Of a stretch of DNA of 49,445 nt, positions 1 through 49,445 are shown one piece after another. Position numbers and translations under genes: made by a program. Source of the stretch: Gemmatimonadota bacterium (GTDB lineage Bacteria; Gemmatimonadota; Gemmatimonadetes; Longimicrobiales; Gaopeijiaceae); assembly GCA_028873845.1 (NCBI GenBank), contig JAPPNO010000072.1, positions 1-49,445 on the forward strand. The letters are read 5' to 3'. The notes beneath the pieces were generated by a model. That model made no database searches. It was not told the DNA's origin and was given only the letters and a program-made list of their open reading frames with translations. How positions within the stretch are numbered: position 1 is the first letter of the stretch; each line of letters starts with the position of its first letter.

Positions 1-681
1 CCGGCTGAAGCGCGCGGCCTCGCGTTCGCCCGCGTTCGCCGCGGCCACCAGGCGCACACCGCGCAGCGTCTCGATCAGGAAGGCGCCGATCCCCGCGCTC
101 CGCTCCCGCATGACGCGCACGCGCACCACCAGGCGGCGCCGGTACGCCACGATCGCCCAGATCGCGGGGGGCAGAAGGGCGGCGGCGGCCAGGAAGAGCC
201 TCCAGTCGAGCCAGAGCAGCATGCCCACCGCGCCCGCCAGGAAGGCCACGTTGCCGAGCCACGCCAGCGCCGCGTCGGCCAGAACGCGTTGAATTTCGCT
301 CACATCGTTGTTAATTCGTGAGATTATTTCACCAAGAGGCGTTTTTGCGAAAAACCGTGGCGAGAGACGGTGCAGGTGGCGGTAGACGGTCACGCGCATG
401 CGGAAGAGGATCTCGGCCGAGACCTTCGTGTAGCGCATCCCGCTGACGAAGTTCAGGACGAAGCTGGCCGCGGTGACGAGGACGAAGAGGACGACGACCC
501 GCTTGAGGGCGTCCATGTCCGCGCCGAGGAGGGCGTCGTCGACGAGGGTGCGGGTGAGGAAGGGGACGTAGAGGGCGAGCGCGGTGCCCGCGAGGTTCAG
601 GAGGATGATGACCGCGAGTCGGCCCTTGAAGGGGGCGATGTAGGCGAAGCCGCGGCGGATTTCGGGGTCGAGGATGGCCAT
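1..681 (-). CDS. ABC exporter, N-terminal transmembrane domain (partial, runs off left edge)
   Basis: Reading the minus strand from the ATG at 681 gives an open frame to the window edge, beginning MAILDPEIRRGFAYIAPFKG. It continues with hydrophobic helices and the typical ABC-exporter run FFAKTPLGEIISRINNDVSE, the coupling-helix region of fused TMD-NBD exporters. The nucleotide-binding domain lies beyond the window. An in-frame stop just upstream of 681 fixes the start. It lies 31 nt downstream of a propeller lipoprotein gene on the same strand. Because several qhp genes occur in this window and QHNDH systems include an ABC transporter (QhpF) that exports the gamma subunit, this is a candidate qhpF; without the rest of the gene it could be any ABC exporter. 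Confidence 0.85.
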   Translation of the reverse strand, partial: MAILDPEIRRGFAYIAPFKGRLAVIILLNLAGTALALYVPFLTRTLVDDALLGADMDALKRVVVLFVLVTAASFVLNFVSGMRYTKVSAEILFRMRVTVYRHLHRLSPRFFAKTPLGEIISRINNDVSEIQRVLADAALAWLGNVAFLAGAVGMLLWLDWRLFLAAAALLPPAIWAIVAYRRRLVVRVRVMRERSAGIGAFLIETLRGVRLVAAANAGEREAARFSR

Positions 682-712
682 TCACCACATTCGGCCCGTG
701 GTGCCGTTCTGG

Positions 713-2011
713 CTACCCGCCCCGCCGAATCCGGTAGGCCTCCACCCTCTCGACATCGAACTGGTCGCGCGCCACGACCAGGAGGAAGTCCCTGTCGATC
801 CAGCACACGAAATGAAAGCCCCGGCACACGAAGAACACCGGCGCCTCCTGGGCCAGGACACCCAGCCATCGCCCATCCGGACCGAAGATGCTCCATTGAT
901 CCGGATGCCACGTCTCCGAGTCGGAATACTCGCTGACCCACAGGTACCCCTCCGCATCCACCAGGAGGCCGTCGATGGGCGGATAGGTCTGCACGCTCCG
1001 CATCGCCTCGAGTTGCCCTTCCGGAAGCGAGAAGCCGAGCGACTCATAGCTCTTTCTGTACCGATCTTCCCATGCTCTCCGTGCCTTATCGGTTACGGGA
1101 ATCGGATCGGTCGTCCGTCGAATGATCCTGAGCAGGGCTCCATCTGCGGAAAACTGGTGGATCTCGTTCCTGTCGCCGCGGCTGATGTAGATCGAAGGGG
1201 GATCCCCACCCGCCGCGATGATCCTGGAGCACCGGAAAGAGTGGGCCGCGTAGGAAGTGTCGATTCTGAGGAATTCGTCGGCGGGGTCTTCGCGCTCCCG
1301 CGCCTCGCCGATAAGCTCACCGGTTGCCGCCGATCCCCTCATCATCCAGCGCCGTGTCGGCGAACAATCGCTCCATGGGGGCTCGGCTTCGGATTCCTGC
1401 GCCGCCTTCGACGAGACGAATGAACCGTCGCTCAGGGGGAAGCGGAAACTCTCGCCCCAGAGGTCGTGCTCCCTCAGCCTCAGGTAGTCTACGGACCGTT
1501 CCTTCAAGAGCGTGCCGGCGGTATCGAAGTAGTCGATGGAAGTCATGTGGTAGTCCCACACGACCAGCGTGTCGGGCGGCAGATACTGGAGTCTTTCCGG
1601 ACGGGTGAACTCGCCGGGGCCCTCGCCTGCCCGGCCGATGATCCGGGACAGCTCGCCCGAGGGCTCGAAGAGCATGAGCTGCTGGTTCTCGGACGACAGG
1701 ACCGCCACGCGGCCATCGGGCAGGCGCGCCAACCCCACCACTCTCCAGATCAGCTGCGCCGAGTCGTCGGCCAGGGTGCTCGGGTCTTCGGATCCGCCCA
1801 GCACGAACTCCGGCTCGGAGTCGATGGTCCAGAAGCTCCCGGCGGGATGCTCGGGCGCGTGGTTCTCCACGATCTCGACGCCCGCGGAATCCCCCGCGGT
1901 GAAACCTGGCGCTTCCGCGGAGTCGCTCTCGTCACGCGGCGCCCGGTCACACGCCGATACGGTGATTGCCACCACCACGGCGGCACGGAAGGCGGAGTGG
2001 CAACGTATCAC
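713..2011 (-). CDS. six-bladed beta-propeller lipoprotein
   Basis: A 432-aa exported lipoprotein. The start is a GTG at 2011 with a GGGGG-type ribosome site just upstream. The signal peptide ends in a lipobox VSAC with Cys21. It then carries the family motif DSAGVEIVENHAPEHPAG, a segment WTIDSEPEFVLGG, blade repeats such as GRAGEGPGEFTRPERLQYLP, and the C-terminal signature DQFDVERVEAYRIRR. These are traits of the 6-bladed beta-propeller (NHL/TolB-like) proteins common in Gemmatimonadota; ligand and role are unknown. It lies 31 nt after the previous propeller gene and 31 nt before the ABC exporter, so the three probably form one transcript. Confidence 0.85.
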   Translation of the reverse strand: MIRCHSAFRAAVVVAITVSACDRAPRDESDSAEAPGFTAGDSAGVEIVENHAPEHPAGSFWTIDSEPEFVLGGSEDPSTLADDSAQLIWRVVGLARLPDGRVAVLSSENQQLMLFEPSGELSRIIGRAGEGPGEFTRPERLQYLPPDTLVVWDYHMTSIDYFDTAGTLLKERSVDYLRLREHDLWGESFRFPLSDGSFVSSKAAQESEAEPPWSDCSPTRRWMMRGSAATGELIGEAREREDPADEFLRIDTSYAAHSFRCSRIIAAGGDPPSIYISRGDRNEIHQFSADGALLRIIRRTTDPIPVTDKARRAWEDRYRKSYESLGFSLPEGQLEAMRSVQTYPPIDGLLVDAEGYLWVSEYSDSETWHPDQWSIFGPDGRWLGVLAQEAPVFFVCRGFHFVCWIDRDFLLVVARDQFDVERVEAYRIRRGG

Positions 2012-2042
2012 AAGTCCCCCTTGCTGTGGACGAACGAATTCG

Positions 2043-3344
2043 TCAATCCCTCTGTTCCATGACTCCGTGCAGCACCACCGACTCCACGTCGAACTCGTCC
2101 CTCACACGCAGCAGCACGTAGTCGTCGCCGATGTCCAGGAGTCTCGCGCCGCGGGGCAGGTCCATCGAGGCCACGAGTGAGCCGGACGGTGCGAACGCGA
2201 GCCACGTCGCGGAGGACGCGCCCGGCGGCACGAACTGCTGGACCCAGAGCAGCCCGTCGCTCCCGACCCGGAACTGGTCGTAGGCTCGCGCCGTGTCGGG
2301 GTAGGGGAGTGCGTCCGCTGTCCGGCGGTGTTGCGCACTGGACTCGGCGTCGTAACTGCCCCGCGCCAGCCGCTCCTCGATCCAGCCTTCCTTCATATCG
2401 TCCGTCACCGGAACACGCGGTGCCGTCCACCGAATGATCGTCGTGAGTTGGCCCGTCCGATCCAGCACCCTGACTTCGGGACTGCCTCCCTCGCCGACCG
2501 CAACCGCCGATCCCCATGCCAGGGCCTGGCCATGCGGGGCGAACGGAATGGCGGTTGTCCCGTTCATCGGCCCGATCTCCGTCTGCATCTCGATCCGAGT
2601 GAGGTTGAGGCCGGGCACGCGACCGATGGCGCCCTCGTATTCACCGTCCTCCCCGAAGGTGTGCATGAGGAGAGTCTCCCGCCACGACGCGTTGCCGGAA
2701 TACACGACAATCCCCCGGTCGTCCACCCCTGCAGGCTCCTGGCGGTCGAGTATCTCCACCATCAGGTGGCCGCGGTCGAACCTTCCGGCGAGCCGCGGTC
2801 CCGGTGTCAGCGCTCCCGTCTCCAGGACGTGCGTATCAACCATCGCGCCCGAGGAATCGAAGACCCTGACACGACGGACTCGGTGATCCCAGGTCTCCAC
2901 GCGCCCGCCGCTCAGGGCGAAGATCTCGAAGAGTCGCGCACAGGCTCCGGCCGAGAACTCGTCCGGACCCTCGCCCTCGCGCCCGGCCCCCGTCAGGTAG
3001 ACCCCGGAGGTGTCGTACCACCTTAGAATGGGAGGCAGACAGTTGGACACGACGATCTGCCCGTTGTCGAGGAGGCGCGCGCCGGAGACATCGTAGAAGA
3101 GGTAGGCGGTATCGCCGCTGACGACTCCGATTCGCGTCCGGGGTTCGTCGGAAAGGACAAGGCGCGCCGGCGGCGTATGCGATACCACCACGGTGATGCC
3201 CGCGCTGTCGTAGCGCTGTTCGGGGACGATCTCGGCGGGCGGGTCGCCACACCCGCCAGCGGCTATCGAGGCCACGGCCAGAGTGAACAGCCCGCGCGCC
3301 CGCATGACCATCACGGCGGTGTCGTCCGGTCGCTGACACATCAT
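2043..3344 (-). CDS. six-bladed beta-propeller lipoprotein, divergent paralogue
   Basis: A 433-aa protein. I chose the ATG at 3344 because GGAGG lies seven bases upstream; the frame is open further upstream but without a ribosome site. The N-terminus has a signal peptide with lipobox AGGC. The core shows propeller features: RYDSAGITVVVSHTPPAR near the mature N-terminus, GREGEGPDEFSAGACARL in the first blades and DEFDVESVVLHGVMEQRD at the C-terminus. It is much less similar to the neighbouring propellers than they are to each other, so it is not part of the recent duplication. No catalytic residues are recognisable; a binding or surface role is only a guess. Confidence 0.82.
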   Translation of the reverse strand: MMCQRPDDTAVMVMRARGLFTLAVASIAAGGCGDPPAEIVPEQRYDSAGITVVVSHTPPARLVLSDEPRTRIGVVSGDTAYLFYDVSGARLLDNGQIVVSNCLPPILRWYDTSGVYLTGAGREGEGPDEFSAGACARLFEIFALSGGRVETWDHRVRRVRVFDSSGAMVDTHVLETGALTPGPRLAGRFDRGHLMVEILDRQEPAGVDDRGIVVYSGNASWRETLLMHTFGEDGEYEGAIGRVPGLNLTRIEMQTEIGPMNGTTAIPFAPHGQALAWGSAVAVGEGGSPEVRVLDRTGQLTTIIRWTAPRVPVTDDMKEGWIEERLARGSYDAESSAQHRRTADALPYPDTARAYDQFRVGSDGLLWVQQFVPPGASSATWLAFAPSGSLVASMDLPRGARLLDIGDDYVLLRVRDEFDVESVVLHGVMEQRD

Positions 3345-3442
3345 GCTTCTACCTCCGTGGGTCTGACGCACCGCCCTTGGTCCCATTACTTGGAGAGGCG
3401 TGCTCCTCGCCCGGGTTGTCCGCCGGTGCGTCTCCACCCTCG

Positions 3443-4548
3443 CTATCCATCCCGCCGAACGCGGTACCCCTCGACCCGTTCCCGGCCCAGCTCGTCCCTT
3501 CGCACGACCAGAAAGTAGTCCTTCCCCACCCGGCAGTTGGAGCCGGTCCGCTCACACAGGTTCAGATCTGGAGCCGCTGGATCCGGCGGGAAGGACAGGA
3601 CTCCCAGCCAACGTCCCTCCGGGCTGAAGACGCTCCATTGGTCCGGTATCCCGGACTCCGAAGCCGACCACTCCCTGACCCAGACGTAGCCGTCGGCGTC
3701 CACCAGGATGGACTCGATCGCGGGGTACTTCTCCCTCCTGGGAATCGGTTCGCCGTCTACGGTTCGCGGGGGCCAACCGTCCATTTCGCGGTTCCGGGTC
3801 CGATGAGCCAGCTCGGCCTCCCACGCCTTGTCGGTCACCGGCGGCGGCTCGGTCGTGCGCCGAATGATGCGCACCAACGTACCGTCCAGCGACCGCTGCC
3901 GGATCTCCACGTGGTCGTTGCTGATGTAGACAAGCGGTGGATCGCCGCCCGCCGCCAGGTGAGTCCGGTAGGGTCTGGCACAGCCGAATGAGTGCGCGGC
4001 GTAGGCGTCGTCGATTCGCAGGAGTTCTTCGCCATGCACGGTCACTCCCTCCGCCCGAAGCGGGCTGCCCATCAACGCCCAGGACAGGCCGCGCGCCGCC
4101 AGGTGAGAGCAATCGCCGGGGGATTCGTCAGCGGTCCGGTCCGGGACACCCGCCAGGAAGGACCCGTCCGGCAGGGGGAGCCTGAGCGATTCCGCCCCGG
4201 CCCCGTGCAGGCTCATCCTGGCGAGATCGAGCGAACGTTCCTTCAGAAGATTCCCGTCGGGATCGAAGTAGTCGATGGACGACAGGAAGTAGTCCCATAC
4301 TGCGCCGAGTCATCGGGCAGGCCGATCAGGTCTTCGGACCCGCCGAGCACGAACTCCGGCTCGGGGTCGACGGTCCAGAAGCTCTCGGCGGGATGCTCGG
4401 GGGCGTGGTTCTCGACGATTTCGACGCCGGCGGAATCGCGGACGGTGACGGTGGGGTTGTCGGCCGCGTCACCAGGGGGCGCCCGGTCGCACCCGAACAC
4501 GGCCGGCGAGACTGCGAGGGTGACGGGAAGCGTCAGTCGTTTGAACAT
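3443..4548 (-). pseudogene. beta-propeller lipoprotein gene broken by an internal frameshifting deletion
   Basis: The 5' part (4548 down to about 4300) encodes MFKRLTLPVTLAVSPAVFGC, the DSAGVEIVENHAPEHPAE motif and EPEFVLGGSEDLIGLPDDSAQ. The 3' part (from about 4216 to 3443) encodes the rest of a propeller ending DELGRERVEGYRVRRDG. At about 4301, text matching DSAQ jumps straight to text matching VWDYFL. Compared with the intact paralogue at 6515-7795, about 193 bases (the equivalent of 7352-7544) are missing. That is 64 codons plus one base, so the halves are in different frames. The original start has a good ribosome site (GGGAGGG). A sequencing or assembly error is possible, but a missing 193-base block is more like a real deletion. 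Confidence 0.8.
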
Positions 4549-4578
4549 CCGCAGCCCTCCCTGCCGCGAACCCGGAAT

Positions 4579-5085
4579 TCAGAAGCGAAGCGACACCCCC
4601 AACCCGAGCTGCCCGTTCGGCGTGACCGACAGGGCGAGGCCCGCGTCCTCGATGCCGAGACGCCTCCTGTAGAACGCGTTGGTTCTGTTCGCCAGCCTCC
4701 ACGCTGAAACAGATGCCCAAATGCGACTTCCGTAGAACACTGCGACGCCGGCAACACCTACGATGGTTTCCACAGTGCACGGATCGTGTCGGCAATCAGG
4801 GTGGTTCGCAACGAAGCCGGCCGCGAGCCATGTGATCGCTCCTCCCGCCGTCAGCCAGGCCGCCAGCTTGCCCGCATCCCGATCGCCTGCGTAGTCGTAG
4901 CCGGCAGTGGGAATGATCAATTCGAGCGTTGCAGCGAGGAACGGGCTCTTCTTCATGTCCTCATAGCGTTCCTCGGGACTCTTCTGGGGGGGACGCACGA
5001 TAGTCGGTCGCTGGGCATGGACCTGGCCGGCATGGCCGAGGAGAGCGCCGAGAACGAGCAGGGAGGTGACGTAACGGTGCTTCAT
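4579..5085 (-). CDS. small exported or membrane protein, paralogue of 7969-8475
   Basis: A 168-aa protein with a signal peptide (MKHRYVTSLLVLGALLG, ending HAQ), a conserved stretch IVRPPQKSPEERYEDMKKSP, two or three hydrophobic segments and the C-terminus LALSVTPNGQLGLGVSLRF, which looks like a final outer-membrane beta strand. The start ATG has AGGAG upstream. The layout loosely recalls DUF5683-type proteins, but I do not recognise the family firmly. It lies 30 nt upstream of the broken propeller gene and is co-oriented with it; the same pairing recurs at 6515-8475, so the two genes were duplicated together. Confidence 0.75.
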   Translation of the reverse strand: MKHRYVTSLLVLGALLGHAGQVHAQRPTIVRPPQKSPEERYEDMKKSPFLAATLELIIPTAGYDYAGDRDAGKLAAWLTAGGAITWLAAGFVANHPDCRHDPCTVETIVGVAGVAVFYGSRIWASVSAWRLANRTNAFYRRRLGIEDAGLALSVTPNGQLGLGVSLRF

Positions 5086-5263
5086 CTGCGAATCTCCTGC
5101 CGTTCAAGCTCCCATCCCGGTGCGCTTCTTTTGCACCCCCTCCGCGAGCAAACGTGCACCTCCCGGGTTCCAACGGCAATGGTCCGCCTCGCCTGTGTGG
5201 CCTGTCTTCGCGTGCTACCCTGAGCGTTTGCTTCGGACGAATTGTGCTGCGAGCCTTGTAGCC

Positions 5264-6505
5264 ATGAGGTACGTCAACCGGAAGTGCCACGTCGCCATCG
5301 TCCTGTGCTGCACAGCGTGCGGCCCTTCCGACCGGACCGAGGAAGGCCTTCCCGGCCGCGTGGACAGCGCGGGCGTGGCGATTGTCCGGAACACGGATCA
5401 GCCGTGGCCTCGCGGGGAACTGGTCCAGCCCGCCAGGCGCGTCTTCGGTTCCGAGACCGAAGGCCCGGAGCTGTTTGGTGGACTCGGCAACGTTCGCTTG
5501 CACCCGAATGGATCGCTGTGGATCAAGGAGTGGCAAACCCGGGAGATTCGGGTATTCGACTCCGGCTCCGGGGCGCATCTGTTCACGGTCGGTGGGCGGG
5601 GTGACGGCCCTGGTGACTTCCGGCAGAGCAAGTTTCTGGGGTTCGACGGCGAAGGAAGCGCCTACGTGTATGACTTTGAACACCGGCGACTGTCCGTGTT
5701 TTCCGAGAGCGGTGAGTTGCTGCGCACCGACCCGATGCCGTCGTCCCTCGGCTTCCGGCCGGATCCACACCACGTGACCCGGTCGGGAACCCTTCTTGGC
5801 CAGATCGCGAGAGAAATGGGGCGCATACCGGCAGACGGCTGGACGTTAAGGGATACGGTCCGCATGTGGACCATGCCGCTGGACGGGACGGTCCCCGCTC
5901 TCGTGTCGAAGACACCCGGCGCACTGTGGTACTTCCGGGATCGAACGCAGGTCGTCGTACCGTACACCGGGATCCTGCCGTCCCCGTACGCCGGCGGCCC
6001 CCTTCACGGATTCCGGGACGACCGCGTCTACGTGGTCGACGACACCGGGGAGGCGTCGTATTCCGTGTACGGCCCGGCGGGTCTCGAACGCAGGGTCGAG
6101 ATGGCCCGGGCACCCCGAACGATCGATGGCCGCTCCACGGCGATGTTCGTTGAGCATTTGCGGGGCATCCGCTTTCCCGAATACCAGGTGCGGATCTACG
6201 AGGAACACCTGTCCGACATGCCGATGCCGGAGACGCGACGTCATTGGGATGCGCTGGTGGTCACGGATCAAGGTGGAGCGTGGCTCCGCCAAGTCGGCGG
6301 CACCGAAGCGGCGATGGCGGACCTCCCACCGGAGAATCGAATCTGGGACGTATTCGACGCCGAGGGCTTCCTTGTCGGCAATGTTCAACTGCCCGGCAAC
6401 GTCTCGCCGGTGCAGGTGAGCGGACAGTCCGTGGTCGTCATCGTCCGTGACGAGATGGACCGTACCAAGGTCGCGATCCACGAGGTTCGCTGGATGGGGG
6501 CGTAG
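5264..6505 (+). CDS. six-bladed beta-propeller lipoprotein on the opposite strand
   Basis: A 413-aa lipoprotein. Although the frame is open from 5120, the ATG at 5264 gives a proper signal peptide, MRYVNRKCHVAIVLCCTACG, with the lipid-modified Cys at residue 19. The motif VDSAGVAIVRNTDQPWPRGE follows, then blades with GRGDGPGDFRQSKFLGF, and it ends VIVRDEMDRTKVAIHEVRW. It is a distant relative of the minus-strand propellers. It lies between the two duplicated blocks, divergent from 4579-5085 and convergent with 6515-7795, with only nine bases between the stop codons. Ligand and function are unknown. Confidence 0.82.
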   Translation: MRYVNRKCHVAIVLCCTACGPSDRTEEGLPGRVDSAGVAIVRNTDQPWPRGELVQPARRVFGSETEGPELFGGLGNVRLHPNGSLWIKEWQTREIRVFDSGSGAHLFTVGGRGDGPGDFRQSKFLGFDGEGSAYVYDFEHRRLSVFSESGELLRTDPMPSSLGFRPDPHHVTRSGTLLGQIAREMGRIPADGWTLRDTVRMWTMPLDGTVPALVSKTPGALWYFRDRTQVVVPYTGILPSPYAGGPLHGFRDDRVYVVDDTGEASYSVYGPAGLERRVEMARAPRTIDGRSTAMFVEHLRGIRFPEYQVRIYEEHLSDMPMPETRRHWDALVVTDQGGAWLRQVGGTEAAMADLPPENRIWDVFDAEGFLVGNVQLPGNVSPVQVSGQSVVVIVRDEMDRTKVAIHEVRWMGA

Positions 6506-6514
6506 GAGGCTCCC

Positions 6515-7795
6515 CTACGTCCGCCGCCGAATCCGGTACCCCTCCACCCTCTCCACTCCCAGCTCGTCGCGCCTGACGACCAGGAAGTAGTCCCTTCCCA
6601 CCCAGCAGGGGGTGGCGTACCGGCCACACATTTGCATGTCCGGTGCCCCGGGATCCGGCGGGAAGGGCAGCACGCCCATCCATCGCCCATCCGGGCTGAA
6701 GACGCTCCACTGGTCCGGAATCCCGGACTCCGACGCCGACCACTCCCTGACCCACAGGAATCCCTCCGGACTCACAAGGATGGACTCGACCTCGCTGTAC
6801 TTCTCCCTCCTGGGAACCGGCCCTTCCTCTTCCGGTCGCGGCGGCCAGCCCATCATTTTCCGATACGCTTCCAGATGCGCCAGTTCGGCCTGCCACGCCT
6901 TGTCGGTGACGGGCGGCGGTTCGGTGGTGCGGCGAATGATCCGCACAAGCGTACCGTCCATCGATCGCTGATGCACCTCGTTGCCGGAGTTGCGGATGTA
7001 GAACGAGGGGGGATCGCCTCCCGCGGCCAACAGGCTGAAGAAACTGCTGGAGCATCCGAACGAGCGCGCGGCGTAGCTGTCGTCGATCTTCAGGAGTTCT
7101 TCGGCGTGCAGGACCATCTCCCCGAAGCGGGCGGACTGGCTCGTGACCGTCAGGTGCGTGCAATCGTCCGGGGCCTCGTCGGCGATCGTGTCCATGACCC
7201 CGACCAGGAAGGACCCGTCCGGAAGCGGGATCCTGCGCGACTCGCCCCAGGCGCCGAGCTCCCTCAGCCTGGCGTAGTCGACCGTGCGTTCCCTGAGCAG
7301 CTCGCCGCTGGAATCGAAGTAGTCGATCGCCCTCAGAAAGTAGTCCCATACGACCAGCGTGTCGGGGGGCAGGTACTGCAGCCGTTCCGGCCGGGTGAAC
7401 TCGCCGGGACCCTCGCCCGGCCCGCCTACGATCCTGGCCAGCTCTCCCGAAGGTTCAAAGAGCATGAGCTGCTTGTTCTCGGAGGACAGAACGGCCACTG
7501 TGCCATCCGGCAGCCGCGCCAGTCCGACCACGCTCCAGATCAGTTGGGCCGAGTCGTTGGCGAGTTCGCCCGGGTTCTCGGACCCTCCCAGCACGAATTC
7601 GGGTTCCGGGTCGATCGTCCAGAACTCCCCGTCCGCGTACTCGGGCGCGTGGTTCTCGACGATTTCGATGTCGGCGGAATCCCGGACGGTGAAGCCCGGA
7701 TCCGCTTCGGTCGCGCCGTCTTCTGCGGGCTGTTCACAGCCGGAAGCCGGCAGGGAGAGCGATAGAGCGGCAACGATGGTGACCCACCTGAACAT
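6515..7795 (-). CDS. six-bladed beta-propeller lipoprotein (intact paralogue of 3443-4548)
   Basis: A 426-aa lipoprotein. The ATG at 7795 was chosen because AGGAG lies seven bases upstream and it gives the signal peptide MFRWVTIVAALSLSLPASGC. It shows the family sequence DSADIEIVENHAPEYADGE, EPEFVLGGSENPGELANDSAQ, GGPGEGPGEFTRPERLQYLP and the C-terminus DELGVERVEGYRIRR. It serves as the template showing what is missing from the broken copy at 3443-4548. Upstream is a short relic of another propeller and then the small membrane protein at 7969-8475. It is probably anchored to a membrane and faces the periplasm or the exterior. Confidence 0.85.
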   Translation of the reverse strand: MFRWVTIVAALSLSLPASGCEQPAEDGATEADPGFTVRDSADIEIVENHAPEYADGEFWTIDPEPEFVLGGSENPGELANDSAQLIWSVVGLARLPDGTVAVLSSENKQLMLFEPSGELARIVGGPGEGPGEFTRPERLQYLPPDTLVVWDYFLRAIDYFDSSGELLRERTVDYARLRELGAWGESRRIPLPDGSFLVGVMDTIADEAPDDCTHLTVTSQSARFGEMVLHAEELLKIDDSYAARSFGCSSSFFSLLAAGGDPPSFYIRNSGNEVHQRSMDGTLVRIIRRTTEPPPVTDKAWQAELAHLEAYRKMMGWPPRPEEEGPVPRREKYSEVESILVSPEGFLWVREWSASESGIPDQWSVFSPDGRWMGVLPFPPDPGAPDMQMCGRYATPCWVGRDYFLVVRRDELGVERVEGYRIRRRT

Positions 7796-7873
7796 TCGCG
7801 GTCTCCTGTCCAAAACATGACTAGATATTCTGACCAACTTCGGCAGTCCGGCCTCCTGTAACGCGTCGCGCGG

Positions 7874-7952
7874 TCACGAACCCGATTCCGCGCCCGCAAA
7901 TCCGGCTTGTCCGCGCCGAATCCGATACCCCTCCACTCTCTAATCTCCACGA
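7874..7952 (-). pseudogene. relic of the 3' end of a beta-propeller gene
   Basis: Between the small membrane protein gene and the intact propeller gene, the minus strand at 7939-7874 reads RVEGYRIRRGQAGFAGAES and ends in a stop. This is the C-terminal signature of the propeller family (for comparison, RVEGYRIRR in 6515-7795). The similarity continues upstream to about 7952 with a small indel. Nothing of the rest of the gene remains. It is most simply explained as the scar of a deletion or unequal exchange within the propeller array. Confidence 0.6.
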
Positions 7953-7968
7953 AGGGCAAGCCGTTCAT

Positions 7969-8475
7969 TCAGAAGCGCAGCCTGACCCCCAGCCCGAGCT
8001 GCCCGTTCGGCGTGACCGACAGGGCAAGCCCCGCGTCGTTCAGGCCGAGGCTCCTCCGGTAGTACGCGTTGGTCCGTCTTGCGAGCCTCAAGGCGGAATC
8101 GAACGCCCAAACGCGACTGCCAATGATAGCCATCGCGCAAGTCTTGACTATGATCTCGCGCCCCCAACAGCGCGGTTTGTCCCTCGTACAGTGGTGTCCG
8201 GTCATCGCGGTTGCCCAGAACATGACCGCCGCCGCACCCATCAGCGCGGCCATCGGCCTACCCCCATCCTCGTCGCCGGCGTAGGCGTGGCCCACGGTGG
8301 GGAGGATCAGCTCGAGTGTTGCGGCGAACCACGGACTCTTCTTCATGTCCTCGTAGCGTTCCTCCGGACTCTTCTGCGGGGGCCGCACGATCCTGGGACG
8401 CTGCCCGTGGACCGGGGCGGCAAGGTTGAGGAGGGCGCCGAGAACGAGGAGGGTGGTGACATGGCGGTGCTTCAA
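7969..8475 (-). CDS. small exported or membrane protein, TTG start, paralogue of 4579-5085
   Basis: I place the start at a TTG (8475) rather than the ATG at 8643. From the TTG the protein is 168 aa, exactly the length of its paralogue, and AAGGAG lies nine bases upstream, at the place matching the paralogue's AGGAG-ATG. Sequence upstream of the TTG in this frame is only a shadow of the previous propeller's 3' end. The protein has a signal peptide (KHRHVTTLLVLGALLNLAAP), IVRPPQKSPEERYEDMKKSP, hydrophobic segments and the C-terminus LALSVTPNGQLGLGVRLRF. Pairs of Cys occur in the central loop. Function unknown. Confidence 0.75.
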   Translation of the reverse strand: MKHRHVTTLLVLGALLNLAAPVHGQRPRIVRPPQKSPEERYEDMKKSPWFAATLELILPTVGHAYAGDEDGGRPMAALMGAAAVMFWATAMTGHHCTRDKPRCWGREIIVKTCAMAIIGSRVWAFDSALRLARRTNAYYRRSLGLNDAGLALSVTPNGQLGLGVRLRF

Positions 8476-8587
8476 TTTGCGAAACTCCTTCCGTTCCGAC
8501 TCCGTGCAGGGTACAAACGTGCGCCTACCGGCTTCGGGCGGCAACCACCCCTGGAGTCGCCCGGCAGCGGCCTGACGGCGTCCGTCC

Positions 8588-9907
8588 CTAATCCGCCCGC
8601 CGCACGCGATACCCCTCCACCCTCTCCACCCCGAGCTCGTCACGCCTGACCGTCAGGAACATGTCCCGGTCCACCCAGCAGGGCACGAAGAACTTGTAAC
8701 ACATGAAGAGATCGAGCGGCCGGTGATCCGGCAGGACGGTCAGAACGCCCAGCCATCGCCCCCACGGACTGAAGACGCTCCACTGGTCGGGCATTCCCTT
8801 CCCGGACGCCGACCATTCCCTCACCCACAGATAACCCTCCGAGTCGACAACGAGGCCGGCCACCGGCGGATGCGACTCCTTGCGCGGCATTCCGTCGAAG
8901 ATGCCCGGAGGCAGCGGCTCACCAAAGGACTCGCCCATCGCATACATGGCATCCATCCACGCGCGGTGCGACCCGTCGGTGACGCTCACCGGATCGGTCG
9001 TCCGCCGGATGATCCGCACCAGTTCGCCGTCGAGCGAGAACTGCAGGATCTCGTTGCGGCCGCCATCGCTGATGTAGACCGAGAGCGGGTCGCCGCCGAC
9101 CGCGATGTGGGAGTCGACGGCGAAGGTAGGTACGAAGGGGTCCGCGATGCCGGCCGCGGCGTCGTTGTCCGCCACCCACATTTCCATGCCCCCCCACTTG
9201 CCGAACGAGTGCGCGTCGTAATCGTGGTCCACCCTTACGTATTCTTCGGGCCACCAGCGGTACGTGCTGCCCGGGCCGGGTTCGTTGTCCACCCCGGCCG
9301 CCTTCCGATCGATCACGCCCACGATGAACGACCCGTCCGGAAGGGTCATGAGCACGGACTCGCTCGCGTTGGGCACTCGCTCCCTGAGGGCGGCGCGGTC
9401 GATGGTCCGTTCCCGCAGGAGCGATCCGTCGGTGGCGAAGTAGATGACCGAGGTCATGTGGTAGTCCCACACGGCCAGCGTGTCCGGCGGCAAGTACTGC
9501 AGCCGCTCCGGCCGAATGAACTCGCCGGGCCCCTCTCCCACGCGCCCGATGGTGCCCGACAGCTTGCCGGAAGCTTCGAAGAGCAGCAGTCGTTGGCCCT
9601 CCGTGGACAGGATCGCCACCCTGCCGTCCGTCAGGCGGGCGATCCCGACCACATCCCAGATGAGCTGGGCCGAGTCGTTCGCCGCGCCGCCCGGGTACTC
9701 GTCTCCGCCGAGAACGATCTCGGGTTCGGGATCGATGGTCCAGAACTGGCCGGCGGGGTGCTCCGGCGTGTGGTTCACGACGATCTCGATGCCCGCGGAG
9801 TCGTGGACGGTGTAGCCGGTGCCGTTGGCGCCGGGGACCGAGGGGCGGTCGCAGGCCGCGGCGAGGATGATCGTGAAGATGGTGGCGAGGATGGTCGGCT
9901 TGCTCAT
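8588..9907 (-). CDS. six-bladed beta-propeller lipoprotein
   Basis: A 439-aa lipoprotein. The ATG at 9907 gives a signal peptide (MSKPTILATIFTIILAAAC) with lipobox AAAC and is preceded by GGGAG; the longer open frame to 10093 has no such features. Family landmarks are DSAGIEIVVNHTPEHPAGQ, EPEIVLGGDEYPGGAANDSAQ, GRVGEGPGEFIRPERLQYLP and RRDELGVERVEGYRVRRAD. Compared with 6515-7795 it has an additional insertion in the middle of the propeller (around FGKWGGMEMWVADNDAAAG). It is the furthest upstream minus-strand propeller of the array and probably has its own promoter in the AT-rich stretch beyond 10140. Confidence 0.85.
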   Translation of the reverse strand: MSKPTILATIFTIILAAACDRPSVPGANGTGYTVHDSAGIEIVVNHTPEHPAGQFWTIDPEPEIVLGGDEYPGGAANDSAQLIWDVVGIARLTDGRVAILSTEGQRLLLFEASGKLSGTIGRVGEGPGEFIRPERLQYLPPDTLAVWDYHMTSVIYFATDGSLLRERTIDRAALRERVPNASESVLMTLPDGSFIVGVIDRKAAGVDNEPGPGSTYRWWPEEYVRVDHDYDAHSFGKWGGMEMWVADNDAAAGIADPFVPTFAVDSHIAVGGDPLSVYISDGGRNEILQFSLDGELVRIIRRTTDPVSVTDGSHRAWMDAMYAMGESFGEPLPPGIFDGMPRKESHPPVAGLVVDSEGYLWVREWSASGKGMPDQWSVFSPWGRWLGVLTVLPDHRPLDLFMCYKFFVPCWVDRDMFLTVRRDELGVERVEGYRVRRAD

Positions 9908-10256
9908 CGGGGGGACTCCCTGCGCTTGGGTGGGGGACGCGCGCTCAGCGTTGGCGCGGCGGCAGATCATGACCCACAAGCAGGCAAGAACGGGGCCGCT
10001 CTCCCGAGCTCTCTTCGGGGTATCCGATTCAGCGCCGCAAGATGCTGTCGGGGCAATCCGACGCACACCCTCGTGTCCATCGTTCCACACCACGTGTCCG
10101 CCCGGCCACGATGGCCAGCGGTCAATAGTCGTTCTCAGCCACCCACAAAATGTCTACTGAACATTACATTTTGGAAACTTGGCATTACATCATAAACAAC
10201 CAGGGTCAACCGTTCCGCCCGGGATGCGCCGCCGCGCGAATGCCCGGAACGCCCCT
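9908..10256. other. intergenic region between the propeller array and qhpB
   Basis: About 350 bases with no convincing gene on either strand; the frames that cross it are antisense shadows of neighbours. The half next to qhpB (10140-10200) is strikingly AT-rich for this genome and contains an inverted repeat (listed separately). It lies downstream of qhpB and upstream of the 8588-9907 gene, so it probably holds that gene's promoter. Confidence 0.6.
10146..10173. promoter_or_regulatory. 8-bp inverted repeat, candidate operator
   Basis: CAAAATGT at 10146-10153 is the exact reverse complement of ACATTTTG at 10166-10173, with a 12-base spacer. It sits in an AT-rich island upstream of the propeller lipoprotein gene 8588-9907. 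An operator or a transcript hairpin is possible. Confidence 0.35.
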
Positions 10257-11363
10257 TCAGGAACCCCCCGGCCCCGTCCCCTCCGGAATCATGATGAACG
10301 AAGTCATGTCCGCGTCGTAGGCCACCGTGCGCCGGAATTCGTACGTGTCCGCGTCGTACACGTCGACTGTGCCGCCCGCGTTGTAGATGTACAGCAGCTC
10401 GCCGTTCGAGCTGACCTCCAGGCTCATCCGTGGCCGTCCCGCGAACCGCTGCCGGCTCTCCACCCGGCGGCCCTCCAGGTCGAAGGTCCAGAACTCGTAG
10501 TTCCCGATCTGCTGCACCAGCCCGTAGCCCTTCCTGCCCCCCGGCGCCAGCCGGAAGCTGACCCCCCGGCTCGGTCCCAGGGTGAAGAAGTCGAACTCCC
10601 GCTCGGCCAGGTTGACCCGCGCGATCCCCATGATGCGGCGGTTCTGGACGGGGTCGGTGAAGTTGAAAAGACCGGTGTGAATGCCGGTCTCGTCGTGCGA
10701 GCTGCGGGGGAAGCCGAAGCTGAAGCGTCCCAGTCCCTCCTCCAGCGGCCGCGACAGCTCCCAGCGATCCGCCTCCGTGTAGTTCTCCGTCTCCAGCACG
10801 AGAATGTCGCGGCCGAAGAAGTACAGATATTCGCCGTCGGGCGAGAACATGAGGCGCACCCGCTGCCGCTCCTCGCCGTCCGGCCACGGGATCGTGTCGG
10901 TGACCTCCTTCTCCTTCAGGTCGTACTTGAGCAGGACCGGGTCGTCGATCTCCCAGCGGTCGATCCGCTTCGTGTAGCGCATCGTGTTGAGGATGACGAA
11001 CTCCTCCTGCGGGTCGACCGTCATCCCCCAGATCCGCACCTTCGAGTTTCCCCGGCTCAGCGTGAAGCTGTCGATCGACTTGCGCGCGGCCACGTCGATG
11101 ATCTCGATCTCCTCGAACTCGGCGTTGCGCAGGTAGATGCGCTCGTGGTTCTGCGACAGCGTGAGGCTGATGGGGATTCCGGTCGTCGTCTCGATCCGGT
11201 CCACCACCTCGAGGGTGCTCTCGTCGATGACCAGGATGGACCGGTCGTAGGCGCCCATGTAGATGATGCCGTTGCCGCCGGTTTGGGCGTAGGCGGCGGA
11301 CGCGGTGACGGCGATGGCGACGAGGGCCGCGGCAGTGAGCGCGGCGGTGGACCCCCTGATCAC
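10257..11363 (-). CDS. qhpB: quinohemoprotein amine dehydrogenase beta subunit
   Basis: A 368-aa periplasmic subunit of QHNDH, the enzyme that oxidatively deaminates primary amines and passes electrons through its heme subunit. The beta subunit is a seven-bladed YVTN-like propeller that helps form the active-site cavity. The start is a GTG at 11363 whose GTGA overlaps the stop of qhpC, so the two are translationally coupled; the ATG at 11411 would extend into qhpC without reason. From the GTG there is a clean Sec signal peptide ending ASAAYA at residue 26. Repeats such as GAYDRSILVIDESTLEVVDR and LMFSPDGEYLYFFGRDILVL fit the family. The length is close to the known subunit plus its signal peptide. 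The identification rests mainly on its coupling to qhpC. Confidence 0.88.
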   Translation of the reverse strand: MIRGSTAALTAAALVAIAVTASAAYAQTGGNGIIYMGAYDRSILVIDESTLEVVDRIETTTGIPISLTLSQNHERIYLRNAEFEEIEIIDVAARKSIDSFTLSRGNSKVRIWGMTVDPQEEFVILNTMRYTKRIDRWEIDDPVLLKYDLKEKEVTDTIPWPDGEERQRVRLMFSPDGEYLYFFGRDILVLETENYTEADRWELSRPLEEGLGRFSFGFPRSSHDETGIHTGLFNFTDPVQNRRIMGIARVNLAEREFDFFTLGPSRGVSFRLAPGGRKGYGLVQQIGNYEFWTFDLEGRRVESRQRFAGRPRMSLEVSSNGELLYIYNAGGTVDVYDADTYEFRRTVAYDADMTSFIMIPEGTGPGGS

Positions 11364-11758
11364 GGGAAGATCAGGTCGATCTTGCGCCAGTCCTTCTGGG
11401 CGGACGCGCACTTGCCGGTCCAGTCGGGCGCGTGGTTCAGCTGGTCGGGGACGTGGGCGGGCCAGAAGCAGGCCAGGTGACAGTCGAAGAGGTCGCGCTC
11501 GACGGGCTGGCAGAGGCCGGCGGTGCCGCCGGTGGAGTCGACCTCCCAGCCGGGGGCGAAGACGAGAGAGCAGCCGAGGGGGATGTGGGGGCCGGAGCGG
11601 CTTTCGAGGCCCACGACGTCGAGGTCGGCGGGGGTGGCAGCGGCTGAGGCGTCCCCGTTTTCGGCGGGCTCGGGTGCCGGGGGCGCGGCCGAACCCTGGG
11701 CGCCCACATGTTCCTCAATCCGCCGGGCCTTCTGGTTGATGGCTTTCAGGTGGTCCAC
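11360..11758 (-). CDS. qhpC: quinohemoprotein amine dehydrogenase gamma subunit precursor (CTQ-bearing)
   Basis: A 132-aa precursor of the catalytic subunit. The start is a GTG at 11758 with AAGGAGG seven bases upstream. The N-terminus DHLKAINQKARRIEEH resembles the QhpC leader and has no Sec signal, as expected for export by an ABC transporter. The core contains GWEVDSTGGTAGLCQPVERD, then FDCHLACFWPAHVPD, and ends DWRKIDLIFP. Adding 56 to the mature numbering of the characterised enzymes puts every key residue in place. The CTQ pair is Cys93 and Trp99. The thioether pairs are Cys63-Glu72, Cys83-Asp89 and Cys97-Asp105. The leader, about 56 residues, is roughly twice the 28 I recall because of an Ala/Pro/Glu-rich insert. 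Cys117 is an extra cysteine. It overlaps qhpB by GTGA. Confidence 0.95.
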   Translation of the reverse strand: MDHLKAINQKARRIEEHVGAQGSAAPPAPEPAENGDASAAATPADLDVVGLESRSGPHIPLGCSLVFAPGWEVDSTGGTAGLCQPVERDLFDCHLACFWPAHVPDQLNHAPDWTGKCASAQKDWRKIDLIFP

Positions 11759-12267
11759 TCCTCGCCCTCCTTGGGGTGTACGGTGATGGCCGGTTTCAAC
11801 ATAGGGGGCCGGGGGGTAGCTGGCGAGTCCGGTCCAGTTACTGTCGGTCCGTTGCCGAAGGTCACCCGGAAACTGCCGGAGCCCCCGCCCCCGCCCCCCA
11901 GCCGCCTCTCCAACGGCGCCCCCCGCTTCGTCGACTCCGCGGTCCCGTTGCCGCTGGAGCTCGAGGCGGTGGCGTGATCGGGCGCCCATCCGTCGCCGCG
12001 GCAAGACCCGGGACAAGAGCATGTCGGAATGGGACAGGCCACCGGCGGGATTCGTGCCGCCCCCCCAAGTCAGGTGCGGCGCCTCGCACGAGACGGTGCG
12101 GCGGGTGCCGTCAAAACAGTGGCGGCGCGTCGTTCACCGCGGACGATGCACGCGTCAAGCGCCTCTATCCGACGTGTGAGGTGTGACATGACACGAGCAT
12201 CCCCCACTTTTCCCTCCACCCCAATCTCACTATACTTCGTACCATATCATATATTGGACCGTTCGAT
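11759..12267. other. 509-base region upstream of qhpC and of the divergent ATPase gene
   Basis: It holds the ribosome site of qhpC (AAGGAGG at 11766-11772, minus strand) and, at the other end, an inverted repeat at the ATPase start. A minus-strand frame from a GTG at 12042 to 11746 could encode 98 residues ending KPAITVHPKEGEEWTT, overlapping the qhpC start by a few codons. It is Gly/Ser/Pro-rich and matches nothing I know, so I do not call it a gene, though a short coupled leader peptide starting at its internal Met is possible. Confidence 0.4.
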
Positions 12268-12274
12268 ATGGTAC
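12239..12274. promoter_or_regulatory. 10-bp inverted repeat spanning the start codon of the DUF4143 ATPase gene
   Basis: GTACCATATC at 12239-12248 is the exact reverse complement of GATATGGTAC at 12265-12274, with 16 bases between; with one mismatch the arms extend to 13. The right arm contains the ATG at 12268. The stretch is AT-rich against a GC-rich background. It could be an autoregulatory operator, or a transcript hairpin that hides the start codon. Confidence 0.5.
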
Positions 12275-14505
12275 AAACTATCCCACGTCCGCATCTCCTG
12301 GCCGCTCTGCGGGACCGCTTGCTGGCTTCGCCCGCAGTCACCATTCTCGGCGCACGCCAGGTCGGCAAGACCACCATCGCGCGCGAGCTCATGGACGCAT
12401 GGCCCCGCCCGTCCGAGCACTTCGACCTGGAGAAGCCTCGCGACCGGCAGGCGCTCAGCCTCGCGCCGGAACGGGTTCTGAGCGGCTGCCGGGGGCTCGT
12501 CGTGCTGGACGAGGTGCAGCGATTGCCTCAAGTCTTCGAGATCCTGCGGCCACTGTGCGACGATCCGAATCGGAAGGCCGTCTTCGTACTTCTCGGCAGC
12601 GCCTCGCCCGGCCTTGTGAAGGGGGTCTCCGAAACCCTGGCGGGCAGGGTCCGATTCGTCGGAATGGGCGGGTTCTCCCTGCTCGAAGTGGGATCTCACC
12701 GTGCCGACCGGCTCTGGCTCCAGGGCGGGTTCCCCCGCGCGTTCCTTGCGGACTCGCCCGCCGACTGGGTGGACTGGATGGACTCGTTCACGCAGACCTT
12801 CGTGGAACGCGACATCCCGGGGATAACGCCGGGCGTATCGACCGAAGCCATCGGCCGCTGCTGGAGGATGATGGCCCATCTGCACGGGCAGCGCTGGAAC
12901 GCGGCGGAGGTCGCACGCTCGCTCGATGTCCGATCGCCCACAGCGAACCGCTACCGGGACCTTCTGGTCGGCACGTACATGGTTCGGCTGCTCCCCGCCT
13001 GGTCCGAGAACATCGCGAAGCGCGTGATGAAATCGCCGAAGGTCTACCTGCGGGACAGCGGGATGCTGCACTACCTGCTCGGCTTGGAGAGCATGCGCGA
13101 TCTCGCCGGCCATCCCCGGTACGGCGCGAGCTGGGAGGGATTCGCGCTCGAACAGGTGCTCCTGGCTCACGGCGACCGCGAATCCTACTACTATGCCACC
13201 AAGAGGGGCGCGGAGCTGGACCTGCTTCTGCGGCGGCATGGACGACACTGGGGCTTCGAGTTCAAGGCGAGCGAGGCGCCCCGCGTTACCAAGTCCATGC
13301 ACACCGTGCTTCGGGATCTCGCGCTGCAGCACCTCTGGGTCGTGTACCCGGGTTCCAGCGAGTTTCCGATGCACGACCGCATCACGGCCCTACCGCTGGC
13401 GAGAGTGCATGAACTCGATCTCAATCCGCACCCCGCACGGCGCCTCACCTCCCACCGGGCCAGGCATTCGAAGAGCGCCGGCGTCCTCAAGTACGTGCTC
13501 TATGTGGACGGGCCGTCCGACCTGGCTCTGCTGCGCGCCCTCGCCGAGCGGCTGGGGCATCCCGCGGCCGACGTGTGGGACGACCAGGCCAACGCCTTCT
13601 ACCTTCGCGACCTGCGACCGGTCGCGGGTGCCACTCAAGCCGACCCCGGTGCGCGATCAGGCCGCGATCGGCGGTCCGGCAGGAATAGGTTCGCGCTGAC
13701 GCCCGCGCAGCACTTCCGCGCTCTTCGCCGCGACGATCCCGACCTGAGAGGCCTCGCGATCCTCGACATGGGGTCAGAGCCTCGCCAGGAGGTCGAGCAG
13801 GATGGCCTGCTGACCGTCTGGTGGTGCCGGGGGGAGGTCGAACGGCACCTCCTCCGGTCCGAGGTACTCGGCATCTACGCGGCCACCCGGTACTTCAACC
13901 GGCCGGTGATCGACCGGATCGAGGACGAGTTGGTGGATGTCACCTACAGCGTTCATCCGGAGGGCGGTCGCTTCCTGGACGATCCCGAGCGGGTCGAGCG
14001 CAGTCCCAGCGAATTCGTCAGGGAATTCTTCCGGCGCCTGGCGGACCGGATCGGCGACGAGAGCCTGCTTCCTCAAGGCGGTCTGCACCGCCTGGTCCGG
14101 TCGATGGACAAGCGGGACATCCCCTCGGGAATCTCCCGGGTCCTGGATCTGCTGGACACCCTGTTCCGGCGCGCCCGGCGCGATCAGAAGTGCCCCGTCA
14201 CGGGTGGACCGGCGGCGATCAGCCGCGAGAGCGACGGTGATGTCTTCGTCGTGAGGGCGGAATGGGCGGAAGGTCCCTACCGGATCACAGGGCAGGCCCT
14301 TGCGCTCATCACGGAGGGAAATCCCGACGCGCGGACGAGGGACTGCATCGTCGAGGCTCTCCGGCGGCGGTGGGACGCCGGGGAGGATCGGCCGGTGGTG
14401 GAAAGCGAGCTGGTGGAGTCGTGCTCGCGGGCGCTGGCCTCGCCGGTTTGGGCGAGAGCGCGAGGAGCGCCTCCATCACGGCGCGGGCGCGAGGACGGTT
14501 GCTGA
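12268..14505 (+). CDS. AAA_14/DUF4143 ATPase fused to an OLD/TOPRIM-like C-terminal domain
   Basis: A 745-aa protein in two parts. Residues 1 to about 395 are a standard DUF4143-type ATPase: Walker A GARQVGKTT near residue 28, Walker B LVVLDEVQR, then a C-terminal nuclease-like fold with ELDLLLRRHGRHWGFEFKAS (a D...ExK pattern). Proteins of this family normally end there. Here the frame continues for about 350 residues with KYVLYVDGPSDLALLRALAE, LKG-like DLRGLAILDMGSEPRQ and WWCRGEVERHLL, which resemble the TOPRIM-containing tail of OLD-family nucleases. The TOPRIM acidic residues are altered (VDGPSD for EG.xD, LDMG for LDRD), so nuclease activity is doubtful. It is co-oriented with 14566-16182. 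Role unknown; defence or mobile-element association is plausible. Confidence 0.8.
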   Translation: MVQTIPRPHLLAALRDRLLASPAVTILGARQVGKTTIARELMDAWPRPSEHFDLEKPRDRQALSLAPERVLSGCRGLVVLDEVQRLPQVFEILRPLCDDPNRKAVFVLLGSASPGLVKGVSETLAGRVRFVGMGGFSLLEVGSHRADRLWLQGGFPRAFLADSPADWVDWMDSFTQTFVERDIPGITPGVSTEAIGRCWRMMAHLHGQRWNAAEVARSLDVRSPTANRYRDLLVGTYMVRLLPAWSENIAKRVMKSPKVYLRDSGMLHYLLGLESMRDLAGHPRYGASWEGFALEQVLLAHGDRESYYYATKRGAELDLLLRRHGRHWGFEFKASEAPRVTKSMHTVLRDLALQHLWVVYPGSSEFPMHDRITALPLARVHELDLNPHPARRLTSHRARHSKSAGVLKYVLYVDGPSDLALLRALAERLGHPAADVWDDQANAFYLRDLRPVAGATQADPGARSGRDRRSGRNRFALTPAQHFRALRRDDPDLRGLAILDMGSEPRQEVEQDGLLTVWWCRGEVERHLLRSEVLGIYAATRYFNRPVIDRIEDELVDVTYSVHPEGGRFLDDPERVERSPSEFVREFFRRLADRIGDESLLPQGGLHRLVRSMDKRDIPSGISRVLDLLDTLFRRARRDQKCPVTGGPAAISRESDGDVFVVRAEWAEGPYRITGQALALITEGNPDARTRDCIVEALRRRWDAGEDRPVVESELVESCSRALASPVWARARGAPPSRRGREDGC

Positions 14506-14565
14506 CGGGCCGCCGCCGGAGGCGAGTTGCGGGCGTCACGCTGCCGCGGGTATCCTTGACCAACG

Positions 14566-16182
14566 ATGACCACGCCGCCCGCCCGAGAACGAGAGCCGGT
14601 GCGCCGCACGCTGCCGCTCGGCGTCCAGTCCTTCCGGCCCATGCGGCAGGACGGGCACTACTACGTCGACAAGACGCTCCTCATCGAGCGACTCGTCCGG
14701 CAGGGATCGCGCTACTTCCTGTCGCGGCCCCGGCGCTTCGGCAAGAGCCTGCTGATCGACACGCTGGCGGAGCTCTTCCGGGGCAGCGAGGAGCTCTTCC
14801 GCGGGCTCGCGATTCACGACAGCTGGGACTGGTCCGTTCGCCGGGCCGTCGTCAGGCTCGACTTCGCCAGCGGAGTCTTCTCCACCCCTGAGCGGCTGGA
14901 GCAGGAGGTGGTCGCGCAGCTCAACGATCAGGTGCGCCAGGCCGGGCTTGGCATGGCCGAGGGCTTCGGGCCAGACGCCGACGGCACCGCCCCGCCCCTG
15001 CTGCGCCGGCTGATCCGGTCCCTGCACGAGACCACCGGCCACCGCGTCGCCGTCCTGGTCGACGAGTACGACAAGCCCATCGTCGACAACCTGGAGTCCC
15101 CGGACGTGGCCCGCACCAACCGCGACTTCCTCTCCGGGCTCTACGGCACCTTCAAGTCATGCGACGCCCACATCCGCTTTCTGCTGCTGACCGGGGTGAC
15201 CAAGTTCTCCAAGGTCAACCTGTTCTCCGGGCTGAACAACCTGACGGACATCACCCTCGACCCCCGTTTCGCCACCATCTGCGGGTACACCCAGGACGAG
15301 CTGGACACCGTCTTCGAGCAGGAGTTGGAAGCGCCGGACCTCAAGCCGCTGGACCGCGGCAAGATCAAGGAGTGGTACGACGGCTACCGCTGGCTGGGCG
15401 AGCCCGTCTACAACCCCTACGACGTGCTGCTGCTGCTGCGCATTCGCAAGTTCCGCGCCCACTGGTTCAACACGGGAACGCCGCGGTTCCTGCTCGACTT
15501 CCTGGAGCGGCGCGGCGTCACCAGCTTCGCCCTGGAGGGCATCGAGACCGACGAGTCGCTGCTGTCGGCGTTCGACGTGGACCACATCTCGACCGAGGCG
15601 CTGCTCTGGCAGACCGGATACCTGACGATCGCGGGCGTGGAGGACGACGAGGAGGGCGAAGAGATCTTCCGGCTGGGGTACCCCAACCTGGAGGTGCGCC
15701 GGAGCCTGAACCGCCACCTGTTCGGCCGCATGACCGGCCGGCGCGACGACCCCGGCACCGCGTTCTGGCGGGGCATCTTGCGCGCGCTGCGCACCGGCGA
15801 TGCGGCAGGCGTCGAGTCCGAGCTGCGCGCGCTGTTCGCGGGCATCCCGCACGAGTGGCACACCCGCAGCGACATTGCCCGCTACGAGGGCTACTACGCG
15901 AGCGTGTTCTACGCCTTCCTGCAGGGCACGGGCCTGGACGTGCGGGCCGAGGAGAGCTCGGCTGCGGGCAGGGCGGACATCGCGGTGGTGCTGGACGGCG
16001 CCGCGTGGGTCTTCGAGCTGAAGATCGAGGAGCGGGCGTCGGAGGGGGCGGCGCTGGCGCAGTTGCGGGAGCGGGGCTACGCGGACAGGCACCGCCGCGG
16101 GGGGCGGAAGGTGCACCTGGTGGGCATCCACTTCAGCGAGGAATCCAGGACCGTCACCGCGTTCGAGGTGGCGGAGGGATAG
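14566..16182 (+). CDS. AAA-ATPase-like protein with PD-(D/E)XK nuclease domain (PDDEXK_9)
   Basis: A 538-aa protein typical of the AAA-ATPase_like/PDDEXK_9 family. It begins LPLGVQSFRPMRQDGHYYVD, has the family's unusual P-loop YFLSRPRRFGKSLLIDTL, Walker B VAVLVDEYDKPIVDN and LLTGVTKFSKVNLFSGLNNL. The C-terminus holds the nuclease motif GRADIAVVLDGAAWVFELKI with the Asp and Glu-x-Lys residues present. The length is normal for the family. These genes are widely spread and often multi-copy, and their biological role is not settled. It follows the fusion ATPase by 60 bases on the same strand and converges on qhpD with a 24-base gap. Confidence 0.88.
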   Translation: MTTPPAREREPVRRTLPLGVQSFRPMRQDGHYYVDKTLLIERLVRQGSRYFLSRPRRFGKSLLIDTLAELFRGSEELFRGLAIHDSWDWSVRRAVVRLDFASGVFSTPERLEQEVVAQLNDQVRQAGLGMAEGFGPDADGTAPPLLRRLIRSLHETTGHRVAVLVDEYDKPIVDNLESPDVARTNRDFLSGLYGTFKSCDAHIRFLLLTGVTKFSKVNLFSGLNNLTDITLDPRFATICGYTQDELDTVFEQELEAPDLKPLDRGKIKEWYDGYRWLGEPVYNPYDVLLLLRIRKFRAHWFNTGTPRFLLDFLERRGVTSFALEGIETDESLLSAFDVDHISTEALLWQTGYLTIAGVEDDEEGEEIFRLGYPNLEVRRSLNRHLFGRMTGRRDDPGTAFWRGILRALRTGDAAGVESELRALFAGIPHEWHTRSDIARYEGYYASVFYAFLQGTGLDVRAEESSAAGRADIAVVLDGAAWVFELKIEERASEGAALAQLRERGYADRHRRGGRKVHLVGIHFSEESRTVTAFEVAEG

Positions 16183-16206
16183 ACGCCCGCATCCGGTTCC
16201 CGCCCC

Positions 16207-17742
16207 TCACCCCTCGAACTGCTCCAGATACCCCGGATTCTTCACCGCGATCTCTCCGTAGACCTCCAGGCAGGTGTTGGTCCAGCTCCGGATCCAGTCG
16301 CAGTAGTGCAGGTTCGCCTTCCCCGTGTCCCCATACCGCACATGCGCCTCGTGGTAGCATCCCCCCGCGCATAGCGGCCGCGCCCAGCAGGTACTGCAGT
16401 CCGTCTTGTTCGCCACGTGGTGGTGCCCCAGGAACTCGAACTGTCGCTGGCGGTCCAGCCCGCCATGCACCGACCCGATGCTGTGATCGTCCGACCCGGC
16501 GAACCGGTGGCAGAGCGCCACCTCCCCATCCGTCGCCACCCCCATCAGCCCCAGCCCCGCCCCGCACGGGAACGCCTTGCTCACCCCCTTGTGGATCTCC
16601 TCGATCGTGTCCTTCACGTTCGAGAACCCGTGGTGCCGGTCCTCGACCGCGAACTCGAGGAACTCCTGCGCCAGCTCCTCGAACTGGCCGAGCATGTGGT
16701 CGAAACCGGTGTCCTCGATGGCGTAGCCGCGCCCGTTGGCGGTCGTGACCGGCGCGAAGCCGACCTCCCAGAATCCTATTTCGTTGCGCAAATGGTGGAA
16801 AATCCGGGTGACGTTCAGCGTCTGGCGCGTGAGCGTCACGCGGGCCCCGATCGGTCTTGTGCGATGCCGCTCCAGCAGCCGCTTGATCTTCGGCATGGCG
16901 TAGTCGTAGCTGCCCATCCCGTTCTTGAAGACGCGGAACCGGTCCTGCATCTCCTTCGGCCCGTCGATGCTGACCGTCACCCCGATCCGGTTCTCGGCCA
17001 GCCAGTCGATCACCTCGTCGCGCAGCAGCGTCCCGTTGGTCGTGAGTGAGAAGTCGACATCCTTCCCGAGTTCCTTCGCCCGCTCGCGCGCGTACACCGC
17101 CGTCTTCTTCAGGACCTTGAAGTTGAGCAGGGTCTCGCCGCCGAAGAAGGTCAGGTGCGCCACGGGCAGGTCCCCCGACTGCTCGAACATGAAGTCGACG
17201 CTCGCACGCGCGGTCTCCTCGCTCATGTAGTTGGGCGCGGGATCGCACGTCGTGTCGACGATCTTGTCCTCGCCGTACTCGTAGCAGTAGGTGCACGCCA
17301 GGTTGCACTTGTTGGTCACGTTGAGGACCATCGTGGTGAGCGGGAAGTTCGACTGGGGGAGGACGCGGGGGAAGGTCTCTTTCGGGGCGCTGGTGAGGCC
17401 GATGGCGCGGACGCGCATGAGTTCGGCGAGGCTGCGGCGGACGGGGGATTCGCCGAAGCGGGGGGTGAGGGTAGTGATGATGGTGTCTTCGCTGGCGGGG
17501 CCGGCGTCGAGGGCCTGGAGGACGGCGAGGGAGGGGTCGTCGAGGTGGAAGACGGCGGCGGAGGGGACCAGGTAGAGGAAGGTCTCGCCCCCGGCTTCGA
17601 AGGGGTGGAACTCGCGCTGGGCGAGGAAGGTGGGGGCGGGCTCGACGACCGGGGGGGGCGCAGCCGCGTGGGCGGCGCCTGGAGCCGCGGTCGCGGACGA
17701 GCCCACGGCCTTGGGCGGCCCGGTGTGCGCGCGTGCGCTCAT
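16207..17742 (-). CDS. qhpD: radical SAM/SPASM maturase of the QHNDH gamma subunit
   Basis: A 511-aa enzyme that, in the characterised systems, uses S-adenosylmethionine radical chemistry to form the three Cys-to-Asp/Glu thioether bonds in QhpC. The cluster motif CNLACTYC has cysteines 146, 150 and 153, preceded by TTMVLNVTNK. Other radical SAM landmarks are LTFFGGETLLNFKVLKK and FSLTTNGTLL. The SPASM region has FPCGAGLG, DGEVALCHRF and DCSTCWARPLCAGGCYHEAH, enough cysteines for two further clusters. The first 35 residues are an Ala/Pro-rich extension. It lies 4.4 kb from its presumed substrate gene qhpC, on the same strand, separated by the two ATPase genes. It is divergent from the first ankyrin gene (83 bases apart), so they may share a regulatory region. 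Confidence 0.92.
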   Translation of the reverse strand: MSARAHTGPPKAVGSSATAAPGAAHAAAPPPVVEPAPTFLAQREFHPFEAGGETFLYLVPSAAVFHLDDPSLAVLQALDAGPASEDTIITTLTPRFGESPVRRSLAELMRVRAIGLTSAPKETFPRVLPQSNFPLTTMVLNVTNKCNLACTYCYEYGEDKIVDTTCDPAPNYMSEETARASVDFMFEQSGDLPVAHLTFFGGETLLNFKVLKKTAVYARERAKELGKDVDFSLTTNGTLLRDEVIDWLAENRIGVTVSIDGPKEMQDRFRVFKNGMGSYDYAMPKIKRLLERHRTRPIGARVTLTRQTLNVTRIFHHLRNEIGFWEVGFAPVTTANGRGYAIEDTGFDHMLGQFEELAQEFLEFAVEDRHHGFSNVKDTIEEIHKGVSKAFPCGAGLGLMGVATDGEVALCHRFAGSDDHSIGSVHGGLDRQRQFEFLGHHHVANKTDCSTCWARPLCAGGCYHEAHVRYGDTGKANLHYCDWIRSWTNTCLEVYGEIAVKNPGYLEQFEG

Positions 17743-17825
17743 CGTTGGGTCCTGTGTAGTGGTGTCATCACCCTCACGGTAGGTTATCGGACGGATGGTC
17801 GCCAGACGAGGGAGAGGATTCGGAC

Positions 17826-20800
17826 ATGATCATCGTACTCAGACCTTCCACCTTCGCCGCAACCTTGCTGGCAGCCTCATTGGCCGCGGCCCCGGCGGCC
17901 GCCCAGGATCCCCCCGCCCCCACCCCGCCCCAGGTCACCTGCGCGGACTGGGGCTCCTACCGCTTCTTCGAACTGGCCTCGCCCGACACCGTCTTCGCGT
18001 GCATCGCCGTCGGCGCGGACCCCGGCGCCCCCGTGGACATGTACCGGGGGACGCCCCTGCACCACGCGGCGCGGGCCGTTTCCGACACCATCCTCATCAA
18101 CCTCCTTCTGGCCGGAGGGGCCGACATCAACGCGCGGGACCGCAGGGGCCGCACCCCCCTGCACGAGGCTGCCCGGGCCAATCTCCATCCCGGCGTGATC
18201 ACCGCACTCCTGGCCGCCGGCGCTGACGTGAATGCGCGCGACCTGCGCGGCGCCACCCCCCTGCACGAGGCGGTGCGCTTTAATCTCGAACGCCGGACGA
18301 CATCCAACCCCAACCCGGAGGTACTCACGGCACTGCTGCGTGGCGGCGCGGACGTAGACGCGCGTGACGACCGCCGTAACACGCCCTTGCATGGCGCCTG
18401 GATCAATCCGCCTCCCGAGTACGCGTGGCGCGACCCCTGGGTCAATGCCGAGGCTGTCAGCCTGCTGCTCGCCGCGGGTGCCGATCCGCTCGCGCGCAAC
18501 CAGAGGGGCGAGGCCGCGGATCCAGGCGTCTGCCGGAACTGGCGGCTGGCGATGTTTGCGCTGGTGGCGGCCCCGGCAGACTACGCCACCTGCGTAGAGG
18601 CGGGCACCGATTTGAACGCCCGTGACGAGAACGGCCACACCGTACTCCACCACGCGACCCTCAACACGGATACGGCCATCGTCCATCTGCTGCTCGAGGA
18701 GGGCGCGGACCCGAGCGTGGCGAGTTATGACAACCGCACCCCGCTCCACTTCGCGCTGCGCCGCCGCAACAACGCCGTTGCGGCCATTCTGGTGCGGGCA
18801 GGCGCCGACGTGAACACCGTAGCAAGCGACAGCATCACCCCTCTACACCTGGCGGCCTCCGACGAGGCCATGACGACCCTCCTCCTGGAGGCCGGCGCGG
18901 ATGTCCATGCACAGGCCCTGCGCGGCACGGCACTCCACCGGGCCGAAACCGCAGGTGTTGTCGATGCTTTGTTGGATGCAGGCGCGGACATCGATGCTCT
19001 CAGCTTCTTCGGCACCCCTCTGAGGGCTTCGATCGGGGGCGACTCTCTCTCCGAAGTCACCCGCAGGCTCCTGGAACGCGGAGCCGATCCCAACGCGCGC
19101 AAGGCAGGCGGTCTGACCCCCCTCCGCACAGCCACGCTCACGCGACCGGCCGTTATCAGCGCACTCCTGGATGCGGGGGCCGATCCGCTGCTCGGAGACA
19201 GAACCGGCAATACGCTACTGCATACCCTGTCCCGCTACTCCACGTCCCGGGGCAGCGTCACGATCCCGCTCCTGCTAAACGTCGGCGTGGACATCAACCT
19301 GCCCACCAACAACGGAGAAACGCCGTTGCACGTGGCGGCGGGAGAATCGAGGAATTCCGGCAACGTGGCCCTGCTCCTCGAGCTTGGCGCCGACCCCGGA
19401 CTGCGGACGACCGAAGGCGACACGCCCCTGCACTCCGCGATGTCGGCGTTTCGCCCCGACTCCAATTCGATCGCCACGCTCGTGGCGGCCGGGGCGGACA
19501 TCAACGCGCGCAACGAGAGCGGCAGGACCCCGGTGCAAGTAGCCTGGCAGCGTGGCCACACCGGGGTGGTTGACCAGCTCCTGGCGTTGGGCGCGGATCC
19601 GGTCGCTGGGGACGAGGGGGGCGGGCCGGTCGACGTGGCCTGCGACTGGGGTGACATGCGCTTCTTTACGGCCATGCCGATCGCGAGTCTGAGAGGGTGC
19701 CTGGAGGCGGGAACACCATTGGATGCGCGGGGCAGATTCGGCGACGTGTTGCTCACCGGATTGGCCTCAAGCGACAGCCATGGCCCGGGTACCCTGGAAA
19801 TGCTGGCGGTGTTTCTCGAGGCAGGTGTGGACGTCAACGGGCGGGACGACGCCAGCAGAACCCCCCTGCACAGAGTCGCGGACGCCGCTTTCGGGTGGAA
19901 CGGCGCGGGCGTGGTCCCCTTCGCCAGAGCACTGCTGGACGCCGGCGCCGAGGTCAACGCGCGCGGCCAGCGTGGCCAGACACCTCTCCACGCCGCCGCG
20001 GGCTCGGACCGGGAGGGCATTGGGGACAGCCTGGTTGTGTTGCTGGCGGAAGCCGGGGCGGACATCAACGCCCGCACGGAGACCGGAACGACCCCGCTGC
20101 ATCAGGCGGTGAACCGCCCGGCCATCGCGGCCGCGCTCCTCGAACTGGGCGCCGATCGGGCGGCGGTGGACGACTCGGGGTACGTCGCCGACCCGGTCGA
20201 CTGCCAGAACTTTGTCACGCGCAGCTTTTTCGCGCTGGCAACCCCAGAAACCGTGGCCGGCTGCATCGCCAAGGGGGCCAACGTGAACGTCGCGATGTCC
20301 GATCCCTGGTCGCGCTTCGCCACCGGCCCATACGGCCCCCGCCCACTCCACACCGTCGCCGAATCGGCCCGCGATCCGGCTACCATCACGGTGCTTCTCA
20401 AGGCCGGGGCCGCACTGCACGGACGCAACGAGGAAGACTACACGCCCCTCCACCACGCTGCGAAAAACGGCACCCCGGCCATCGTGCGCTCGCTGCTTGA
20501 GGTCGGCGCGCAGGTGGACATGCGCGCGAGCGGATACGACGTCGACTGGGGATGGGACTGGACTCCGCTTCACCTGGCTGCCGAGAACAACCCGGACGAG
20601 GCAGTGGTCCGTGTGCTGCTCGAGGCAGGTGCGGATGTGAACGCGCGGGCCTACTACGGCCAGACGCCCCTGATCCTCGCCGCGGGAAATGCAAACCCGG
20701 CGGTCGCCACCCTGTTGCTGGAGGCCGGAGCGGATGTGAACGCCCGCGAATGGATGGGAAGGACGGCACTGCACGAAGCTGCCGCATCGAACGGGAACCT

Positions 20801-21371
20801 CGCCATGATCGATCTCCTGCTCAACGCCGGCGCAGACCTGCAGGCGGTGGGAGGCTACGCCGAGGAGTATGTGCGCATCTACTCCCCGCTGGACGGCGTC
20901 ACGCCCCTGCACGTAGCCGCGGCGGGCAACCGGAATCCGGCGGTGTTGACCGCGCTAGTCCGCGCGGGCATCGAGGTGGACACGGGCCGGCCACCCGGCG
21001 CAGCCGCGGTCCCAATCGAACACGCCGGGACGTTCCTCACCGAGATCGCGATCGCGAACATCACGGACCCGGGGCACACGTCGCCCCTGCATCTCGCAGC
21101 GACCCGCAACCCGAATCCCGCGATCATCGAAACCCTGGTCGCCCTGGGCGCGGACCTGGAGCTGCGGGACAGGGACGGCCGCACCGCTTTGCACATGGCC
21201 GCGCGCAGCAATGCCCACGCATTCCTGGCCCTGCTGGCACTCGGGGCCGACGACACGGCCGTTGACGACGAAGGGCTCACCCCGTGGGACTACGCGAAGG
21301 ACAATGAGGCGCTACACGGGCTGCCAGAGGTGCGGCGGCTGCGCGAGGAAGAGGCGAGGGGTGTGCGCTGA
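17826..21371 (+). CDS. giant secreted ankyrin-repeat protein 1
   Basis: An 1,181-aa protein with a Sec signal peptide (LLAASLAAAPAAAQ, cleavage near residue 26) followed by roughly thirty ankyrin repeats of the GRTPLHEAARAN / LLAAGADVNARD type. The ATG is preceded by GAGAGGA. The repeats are interrupted four times by a module with the pattern C-x2-W-x4-FF-x(13-16)-C-x3-G: TCADWGSYRFF (Cys39), VCRNWRLAMF (about 236), ACDWGDMRFF (about 605) and DCQNFVTRSFF (about 792). The C-terminus ends GLPEVRRLREEEARGVR. Ankyrin arrays bind proteins; export means the target is outside the cytoplasm. It heads a likely operon with the next two ankyrin genes. Confidence 0.88.
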   Translation: MIIVLRPSTFAATLLAASLAAAPAAAQDPPAPTPPQVTCADWGSYRFFELASPDTVFACIAVGADPGAPVDMYRGTPLHHAARAVSDTILINLLLAGGADINARDRRGRTPLHEAARANLHPGVITALLAAGADVNARDLRGATPLHEAVRFNLERRTTSNPNPEVLTALLRGGADVDARDDRRNTPLHGAWINPPPEYAWRDPWVNAEAVSLLLAAGADPLARNQRGEAADPGVCRNWRLAMFALVAAPADYATCVEAGTDLNARDENGHTVLHHATLNTDTAIVHLLLEEGADPSVASYDNRTPLHFALRRRNNAVAAILVRAGADVNTVASDSITPLHLAASDEAMTTLLLEAGADVHAQALRGTALHRAETAGVVDALLDAGADIDALSFFGTPLRASIGGDSLSEVTRRLLERGADPNARKAGGLTPLRTATLTRPAVISALLDAGADPLLGDRTGNTLLHTLSRYSTSRGSVTIPLLLNVGVDINLPTNNGETPLHVAAGESRNSGNVALLLELGADPGLRTTEGDTPLHSAMSAFRPDSNSIATLVAAGADINARNESGRTPVQVAWQRGHTGVVDQLLALGADPVAGDEGGGPVDVACDWGDMRFFTAMPIASLRGCLEAGTPLDARGRFGDVLLTGLASSDSHGPGTLEMLAVFLEAGVDVNGRDDASRTPLHRVADAAFGWNGAGVVPFARALLDAGAEVNARGQRGQTPLHAAAGSDREGIGDSLVVLLAEAGADINARTETGTTPLHQAVNRPAIAAALLELGADRAAVDDSGYVADPVDCQNFVTRSFFALATPETVAGCIAKGANVNVAMSDPWSRFATGPYGPRPLHTVAESARDPATITVLLKAGAALHGRNEEDYTPLHHAAKNGTPAIVRSLLEVGAQVDMRASGYDVDWGWDWTPLHLAAENNPDEAVVRVLLEAGADVNARAYYGQTPLILAAGNANPAVATLLLEAGADVNAREWMGRTALHEAAASNGNLAMIDLLLNAGADLQAVGGYAEEYVRIYSPLDGVTPLHVAAAGNRNPAVLTALVRAGIEVDTGRPPGAAAVPIEHAGTFLTEIAIANITDPGHTSPLHLAATRNPNPAIIETLVALGADLELRDRDGRTALHMAARSNAHAFLALLALGADDTAVDDEGLTPWDYAKDNEALHGLPEVRRLREEEARGVR

Positions 21372-21416
21372 TGGATCCATGTACGAGCGAGAACTCCCCG
21401 AGTTGGAAAGACAAAA

Positions 21417-21457
21417 ATGTCAACTCCGGCTGACAAAAAGTGAATTGCAGTTGACAT
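21417..21457. promoter_or_regulatory. inverted repeat upstream of the second ankyrin gene
   Basis: ATGTCAACT at 21417-21425 and AGTTGACAT at 21449-21457 are perfect 9-bp reverse complements in the 96-base gap between the first two ankyrin genes, in locally AT-rich DNA. Upstream of the fourth ankyrin gene, 29879-29889 reads TGTCAATGACA, also a TGTCA/TGACA palindrome. A shared operator is possible. Confidence 0.4.
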
Positions 21458-21467
21458 GGATAAGGTG

Positions 21468-24400
21468 ATGAGACCGTTCGCCGTTACGATCACCTCGCTG
21501 GTGGTCCTCTTCGCCACGGCCTGCGCGGGTGGCCGACGTGCGGATTTGGAGAACGCATCAATCTCCCCTATGGAGTCTCCCGACGCTGCGGCGGCCACGA
21601 CACCTTCCCCCCCTGACACCACCCCACCCACCTGCGATGACTGGCACAACTGGGATTTCTTCGCGTCGGCCTCCACCGAACTCGTGCGGGAGTGCCTCCA
21701 GGCAGGAGCGGATCCGCAAGCCCCGGTCAATAGCGCTCCGGCCATCTTCAGCGCCGCACGGTCGGCTGCCGACGCGAGTATCATCACCCTTCTGACGGAC
21801 GCAGGGGCGGACCCCAACGCCCGCATGGGACCGGGACTGAGCGGCGGCGGCCGACCCGGCTACACGCCGCTGCACGTGGCCGCGGAGCGAAACCCTTCGG
21901 TGGGCATCGTCGACGCCTTGTTGGCGGCTGGCGCGGACGTAAACGCACGAGCCAACGACGGCAGAACACCGCTGCATGTGGCCTGGGCAAACCATCGTAC
22001 CATCATCGAAGCGCTTCTCCGGGCGGGAGCCGACCCGCTGGCTCGCGACGAACGCGGCCGAGCCGCCGATCCGACCAGTTGCGCGAACTGGAACACGGCG
22101 GCCTTCTCGCGGCTCGCGCTCCCCAACGAATTCGAGTTGTGCCTGCAGCTGGGAGAAGGCGTCGAGGCGCGCGACACCGACGGGAACACGCCGCTTCACC
22201 TGGCCGCGGAAGCCGGGAATCCGTCCTCGGTGAGGATCCTGCTGGAGGCCGGGGCGGACGTGAACACCCCAAGCAACTCGGGAGCCATCCCACTGCACAT
22301 GACCGTCCGCCACGAGAGTGCGGAGATCCTGACTTCGTTGCTGGAAGCCGGGGCGGAGATCAACGCCGGCGCGGGTGGATTTGGCACTCCTCTCCTGGTG
22401 GCGATCGCGTACCGCGGGTATGCCACGCGAAGAATCGGCGAGACGGCCGTGAACGCCCTGTTGGACGCGGGGGCCGACGTCAACGCGGCCGATTCGCAGG
22501 GTACCACCCCGTTGCTGGCAAGCCTGGATCCTGCGCGTCGCGAGGGGTCCCTGGCCGACCTTCCGTTGCGGCTGCTGGCCCATGGCGCGGACCCCAACCT
22601 GGACGACGGTCAGGGACGGACTCCGCTCCATGCGGCTGCCTCCGCCGAGGGACCGGAGATGGTAGGCGCGCTACTGGATGCTGGCGCCGATCCACAGGCG
22701 CTGGCCAGCGACGGTTCAACACCGCTTCATGCCGCAGCCAGGTCGGGGAGCGCCGAGGTCATCGACCTCCTGATCAGCGCCGGTGCGGACCCGGGCGCGG
22801 TGACCAGCGATTCCCGGACCCCGCTGCACCTCGCTGTCCGGCAGCGCAGGTCCGCCTTGTTCGGGGCCGAAGGTCGGCCGTCGCGACTTCCGGCGTTCGC
22901 GTTGCTTGAGGCCGGTGCCGATCCGGATGCGCGCACCGACGACGGCGACACGCCGCTCCACCTGCACCATTCGAGATGGGGATCCGATACTGCCCTGGTG
23001 TCCGGGCTCGTGCGCGCCGGGGCCGACTTGAACGCCCGGAACGCGATGGGCGAGACACCGCTGCATGTGGCTCGAAGGCTCGGTTACCTCCCGGCCGTGA
23101 ACAATCTTCTGCAACTCGGCGCCGACCCCGATGCGCGCGACCACGCCGGCCGAATCGCCAATCCGGTCTGCTACTGGGAGCCGGAGGGATCCGGGGACTA
23201 CGGATGGCTGGCCCGATCCCCGGCCGAGAGCGTGCAGGGTTGCCTGGAGAACGGGATCGCCGTGGACGCACGCGACGATGATGGCGCGACTTTCCTGGCA
23301 AGGATTGTCTCCACGCTGGGCTGCTGTGCCGACTTCGAGAATGTCCTTGCCGTATTCGTGGATGCCGGCGCGGACGTGAACGCGCGGGACAGTGCGGGTA
23401 GAACGCCGCTACATCGCGCGTTGGGCAATTCCAGCAGGATCCCCGCACCGGTCCTGCGCGGAGTGGTTTCAGCGTTGCTCGACGCGGGAGCGGACCCCAA
23501 TGCGCGCAACTCGGTAGGCCGGACGCCACTGCACGTCGCTGCCCGGTCCCGGGGAGTGTCAGACCCCCTGGTCCGCCTGCTTGCAACCGCCGGCGCGGAC
23601 CTCAACGCACTCAACAACGCCGGCGAAACGCCCCTCCAGCTCGCCCGGCAACGTAACGCCACCACAACCGTGCAGACTCTTCTCGAACTCGGCGCTGATC
23701 CGGCGGCGGCGGACGTTCCGAGCGCGACGCCCGATCCGGTCGCCTGCGAACGTTGGACCAGCGAAGACTTCTTCGCGCTCGCCACCGCCGACATCGTGGC
23801 CGGTTGCATCGCGGGCGGGGCGGATGTCCGGGCCGTCACTGGCAGGTATCGCGCTACGGAGCCGCTACTTCGTGCCGCCGCGAGTACCCGCGACCCGGCC
23901 GTCATCCCGGTTCTTCTGCGGGCCGGGGCAGATCTGAACGCACGAGACGACCGCTTTGGATTCTCGGCCCTCCACTACGCCGCCGAGAGCGGCACCGAAG
24001 TGCTGACACGGACGCTGTTGGAAGCCGGCGCGGACCCCAACGCATGGGCGATGGGCTACAACGTCGACTGGGGGTGGGGCTGGACCCCGCTGCACCTGGC
24101 CGCCCGGTCCAACCCGGACCCGGATGTCGTGGGCGCCTTGATCGAGGCGGGCGCGGATCTCGATGCCCCGAGCGGGGAAAGCTACCGAAAGGGCAATTCC
24201 CCGCTACACTATGCGGGTTCGAATCCGAATCCCGCCGTCACCGCGATCCTGCTTAATGCCGGGGCCGATGTGAACGCCCCATCGGTGCGTGAACGCACGC
24301 CCCTGCACGAGGCCGCCGCCAACGCCTCGGATCCCGCGGTGATCGAGCTTCTCGTCGAGGCCGGGGCCGACGTGAACGCACGCGACGCCAACGGTTACAC

Positions 24401-24869
24401 ACCGCTGCATTCCGCCGCCTGGTTCAACCATCGTCCGGAGATCGTGTCCGCGCTGATCGCCGCCGGAGCCGATGTGAATGCGCGCGACCCCGACGGATAC
24501 GTTCCTCCTTCCGGGCGAAGGGCAAACGACCGAACACCGCTGTTTATGTCCGTCTACCGCGGCGACGTGTACATCGGGGGTCAGCCAATGCCAACCGGGC
24601 ACAATGTCACGGTCGTGCAGGTACTGGCACGCGCAGGGGCGGATCTGACGCTGACGACCGGGTCCGGCCGAACCGCGCTCCACGCGGCCGCGCGGTGGAG
24701 CCCCGCCGCCTCCCCGCTGCTCATGCGCCTGGGCGCCGATCCGACCGCGCGCGACGCGGAGGGCAGGACGCCGATGGACGACGCACTGGGGAACCGTGCG
24801 CTTGAAGGGCTGCCCGAGGTGCGGCGGATGCGTGCAGCGATGCGAGCCGGGCGGGCGGGCCGGCGATGA
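21468..24869 (+). CDS. giant ankyrin-repeat lipoprotein 2
   Basis: A 1,133-aa lipoprotein: MRPFAVTITSLVVLFATAC gives a signal peptide with lipobox ATAC. I chose the ATG at 21468 because the fourth ankyrin protein starts with the same MRPF; an ATG four codons earlier is the alternative. It has about thirty ankyrin repeats with the Cys-Trp-Phe-Cys module at about residues 55 (TCDDWHNWDFF), 204 (SCANWNTAAF), 567 (VCYWEPEGSGDYGW, variant) and 758 (ACERWTSEDFF). It is closely related to the protein at 29901-33413 along its whole length. Its stop overlaps the next gene's start as ATGA, so translation is coupled. Confidence 0.87.
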   Translation: MRPFAVTITSLVVLFATACAGGRRADLENASISPMESPDAAAATTPSPPDTTPPTCDDWHNWDFFASASTELVRECLQAGADPQAPVNSAPAIFSAARSAADASIITLLTDAGADPNARMGPGLSGGGRPGYTPLHVAAERNPSVGIVDALLAAGADVNARANDGRTPLHVAWANHRTIIEALLRAGADPLARDERGRAADPTSCANWNTAAFSRLALPNEFELCLQLGEGVEARDTDGNTPLHLAAEAGNPSSVRILLEAGADVNTPSNSGAIPLHMTVRHESAEILTSLLEAGAEINAGAGGFGTPLLVAIAYRGYATRRIGETAVNALLDAGADVNAADSQGTTPLLASLDPARREGSLADLPLRLLAHGADPNLDDGQGRTPLHAAASAEGPEMVGALLDAGADPQALASDGSTPLHAAARSGSAEVIDLLISAGADPGAVTSDSRTPLHLAVRQRRSALFGAEGRPSRLPAFALLEAGADPDARTDDGDTPLHLHHSRWGSDTALVSGLVRAGADLNARNAMGETPLHVARRLGYLPAVNNLLQLGADPDARDHAGRIANPVCYWEPEGSGDYGWLARSPAESVQGCLENGIAVDARDDDGATFLARIVSTLGCCADFENVLAVFVDAGADVNARDSAGRTPLHRALGNSSRIPAPVLRGVVSALLDAGADPNARNSVGRTPLHVAARSRGVSDPLVRLLATAGADLNALNNAGETPLQLARQRNATTTVQTLLELGADPAAADVPSATPDPVACERWTSEDFFALATADIVAGCIAGGADVRAVTGRYRATEPLLRAAASTRDPAVIPVLLRAGADLNARDDRFGFSALHYAAESGTEVLTRTLLEAGADPNAWAMGYNVDWGWGWTPLHLAARSNPDPDVVGALIEAGADLDAPSGESYRKGNSPLHYAGSNPNPAVTAILLNAGADVNAPSVRERTPLHEAAANASDPAVIELLVEAGADVNARDANGYTPLHSAAWFNHRPEIVSALIAAGADVNARDPDGYVPPSGRRANDRTPLFMSVYRGDVYIGGQPMPTGHNVTVVQVLARAGADLTLTTGSGRTALHAAARWSPAASPLLMRLGADPTARDAEGRTPMDDALGNRALEGLPEVRRMRAAMRAGRAGRR

Positions 24870-27800
24870 ACCGCGCGCGCAGCGGCCGCCACGGCCCCGG
24901 TCCCCGAATCCTGGCGATCGTCCCCCCTGCGCTGTTCCTTGCCGCAGCCCGCGCCGGAAACCCGCGGACAAACTCGGCAAACACACCCGCGGAAACCTCC
25001 ACACCCGGCCACACCTGCGCCGACTGGGGCTCCCGCGACTTCTTCCGCTCAGCCTCGCCACAGGAAGTGAGCGAATGCCTGGAAGCAGGCGCCGACCCCA
25101 ACGGACCTCCGGGCCTCCATCCCCTGCCCCCCCTGTTCATCGCGGCCGGAGTAACACCTCACGCGGCCGTCATCTCCTTGCTGGTCGAAGGTGGAGCGGA
25201 CGCTTACGCCCGGGAGTGGGACGGACTGACCCCCTTGCACGAGGCCACAGGCCGCAATACACCGGCCGCCGTCGTCATCTCGCTTCTTGACGCCGGGGTG
25301 GACCCGAACGCCCGGGACCGGGACGGCATCGCCCCGCTGCACCTGGCGGCGCGTAATCGCAACCCGGGTATCGTCACCGCCCTGGTTGAAGCCGGTGCCG
25401 ACCCCGATGTTCGCGGACCCTCCGGCAACACCCCGCTGCACATGGCCTGGTCCGGCTTGTCCCTCCCCGCAGACGCACATATCGCGGTCATACGGGAATT
25501 ATTGCGGTTGGGGGCCGACCCCGTCGCGCAAAACGATCTCGGACTGATCGCGGACCCCACCCACTGCGCGCACTGGCAAACGACCGTTTTTGCTCGCGTC
25601 GCGCTCCCCGCCGACTTCGCACGATGCCTGGAAGAGGGCGCGGACGTGCATGAACGCGACGCGGATGACAACACCGCCCTCCACCGCACCGCCTCGTTGG
25701 ATGCCAACGCGACGACCCTGCTGGTGGACGCCGGCGCCCAGGTGAACGCACGCAACAGTACGGGGCGCACCCCGCTCCACCATGCCGTGACGAACGGCAA
25801 CTCGGCCTCCGTCGCCGTCCTGCTGGCCGCTGGTGCGGACGTTGATGCGGCGGACTCGCGCGGCGGGACCCCCATTGGGCGGGCCGCATGGCGCACCCTT
25901 TCCGCACCGGAAGACGCGACGGAGTTGGTCTCGCAACTGCTCGCGGCCGGCGCGGACCCCAACACAAGAGGAGAGTGGGGCCACCCGCCGCTATACATGG
26001 CCGCTGACCACGGAAACGTGGCGTTGGTCGGCGTGCTCCTGGAGGCCGGCGCGGATCCGAACGTGACGACTGACAGGGGCGAGTTTCCTCTCGAAGCCGC
26101 AGCACTGTTCGGCAACCCCGAAATCATCCGGCTCCTGCTGGCCGCCGGGGCGGATGTCAACACCCGGAACCCGAGGGATGGCTCCGCACCGCTGCACAGG
26201 GCGGTTTTCGGGGAGGACGCCGAGTCGCGGGTGTCCCCGCTTCTGGAGGCAGGCGCGAATCCACGGGCGCGAAACGCGGGAGGCGACACGCCCCTGCACC
26301 TTGCGCCGCCCACGTCCGACACCGTCGTGGTGTCCCTGCTGGTCCGCGCCGGGGCCGATCTGACCGCCCGGAACGAGCGAGGAGAGACGCCGCTCGAGGT
26401 CGCCCGCCACCACGCCAACGTGCGGGTCGCGCGCAAGCTGATCGAGCTCGGGTCGGACCCTGGACCGGAGGGCGCCGGATGGATCGACGACCCGCCGTGC
26501 GACTTCAGTCGGTTGGGCCTTCTCGGGAAGGTCCCGCTCGAGACCGTACAGGACTGTCTGCAGAAGGGTCTTCAGGTCGACAGACCGATCTGGTTCGATC
26601 GGGCTCCGCTGCTGTATCTGGCAGAACAGGAAATGGGCCGCGATCGGGCTGCTCCGGAAAAGATCGTTCTCTTCCTGAAGGCGGGCGCCGACCCCGACAC
26701 GCGCAACCGAAATGCTGATACACCGCTGCATATGGTAGCCAGAGGCGGAGCCCGCGCCGAAGTCGCTGCCGGCGCGCTGCTGGCGGCGGGTGCCGACGTG
26801 AACGCGCGTAACCAAGAGGGGCGGACGCCCCTGCACAACGCGGCGGCGGCAAGGGGAGAGGATACGACTCTCCTGCTGCTTTTCTTGCAGGCCGGCGCGG
26901 AGGTCAACGCCCGCACGCAACTCGGCGAGACCCCGCTGCATTTGGCTACGCCCGGACGACCGCATCGCCATGCATGGCAGGACCGCGCCCAGGTCATCAA
27001 CGCCCTGCTGGATGCCGGCGCGGAGGTGAATGCCAGGACGAGCGACGGGCGGACCCCGCTGCACATGGCCCTGGAAGCAGACCGACCCGCCGCCGCAATG
27101 AAGCTGTTGGAGGCCGGAGCGGATCCGGCGGCGCGAGACGGCGCGGGGAGCCTCGCTGATCCGGTCGCCTGTGAGCGCTGGGGCACCGCGACCTTTTTCG
27201 CCGCCGCCAGTGTCGATGTCGTGGCCGGCTGCCTCGAGGCAGGCGCAGACCCGAATCCCATACCGCGAACGCAGGACCGCAACCGGCCGACGCTCCTGCA
27301 TGTGGCTTCGGTCCATGCGCGGGATCCCGCGGTGATCAACACCCTGGTGCGGGCGGGGACGGTTGTCAACGCGCGTGACCGGTTCGGCTACACGCCCCTC
27401 CACCAGGCCGCCGAGAACGGTACTCCGGACGCAGTGCGGGCACTGCTTCGGGCAGGCGCGGATCTTCACCTGCGACAGCGGGAATCCGACTCCTGGTTCG
27501 CGCCAAGAGGGGGACGCGCCGCCCTGCATTTCGCGGCAACCAACCCTAACCCCGAGGTTGCCGCCGCGCTCCTCGATGCCGGTGCGGACGCCGGGGCACG
27601 CGAAGGGCCACGGGGCCAGACATCGTTGCACATCGCCGCGCAAAACCGGAATCCCGATGTGGCCGGACTCCTGCTGGAAGCCGGTGCCAACGTGAACGCC
27701 CGCATGTTCAGCGGGCTCACACCGCTCCATGTGGCAGCCACGAGCAACGCAAATCCCGCGGTGCTCGCCATCCTCCTGCAGGCCGGGGCCGACCCCAACG

Positions 27801-28318
27801 CGCTTGGAGAAAGCAGCGACTGCGCCCACTGGAACTGGTCTGGCAGGCTGACTCCACTATACGGTACGGCCCGGGACAACCGGAACCCCGAGATTGTGGC
27901 GATGCTCGTCGCCGCGGGAGCGGACATTGACGGGCGCGGGGCGCAAATGCGGTTTGCCTGCGACTCCTCGCCTACGACACAAGTCTCGCCGCTATACATG
28001 GCGGTACGCTACGACGGACACCCCGTCATGATCGAGGCACTGGCGCGCGCAGGCGCGGACCTGGAGCTGAGCGATCCGGATGGACGTACCGTCCTTCACC
28101 GGGCCGCGATCGAGAGACCTTTCGTCTTCCCGCTGCTGCTACGCCTGGGCGCCGATCCGGAAGCGCGCGATGCCGAGGGGAAAACCCCGATGGACTACGC
28201 CCGGGAGAACCCCGCACTGCGGCCATGGGAGCGGGTGAGAATGTCAACTCCGGTGGGAAGCCGCCTCCTCGACCTCACCTTCGACGTAGTTGCAGATCGC
28301 CTCGTAGATCTCCCGTAG
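24866..28318 (+). CDS. giant exported ankyrin-repeat protein 3
   Basis: An 1,150-aa protein starting at the ATG in the ATGA overlap with ankyrin gene 2. The N-terminus has an export-type hydrophobic segment (ILAIVPPALFLAAARAG) but no lipobox. Cys-Trp-Phe-Cys modules occur at about residues 50 (TCADWGSRDFF), 231 (HCAHWQTTVF), 543 (PCDFSRLGLLG, variant) and 765 (ACERWGTATFF). The C-terminus differs from the other three: the usual GLPEVRRMR tail is replaced by PWERVRMSTPVGSRLLD and the frame runs 75 bases into the convergent gene at 28244-28882. The original stop may have been lost in a rearrangement. Confidence 0.85.
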   Translation: MNRARSGRHGPGPRILAIVPPALFLAAARAGNPRTNSANTPAETSTPGHTCADWGSRDFFRSASPQEVSECLEAGADPNGPPGLHPLPPLFIAAGVTPHAAVISLLVEGGADAYAREWDGLTPLHEATGRNTPAAVVISLLDAGVDPNARDRDGIAPLHLAARNRNPGIVTALVEAGADPDVRGPSGNTPLHMAWSGLSLPADAHIAVIRELLRLGADPVAQNDLGLIADPTHCAHWQTTVFARVALPADFARCLEEGADVHERDADDNTALHRTASLDANATTLLVDAGAQVNARNSTGRTPLHHAVTNGNSASVAVLLAAGADVDAADSRGGTPIGRAAWRTLSAPEDATELVSQLLAAGADPNTRGEWGHPPLYMAADHGNVALVGVLLEAGADPNVTTDRGEFPLEAAALFGNPEIIRLLLAAGADVNTRNPRDGSAPLHRAVFGEDAESRVSPLLEAGANPRARNAGGDTPLHLAPPTSDTVVVSLLVRAGADLTARNERGETPLEVARHHANVRVARKLIELGSDPGPEGAGWIDDPPCDFSRLGLLGKVPLETVQDCLQKGLQVDRPIWFDRAPLLYLAEQEMGRDRAAPEKIVLFLKAGADPDTRNRNADTPLHMVARGGARAEVAAGALLAAGADVNARNQEGRTPLHNAAAARGEDTTLLLLFLQAGAEVNARTQLGETPLHLATPGRPHRHAWQDRAQVINALLDAGAEVNARTSDGRTPLHMALEADRPAAAMKLLEAGADPAARDGAGSLADPVACERWGTATFFAAASVDVVAGCLEAGADPNPIPRTQDRNRPTLLHVASVHARDPAVINTLVRAGTVVNARDRFGYTPLHQAAENGTPDAVRALLRAGADLHLRQRESDSWFAPRGGRAALHFAATNPNPEVAAALLDAGADAGAREGPRGQTSLHIAAQNRNPDVAGLLLEAGANVNARMFSGLTPLHVAATSNANPAVLAILLQAGADPNALGESSDCAHWNWSGRLTPLYGTARDNRNPEIVAMLVAAGADIDGRGAQMRFACDSSPTTQVSPLYMAVRYDGHPVMIEALARAGADLELSDPDGRTVLHRAAIERPFVFPLLLRLGADPEARDAEGKTPMDYARENPALRPWERVRMSTPVGSRLLDLTFDVVADRLVDLP

Positions 28319-28882
28319 CGGGCAGGTGGCCCTCTGGATCTTGAGCTTCAGGCGGACAGCCTCCTTCGCCTTTTCCCAATGCCCGCAAAGTTCGAGGTCC
28401 TCGATGCACTCCATACAGGCCCATACCCCGCCACCACAGAAGCTCAGAGCGGCGCCGATGTTCAGCGGGGTAGGGGTTGCGATAGCAGCCACGACCAAGG
28501 GCTTGCAGGCCAGCGCACCCCCGGCACAGACAGTACACTTCACGCCCATCTTGATCGTTTCCCAGGTGCTACACTCCCGGGCACCGCCTCTCCGCTGGTC
28601 GAGGTCGGCGTCGATGCAGACGGACACCTCCACCGTAAGCAGCTCTTCGGCTTCCGCCACGCGAGGCGAGATCGCCATCGCGCCCCCGGCAAGCAGTGCC
28701 ACCGCCGCCATCGGCTTCAGGAACTCCCTGTCATCCTTATACCGAAAGGCCGTCCTTACGGCACTCGCCGTCAGACAGAAGATGAGCATCGGAGCAAACC
28801 CGATGGTGAACAGCAGGACCATGGCGACGGGTATGCCCCACCACAGCAGGTCCTTGGTGATGCTCCAGAGTAGTCTGCTCAT
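28244..28882 (-). CDS. cysteine-rich membrane protein of unknown function
   Basis: A 212-aa protein. The ATG at 28882 overlaps the upstream gene's stop as ATGA and has AAGGGGA before it. It starts with two membrane segments (LLWWGIPVAMVLLFTIGFAP and a second near MAAVALLAGGAMA), then a region with many cysteines: KCTVCAGGALACKPLVVAA, SFCGGGVWACMECI and ATCPLREIYEAIC. A second hydrophobic hairpin lies within the Cys-rich part, somewhat like cysteine-rich bacteriocins, but I do not recognise the family. It is expressed with the lipoprotein at 28879-29349 and is convergent with ankyrin gene 3, overlapping it by 75 bases. Confidence 0.7.
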   Translation of the reverse strand: MSRLLWSITKDLLWWGIPVAMVLLFTIGFAPMLIFCLTASAVRTAFRYKDDREFLKPMAAVALLAGGAMAISPRVAEAEELLTVEVSVCIDADLDQRRGGARECSTWETIKMGVKCTVCAGGALACKPLVVAAIATPTPLNIGAALSFCGGGVWACMECIEDLELCGHWEKAKEAVRLKLKIQRATCPLREIYEAICNYVEGEVEEAASHRS

Positions 28883-29349
28883 TTCCCCTTCTTCCTTTCC
28901 GCTTCGATGAACTTCATGCTGTCCAGCGACTCGAAGATCGTTTTCAATTCCCCGACCGACTCCCGCCACGCGTCAAGGTCCACCTCAAGTTCGCCGCGTT
29001 CGATCTTGGCGAGCAACTCCTCCACCTCTTTCTCGACATCGAAGTCCTCGGCCACGCCCTCATCCGCGATCATGGTCATCAGCTCGTCATACGAGTCGGC
29101 CGCGATCTCTCGAACCACGAGGCCATCAGGCCCCTCCACCCGCAACACGAGAGGGTGGTCCAGAGTTCCCCCGGCCGCCAGAACCGCCTCTTCCAACTGC
29201 TGCTCCGACGCCTCGGTCAGCGCCAAGACTCCCGCATCGGTGATGGCCACCTCCAGAACCATCTCCTCCATGAGGGCATCCTGCTCGTCCGTGCAGGCCG
29301 TCACCACCGCGAACACGGCGATCATGGCCAGTGTGTGTCTCCAGTTCAT
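28879..29349 (-). CDS. small lipoprotein of unknown function
   Basis: A 156-aa protein. The ATG at 29349 gives a short signal peptide (MNWRHTLAMIAVFAVVTAC) with lipobox VTAC; the longer open frame to 29526 runs through the hairpin-rich leader and is unlikely. The mature part is acidic and helical (TDEQDALMEEMVLEVAITD, EKEVEELLAKIERGELEVDL) and ends in a charged coiled-coil-like helix. It is the first gene of a two-gene operon with the Cys-rich membrane protein. The pair sits, in reverse, between ankyrin genes 3 and 4. A 14-bp hairpin lies 22 bases upstream of its start and may control it. Confidence 0.7.
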   Translation of the reverse strand: MNWRHTLAMIAVFAVVTACTDEQDALMEEMVLEVAITDAGVLALTEASEQQLEEAVLAAGGTLDHPLVLRVEGPDGLVVREIAADSYDELMTMIADEGVAEDFDVEKEVEELLAKIERGELEVDLDAWRESVGELKTIFESLDSMKFIEAERKKGK

Positions 29350-29807
29350 GGAAACGCTCTTTTCGGAGTAGGGGACGAGGCGGGAGGCGATCCCGCTTCG
29401 TCCCTGTGGTGGACGGGCCGCTACCCGGCCCGCCTCTATTGTGGGCTTACCTGCCCGGTGTGTCCATTGCTCACCGGCCCGGACGTGGTGCCGGGCCATA
29501 GCAACAACCCAGCAGGAGGAACCCACAGGCCCTGCCTATTCGTCCGAAGCCGGTGCGGGAGCTACCCGCTGGCCCCATGCTGGACTGTTCTATTCAGCAG
29601 GCGACCCGACTTCGGCCCCTGCTGGATTGTTGCATCCAGAAATGGTACGTCCCCTCTTCCGGTTCCGCAACCTCCTGATACCGCTTGAGACCTTGCGACA
29701 CGCCCCAACGGTCCCCATCCTCCCATCCCACACAGAAGCGGTGGGCACCCCGGATAGAGCCCGGGGCACCCACCTACGCCCGACATTTTCCCAAAGGGAG
29801 GTAGCAA
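29350..29807. other. hairpin-rich intergenic region, possible structured RNA or leader
   Basis: No protein gene is convincing here. Strong inverted repeats are lined up: 29372-29404 (14-bp stem, one G-T wobble, 5-base loop), 29414-29432 (CGGGCCG/CGGCCCG, 5-base loop), 29476-29497 (GGCCCGG/CCGGGCC, 8-base loop), 29595-29624 (CAGCAGG/CCTGCTG) and 29740-29774 (two 6-bp stems separated by a CA/CA mismatch, 7-base loop). This density is unusual even at high GC. I find no match to tmRNA, RNase P or SRP RNA landmarks. It lies between the divergent lipoprotein operon and ankyrin gene 4. Confidence 0.4.
29372..29404 (-). promoter_or_regulatory. 14-bp hairpin in the leader of the lipoprotein operon
   Basis: GGGACGAGGCGGGA pairs with TCCCGCTTCGTCCC (a single G-T pair) around the loop GGCGA. 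On the minus strand it lies 22 bases before the lipoprotein ATG at 29349. There is no T-run after it, so it is more likely a leader structure than an intrinsic terminator. Confidence 0.4.
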
Positions 29808-29876
29808 ATGTCAGACGCTGATTCCGTCGCTGGGGCCAGCGAGAGACTGGCGAAGAAGATGCTGACCGAAGCGTGA
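29808..29876 (+). CDS. possible 22-residue peptide with a strong ribosome site, upstream of ankyrin gene 4
   Basis: AGGGAGGT lies five to seven bases before an ATG that opens a 23-codon frame, MSDADSVAGASERLAKKMLT followed by EA and a stop. The ribosome site is among the best in the window. It ends 24 bases before the ankyrin start. It may be a leader peptide, a real microprotein, or the N-terminal remnant of a lost gene. No homologue is recognised. Confidence 0.4.
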   Translation: MSDADSVAGASERLAKKMLTEA

Positions 29877-29900
29877 ACTGTCAATGACATGAGGGGGAGA

Positions 29901-32900
29901 ATGAGACCGTTCGGCATCGCGGCCACCTTGCTGGTCGCCCTCTTCGCCACGGCATGCGCGGGTGGGCGGGGGACGGACTCGAAGGGCGCGAACAGTCCCG
30001 CAGCGGCTACACCCGGCGCCGCGGCCGCGCCGACACCGTCTACATCTGAACCCACCCCACCCACCTGCGACGACTGGCGCAACCGCAACTTCTTCGCATC
30101 GGCCTCGCTGGAACTCGTTCGCGAATGCCTTGAGGCGGGCGCGGACCCGCAAGCTCCGGTGACGTCCGCTCCGGCGATCTTCAGCGCGGCGCGCACCGCA
30201 ACCGACCCGGGCATCATCACCCTTCTCACGGACGCCGGGGCGGATCCCAACACTCGGCTGGGCGGGGGACTCCGAGGCACCGGCAGCGCCGGCTCCACCC
30301 CGCTGCACACGGCTGCGGCGCAGAACTCCACGCCCGGTATCGTCAACGCGCTGGTGGCGGCCGGCGCCGCCGTAGACGCGCGTGACAGTGAGGGTAGGAC
30401 GCCCTTGCACGCGGCGTGGACGAACGGTCGCGCCGTGATCCAGGCACTCCGGCGGTTGGGTGCGGACCCATTGGCTCGCGACGAGCGCGGCCGGGTCGCC
30501 GACCCTGTCAGCTGCGCGAACTGGAACACCGCGGCATTCTCCCGGCTGGCACTTCTGAGCGAATTCAAGCTGTGCCTGGAGCTGGGTGAAGGCTTGAACG
30601 CGCGCGACAGCGACGGGAACACGCCGCTCCACCTGGCGGCGGAAACCGTGAATCCCTCCGCCGTACGGTTCCTGCTGGAGGAAGGGGCGGATCTGAACGC
30701 CCCAAACAACTTGGGGGCGACACCTCTGCACATCGCGGTCAACAATGAGGGCGTGCAATTCCTGGTGATGGTGCGGGAGGAAGGGGCGGACATCGGTTTC
30801 CCGAGCAGCATCACGCCTCTCCACATTCCCGAGGGCAACGAAGGAGAGGAGATCCTGCCCGGGCTGCTGGACGCTGGGGCGGACATCATGACTGCGCTAC
30901 TGGAAGCTGGAGCCGACGTCAACGCCGGCTCAGGCACCTATGGTACTCCCCTGTTGCATGTCATCACCGGAAGCCGGAGGGTCCGCACGGCGGCGATCAA
31001 CGAAGCTGCCGTAGCCGCACTCCTGGAAGCGGGGGCCGACGTCAACGCCGCCGATTCGGACGGCAACATCCCGTTGCTGGCAAGCTTGAACACCGAGCGT
31101 CGTGAGGCTCCCCTCTCCGCGCTTGCGTTGAGGCTGCTCGCGCTCGGCGCGGATCCCAACCGTCGCGACGGCCGCGGCCGAACACCACTCTTCGAAGCTG
31201 CCGCCCTTGAGGAGCCTACGGTGATCCATGCGCTGCTGGAAGCGGGGGCCGACCCGCTCGCCCTGACCGACGACGGGGCCTCGACGCTTCACGCCGCGGC
31301 CGCGTCGGGAAGTCCCGATGTCGTCAACCTCCTGGTTGGCGCCGGTGTGGATCCGAACGCGCTGATGGGCGATTTCGGGACTCCGCTGCACATTGCGGTC
31401 GGGGGGTCCTCAGGCGGCTTGTTTGCACGCACGGTTGATTCGCACTGGCGACTCCGCGCGTTCGCGTTGCTCGAAGGCGGCGCCGATCCGAATGCACGCG
31501 CCAAGCAGGGAGACACTCCCCTGCACCGCACATCAGATACTGTCCTGGTGACCGGGCTGGTGCGGGCCGGGGCGGACGTGAACGCCCGCAACGACATGGG
31601 CGAGACGCCACTTCACCTGGCTCGTAGACGCAACAGGCTTCCGGCTATCCGCAGGCTCCTGGAATTCGGCGCCGATCCGGAAGCGCGCGACCACGCGGGG
31701 AGGATCGCCGATCCTGACTGCCATTGGGAACTCAGGGGTAGTCCCCTCCACGGAGCGGCGTTCCTGGCAAACGCGCCGGTCGAAAGCGTGCGCGGGTGCC
31801 TTGAGAGCGGGATGTCGGCGGATGCTCGCGGGGAGAACGGTGCGACCCTGCTGGAGAACATGGTATCTGCACTCGCCTGCTGCGCGGATTTCGAGAATGT
31901 CCTTCGCGAGGTTGTGGCAGCGGGTGCGGACGTGAACGCATGGGACGATGAAGGCAGAACCCTCCTCCATCGCGCTCTCACCATGTCCGGGAGGGTTCCC
32001 GCTTCGGTCTTGAACGTCGTGGCGTCGGCGCTGCTGGAAGCGGGGGCCGACCCGAACGCGCGCGATCTGCAGGGCAGGACACCGTTTCACACCGTGGCGG
32101 GCACCGGGGATTCCAGCTTCCTGGTGGACATCCTGGCAGCGGCCGGTGCGGACATCAACGCGCGCGACAACAGTGGCCAGACCCCGCTCCACATCGCCCT
32201 GGGCGGCTACGACCCTGCCACGGTCCGCGCTCTGTGGCGCGCCGGAGCCGATACGGCGGCCCGTGACAGTGCCGGCACCACAGCCGATCCGGTCGCCTGT
32301 GAGCGCTGGGGCACCCGGAACTTCTTCGCCGTGGCCACTGCCGATATCGTGGCCGATTGCATTGCGGCCGGGGCGGATGTCCATACTGCGGTTGGCAGAT
32401 ACTCGCGCGTTGCCGTACCGCTCGCCAAAGCCGCCGAGTGGACCCGTGACCCCGCCGTCATCTCCGTATTGCTGGAAGCCGGGGCGGATGTGCACGCACG
32501 CGACGACTTTTACCAGTACACCCCTCTCCACCATGCCGCCCGAAAAGGAACGGAAGCGATGGTGCGGGCGCTCCTGGAGGCTGGCGCGGACGCCGATGCC
32601 TGGGCCACCGGCTACAACACCGATTTCGGTTGGAACTGGACCCCGTTGCATCTGGCTGCGGAAAACAATCCGGACCCGGGGGTCGTCGCCGCTCTTCTGG
32701 AGGCGGGCGCGGACTTTGAAGCCCTCGGCGGGGCAGCCTTCAGGCCGCCCGCCAACTCTCCGCTACACTATGCGGGTGCGAACTCGAACCCCGCCGTCGC
32801 CGAGGTCCTCCTCGACGCCGGTGCCGACGTGAACGCCCGTTCGCCGAGTGGCCGGACCCCACTGCACGAAGCCGCCGCCTACGCTTCGAATCCCGCGGTC

Positions 32901-33413
32901 ATCGAGCTTCTGGTCGCGGCGGGAGCCGACGTGAATGCCCGCGACCTCAACGGCCACGCACCCATGCACTCGGCCGCCTGGTACAACCACCGGCCGGAGG
33001 TCATGGCCGCGCTGATCGCCGCCGGGGCCGACCTGAACGCGAGGGATCCCGACGGCTACGAGCCTCCCGCCGGGGGCAGCGTCAACGACCGCACGCCGCT
33101 GCTCATGACGGTGTACCGCGGGGGCGGCTACATCGGGGGTGGGCCGACGTACACCAAGTTCAATGCGCCGGTAGTGGAGACGCTGGTGCGCGCCGGCGCC
33201 GACCTGACGCTGACCGACGAATCCGGCCGCACGGCGCTGCACGAAGCCGCCAGGTGGCACCCCGCCGTCTTCCCCCTGCTCATGCGTCTGGGCGCCGATC
33301 CGACCGTGCGCGACGCGGAGGGCACGACGCCGCTGGACTACGCGCTGCGAAACCGTTCTCTGGAGGGGCTGCCCGAGGTGCGGCGGATGCGGGAGGCGCT
33401 GCGCCGGAGGTAA
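29901..33413 (+). CDS. giant ankyrin-repeat lipoprotein 4
   Basis: A 1,170-aa lipoprotein. The ATG at 29901 has GAGGGGGAG in front and gives MRPFGIAATLLVALFATAC with lipobox ATAC; the ATG at 29889 is an in-frame alternative. It is the close paralogue of ankyrin protein 2 from signal peptide to C-terminus (GLPEVRRMREALRRR). Cys-Trp-Phe-Cys modules are at about residues 54 (TCDDWRNRNFF), 201 (SCANWNTAAF), 604 (DCHWELRGSPLHG, variant) and 795 (ACERWGTRNFF). One repeat region near residues 285-330 (FLVMVREEGADIGFP, PGLLDAGADIMTALLEAGAD) is irregular, as if repeats were partly deleted or duplicated. It is convergent with qhpA, 16 bases apart. Confidence 0.87.
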   Translation: MRPFGIAATLLVALFATACAGGRGTDSKGANSPAAATPGAAAAPTPSTSEPTPPTCDDWRNRNFFASASLELVRECLEAGADPQAPVTSAPAIFSAARTATDPGIITLLTDAGADPNTRLGGGLRGTGSAGSTPLHTAAAQNSTPGIVNALVAAGAAVDARDSEGRTPLHAAWTNGRAVIQALRRLGADPLARDERGRVADPVSCANWNTAAFSRLALLSEFKLCLELGEGLNARDSDGNTPLHLAAETVNPSAVRFLLEEGADLNAPNNLGATPLHIAVNNEGVQFLVMVREEGADIGFPSSITPLHIPEGNEGEEILPGLLDAGADIMTALLEAGADVNAGSGTYGTPLLHVITGSRRVRTAAINEAAVAALLEAGADVNAADSDGNIPLLASLNTERREAPLSALALRLLALGADPNRRDGRGRTPLFEAAALEEPTVIHALLEAGADPLALTDDGASTLHAAAASGSPDVVNLLVGAGVDPNALMGDFGTPLHIAVGGSSGGLFARTVDSHWRLRAFALLEGGADPNARAKQGDTPLHRTSDTVLVTGLVRAGADVNARNDMGETPLHLARRRNRLPAIRRLLEFGADPEARDHAGRIADPDCHWELRGSPLHGAAFLANAPVESVRGCLESGMSADARGENGATLLENMVSALACCADFENVLREVVAAGADVNAWDDEGRTLLHRALTMSGRVPASVLNVVASALLEAGADPNARDLQGRTPFHTVAGTGDSSFLVDILAAAGADINARDNSGQTPLHIALGGYDPATVRALWRAGADTAARDSAGTTADPVACERWGTRNFFAVATADIVADCIAAGADVHTAVGRYSRVAVPLAKAAEWTRDPAVISVLLEAGADVHARDDFYQYTPLHHAARKGTEAMVRALLEAGADADAWATGYNTDFGWNWTPLHLAAENNPDPGVVAALLEAGADFEALGGAAFRPPANSPLHYAGANSNPAVAEVLLDAGADVNARSPSGRTPLHEAAAYASNPAVIELLVAAGADVNARDLNGHAPMHSAAWYNHRPEVMAALIAAGADLNARDPDGYEPPAGGSVNDRTPLLMTVYRGGGYIGGGPTYTKFNAPVVETLVRAGADLTLTDESGRTALHEAARWHPAVFPLLMRLGADPTVRDAEGTTPLDYALRNRSLEGLPEVRRMREALRRR

Positions 33414-33429
33414 TCCGCGCGACCCTTCC

Positions 33430-35163
33430 TCACCGACGCTCCCGCGACCCTCCCCGATCCCCCCCACCAATAGTCGGCCGCCCCGGCATCTCCATCACCC
33501 GCCACGGCTCCCACCGCATGTACAGCGGCACCGTGACGATCAGGTGCGCCCGCCCCCGCAACTCCTTCCCGTCGGGCCCGGTCCACGTCCCCACCACCCA
33601 AACGTCCCCCACATTGTTGCGCTGACCGCTGCGATCCGGATTCGGCCCATCCAGCGCCGGCATGAACAGCCCGTCCTCGTCCAGCGACCCCACAAACTCG
33701 ATGTCGTCGTCGTCGAAGACGGCCGAGTATTCCTCCATCGACCACGTCACGTCCACATGGCCGAGTTCCAGATCATCGCCCGTCTCCGGCTTGCCGTCGG
33801 GACCGTCGCTGTACGCGACCGCCTCGAACTGCGCGTAGCCCTTCGGGAAGGCCCCACCCCCCAGCCGCGACATCCCCCACTCGGGCGTCACCGCGATCCG
33901 GTCCACGGTTTTGTAGACCGTCAGGTGCCCAGGCACCGGACGCCCCCCCACAAACACGTCGCGCGCCCCCGCCGCCACCTCCTCGCCCGCCGCCACCTCC
34001 ACCGACAACCCATCCGACTCGCTCCGAACCACCCGCACCACCTCCACCCCCGGCCCGAAGTCAACATCCCCCACCCCCAACCCCACCCCCATGTTCACCC
34101 CATGCACCGTGACCGTCCCGCTCGTCCCCGCCTTCAGCGACACGGGATGAAGCCCAAGCAGCACCGGCCCATCCACACGCAGCAACGTCACATCGGGCCC
34201 GAACTCGTCGTACGCCCCCGCGAACCAGCGGCCGTTGATCTCGCCCCAGCCACGCTCGACCATCATCACCTCGCGCAGCTCGGTCTCATCGTCCCCACCC
34301 TCGAACGACCGTCCCCGCCACTGGTACCCCGTGTACACGATCGAGCGGCCGCTCCGCTCCACCTCTTCGCCGGTGCGCGCATAGGTGTACCTGGCCGTGC
34401 TCGTGAAGCTGGTCGCGTCGGCCGCGGCGGCGATCTCGACCGTTCCGTAGATCGGTCCGCGGCCCGGCTCATAGCCCTTCAGCGCCCAGGTGCCGGCCAG
34501 GCGTGCCGGCCGCATCGTCGCCGACCATGAGGTCCACTCGTCCGTCTTGAGCGGGAAGACGCCCGACAGGTGGGCAACCGCCTTGTCCATCGGGTGGCGC
34601 GAATCGGTCGCACCCGGCCGCGGCGGCCCGAAACGCCTGAACCCCTGCGTGTCGGAGAGCGGATAGTACCCCCGGTGCATCGCCATCAGCAGCTTCCACT
34701 CCTCCCGGGTGCGGCGCTGGGTGATCACCCGGCCCATCGAGTGGCACTGGCTGCAGGTGTTCTCGACATCCTCGTCGGCCTCGTACGACCAGTCGATCAG
34801 ACGACGCTCGACCTCGAAGCGGCCGGGCCTGAGTTCCTCGGGGGCGAGACCGTGCTTGTCGGAGAGGTAGCGGACGATGGCGCGGGCCGTTTCGGGATCC
34901 AGTTCGGCCTCGTTCAGCGTGACCATGCGCCGGATCGACTGCTGCCAGCCCTCGGGCGTCTTGCGCATGAACGAGACGCGGCTCATGAGGCCGTCGTCGT
35001 CGACGGTGTGGCAGCGCTGGCATGCGTCGATGACGGTCTGGTCGGTGACGGGGATGCCTTCTTCGCCGTTGTCGTCGCTGTCGGGCTGTTGGGGGGCGGC
35101 GGGTGGGGGGAATGCGGGGAAGAGCAACAGGGCTGCGGCTGCGGTCGTTGCGAGGAATCTCAT
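33430..35163 (-). CDS. qhpA: quinohemoprotein amine dehydrogenase alpha subunit, di-heme cytochrome c
   Basis: A 577-aa periplasmic subunit that takes electrons from CTQ through two c-type hemes. The signal peptide is LATTAAAALLLFPAFPPPAA. Heme-binding motifs are CQRCH (Cys48, Cys51, His52) and CSQCH (Cys137, Cys140, His141), spaced as in the QHNDH alpha subunit. Other landmarks are FMRKTPEGWQQSIRRMVTLN and LAGTWALKGYEPGRGPIYG, followed by beta-rich domains (LLGLHPVSLKAGTSGTVTVH) like domains III and IV of the known structure. It is somewhat longer than the roughly 500 residues usual for the subunit, with a C-terminal Gly/Arg-rich end. It is 21.7 kb from qhpC, whereas these genes usually form one operon. 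A GGAGG lies 11 bases before the ATG. Confidence 0.93.
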   Translation of the reverse strand: MRFLATTAAAALLLFPAFPPPAAPQQPDSDDNGEEGIPVTDQTVIDACQRCHTVDDDGLMSRVSFMRKTPEGWQQSIRRMVTLNEAELDPETARAIVRYLSDKHGLAPEELRPGRFEVERRLIDWSYEADEDVENTCSQCHSMGRVITQRRTREEWKLLMAMHRGYYPLSDTQGFRRFGPPRPGATDSRHPMDKAVAHLSGVFPLKTDEWTSWSATMRPARLAGTWALKGYEPGRGPIYGTVEIAAAADATSFTSTARYTYARTGEEVERSGRSIVYTGYQWRGRSFEGGDDETELREVMMVERGWGEINGRWFAGAYDEFGPDVTLLRVDGPVLLGLHPVSLKAGTSGTVTVHGVNMGVGLGVGDVDFGPGVEVVRVVRSESDGLSVEVAAGEEVAAGARDVFVGGRPVPGHLTVYKTVDRIAVTPEWGMSRLGGGAFPKGYAQFEAVAYSDGPDGKPETGDDLELGHVDVTWSMEEYSAVFDDDDIEFVGSLDEDGLFMPALDGPNPDRSGQRNNVGDVWVVGTWTGPDGKELRGRAHLIVTVPLYMRWEPWRVMEMPGRPTIGGGDRGGSRERR

Positions 35164-35268
35164 CCGGCCGTTTGCCTCCCTGTTCGAGGGTAGAAGGTCG
35201 CTGTGCCATGCGACGGTTTGATTTAGTACGCGGGAGGGGGGTGCGCCAGAGAAGGAACGCGTGGTCGG

Positions 35269-35664
35269 CTATTCGTGGCTGCGAAAGTCGCACCCGCAGC
35301 CGGGCGCCCGGCTCAACCGGCCATCCAGGGTGGCAAGCGGGACATCCAGCGTTTCCGCCAACGCCACGTACCAGGCATCGTAGGAACTGACGTTGTCCCG
35401 AAGCTCCCAAATCCTCTGCGCGAAGGGAGCAAACGGGAACAACCCGATCCGCAGTTCCGCCAGGTCCCGGAGAGCCAGGGCCGCGACGCCCTGCGACAGC
35501 TCTCCGTGCCGGACCGCCCGCCGCAGCACGCTGGCGACCTCGACAGGCATGTGATGTGGGGCCGCCAGCGGACCGGCACCCAGTTGTTCGGCAGCCCAGA
35601 CCCCTTCCGGCCCGCCGTCGATCAGGGCGGAGGCGACGACGGTCGCGTCGACGACCAGGGTCAC
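35269..35664 (-). CDS. vapC: VapC-like PIN-domain toxin
   Basis: A 131-aa PIN-domain ribonuclease of the VapC type, expected to cleave RNA when not bound by its antitoxin. The acidic catalytic residues are in place: Asp6 (LVVDATVVASA), Glu42 (PVEVASVLRR), Asp96 (SSYDAWYVALAE) and Asp114 (LDGRL). It starts at a GTG whose GTGA overlaps the antitoxin stop codon, the standard coupled arrangement. The length is normal for the family. It is oriented away from the LRR metalloprotease and towards qhpA. Confidence 0.9.
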   Translation of the reverse strand: MTLVVDATVVASALIDGGPEGVWAAEQLGAGPLAAPHHMPVEVASVLRRAVRHGELSQGVAALALRDLAELRIGLFPFAPFAQRIWELRDNVSSYDAWYVALAETLDVPLATLDGRLSRAPGCGCDFRSHE

Positions 35665-35897
35665 CGGCGATCCGCGTCGCGATACCGGAGGATGGACGCC
35701 GACGGGAGTCTCGTGCCGGTCACCGCCTTGCGTTCGCGGATGCGCTCCAGCACCTCCCCGATATCCGGCCGGTCGGCGAGGTCGATCAGCGCAGACCTCA
35801 GGTACGACTGGAGTGAACGCCCGTTCGCCGCGGCGCGGGAAGAGAGTTCACGGGAAACCTCTTCGGGGACATTCCGAATGGTGATGGATTTGGACAT
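35661..35897 (-). CDS. ribbon-helix-helix antitoxin (FitA/VapB-like)
   Basis: A 78-aa protein beginning MSKSITIRNVPEEVSRELSS, a typical ribbon-helix-helix DNA-binding N-terminus (SITIRNVPEEV), with a C-terminal helix that would bind the toxin (IGEVLERIRERK). It would repress its own promoter and neutralise VapC. It is first in the pair and overlaps vapC by four bases. The promoter just upstream predicts a transcript starting at or next to the ATG, with no leader. Confidence 0.88.
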   Translation of the reverse strand: MSKSITIRNVPEEVSRELSSRAAANGRSLQSYLRSALIDLADRPDIGEVLERIRERKAVTGTRLPSASILRYRDADRR

Positions 35898-35903
35898 GCA
35901 TGC

Positions 35904-35932
35904 ATTATGATGGCGTTAGCTGTGATTCGCAA
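35904..35932 (-). promoter_or_regulatory. candidate promoter of the toxin-antitoxin pair, leaderless
   Basis: On the minus strand TTGCGA (35932-35927) and CATAAT (35909-35904) are 17 bases apart and match -35 and -10 consensus at four and five of six positions. Only six bases separate the -10 from the ATG, so transcription should begin at about the A of ATG. The intervening bases form part of an ATGCATGCAT palindrome, a candidate operator for the antitoxin. Confidence 0.55.
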
Positions 35933-35968
35933 GCTCCTCGTCTCGACCGGGCCGGGCCCGAGGCTCTC

Positions 35969-38900
35969 TCAGCGGGGAATCCCCCGGCTGAACAGGACTT
36001 CCAGTCCCGGCTCTCCCACCACCGACATCGCCTGCTCCACCGGCCGCCGCAGTATCGCCCGCACCTGACCCGTCACCGGGTCGCGCAGGATGGTGATCGG
36101 CCGGTCCGAGTCGGCGTCGAGAAGGGCCGACCCGTCGCCCCCGGCCAGGGTGATGCTCTCCAGTTCTCCCTCCCACGTCACCGGCACGGCGAACACGAAT
36201 CCGGCGCTCTCTCCCTCGGCGTCGGGCGACTCCGGCATGTCGAAGCTGATCGAGAACGCTTCGCTTCCATCGTCGGTCCGGCCCCTGACGGCGAAATCGC
36301 TCCCCGGCGGCGGCACCGACGGCAGCGCCTCCACAATGAACGAAGGCTCCAGGAACGGATCGCCGTCGGCGTCGAGTCCGCCCCAGACCAACACGGTTCG
36401 GGTCTTGGGGCCGAACGTTGCGGACGCCTCCGTATGCATCCGGTGCCGGACCCCGTTCGCACGGTGGTAGTCGCTGATCCACTGGCCGCCGCAGTAGGAC
36501 ATGATGTCCGGCGCGTAGGGGGTCACGAGCCTGCCGGACTCACGGTCGAATCCCCACGATCCGATGGTCCCCCACTCATGCGGATACAGCGGATCCGGCC
36601 CGCCGGCCCCGCCACACGGGGCGTGCCACAGGCCCATGTTGTGTCCGAGTTCATGGGCCACGGTGGGCGCCGCAGGTATGGAAAAGCTCGACCAGGAAGG
36701 GATGTCGTACGCGACTCCGAAGAGTCCGGAGGCCTTTACCGGCGCAAGCATGCTCAACCAATAGCCGGGGCGCCCCTCCATGAGCCGGATCGCCTCGGTC
36801 TCGACGAGGATGACGAAGCCGTTGTTGGTTGAAGAGACGACGGGGTCGTGCAACTCGATGTCCCACCCGCCTATCGGCAGGAAGGTCCGCGTTTCCGCCA
36901 GCATCGGGTGTCCATCCGGGTCCTCTGCCATCCCCGCGGTGGTTTCCAGGATGGACGAGTCGGGATCGAACTCGTAGAGAAAGGGAATCAGGGTGAGCTG
37001 GAGATCCGCGAGATCGGCCACGTCCACCGTCAAGCGTCCGGTTGCCGGTATCCGCGTGGGGATCCCCAGGTTCGAGTCCAGGTCGCCGTCCGGGTCCACC
37101 TCGATCACCATTTCCAGTCCGGGTCGCATGACCGAAGCCGGGATGTCGGCGTTTACCGAACTCGCCAGATTCCCCTCGTCGACCTCCCTGGGAATCCTCC
37201 CGGTTCCCGCGGCGATCTCCGCCACGTGGACCTCGGCGTCGTTCACGTAGAACGTCGCCCGGACCGCCGGCAGCGTCTCGCCATCGGCATTCCCGGAGGC
37301 CAGGAACACGCGCAACAGCGCCGGCCGGGCCGGCACGAGCGGCACCGGGTATTCCCGCGACTGGACGGATTGCGTCAGGTAGGCCGCCGCCATGTCGCAA
37401 CGAGCCAGGCGATGGAAGGGAACCCCGCTCAGCCACGTGAGGAAACCGGCTTCCTGCGGGGCGCACAGGTCCGTGCCTCCCGACTTGAAGCTCTCGAGGT
37501 TGCCGAGGGCGCTCATTCCGGTGGGAACCGGCCCGGACAGCCCGGCGTTGTTGCCGACCCACAGGTATCTCAGCTCCGTCAACTTTCCGATCGAGTCCGG
37601 AAGCGGTCCTTCCAGGGCGTTGTCCTGGAGGAACACTTGCGACACGGTACGGAGGTTCTGGAACGAGGTCGGGATCGAATCGGTCAGGTTGTTTCCGGAG
37701 AGGTACATCGTCTGGAGACCCTCCAGGTTTCCCAATTCCTCCGGAATGGAACCCGCCAACCGGTTCCGCTGGAGATTGAGGTGTTCCAGGCCGGAAAGGT
37801 CACCGAGTTCGGCCGGTATCTCGCCGGACAGGTGGTTGATGCCCAGGTTGAGTTCGGTTAGAGAGGCGAGGTTGCCCAGTTCGGGTGGAATGGGACCGGT
37901 CAGTTCACACCAGCGCAGGTTGAGGGTTTCCAGCTTCGACAGGTTGCCGAGCGCCGCCGGAATCTCGCCGAATAGATAGTTGCCATCGAGACGGAGCCCC
38001 CGCAGTTGGGTCAGGTTGCCGAGCTCGGGTGGAATGTGACCCGTGAGGCTGGCGGAGTTCATGATAAGGTATTCCAACTTTGCCAGCCTGCCGATTCCCG
38101 GCGGTAAACCACCCAGGCTCGTACCGAACAGATACAGGCCGCGCAGTTCCGCCAGATCAAACAACTCGGGGGGCAGCGGTCCCTCCAGGTGGTAGTTGCG
38201 GCCGAGGCTAAGGAATTTCAAGTGGGCAAGCTGTCCCAGCTCCGGCGGGATCTTCCCAACCAGGAGATTGGAGTATAGGTACAGCCTCTCTACATTCCCG
38301 GCCGCGTCCGTGTATACCCCGTACCACTCCCCGAGAGGCTGGTCGGTCAGCCAGTTGTCATTGTTGTACCAGTTGGCGCCGCTTGTGGCTTCGTAGAAGG
38401 CTTCCAGTACCTCGCGCTCCGTGAGGGGGGCGCACTGCTCTCCGGTACCCTCGTGTGTTGGAATGGTTCGCAACCACAGCCGGAAACCCGGATCGTCGGG
38501 AACGCACAGCCGGGTGTTCGAATACCCCAATTCGACGAGGGGCAGGTTTCTGAGGGATTGCGGCAGCGGTCCGCGCAGTCCATTGCCGGAGACGTTGAGT
38601 CTGGCGAGCCTCGGCAGGTTGCCCAATTCCGAGGGCAGTTCACCGAACAGGTCGTTGCCGGCGAGGTTCAGGGCTTCGAGATTCACCAGATTGCCGAGTT
38701 CCGAGGGCAGTTCACCGGACAGTCCATTGCCGCTCAGGCCGAGTCCCGATACCCGTCCTACGGAATCGGTCTCCACGCCGTGCCAGCCGCTCAGATCAAC
38801 GCCTTCGAGCCAGCCTTCGGAATTGGTCCAGTTTTCGCCCCCCGTCGCCTCGTAGACGACTTGCAGCGCTTCGGCATCCCGCTCCCCACACCAGTAGGCC

Positions 38901-39571
38901 GCGAAGAACAGGAATCCGTCCACCCATTCCCCGAACTCGGGGGTGCGGGGCACGCAGAGCTCCTCGTTGCCCGCGATGTCGAAGAACAGCGGCTGAAGGT
39001 CCGTGAAGACCGCGGGAACCACACCCGCCAACTCGTTGTCCGCGGCCCAGAATCCCCGGAGGCTGTCGAGTTCCGCGAGTTCCGGTGGCAAAGAGCCGCT
39101 CAGGCTGTTGTCGCTCAGCCAGAGCGCGCCCAGGCGTCCGAGATCTCCGATTTCCGGAGGGATGGCGCCGGTGAGCCCGTTTTGCGGCAGGTGCAGGAAG
39201 CGAAGAGCGGCCAGGTCGCCCACCGCGGCCGGCAGGCTGCCGACCAGACCGTTGTCCCGCAGCCGGAGGCCCGTTACCCGGCCCGTGCTGTCGGCTACGA
39301 CGCCGTACCACTCATCGAGTGACTCGTCACTCAGCCAATTGTCGTTTCGCGTCCAGTCGGGGCCGCCGGTGGCGTTGTAGAGGGCCACAAGTGCGTCGCG
39401 ATCGCCCGCGTGAACCAACCTGGCGGGCGATGGGCCGGATGCGAGCGCGGGTGGGGGCGCCAGAGCCGCATCGTCGCAACTCGTGGCCAGGATCGTCATG
39501 GCCAGAGCTGTGAACAAGGTCGTCCGGCGTCCGAACACTCCGGAAGTGGCCGTTGGAGAGTTACCGGTCAT
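35969..39571 (-). CDS. leucine-rich-repeat lipoprotein with a metzincin-like zinc protease domain
   Basis: A 1,200-aa lipoprotein. The ATG has AAGGAG seven bases upstream. Signal peptide FTALAMTILATSC has its lipobox Cys at residue 32. Residues about 55-740 are plant-type LRRs (LTGAIPPEIGDLGRLGALWL and similar) with repeated caps of the form ALVALYNATGGPDWTRNDNW. These are followed by beta domains and, near residue 970, the zinc motif AHELGHNMGLWHAPC (HExxHxxxxxH). A Met-turn-like DIMSYC lies near residue 1020. This is the active-site arrangement of metzincin proteases. It is probably surface-displayed, with the LRR part choosing partners. It is co-oriented with qhpG, 167 bases downstream. 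Confidence 0.88.
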   Translation of the reverse strand: MTGNSPTATSGVFGRRTTLFTALAMTILATSCDDAALAPPPALASGPSPARLVHAGDRDALVALYNATGGPDWTRNDNWLSDESLDEWYGVVADSTGRVTGLRLRDNGLVGSLPAAVGDLAALRFLHLPQNGLTGAIPPEIGDLGRLGALWLSDNSLSGSLPPELAELDSLRGFWAADNELAGVVPAVFTDLQPLFFDIAGNEELCVPRTPEFGEWVDGFLFFAAYWCGERDAEALQVVYEATGGENWTNSEGWLEGVDLSGWHGVETDSVGRVSGLGLSGNGLSGELPSELGNLVNLEALNLAGNDLFGELPSELGNLPRLARLNVSGNGLRGPLPQSLRNLPLVELGYSNTRLCVPDDPGFRLWLRTIPTHEGTGEQCAPLTEREVLEAFYEATSGANWYNNDNWLTDQPLGEWYGVYTDAAGNVERLYLYSNLLVGKIPPELGQLAHLKFLSLGRNYHLEGPLPPELFDLAELRGLYLFGTSLGGLPPGIGRLAKLEYLIMNSASLTGHIPPELGNLTQLRGLRLDGNYLFGEIPAALGNLSKLETLNLRWCELTGPIPPELGNLASLTELNLGINHLSGEIPAELGDLSGLEHLNLQRNRLAGSIPEELGNLEGLQTMYLSGNNLTDSIPTSFQNLRTVSQVFLQDNALEGPLPDSIGKLTELRYLWVGNNAGLSGPVPTGMSALGNLESFKSGGTDLCAPQEAGFLTWLSGVPFHRLARCDMAAAYLTQSVQSREYPVPLVPARPALLRVFLASGNADGETLPAVRATFYVNDAEVHVAEIAAGTGRIPREVDEGNLASSVNADIPASVMRPGLEMVIEVDPDGDLDSNLGIPTRIPATGRLTVDVADLADLQLTLIPFLYEFDPDSSILETTAGMAEDPDGHPMLAETRTFLPIGGWDIELHDPVVSSTNNGFVILVETEAIRLMEGRPGYWLSMLAPVKASGLFGVAYDIPSWSSFSIPAAPTVAHELGHNMGLWHAPCGGAGGPDPLYPHEWGTIGSWGFDRESGRLVTPYAPDIMSYCGGQWISDYHRANGVRHRMHTEASATFGPKTRTVLVWGGLDADGDPFLEPSFIVEALPSVPPPGSDFAVRGRTDDGSEAFSISFDMPESPDAEGESAGFVFAVPVTWEGELESITLAGGDGSALLDADSDRPITILRDPVTGQVRAILRRPVEQAMSVVGEPGLEVLFSRGIPR

Positions 39572-39738
39572 CTGTGGGCTCCTTCCATCTCACTCGAACG
39601 GGCTTCCACCGCGTCCGTCGGTGTAGTCGTGACAACTCGGGAATCTGCGCCAATGTTCATGCGTCTACAAGGATGCTTGCCATTGCCGACAACGGCCCTT
39701 TGCGAGGATATGTATGCACAGGAAGGCTTTATGTTGAT

Positions 39739-41313
39739 TCAAGGACTCCGGGAACCGAAACCCCGGCCCTGTCCGCCTCCCGGCACCAACACCCCGTCCG
39801 CCACCAGCAGCGCCACCACGCCGATGAAGTTTGCCAGGTCGACAGGAGGCAGGCCCTCCCGCGCGGCCCACTCGGAATACGATTCGTAGAGCGCGCCCGG
39901 GTTCCTGCTCGCGGCTGCGAGGTGGACGATCCGCAGCAGGTCGATGTCGCGAAAGTAGCGCACCCCTTCCGGGAAGCGCGGGGTGACCAGAGCGGGTGCC
40001 ATGCGCAACCGGTTGCCGAAGACGAGGGGGCGTTCGACGGTGTCACGGCGTCCCGCGCGCAGGCGTCCCGAGCCCAGGCGCAGCGCGTGAAACGCTGCAC
40101 GCACTTCGGGATCGTCGCGCAGCGCCACCGCGTCGGGACCATCCGGGGAATTGGGGTCGACTGCGGTCCCGGCGTGGTCGGCGAGCCATTCGGCCCGGCG
40201 TTCCCAGAAAACGTCGTTGCGCTCCCCGCCCCCCGTCTCCGCCACATGCTCCGCAAGGCCGCCTCGTAGCGCCCGGTACATCGCCTGTTCCCTCCGGCCG
40301 AAGAACTCGACGGCCGTCTCGGCCATCTCCGCATCGCGTATCGCCGTGTTGACCGCCACCGCGGCCAGCCACCCCGACGCCAGCGCCTTCTTCACCCCGT
40401 ACGAGGACATCGGATCGACGAACGAGGCCGCGTCGCCGACCAGGAGCGCACGGCCATCGGCGAAGGTCGACGAGGTGTACATGGACGCGGTCACCGCCCA
40501 CGCGCGGCCGACCGGCCGGGCCGGAGTGGTGATCGAGCGCATGAGCGAAGTGCGGGCGACTTCGGCCTCGAAGGCGGCCGCAAGATCTTCCGCGTCCTCC
40601 ATGACCGCGTGCAGTTCCGGGTCGAGCATGACCGCGACGTGGCGTTCCCGCTCCGAGGTGGGGACCGACCAGGCCCAGCCGCGCTCGAAGCTCTCGACGA
40701 GCGCGTGGGTCGGGTCGACGTTCGGCCACCCGGCCGCGTTCTCGTGGCGGCGGATCACCGCGAGGGTCGGTGCGGCCGTCTCCGGAACCCGGTGCCGACG
40801 CGCCAGCACGCCCGCGCGCCCGGTGCAGTCGAGCAGCCAGCCCGGCCGGAACCCCACGCGATCCCCGCCATCCAGCACAACCTCCACCCCCCACCCCTCC
40901 CCGTCGCCAACCCGTTCCGGCAACCTGGCCACACCCCCCACGACCTCGGCCCCAGCGCCCACCGCCACCTCCCGCAGCAGCCCGTCGAAGCGGCCACGCA
41001 GCACGTGAAACCCCGTCGCACCCCCAGCAAAGTCGTCACGGCGCCCTTCACCACCCCAAAGCGCCGTATTCCCCCCGTTCGGCTGGAATCCCCCCGCCTC
41101 GACCACCCCCAGCAACCCCGTTGCCGCCAACACCTTGCGGGTGCTCGGCGGCAGCGACTCGGCCAGCGACTGCTCGTCCGCCCCGGCAACACCTCCACCG
41201 CCCAGCGCCCGCTCCACCACCACCACTCCCAGCCCCCACCGCGCCAACAGCCCGGCCGCCGCCGACCCGGCGGGGCCACCACCCAGAATGAGAACTTCCG
41301 GTTCGTTGGTCAT
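39739..41313 (-). CDS. qhpG: FAD-dependent monooxygenase for CTQ formation (QhpG-like)
   Basis: A 524-aa flavoprotein of the tryptophan-halogenase/geranylgeranyl-reductase-like group. The N-terminus has the dinucleotide-binding motif LILGGGPAGSAAAGLLAR, and the second FAD motif is ALLVGDAASFVDPMSSYGVK. In QHNDH systems QhpG hydroxylates the tryptophan of QhpC that becomes CTQ. The conserved DPMSSYGVKKALASGW segment, the length and the presence of qhpA-D in the window support this assignment. On sequence alone other halogenase-like oxidases remain possible. No clear ribosome site precedes the ATG. It lies upstream of the LRR metalloprotease and divergent from the tRNA-like sequence. Confidence 0.8.
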   Translation of the reverse strand: MTNEPEVLILGGGPAGSAAAGLLARWGLGVVVVERALGGGGVAGADEQSLAESLPPSTRKVLAATGLLGVVEAGGFQPNGGNTALWGGEGRRDDFAGGATGFHVLRGRFDGLLREVAVGAGAEVVGGVARLPERVGDGEGWGVEVVLDGGDRVGFRPGWLLDCTGRAGVLARRHRVPETAAPTLAVIRRHENAAGWPNVDPTHALVESFERGWAWSVPTSERERHVAVMLDPELHAVMEDAEDLAAAFEAEVARTSLMRSITTPARPVGRAWAVTASMYTSSTFADGRALLVGDAASFVDPMSSYGVKKALASGWLAAVAVNTAIRDAEMAETAVEFFGRREQAMYRALRGGLAEHVAETGGGERNDVFWERRAEWLADHAGTAVDPNSPDGPDAVALRDDPEVRAAFHALRLGSGRLRAGRRDTVERPLVFGNRLRMAPALVTPRFPEGVRYFRDIDLLRIVHLAAASRNPGALYESYSEWAAREGLPPVDLANFIGVVALLVADGVLVPGGGQGRGFGSRSP

Positions 41314-41448
41314 GGTTGCCGGTCAGCGGAAATCAGCGGGAATCGGGGTTGAGCGCGGCCGCAACTTACCTTACCTTTCGCGCCCCCGCAGGACTGGAGG
41401 CACCGGAGGGCTCCACAGCCGGCCGGAACCGCAGCCACGCGGGCAGAC

Positions 41449-41545
41449 GCCCCCATCGTCTAGTGGACTAGGATACCTGGTTCTCAGCCAGGAGACCACT
41501 ACGCTCACATCGTAGGGGTCGCTGGTTCGAGTCCAGCAGCGACCA
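41449..41545 (+). tRNA. chimeric tRNA-like sequence: tRNA-Glu(CTC) 5' half joined to a tRNA-Val(CAC)-like 3' half
   Basis: The first 49 bases read as a normal bacterial tRNA-Glu: acceptor GCCCCCA, D arm GTCTAGTGGACTAGGAT, and anticodon arm CCTGG-TTCTCAG-CCAGG with anticodon CTC. Then, instead of a T arm, comes a second perfect anticodon-like arm, CTACG-CTCACAT-CGTAG (anticodon CAC, valine). It is followed by GGGTC, a standard T arm GCTGG-TTCGAGT-CCAGC and AGCGACCA. The 3' acceptor AGCGACC does not pair with GCCCCCA. One reading is a deletion fusing adjacent tRNA-Glu and tRNA-Val genes. A tRNA-Glu with a long variable arm is excluded by the acceptor mismatch unless there is a sequence error. 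No CCA is encoded in register. Confidence 0.5.
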
Positions 41546-41605
41546 TTTCCGCGGTTTCGATCAACGGAAATCCCCAAGACGCACCTTCCCCAACTCCTGC
41601 GGCGC

Positions 41606-41836
41606 GTGAGCGCGGGTGAACGGTTCGTCCTCACCCGGCATGGCCGTCCCGTGGCCGAACTGATCCCTTTCCGGGCAACCGACACCGACCGAATCCGGGC
41701 CGCCATCGACGACCTGAAAGCCTTGCAGGCGACCCACAGCCTCGGCGGTCTGTCGGTTCGCGACATGATCGAAGAAGGCCGCACCCGCGACCCCCCCCTC
41801 AAGCCCGAATCGGCGCCCCCGCCTCCTCGGTCCTGA
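41606..41836 (+). pseudogene. 5'-damaged Phd/YefM-family antitoxin
   Basis: The frame from the GTG at 41606 reads SAGERFVLTRHGRPVAELIP, the central Phd/YefM motif, and continues with a short toxin-binding tail. Family similarity extends upstream without any start codon (EIPKTHLPQLLRRV, from about 41567). A little further up, the first residues (ISAVSIN) are in another frame, with one extra G near 41566. The coding similarity begins directly at the 3' end of the tRNA-like sequence. The gene therefore seems to have lost its start and gained a frameshift; the GTG could still give a shortened product. No partner toxin follows. Its 3' end overlaps the convergent lon gene by 38 bases. Confidence 0.6.
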
Positions 41837-44426
41837 CCGTCGAGATCGCCGCCTTCACCGGTTTGGTCCTCACCCCCCGAATCGCCAGCTCCACCACCCG
41901 GTCCAGGTCCTCCACGAGGTGGACCGTCAGCGAATTCCGCACCGCATCGGGCAGGTCCTCGAGGTGCGCCTCGTTCTCGCTTGGCAGGATGACCTCCTTG
42001 ATGCCGGCGCGAACCGCACCCAGGACCTTCTCCTTCACGCCCCCGATGGGGAGCACCCGGCCCGTGAGCGTAAGTTCGCCGGTCATCGCCACATCGGCCC
42101 GGACCTTGCGGCCCGACACGGCCGAGATGAGCGCGGTCGCCATCGTGATTCCCGCCGACGGGCCGTCCTTGGGGACCGCGCCGGCCGGCACGTGGATGTG
42201 GATTTCGCGCTTGTCGAGCGCGTTCTCCTCGATGCCCAGCGTCGCGTAGTGGCTCTTGGCGTATGAGAGCGCGGCGCGCGCGGATTCCTTCATGACGTCG
42301 CCCAGCTGGCCGGTCAGGACCAGGCCGCCCTCGCCCGGCATCACGCTGGCCTCGACGAACATGATGTCGCCGCCCATCGGCGTGTAGAACATTCCGGTGG
42401 CCACGCCGGCCGTGTCCTCGGCCGCCCTGCGCTCGGGGTGCACGCGCGGGCGCCCGAGCATTTCCATCGCCACCGCCGGAGCGATGTCCATTCCCTCGGT
42501 CTCGGCCGACGCGATCTTGCGGGCCACCTTGCGCGCGAGCTTGCCCAGCTCCCGTTCCAGTTGCCGCACGCCGGCCTCGCGCGTGTACTTCTGGATGACG
42601 GTCAGGATCGCGTCGTTGCCGACGGCGAGTTCCTCCTCGCGGAGCCCCGATTCGCGCATCTGGCGCGGGAGCAGGTAGCGGAGCGCGATCTCGAGCTTCT
42701 CCTTCTCGGTGTAGCCGCGGAACTCGACCGTCTCCATGCGGTCCAGCAGCGGCGGCGGGATGCGGTCCTCGTAGTTGGCCGTCGCGATGAAGAGCACCTC
42801 GGAGAGGTCGAAGGGCACGCCGAGGTAGTGGTCGATGAAGGTCGAGTTCTGCGCGGGGTCGAGCACCTCGAGCAGCGCCGCGCTGGGGTCGCCCTGGAAG
42901 GAGACGCCGAGCTTGTCGACCTCGTCGAGGAGGAAGACCGGGTTCTTGCTGCCGGCCTCCTTCATGCCCTGCACGATGCGGCCGGGCATGGCCCCCACGT
43001 AGGTGCGCCGGTGTCCGCGGATGTCGGCCTCGTCGCGGGCGCCGCCGAGCGAGATGCGCACGTACTTGCGGCCCACCGACCGCGCGATCGACTTGGCGAT
43101 GCTCGTCTTCCCCACGCCCGGCGGTCCCGCGAAGAGCAGGATGGGACCCTTTCCGCCGGCCCCGTTGAGGGAGTCTCCGGCAGAGTCGTCTTCGTCGGCC
43201 CCGGCTTCGTCTGCGGCGGATTCGTCTGCGGCGGCTTCGGCCTCCGGCTCCGCGGCTGCGGCTTCATCCTCGTCCCCGGCCACGGCGCCCTCGTCCCCGG
43301 CTTCACCAACCTCGGCTTCCGTGGCCATCGTGGCCTCCACTTCGGAAGCAGCTTCCCGGTCCGCATCGTCCCCATCCGCCTCATCCTCGGCAAACCGCTC
43401 CTGCTGCAGCTTCCGCACCGCGAGGAACTCGAGCACCCGGTCCTTCACGTCCTCCAGGCCGTAGTGGTCCTCGTCCAGGATCTCCTCGGCGCGGTGGAGG
43501 TCGATCTTGTCGTCGGTGCGGGCGCTCCACGGCAGTTCGGTGATCCACTCCAGGTAGGTGCGGATGACCTGGTACTCGGCGGCCTGGGGGGCCGTGCGAT
43601 CGAGGCGCCGCAGCTCGCGCTCGACTTCGTTGCGGGCGGTTTCGCTGAGTTCGAGCTTGGCGATCCGGTCGCGCAGTTCCTCGACGTCGTCGCGGTCGCC
43701 CTCCTCGCCCAGCTCCTTGCGGATCTGCTTCATCTGCTCGCGCAGGAGCATCTCGCGCTGCCGCTCCCCGAGCTCCTCCTGGACCTTGGCCTGGATGTCC
43801 TCCTGGGCGTCGAGACGGACCAGTTCGCGCTCGACGGCCACCAGCGCCGCGTTCATGCGCTCCTGGTCGTCGAGGGTCTCCAGCAGCGACTGCTTCTCGA
43901 AGGTGGGGAGGTCGAGCTGGAAGGCGACCAGATCGGCGAAGGCGCCGGGGTCGTCCACCCCCTGGATGAGCTGGTTGAGGTTCTCGGCGGTGGCGCCGCG
44001 GCGGGTGGCCAGCTCGGCGGCGCGCTCGCGGAGCTCGGCGTCGAGGGCCTTGATGGCCGGGTCGTCGGGGTCGGCCAGGTTCTCGCGCTCCAGGGGGATG
44101 ACGGTGGCGCGCAGCATGGCTTCGCCGTCGTCGACGTACGCCACGGCGCGGGCGCGCGCCTCTCCCTGCACGAGGAGCTGGATGCCGCCGCGAACGCGGT
44201 GCGTCTGGATGATGCGCACAACGGTGCCGACCGCGTAGAGGATCTGCGGATCGGGGTCGTCCTGGTTCTGATTCTGCGCGACCGCGAAGAGGCGGCGGTC
44301 GCCGTCGAGCGCCTCCTGCACGGCTTCGACCGTGCCCGGGCGGCCCGCCGAGATCGGCACGGCCACGCCCGGATACACGACCGTGTCGCGCAGCGGAAGT
44401 ACGGGTAACGAGAACCGTCGGCTCAT
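41799..44426 (-). CDS. lon: ATP-dependent protease Lon with acidic linker insertion
   Basis: An 875-aa Lon protease, cytoplasmic, degrading misfolded and regulatory proteins. I chose the ATG at 44426 (MSRRFSLPVLPLRDTVVYPG), the usual Lon N-terminus; the frame is open to 44543 but encodes only Pro/Gly-rich sequence there. Domains in order: N-terminal substrate domain, coiled helices, AAA+ with Walker A GPPGVGKTS and Walker B FLLDEVDKLG, and the protease domain with the catalytic Ser in PKDGPSAG and Lys in GGVKEKVLGA. Between the helical domain and Walker A (about residues 342-420) is an insertion of about 75 residues, almost entirely Glu, Asp and Ala, which ordinary Lon lacks. Its upstream region holds three operator-like repeats. 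Confidence 0.95.
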   Translation of the reverse strand: MSRRFSLPVLPLRDTVVYPGVAVPISAGRPGTVEAVQEALDGDRRLFAVAQNQNQDDPDPQILYAVGTVVRIIQTHRVRGGIQLLVQGEARARAVAYVDDGEAMLRATVIPLERENLADPDDPAIKALDAELRERAAELATRRGATAENLNQLIQGVDDPGAFADLVAFQLDLPTFEKQSLLETLDDQERMNAALVAVERELVRLDAQEDIQAKVQEELGERQREMLLREQMKQIRKELGEEGDRDDVEELRDRIAKLELSETARNEVERELRRLDRTAPQAAEYQVIRTYLEWITELPWSARTDDKIDLHRAEEILDEDHYGLEDVKDRVLEFLAVRKLQQERFAEDEADGDDADREAASEVEATMATEAEVGEAGDEGAVAGDEDEAAAAEPEAEAAADESAADEAGADEDDSAGDSLNGAGGKGPILLFAGPPGVGKTSIAKSIARSVGRKYVRISLGGARDEADIRGHRRTYVGAMPGRIVQGMKEAGSKNPVFLLDEVDKLGVSFQGDPSAALLEVLDPAQNSTFIDHYLGVPFDLSEVLFIATANYEDRIPPPLLDRMETVEFRGYTEKEKLEIALRYLLPRQMRESGLREEELAVGNDAILTVIQKYTREAGVRQLERELGKLARKVARKIASAETEGMDIAPAVAMEMLGRPRVHPERRAAEDTAGVATGMFYTPMGGDIMFVEASVMPGEGGLVLTGQLGDVMKESARAALSYAKSHYATLGIEENALDKREIHIHVPAGAVPKDGPSAGITMATALISAVSGRKVRADVAMTGELTLTGRVLPIGGVKEKVLGAVRAGIKEVILPSENEAHLEDLPDAVRNSLTVHLVEDLDRVVELAIRGVRTKPVKAAISTVRTEEAGAPIRA

Positions 44427-44818
44427 TTCATTTCGCCCCTTGCCCCCTTGCGGCGGCTGTGGCGGGGCTGGCGGCCCCAAGGGCCGCGAACCCGCGGGTG
44501 GCTTCGATCTGGCGGCGTCCGCCGCCTTCATCGCCCTGCTCAAGCGGTTCGTCCGAGGTTCCTTCCACGGAGAGTATGGGGTCCATGCGAGAACCTTGCC
44601 AGAGGGTTACGACCGCGCCGCGCCATGGGTTACCTGTCATGGTACTGTCACTTTGGCAGGAATCGATCATCGAATCGGTCATTCTGGCAGGTCGCGGCTG
44701 GTGGAATCGGCCATTTTGGCAGGGGTCGGGACTGTCCGGGATTCCGGCGTTCGGATAGCTTTGCGTCCTCGCGGATTCCCCGTGCCGTCACCAGAACAGG
44801 ACGGAAGGACGCAATGCC
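44427..44818. other. divergent regulatory region between lon and gamma-glutamyltransferase
   Basis: About 390 bases. A minus-strand frame ending one base before the lon ATG (about 44586-44428) could encode 52 residues, but its composition is unremarkable and no ribosome site is seen, so I do not call it. The main content is a set of three repeats at 44645-44722. Confidence 0.55.
44645..44722. promoter_or_regulatory. three operator-like repeats, consensus CNGNCA-N3-TGGCAG
   Basis: Copies are CTGTCACTTTGGCAG (44645-44659), CGGTCATTCTGGCAG (44676-44690) and CGGCCATTTTGGCAG (44708-44722). Each is an imperfect 6-3-6 inverted repeat. They start 31 and 32 bases apart, three helical turns, so bound proteins would sit on one face of the DNA. 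They lie between lon and the divergent ggt gene and could control either; the regulator is unknown. Confidence 0.55.
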
Positions 44819-46474
44819 ATGCCGGCCCGACGTACTCTCCTTACCCTCTTCGTTGCCGCCGGGGTCCATCCGGTGAGCACCTTCGCCCAGCAGTCCGACA
44901 TGGGTCGCCGCTCCACCGTGTATGCGCCCCGAGCCGCCGCGGCGACCAGCCAGCCTCTGGCCACGGCCGCCGCGCTCGAGATCATGCAGGAGGGCGGGAA
45001 CGCGATCGATGCCGCGGTGGCGGCCGCCGCGGTGCTGAACGTGGTGGAGCCGCATATGACCGGGATGGGGGGCGATGCCTTCGCGATCGTGTGGTGGGCG
45101 GAGACGGGTGAGCTGGTGGGGATCGACGCGAGCGGGCGAAGTGGCAGCGGGATGACGGTGGAGGCGCTCGAGGCGCGGGGTCACGAGCGGATGCCGGGGA
45201 GCGGGGCGGAGGCGGTCACGGTGCCGGGGGCGGTGTCGGGCTGGGACGCACTGGTGAGCCGGTTCGGGAAGCTGGACCTGGCACGGGTGCTGGCGCCGGC
45301 GATCCGGATCGCGAGCGACGGGTTTCCGGTGACTCCGGTGATCGCTCGGCAGTGGGGCGCCGCGACCGGGAAGCTGGCCCGCGACGAGGGGGCACGCGCG
45401 ACTTACCTGGTCGGCGGGGACAGGGCGCCTCGGGCGGGGGAATGGTTCACGAATCCGGGTCTGGCGCGGTCGTTCCAGCGGATCGCGGACGAGGGGCCGG
45501 GGGTGCTCTACGGTGGGTCGCTGGGGCGTGAGCTGGCCGAGGGGCTGGCGGCGCTGGGCGGGTTCGTGACGCTCGAGGACCTGGCCGCGCACGAGCCGCG
45601 GTGGGTTGAGCCGATTGGTACGGATTTCCGTGGCTACACGGTGTGGGAACTGCCGCCGGCGGGACAGGGGATCGCGGCGCTGGAGATGCTCGAGCTGGTG
45701 GAGCCGCTCGACCTGGAGGGGATGGGGCACAACTCCGCCGACTACCTGCACCATCTGATCGAGGCCAAGAAGCTGGCCTTCGCCGACCTGCACCGGTACG
45801 TCTCCGACGCCGAGACGATGGAGATCGACCCGATGTCGCTGCTGAGCCCCGGCTACGTGGACGCACGGCGGGCGCTGATCGATCCGCGGAGGGCGGCGGA
45901 ACGGGTCGAGCCGGGGCGGGCGGTGACCGATTCCGAGACGATTTACCTGACCGTCGCGGACGCGGACGGCAACATGGTGTCGTTCATCAACTCGGTGTAT
46001 TCGTCGTTCGGGTCGGGGATCGTGATTCCGGGGCAGGGGTTTGCGCTGCAGAACCGGGGGGCGGGGTTCACGATGGCCGAGGGGCATCCGAACAGGGTTG
46101 CGCCGCGGAAAAGGCCGTTCCACACGATCATTCCGGGGTTTGTGACGCGGGATGGCGAGCCGGTGATGGCCTTCGGGGTGATGGGTGGGTCGATGCAGCC
46201 GCAGGGGCACACGCAGTTGCTGCTGAACATGCTCGTCTTCGGGATGGATCCGCAGGAGGCGGTGGACGCGGCAAGGTTCCGGCATCTGTCGGGGTTGAGG
46301 GTGGCGATCGAGGGGGTGGGTGGGGAGGTGGCGGCGGAGCTGGAGGCGCGGGGGCATGAGCTGGCGGATTGGCGGCGGACGGATTTTGGGGGGGCGCAGG
46401 TGGTTTTGAGGTTGGCGCGGGGGTGGGCGGCGGCGTCGGAGCCGCGGAAGGATGGACATGCGGGGGGGCATTGA
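44819..46474 (+). CDS. ggt: gamma-glutamyltransferase family protein
   Basis: A 551-aa exported N-terminal-nucleophile hydrolase that would split itself into two subunits and cleave gamma-glutamyl compounds such as glutathione. The signal peptide is LLTLFVAAGVHPVSTFAQ. The large-subunit landmarks are GNAIDAAVAAAAVLNVVEPH and GMGGDAFAIVW. The nucleophile aligns with Thr374 in SETIYLTVADADGNMVSFIN, the form seen in the YwrD-like branch rather than the DTTH form of classical GGT. It ends GGEVAAELEARGH plus a variable tail. GGAAGGAC precedes the start. It probably shares a transcript with the Nudix gene. Confidence 0.9.
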   Translation: MPARRTLLTLFVAAGVHPVSTFAQQSDMGRRSTVYAPRAAAATSQPLATAAALEIMQEGGNAIDAAVAAAAVLNVVEPHMTGMGGDAFAIVWWAETGELVGIDASGRSGSGMTVEALEARGHERMPGSGAEAVTVPGAVSGWDALVSRFGKLDLARVLAPAIRIASDGFPVTPVIARQWGAATGKLARDEGARATYLVGGDRAPRAGEWFTNPGLARSFQRIADEGPGVLYGGSLGRELAEGLAALGGFVTLEDLAAHEPRWVEPIGTDFRGYTVWELPPAGQGIAALEMLELVEPLDLEGMGHNSADYLHHLIEAKKLAFADLHRYVSDAETMEIDPMSLLSPGYVDARRALIDPRRAAERVEPGRAVTDSETIYLTVADADGNMVSFINSVYSSFGSGIVIPGQGFALQNRGAGFTMAEGHPNRVAPRKRPFHTIIPGFVTRDGEPVMAFGVMGGSMQPQGHTQLLLNMLVFGMDPQEAVDAARFRHLSGLRVAIEGVGGEVAAELEARGHELADWRRTDFGGAQVVLRLARGWAAASEPRKDGHAGGH

Positions 46475-46598
46475 GGGGGGTGGCGAGAGGTGGTGGGCGG
46501 CGTTGGGTGAGGCCCGGGCGGCGGCAGACACGGGAGGGCGCGCCGATGCGGTGGAGGGGGTCGGGGCGGATGTGACGGAGGCGGGCAATGACCCGTAA
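46458..46598 (+). CDS. possible 46-residue linking ORF
   Basis: An ATG at 46458, inside the end of ggt, opens a 47-codon frame ending at 46598, just inside the Nudix gene. The product would read RWWAALGEARAAADTGGRAD in its middle. Overlap at both ends suggests translational coupling, but in DNA this GC-rich a frame of this length can arise by chance, and I know no homologue. Confidence 0.2.
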   Translation: MRGGIEGGGERWWAALGEARAAADTGGRADAVEGVGADVTEAGNDP

Positions 46599-47427
46599 GC
46601 CGCAGTCGGACTATGAGATACCGGCGGAGAGGCTGCCGGATGGGTTCGTGGAGACGGTGGGCAGGGTGCCCGAGGTACCGACTGTGGCGAGGCCGGCGGC
46701 GACGGTGGTGCTGGTGCGTGAGGGGGCGGGTGGGCCGGAGGTGCTGTTGCTGCGCAGGAACCGGGCGACGGGGTTCGTGCCGGGGGCGTGGGTGTTTCCG
46801 GGGGGACGGGTGGATGCGGCCGATGGCGAGGACGCGCTGGTGGAGCGCTGGGACGGGCTGACGCGCGAGGGGGCGGCGGGGCGGCTGGGGTTGGGGGAGG
46901 GGGCGGATCCGCCGGCGATCGCGTACTACGGGGCGGCGGTGCGTGAGGCGGTGGAGGAGACGGGGTTGTGGCCGGGGGTGGTGGGGGGTGGGGTGGGGGT
47001 GGGGGAGGCCGCCCGGGCCCGCGAGGCGCTGCTGGGCAAGGGCGTGCCTTTCGCCGAGGTGCTGAAGTCGCTGGATGCGCGGCTGGATGGGTCAACGATC
47101 GAGTACATCGCCCATTGGGTGACGCCGACCGTCGAGCCGAGGCGGTACGACACCCGCTTCTTCGCGGTGCGGGTGCCGCCCGGCGCCGAGGCGGTCTACG
47201 ACGAACGCGAGATGACGGGGGCCGTATGGCTTACGCCCGGCGGGGCGCTGGCGCGGCACAGGCGCGGACGGCTTCCCATGATCTTCCCCACCATTCGCAC
47301 GCTGGAGGACCTGTCCGACTTCGGGACTGTCGAGGATTTGCTGGCGTACTATCGCGGCCGGGCCATTCCGCGAGTGCTGCCGGAGATCGTGCGGACGGCT
47401 ACGGGGGTATCGCTGCGGGTTTCGTGA
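46588..47427 (+). CDS. Nudix hydrolase (NUDT7/NUDT19-like)
   Basis: A 279-aa hydrolase of nucleoside diphosphate-linked compounds. The fold begins with ATVVLVREGAGGPEVLLLRR, then FVPGAWVFPGGRVDAADGED, and the catalytic helix AAVREAVEETGLWP. The Nudix box is split by an insertion of about 45 residues between GGRVD and REAVEETG, as in the CoA-diphosphatase-like NUDT7/NUDT19 group, so an acyl-CoA or CoA substrate is a reasonable guess. The C-terminal helices (MIFPTIRTLEDLSDF) also fit that group. It follows ggt closely on the same strand and converges with the propeller gene at 47474. Confidence 0.88.
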   Translation: MTRKPQSDYEIPAERLPDGFVETVGRVPEVPTVARPAATVVLVREGAGGPEVLLLRRNRATGFVPGAWVFPGGRVDAADGEDALVERWDGLTREGAAGRLGLGEGADPPAIAYYGAAVREAVEETGLWPGVVGGGVGVGEAARAREALLGKGVPFAEVLKSLDARLDGSTIEYIAHWVTPTVEPRRYDTRFFAVRVPPGAEAVYDEREMTGAVWLTPGGALARHRRGRLPMIFPTIRTLEDLSDFGTVEDLLAYYRGRAIPRVLPEIVRTATGVSLRVS

Positions 47428-47473
47428 GGCTTTGGCTGGTCATGGTAACGGACAGGTGGTTCAATCCAAAAAC

Positions 47474-48703
47474 CTATGCTCCGTCCGGGCGCTGCGCGTC
47501 AGCGCTCCACCCCACAAGCCGTCTTCCAACAACGTACGGCACATCCGTTTCATCGCGCAGGAACCCCCACGCATGGGTGGAGGTGGCGTCGGTGACGTAC
47601 ATCCCTTCGGGGAGCAGCACGCGACGCGGCGGTTCGTTCGTCGTGCCCCTGCCCACCACGTAGTACACGCTGAACGTGTCGGCGACCTCGGTGCTCGCGA
47701 GCCACACTTCTCCGGACGCCGCAAGCACCGGCTTCCCCTCGACGGCAGGGACGTACTCGGGCTGGTAGAGACTCTCGTAGTACGCGGCTCGAACCATCGG
47801 GACGGACATGGCCGAGCGCGCAGCATAGTCCCGAATGAACTCCTCGCTAACCTGTTCGATCACCTGAGCAGTCAGAAGGCGGGGTTCGAATTGGAGGTAG
47901 CGATGCCAGACGGTGTCTCCGGTCGCGCTGACTTCGACGAGCTCGACCTGCCCGGGCTCCCTGTTGCGTCGCACGACAAGCACCGCGCCCGGTTCGAACA
48001 CTACTTCATCCCAGTCGCCGAACGGCTGCGCCGTATAGAATCCCCTGCTTTCCGTCAGTCGCACATCCTGGGTCCTGTTGCGAACATCCTGCCAAAGCAG
48101 CGGCTCAGGAGGGTGCCAGTGCCCCGGTTCGGACTCCTGGACTCGCACCACCGGATGATGATCCATTCGTCTGACGCCCGGCATGTTCGTTTCCAGGCCC
48201 GTCGGTATCGAAGGATGGCCCAGGAAGATCCCGTCCTTCGAAGATGCCAGTACCAGCGAAAAGCCCTGGTAACTGACTCGCCCTCCAGGCCCCTGCTCGG
48301 CTTCGAGCAGCTCGCCGCTGGCCGCGAAGCGGGTCATCCGCGCACCGTACTGATCGGGCACGGTAAAGCCGCCGCCGTCGTGCACGAACAGGGCACCGGG
48401 TCTGCGGAACTCGCCGGGTCCGTCGCCCTCTCCGCCGACCACGAACAGAAGGTGGCCCGAGGGCGTCCAGACGCTCACCTCCATGCCGTCGAGCACCAGC
48501 ACTCGATTGCGGCCAGGGTCAACGCGAACGTACGGCAGTGTGAAGTACGCCCCTTCCGGGGTGTTCCCAAGGCGGAATTCGGGTTCGGTGATCCACGTCG
48601 ACCGCTCATGGCCGACGGTGGGCGGCTCCTGATCCCGGCAGCCGACGATCAGGCCTGCCAGAGCGGCGATCAGGGGTACAGTGAGACGCGAGCGGTACGT
48701 CAT
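47474..48703 (-). CDS. six-bladed beta-propeller lipoprotein
   Basis: A 409-aa lipoprotein. The ATG at 48703 has GGAGG six bases upstream and gives MTYRSRLTVPLIAALAGLIV with the lipobox VGC just after it; the frame upstream is not signal-like. Propeller features include EPEFRLGNTPEGAYFTLPYV, RNRVLVLDGMEVSVWTPSGH and GGEGDGPGEFRRPGALFVH. It lacks the DSAGVEIVEN motif of the array at 713-9907 and is a separate branch. It follows the Cys-rich secreted protein on the same strand (111 bases), so the two probably form an operon. Ligand unknown. Confidence 0.82.
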   Translation of the reverse strand: MTYRSRLTVPLIAALAGLIVGCRDQEPPTVGHERSTWITEPEFRLGNTPEGAYFTLPYVRVDPGRNRVLVLDGMEVSVWTPSGHLLFVVGGEGDGPGEFRRPGALFVHDGGGFTVPDQYGARMTRFAASGELLEAEQGPGGRVSYQGFSLVLASSKDGIFLGHPSIPTGLETNMPGVRRMDHHPVVRVQESEPGHWHPPEPLLWQDVRNRTQDVRLTESRGFYTAQPFGDWDEVVFEPGAVLVVRRNREPGQVELVEVSATGDTVWHRYLQFEPRLLTAQVIEQVSEEFIRDYAARSAMSVPMVRAAYYESLYQPEYVPAVEGKPVLAASGEVWLASTEVADTFSVYYVVGRGTTNEPPRRVLLPEGMYVTDATSTHAWGFLRDETDVPYVVGRRLVGWSADAQRPDGA

Positions 48704-48814
48704 CAGGTTCCTCCGGCGAGTTAGAATCCGGGGCCGGAGCCGAGAGACCGACTCCCGCTGATTTTCGTCGCGGCCGGCCGGCGGGACGCTTTCCAACTGC
48801 CCCACCCACATTCG

Positions 48815-49300
48815 TCACCCCACTTGGGGCGCCGCTCTCCGTCGACCGGCAATGGCAAGTGTCTCGGCCGGAATCGTTGCGACCACAGAACGGTCGCACT
48901 TCCTCATCACGGTAGCAATACCAGCAGCGTCGACGAGGAAGAAATGATTGCCGTCCGGTGGCAAGATGTCGCCTCTCATCACCTTGCCAACGGCCTCGAA
49001 GTCATCTGCGAGGGCAGTTTCGTCGCACCCTCTCTTCCTGTCGTAGTCACACCACTCCGTGCCGCCGGGACCATCCCGGGTGACGCAGAACGCGTCTGGA
49101 TAGTTGGGTACTGCTGGCATGCCGGCTTTACACTCGTGGCTCGGCCACGGGCGACCGATGTCGTTGCTCCATGTGCATCTTCCGCAGACCGTGTCGGGGT
49201 TCTGTTCCTGCGCAATCGCAGCGCTGGGAAACGCTACGACCAGCAGAGAATAGATCGCCAGGCCAGCGAGTGCAGTGAGGATGTTCCTTCGGGTGTTCAT
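48815..49300 (-). CDS. small secreted cysteine-rich protein
   Basis: A 161-aa protein with a clear Sec signal peptide (ILTALAGLAIYSLLVVAFPS, ending AIA before QEQ). The mature part has seven cysteines in two groups: DTVCGRCTWSNDIGRPWPSH with ECKAG, then FCVTRD, WCDYDRKRGCDE and MRKCDRS. Disulfide bonds in the periplasm or outside the cell are likely. AGGA precedes the ATG. I recognise no family. The last 145 bases of the window beyond it contain no gene or clear site. Confidence 0.65.
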   Translation of the reverse strand: MNTRRNILTALAGLAIYSLLVVAFPSAAIAQEQNPDTVCGRCTWSNDIGRPWPSHECKAGMPAVPNYPDAFCVTRDGPGGTEWCDYDRKRGCDETALADDFEAVGKVMRGDILPPDGNHFFLVDAAGIATVMRKCDRSVVATIPAETLAIAGRRRAAPQVG

Positions 49301-49445
49301 AGCCGGGTCCTTTCCTGTCTTTCGGGGTCAGGGACGGCTTTCGCCCCTCTACCAATGAGATGCCGCGAGAACGCCGATCCGTGACATTCACCTAGGAGCT
49401 TGCGCCGCAGAAGCGCAGTGGATGTGACGAGAAGGTGAGCAGGTC

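What the first reader, a model, noticed from the sequence alone, without database searches (positions are those of the whole stretch)
11360..11758. QhpC keeps every CTQ and cross-link residue but has a leader twice the usual length
With an offset of 56, Cys93/Trp99 (CTQ) and the pairs Cys63-Glu72, Cys83-Asp89 and Cys97-Asp105 all match the known mature numbering exactly. The precursor has about 56 residues before the mature start instead of the roughly 28 I recall, owing to an Ala/Pro/Glu-rich insert (residues about 21-47). The leader recruits QhpD and the exporter, so the insert may change recognition or processing. Cys117 is an additional unpaired cysteine.
Basis: partly seen in the sequence, partly recalled or inferred. 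Interest (0 to 1): 0.7.

Follow-up and report, generated by a model that had tools for sequence, protein, structure and literature searches.

The report
QhpC with an elastic leader linker
The small subunit of a bacterial amine-oxidising enzyme really does start with an unusually long leader, but the extra stretch is a freely varying Ala/Pro spacer between two conserved signals that relatives share and one close relative has lost, so it most likely changes little.

Summary
Confirmed: window 11758-11360, minus strand (the finding gives no strand), encodes the gamma subunit (QhpC) of quinohemoprotein amine dehydrogenase. All CTQ and cross-link residues are in register at offset 56, and the GTG start is well supported. 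The long leader is also real, but it is not rare and probably does not alter recognition. Across 127 distinct QhpC precursors the leader has two conserved parts: an N-terminal motif (M-x-H-L-K-x-I-N-x-K-A-x-R-I-E) and D-V-V-[AG]-L before the core. A spacer of 5-49 residues joins them. Within the window's genus the spacer evolves almost neutrally (pN/pS 0.92, about 10 indel columns per pair), against 0.18 and 0.16 for the motifs and 0.017 for the mature part. A sister species (L053) has no spacer although its mature DNA is 205/210 identical to that of a spacer-bearing relative. By homology to the Paracoccus cut (EVVA|M), processing should fall at DVVG50|L51, giving a 50-residue leader. Cys117 (mature 61) is no oddity: it is invariant in the Gemmatimonadota/Acidobacteriota sequences, always with Asp/Glu at 72 (85/85 distinct cores). 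Proteobacterial forms have Ala61 with Gln or Gly at 72. A fourth thioether there is the most novel reading not excluded.

The parts
11360..11758 (-). qhpC, gamma-subunit precursor of quinohemoprotein amine dehydrogenase, 132 aa, GTG start
11766..11772 (-). ribosome-binding site AAGGAGG, 7 nt before GTG
   Evidence: read
11705..11758 (-). leader part 1, residues 1-18: recognition motif VDHLKAINQKARRIEEHV; AF2 helix 9-21
   Evidence: pN/pS 0.18 in the genus; Asn8, Lys10, Ala11 invariant in 54 sequences; helix in model
11624..11704 (-). leader part 2, residues 19-45: variable Ala/Pro/Gly/acidic spacer (the 'insert')
   Evidence: pN/pS 0.92, 9.9 indel columns per pair; no hydrophobic, aromatic, basic or Cys residue in 27
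11573..11623 (-). leader part 3 and N-terminal stem, residues 46-62: LDVVG|LESRSGPHIPLG with the predicted QhpE cut after Gly50 (at about 11608/11609)
   Evidence: pN/pS 0.16; homologous to EEVVA|M of Paracoccus (28-residue leader in PMC7876137); cut site inferred
11363..11572 (-). mature core, residues 63-132, with Cys63-Glu72, Cys83-Asp89, Cys97-Asp105, CTQ Cys93/Trp99, extra Cys117 and co-occurring Asp128
10257..11411 (-). qhpB, beta subunit (divergent; TIGR03907 44.5 bits, below its cut-off of 223)
   Evidence: next to qhpC in relatives
16207..17742 (-). qhpD, radical SAM/SPASM maturase; CteB (5WGG) is the nearest solved structure and the alignment includes the N-terminal region
   Evidence: TIGR03906 555 bits
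33430..35163 (-). qhpA, di-heme alpha subunit
   Evidence: TIGR03908 471 bits, four Pfam domains
39739..41313 (-). qhpG-like flavin monooxygenase
   Evidence: NF049967 210 bits, just under its cut-off of 240; conserved neighbourhood
1..681 (-). qhpF exporter, N-terminal part, cut by the contig start; a qhpF C-terminal part and qhpE lie on contig C24

Best explanation
This is an ordinary QhpC precursor with a bipartite, spacer-containing leader. The conserved N-terminal helix (about residues 1-18) is what QhpD grips, presumably by its N-terminal RiPP-recognition-element-like region. The conserved DVVG|L marks the place where QhpE removes the leader before QhpF exports the modified subunit. The Ala/Pro/Gly/acidic stretch between them is an intrinsically disordered spacer whose length and sequence drift with little constraint beyond staying hydrophilic and non-basic. 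Shown here by sequence: the two-part leader, the near-neutral spacer, its repeated change in length and its recent loss in a sister species, and the presence of QhpD, QhpG, QhpF and QhpE genes in the genome. Inferred: which part binds QhpD, where QhpE cuts, and that the spacer has no effect on processing.
For: Spacer length is 5-49 across distinct homologues with both flanking motifs retained. pN/pS is 0.18 / 0.92 / 0.16 / 0.017 for motif / spacer / cut region / mature, with indels almost only in the spacer; the window against its three closest relatives has 14-14.5 non-synonymous changes in about 57 spacer sites and none in about 162 mature sites. L053 has a clean in-frame loss of the spacer, 205/210 mature DNA identity to L060, and sits among spacer-bearing tips in a QhpD tree with six long/short changes. 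Spacer Arg+Lys is 0.9% against about 11% in neighbouring proteins, and the 27-residue spacer here has no hydrophobic/aromatic/basic residue (chance about 1e-7 from those proteins' composition). AF2 gives a helix at 9-21 and no structure at 22-42 (low confidence). In the homologous maturase PapB, a poly-Ala spacer between leader and cross-link motif is tolerated experimentally (PMC9413430). The leader is needed for QhpD binding and is removed by QhpE (PMC7876137).
Against: No experiment has been done on this clade. Composition of the spacer is constrained although its sequence is not, so it may have some role (solubility, protease resistance, reach). In the window's genus 16 of 17 sequences keep 22 or more residues between the motifs, so some length may be favoured. 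pN/pS pooled over divergent pairs depends on the spacer alignment.
Confidence: 0.8

Rival explanations
1. The insert is a functional addition that changes QhpD/exporter recognition or adds a second processing step.
For: Spacer composition is strongly biased and basic residues are avoided; most genus members keep a long spacer.
Against: Near-neutral sequence with frequent indels; loss in L053 with the neighbouring qhp genes in place; flanking motifs unchanged; PapB tolerates leader extensions.
Confidence: 0.1
2. The true start is internal, and the long leader is a mis-annotation.
For: GTG codons occur within the frame (residues 18 and 49).
Against: Strong Shine-Dalgarno before GTG1; an ATG/GTG/TTG start at or near the same place in all 127 distinct homologues; purifying selection on residues 1-18.
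Confidence: 0.02
3. The mature N-terminus lies at residue 57, as the Paracoccus numbering implies, so the leader is 56 residues, cut in the ...SG|PHIPLG stem.
For: Numbering offset of 56.
Against: The residues aligned with the Paracoccus cut EVVA|M are DVVG|L, 6 residues earlier, and they are the conserved element; the stem between L51 and Cys63 varies in length from 10 to 20.
Confidence: 0.2

Closest known systems
QhpC of Paracoccus denitrificans / Pseudomonas putida QHNDH (PDB 1JJU, 1JMX; PF08992; NF037958)
   Same: All four Cys-containing cross-link sites, Trp43, and Asn-x-Lys-Ala and [DE]VV-type leader motifs; QhpA, B, D, E, F, G partners.
   Different: About 22 extra leader residues, a longer N-terminal stem (PHIPLG), an extra invariant Cys61 with Asp/Glu72; 44-47% identity in the core.
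Novosphingobium sp. RL4 plasmid QhpC (L161)
   Same: Leader type, PHVPMG stem, Cys61 and Asp72.
   Different: Short spacer (about 15 residues).
Ranthipeptide precursors PapA / CteA with PapB / CteB
   Same: Leader plus a core cross-linked by a SPASM radical SAM enzyme (PapB: Cys to Asp/Glu); PapB accepts a spacer after the leader (PMC9413430).
   Different: Short peptides, not enzyme subunits; no CTQ.

Membership tests
QHNDH gamma subunit (QhpC) | PF08992 / NF037958 core above cut-off | tested here: met
   112.9 bits (cut-off 25) and 117.4 bits (cut-off 50)
QHNDH gamma subunit (QhpC) | CTQ Cys37/Trp43 and Cys7-Glu16, Cys27-Asp33, Cys41-Asp49 residues | tested here: met
QHNDH gamma subunit (QhpC) | Leader with Asn-x-Lys-Ala motif, about 28 residues, cut by QhpE | tested here: inconclusive
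   Motif and a homologous cut motif are present; length is 50-56, not 28; cleavage itself not testable
QHNDH gamma subunit (QhpC) | qhpA, B, D, G, F, E in the genome | tested here: met
   A, D clear; B below its family cut-off but in place; G just under its cut-off; F in two pieces; E on contig C24
QHNDH gamma subunit (QhpC) | Cross-links and CTQ actually formed | not testable with these tools
   needs mass spectrometry or a structure
RiPP-type leader recognition by an RRE | N-terminal RRE-like region in QhpD | tested here: inconclusive
   QhpD residues 44-470 align with CteB 5WGG from its residue 6; no structure was predicted

The most novel reading that the evidence does not exclude
In the Gemmatimonadota/Acidobacteriota form of QHNDH the gamma subunit carries a fourth Cys-to-Asp thioether, made by QhpD between the invariant Cys61 (window Cys117) and Asp/Glu72 (window Asp128) or the universally conserved Asp67, in addition to the three known ones and CTQ.
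Probability: 0.12. Interest if true: 0.6.

Novelty: new variant of a known kind. Interest (0 to 1): 0.32.

Why it matters
It separates what in the QhpC leader is essential (two short motifs) from what is spacer, and gives natural constructs (L053 without spacer, L023 with 49 residues) to test how SPASM radical SAM maturases use leaders on whole proteins. The invariant Cys61 with Asp/Glu72 offers a clean mass-spectrometric test of whether a large clade of this enzyme carries an extra cross-link.

Tried and rejected
(1) Disulfide for Cys61: alpha has only the four heme CXXCH cysteines conserved and beta none, so no conserved partner was found there. (2) An extra QhpD cysteine (in WTNTCLEVYGE) tracking Cys61: it did across the first set, but genome G776 has Cys61 with Gly in QhpD in both copies, and the tree fits a separate change; rejected. 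(3) Asp36 and Asp56 as Cys61 partners: not tracking in G776. (4) Statistical support for Cys61-Asp72 coupling: G776 copy 1 (both present) is sister to the Proteobacterial type lacking both (100/100), so there is only one evolutionary event. In the low-confidence model Cys117 and Asp128 lie in two consecutive helices, which does not favour a link. (6) The whole genome was not available as a file. (7) The QhpD and QhpE primary papers are not held.

Full report
OBSERVATION. The frame is on the minus strand, 11758 to 11360. It encodes a 132-residue QhpC: PF08992 and NF037958 match residues 58-132, and phmmer to 1JJU/1JMX fixes the offset at 56. The GTG start has AAGGAGG seven bases upstream, and every one of 127 distinct precursors has ATG, GTG or TTG at or near the same place. 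Known leaders are 28 residues (PMC7876137); the Paracoccus, Pseudomonas, Cupriavidus and Leisingera genes on plasmids agree with that.

HOW COMMON. PF08992 is in 75 of 395 genomes sampled from the window's phylum and 29 of 396 of a second phylum, whose named records are mostly Acidobacteria MAGs. Named records place the window's closest kin among Gemmatimonadota MAGs. Nearly every leader has M-x-H-L-K-x-[IV]-N-x-K-A-x-R-[IV]-E or close to it, then a spacer, then D-V-V-[AG]-L, then a 10-20 residue stem to Cys7. The distance from N-x-K-A to D-V-V varies from 5 to 49; it is 35 here and 13 in Paracoccus. By Cys7 numbering the leader length has median 43 and range 26-68; 121 of 127 exceed 28 and 18 are 56 or more. 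The 127 are dominated by Gemmatimonadota and Acidobacteriota, so this describes those phyla, not all bacteria.

SELECTION. In 17 distinct genus members, pN/pS is 0.18 for residues 1-18, 0.92 for the spacer (33% identity, 9.9 indel columns per pair), 0.16 for residues 46-62 and 0.017 for the mature part. The mature protein of the window and of L039, L044 and L045 is identical, while the spacer of the window differs from theirs by about 14 non-synonymous changes. L053 lacks the spacer entirely; its mature DNA is 205/210 identical to L060, which has 34 residues there, and L053 sits with L050 and L060 in the QhpD tree (support 99 for the trio). Length class (28 or more against fewer) changes six times on that tree. 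The spacer is Ala 26%, Gly 18%, Pro 16%, with Arg+Lys 0.9%: free in sequence, limited in composition, as for flexible linkers. AF2 finds a helix at 9-21 and no structure from 22 to 42, but mean pLDDT is only 58.

MECHANISM. QhpD needs the leader to hold QhpC; QhpD makes three thioethers, QhpG hydroxylates Trp43, QhpE removes the leader, QhpF exports (PMC7876137). The window's QhpD aligns to CteB over residues 44-470, which includes the N-terminal region where related enzymes carry a leader-binding RRE (PMC8172795, PMC10352776). Hence the conserved helix is the likely handle and DVVG|L the likely cut, homologous to EVVA|M. That places the mature start at Leu51, giving an 82-residue subunit. In the related PapB system a poly-Ala spacer after the leader is tolerated (PMC9413430). 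The steps inferred rather than shown are the binding site, the cut site and the absence of effect.

MACHINERY. QhpA, D, B and G are in the window, QhpE is on contig C24, and qhpF is split between the window's start and C24.

CYS117. Mature Cys61 is invariant in 98 of 98 sequences of the first set and present in 85 distinct mature cores, all with Asp (84) or Glu (1) at 72. The 11 distinct Proteobacterial cores without it have Ala61 with Gln or Gly at 72. Of the near-invariant positions in the Cys61 group only 61, 72 and 32 are lost throughout the other group, and 32 is already changed in the intermediate G776 copy 1. No conserved partner cysteine exists in alpha or beta. G776 copy 1 branches with the Proteobacterial type yet keeps both residues, so the joint change is one event and cannot carry a statistical argument. 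A fourth thioether is therefore a testable idea, not a result.

VERDICT. A real but explained feature: a known protein with a clade-typical, length-variable leader spacer. The window's gene context and the extra Cys are the more interesting leads.

Noticed in passing
window 1-41313; G017:C1:1600878-1650577 (loci L210-L213): The qhp cluster is pulled apart: G-A-D-C-B-F-E spans about 9 kb in a sister species (L050) but about 49.7 kb in G017 and over 41 kb here, with ankyrin-repeat, LRR, AAA-ATPase and beta-propeller genes between the qhp genes. The qhp genes keep one strand; the ankyrin and ATPase genes face the other way.
   Followed up: partly
window 17826-33413, plus strand: Four large ankyrin-repeat-like genes (about 1150 aa each) lie between qhpA and qhpD; similar genes occupy the same gap in G017, G151, G064 and G192.
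   Followed up: partly
window 12268-16182, plus strand: Two ATPase genes (AAA_14/DUF4143 and AAA-ATPase_like/PDDEXK_9) separate qhpD from qhpC.
   Followed up: no
window 713-10093, minus strand: About five paralogous 6-bladed beta-propeller-like proteins lie between qhpB and qhpF; relatives also lie at this place in G017, G152, G064 and G309.
   Followed up: no
window 1-681 and L177 (G000:C24) about 8604-9701: Two incomplete qhpF pieces overlap in a short stretch of near-identical DNA but differ upstream; either an assembly break/strain mixture or a 5'-truncated second copy.
   Followed up: partly
QhpD C-terminus, window about 16270-16272 (minus): An extra cysteine (WTNTCLEVYGE) beyond the seven SPASM cysteines is invariant in the large clade and Gly in Proteobacterial QhpD and in both G776 copies.
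   Followed up: yes
L178/L230 and L207/L231 (genome G776): One genome of the second phylum has two qhp loci, one of Proteobacterial type and one deep-branching in the other group.
   Followed up: partly

Follow-up and report, generated by a model that had tools for sequence, protein, structure and literature searches.

Four giant exported ankyrin proteins encoded in the 49,445-nucleotide stretch of Gemmatimonadota DNA analyzed here (the window) each carry four copies of a two-cysteine module that is likely a disulfide-locked N-terminal capping ankyrin repeat, so that each giant would comprise four ankyrin units. In the proposed arrangement, the Cys-x-x-Trp turn would cover the exposed end of the solenoid, sitting atop helix A (FFxxA) and helix B (VxxCLxxGAD), and the module disulfide would fasten this turn to the end of helix B, with ordinary ankyrin repeats stacking onto the cap. 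Small exported proteins would have a single cap just after the signal peptide, and the giants four, giving separately capped units of fixed identity (short, long, short, long) that probably act as surfaces for binding at the cell envelope or beyond it. As part of the same reading, we consider it likely that the cap is an ankyrin repeat adapted to extracytoplasmic life. The disulfide between the module cysteines, its stabilizing effect, and the binding function are what we infer from the evidence below.

Coordinates of the four genes, their modules, and the flanking genes are listed in Table 1. The initial annotation had described a pattern, DPxxCxxWxxxxFFxxAxxxxVxxCLxxGAD, near residues 40-55, 200-235, 545-605, and 760-795 of all four proteins; 16 of 16 copies were found, four in each protein, and the positions of the first cysteines agree with these ranges to about 10 residues. 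The third copy is the most divergent, as had also been claimed, with its cysteines 19, 24, 19, and 26 residues apart in the four proteins vs. a constant 20 in copies 1, 2, and 4. The statement that the modules divide the repeats into blocks of similar length proved wrong, as the blocks follow a short-long-short-long order of 147-196, 312-403, 186-223, and 378-396 residues.

Table 1. Giant ankyrin genes, cysteine modules (M1 to M4), and flanking genes in the window.
Feature	Position	Strand	Description	Basis
qhpD	16207..17742	-	radical SAM maturase of quinohemoprotein amine dehydrogenase; edge of array insertion site (flank); adjoins qhpA in congeners	TIGR03906, 555 bits (cut-off 453)
Giant exported ankyrin protein 1	17826..21371	+	1181 aa; type I signal peptide; 4 modules; 8 Cys, every one in a module	ORF/translation, Pfam Ank, Cys positions
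Protein 1 M1	17919..18071	+	Cys39/Cys59	profile match, Cys positions
Protein 1 M2	18507..18659	+	Cys236/Cys256	profile match, Cys positions
Protein 1 M3	19623..19766	+	Cys606/Cys625	profile match, Cys positions
Protein 1 M4	20178..20360	+	Cys793/Cys813	profile match, Cys positions
Giant exported ankyrin protein 2	21456..24869	+	1137 aa; lipobox ATAC at Cys23; 4 modules	ORF/translation, Pfam, Cys positions, export-signal inspection
Protein 2 M1	21615..21758	+	Cys60/Cys80	profile match, Cys positions
Protein 2 M2	22056..22208	+	Cys209/Cys229	profile match, Cys positions
Protein 2 M3	23148..23306	+	Cys572/Cys596	profile match, Cys positions
Protein 2 M4	23724..23879	+	Cys764/Cys784	profile match, Cys positions
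Giant exported ankyrin protein 3	24866..28318	+	1150 aa; signal peptide; 4 modules	ORF/translation, Pfam, Cys positions, export-signal inspection
Protein 3 M1	24995..25147	+	Cys51/Cys71	profile match, Cys positions
Protein 3 M2	25541..25693	+	Cys234/Cys254	profile match, Cys positions
Protein 3 M3	26477..26623	+	Cys545/Cys564	profile match, Cys positions
Protein 3 M4	27146..27307	+	Cys769/Cys789	profile match, Cys positions
Giant exported ankyrin protein 4	29889..33413	+	1174 aa; lipobox ATAC at Cys23; 4 modules	ORF/translation, Pfam, Cys positions, export-signal inspection
Protein 4 M1	30048..30191	+	Cys60/Cys80	profile match, Cys positions
Protein 4 M2	30489..30641	+	Cys209/Cys229; modelled separately	profile match, Cys positions
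Protein 4 M3	31698..31862	+	Cys611/Cys637	profile match, Cys positions
Protein 4 M4	32274..32435	+	Cys804/Cys824	profile match, Cys positions
qhpA	33430..35163	-	quinohemoprotein amine dehydrogenase alpha subunit; other edge of insertion site (flank)	TIGR03908, 471 bits (cut-off 274)

The Pfam ankyrin models PF12796, PF00023, and PF13637 match all four proteins at 293-427 bits, above the gathering score. Identity with a Dot/Icm ankyrin effector (AnkY, AnkH, and others) was rejected: the best AnkY score was 261 bits vs. an NCBIfam equivalog cut-off of 600, and these are generic repeat matches. Genes 2 and 3 overlap by four bases. Two opposite-strand ORFs (28244-28969 and 28879-29526) lie between ankyrin genes 3 and 4; neither has a Pfam or NCBIfam match, and the first is hydrophobic near its N-terminus and rich in Cys in its C-terminal half.

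When the 16 window copies are aligned, both cysteines and the GAD glycine are present in every one. Among 333 distinct modules, the second cysteine is conserved in 100%, the first in 99% (register slips included), and the glycine in 99%, while the tryptophan, first phenylalanine, and alanine each reach 92%. To limit circularity, both cysteine columns were masked in the profile and all ORFs of the fetched loci were searched; both cysteines were in register in 330 of the 333 modules, and the other three have a cysteine beside an alignment gap. No Cys-less copy was found at E<10 with the N-terminal half of the masked profile, although a locus with only Cys-less modules could be missed, as the loci had been fetched with the unmasked profile. 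Module cysteines account for 272 of all 305 cysteines in 34 intact four-module ORFs, leaving a cysteine content of 0.11% of residues outside the modules. No further cysteine occurs from M1 onward in 20 of these 34 proteins, and most of the extras are vicinal CC pairs. In the window, the non-module cysteines of proteins 2 and 4 are the lipobox cysteine and one such pair (residues 623-624 and 664-665), and protein 3 has two others. Among the giants, CC pairs occur at two fixed places, in LGCCADFENV after M3 and in WDRCCWTT near the C-terminus, and are possibly vicinal disulfides.

These patterns bear on a simpler explanation, namely that the module is an ordinary degenerate ankyrin repeat whose cysteines are unbonded, buried core residues kept by descent from recent duplicates. 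Such descent would fit the match of the second half of the module to ankyrin profiles, the predicted fold (an ankyrin-like helix pair), and the second cysteine, which by alignment appears to occupy the place of a core leucine in helix B. However, many module pairs align at only 25-40% identity, so the module has changed a great deal around two cysteines that have not, and cysteine is almost absent elsewhere in these proteins. Nor did the masked profile of the N-terminal half pick up any ordinary ankyrin repeat, and this half carries about nine extra residues ahead of helix A. We therefore regard a degenerate repeat as unlikely.

Database comparisons likewise separate the two halves of the module. 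For its first 31 residues, neither NCBIfam nor PDB sequences gave a match, Pfam and PHROGs gave lone chance-level matches, and none was to a Pfam ankyrin model. The module alone does not reach the gathering score of the Pfam ankyrin models; the few members that match do so weakly (E 0.00057 at best), and in the best rows the whole-module profile matches PDB sequences through the ankyrin half alone (positions 22-45 or less). The initial annotation knew of no named domain of this kind. This is borne out over the first 31 residues, whereas the second half corresponds to a half-repeat of the usual ankyrin type.

The cysteine pair could instead be functional, serving as a redox switch, a metal or cofactor ligand, a covalent attachment site, or a source of interchain bonds. 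Strict conservation is what this would predict, and the source genome encodes four redox-type thioredoxin-fold proteins. These are DsbA-like (Thioredoxin_4) and count in favor of the disulfide cap as well; counting against the cap, DsbB and VKOR models found no partner oxidase in the 96.5%-complete genome. Each module offers only two ligands, though, and the column table for the 333 modules shows no invariant His, Asp, or Glu near the pair; nor is there a CxxC or CxxCH motif. Because the pair is present at every new ankyrin stretch, small single-unit proteins included, a fold element fits better than a functional site, and we judge the latter very unlikely.

Structure predictions are consistent with a cap. 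An AlphaFold2 (AF2) model of full protein 1, with eight sequences as input, had a mean pLDDT of 78 and a pTM of 0.48, with low values around M3 and after M4. All four modules in this model have a three-residue turn at CxxW followed by helix A and then helix B, and a separate model of the protein 4 M2 fragment gave a pLDDT of 94-96 over the module. Solved solenoids cover the inter-module stretches of the full model: ankyrin-R D34 (1n11) aligns to residues 271-607 (Z 29.5, 3.5 A), a DARPin from its residue 14 (4k5b) to 607-774 (1.8 A), and ankyrin-1 (7uzu) to 792-1141 (3.3 A); low confidence of the model at the modules may be why some alignments end there. By secondary structure and by alignment of solved solenoids across it, the module is predicted to be an ankyrin-type helix-turn-helix packed in a solenoid. 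The initial annotation had named ordinary ankyrin helices with distant cysteines as evidence against its proposal; ankyrin-like helices are indeed predicted, which is one half of that outcome. As helices A and B are antiparallel, the turn before helix A would adjoin the end of helix B, where the second cysteine lies, making a bond between the two plausible.

The position of the module within proteins also suggests a cap. All 34 intact four-module proteins have an export signal (by a crude hydrophobicity test and inspection), and M1 follows either a type I signal peptide, often ending ...ASAQED-Cys, or a lipobox with a Pro-rich tail. In other genera, many relatives are small exported proteins whose single module comes immediately after the signal peptide or lipobox; the single cap would be ancestral and the four-cap form later. 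DARPins align to the module from about their residue 13, which corresponds to their N-cap. The module therefore stands at the start of a solenoid in single-module relatives, after the signal peptide at M1, and by DARPin alignment. The original proposal that paired cysteines could form disulfides capping each block remains the interpretation with most support, and on these grounds it can be narrowed to an N-terminal cap with a presumed bond.

Among the 34 intact four-module ORFs, median gaps between modules are about 150, 400, and 186 residues, with about 356 after the last module. The best match of a module is the same position in another protein for 134 of 136 modules, and the same is true for 135 of 136 blocks, so the four-unit plan predates most of the gene duplications. 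Internal duplication of a short-plus-long half is not supported, as M1-M3 has the lowest similarity of the pairs (63.1, vs. 73.1 for M1-M4 and 82.7 for M2-M4). A single relative is the best match for all four blocks in only 8 of the 34 proteins; in the other 26 the best relative changes between blocks, a weak hint that paralogues exchange blocks. More tentatively, the cap could mark an extracellular recognition system peculiar to this lineage, in which tandem giant ankyrin receptors, each built of four disulfide-capped binding units, swap units between paralogues at the caps and so diversify binding. The spread of 0 to 60 matches per congener genome would also fit such a system, but we regard it as rather doubtful. 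Most of the 34 giants also share a conserved aromatic insertion loop, approximately AWATGFxxDWGWxxTPLH, in the third hairpin after M4 in block 4 (about residues 897-915 in protein 1, and likewise in proteins 2 and 4), a candidate functional site.

Searching with a profile built from the 16 window copies, the check that the initial annotation had suggested, recovered copies on other contigs, in congeners, and in other Gemmatimonadota. Many further modules occur in the source genome on contigs C15, C130, and C44, and C15 carries a second tandem array that is larger than that of the window. Copies on other contigs, which were outside the training set of the profile, score level with the window copies (e.g., E=2.5e-19 at C15:13195). 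Seventeen of 18 sampled congeners have matches, numbering 1 to 60 each (0 to 60 across all), and 12 genomes representing two further families of the order gave no match. Distribution across the phylum is patchy, with the module in 34 of 298 Gemmatimonadota genomes and 5 of 119 genera; the closest named relative is a Longimicrobiales metagenome-assembled genome (OX639991.1), a match that puts the window in Gemmatimonadota. The consensus module had no match in plasmid and phage collections, and none was found at E<=1e-6 in 100 genomes from the phylum of a Microbacterium locus, a search that ran without a positive control there.

The array lies between two genes for quinohemoprotein amine dehydrogenase, and a functional tie to that enzyme, for example as a periplasmic assembly partner, would be one way to explain this location. 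Ankyrin genes do lie between qhpA and qhpD in several genomes, with one to four of them, on the opposite strand, in G000 (the source genome), G046, G007, G009, and G167. In nine congeners (G001, G002, G004, G006, G010, G014, G016, G017, and G018), however, the two genes are adjacent, with 4-56 bases between match ends and no ankyrin gene, as they are in the outgroup G022 (129 bases), and G013 retains a mere truncated ankyrin gene between them (comparison loci L063, L068, L074, L084, L109-L112, and L115). Gene order thus indicates that ankyrin genes entered the operon by insertion and then expanded in place; as the site is empty in congeners, the location says little about ankyrin function. The opposite strand of the array and the second array elsewhere in the same genome (C15) also speak against the tie, which we dropped as highly improbable. 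An exported leucine-rich-repeat protein of 1200 aa that matches Peptidase_M66 is encoded beside the array (35972-39571, minus strand), and relatives of it are found near ankyrin genes on other contigs and in other genomes (L035:10461-13073, minus strand; L083). Exported proteins with an (R)DSAGVxIVEN-type start, some matching the 6-bladed beta-propeller DUF5128, are repeatedly interleaved with ankyrin arrays (window 716-2011, 6518-7795, and 8591-10093, minus strand; L033:1738-2922, L055:3702-5051, L059, L061:1944-3224, and L070).

Compared with the ankyrin repeat (PF00023, PF12796, PF13637), the module shares the helix-turn-helix, helix B, and the GADvNAr hairpin, and the repeats downstream of it are ordinary; it differs in having about nine extra residues with CxxW in place of the TPLH start, and an obligatory cysteine pair. 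N-terminal capping repeats of DARPins and natural ankyrins take the same place in the solenoid, but the module also recurs within the chain, four times per protein, and to our knowledge DARPin caps have no disulfide. The nearest idea by action is LRRNT, the cysteine-rich, disulfide-bearing N-terminal cap that shields the open solenoid end of extracellular leucine-rich-repeat proteins. If the module disulfide is real, it would act in the same way, although repeat fold and sequence are different, the LRRNT model did not match the modules in Pfam scans, and we claim no homology. A disulfide-capped solenoid is a known device in extracellular leucine-rich-repeat proteins, whereas the searched literature reports neither a disulfide cap nor a cysteine module for ankyrins. 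Long ankyrin chains are also split into units in tankyrase, whose ankyrin repeat clusters are the nearest case for chain division (ARC2-3 entries align across block 2 of the model), and in the four subdomains of ankyrin-R/B; unlike the giants, these are cytosolic, are split by linkers or altered repeats, and lack cysteine caps.

In sponge symbionts, ankyrin-repeat proteins that like the giants are bacterial and expanded within genomes reportedly modulate phagocytosis (Nguyen 2014, as cited by PMC6372511 and PMC6506613); by contrast, no cysteine module is described for them in the literature consulted. Longimicrobiales include host-associated members (PMC10581226), and by analogy with ankyrin-rich symbionts one might guess that the capped units contact a host. 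Two Gemmatimonadota surveys do not mention ankyrins.

The module, absent from all libraries searched, would provide a sequence tag for exported capped ankyrins, and the cap would be a natural part for building tougher DARPin-like binders for oxidizing surroundings. Ankyrin domains are usually viewed as a cytosolic fold that does not need disulfides. A cap with obligatory cysteines would reveal a bacterial route to the ankyrin fold outside the cell, and the large, fast-changing arrays of Gemmatimonadota would offer a test case for the diversification of surface ankyrins in bacteria.
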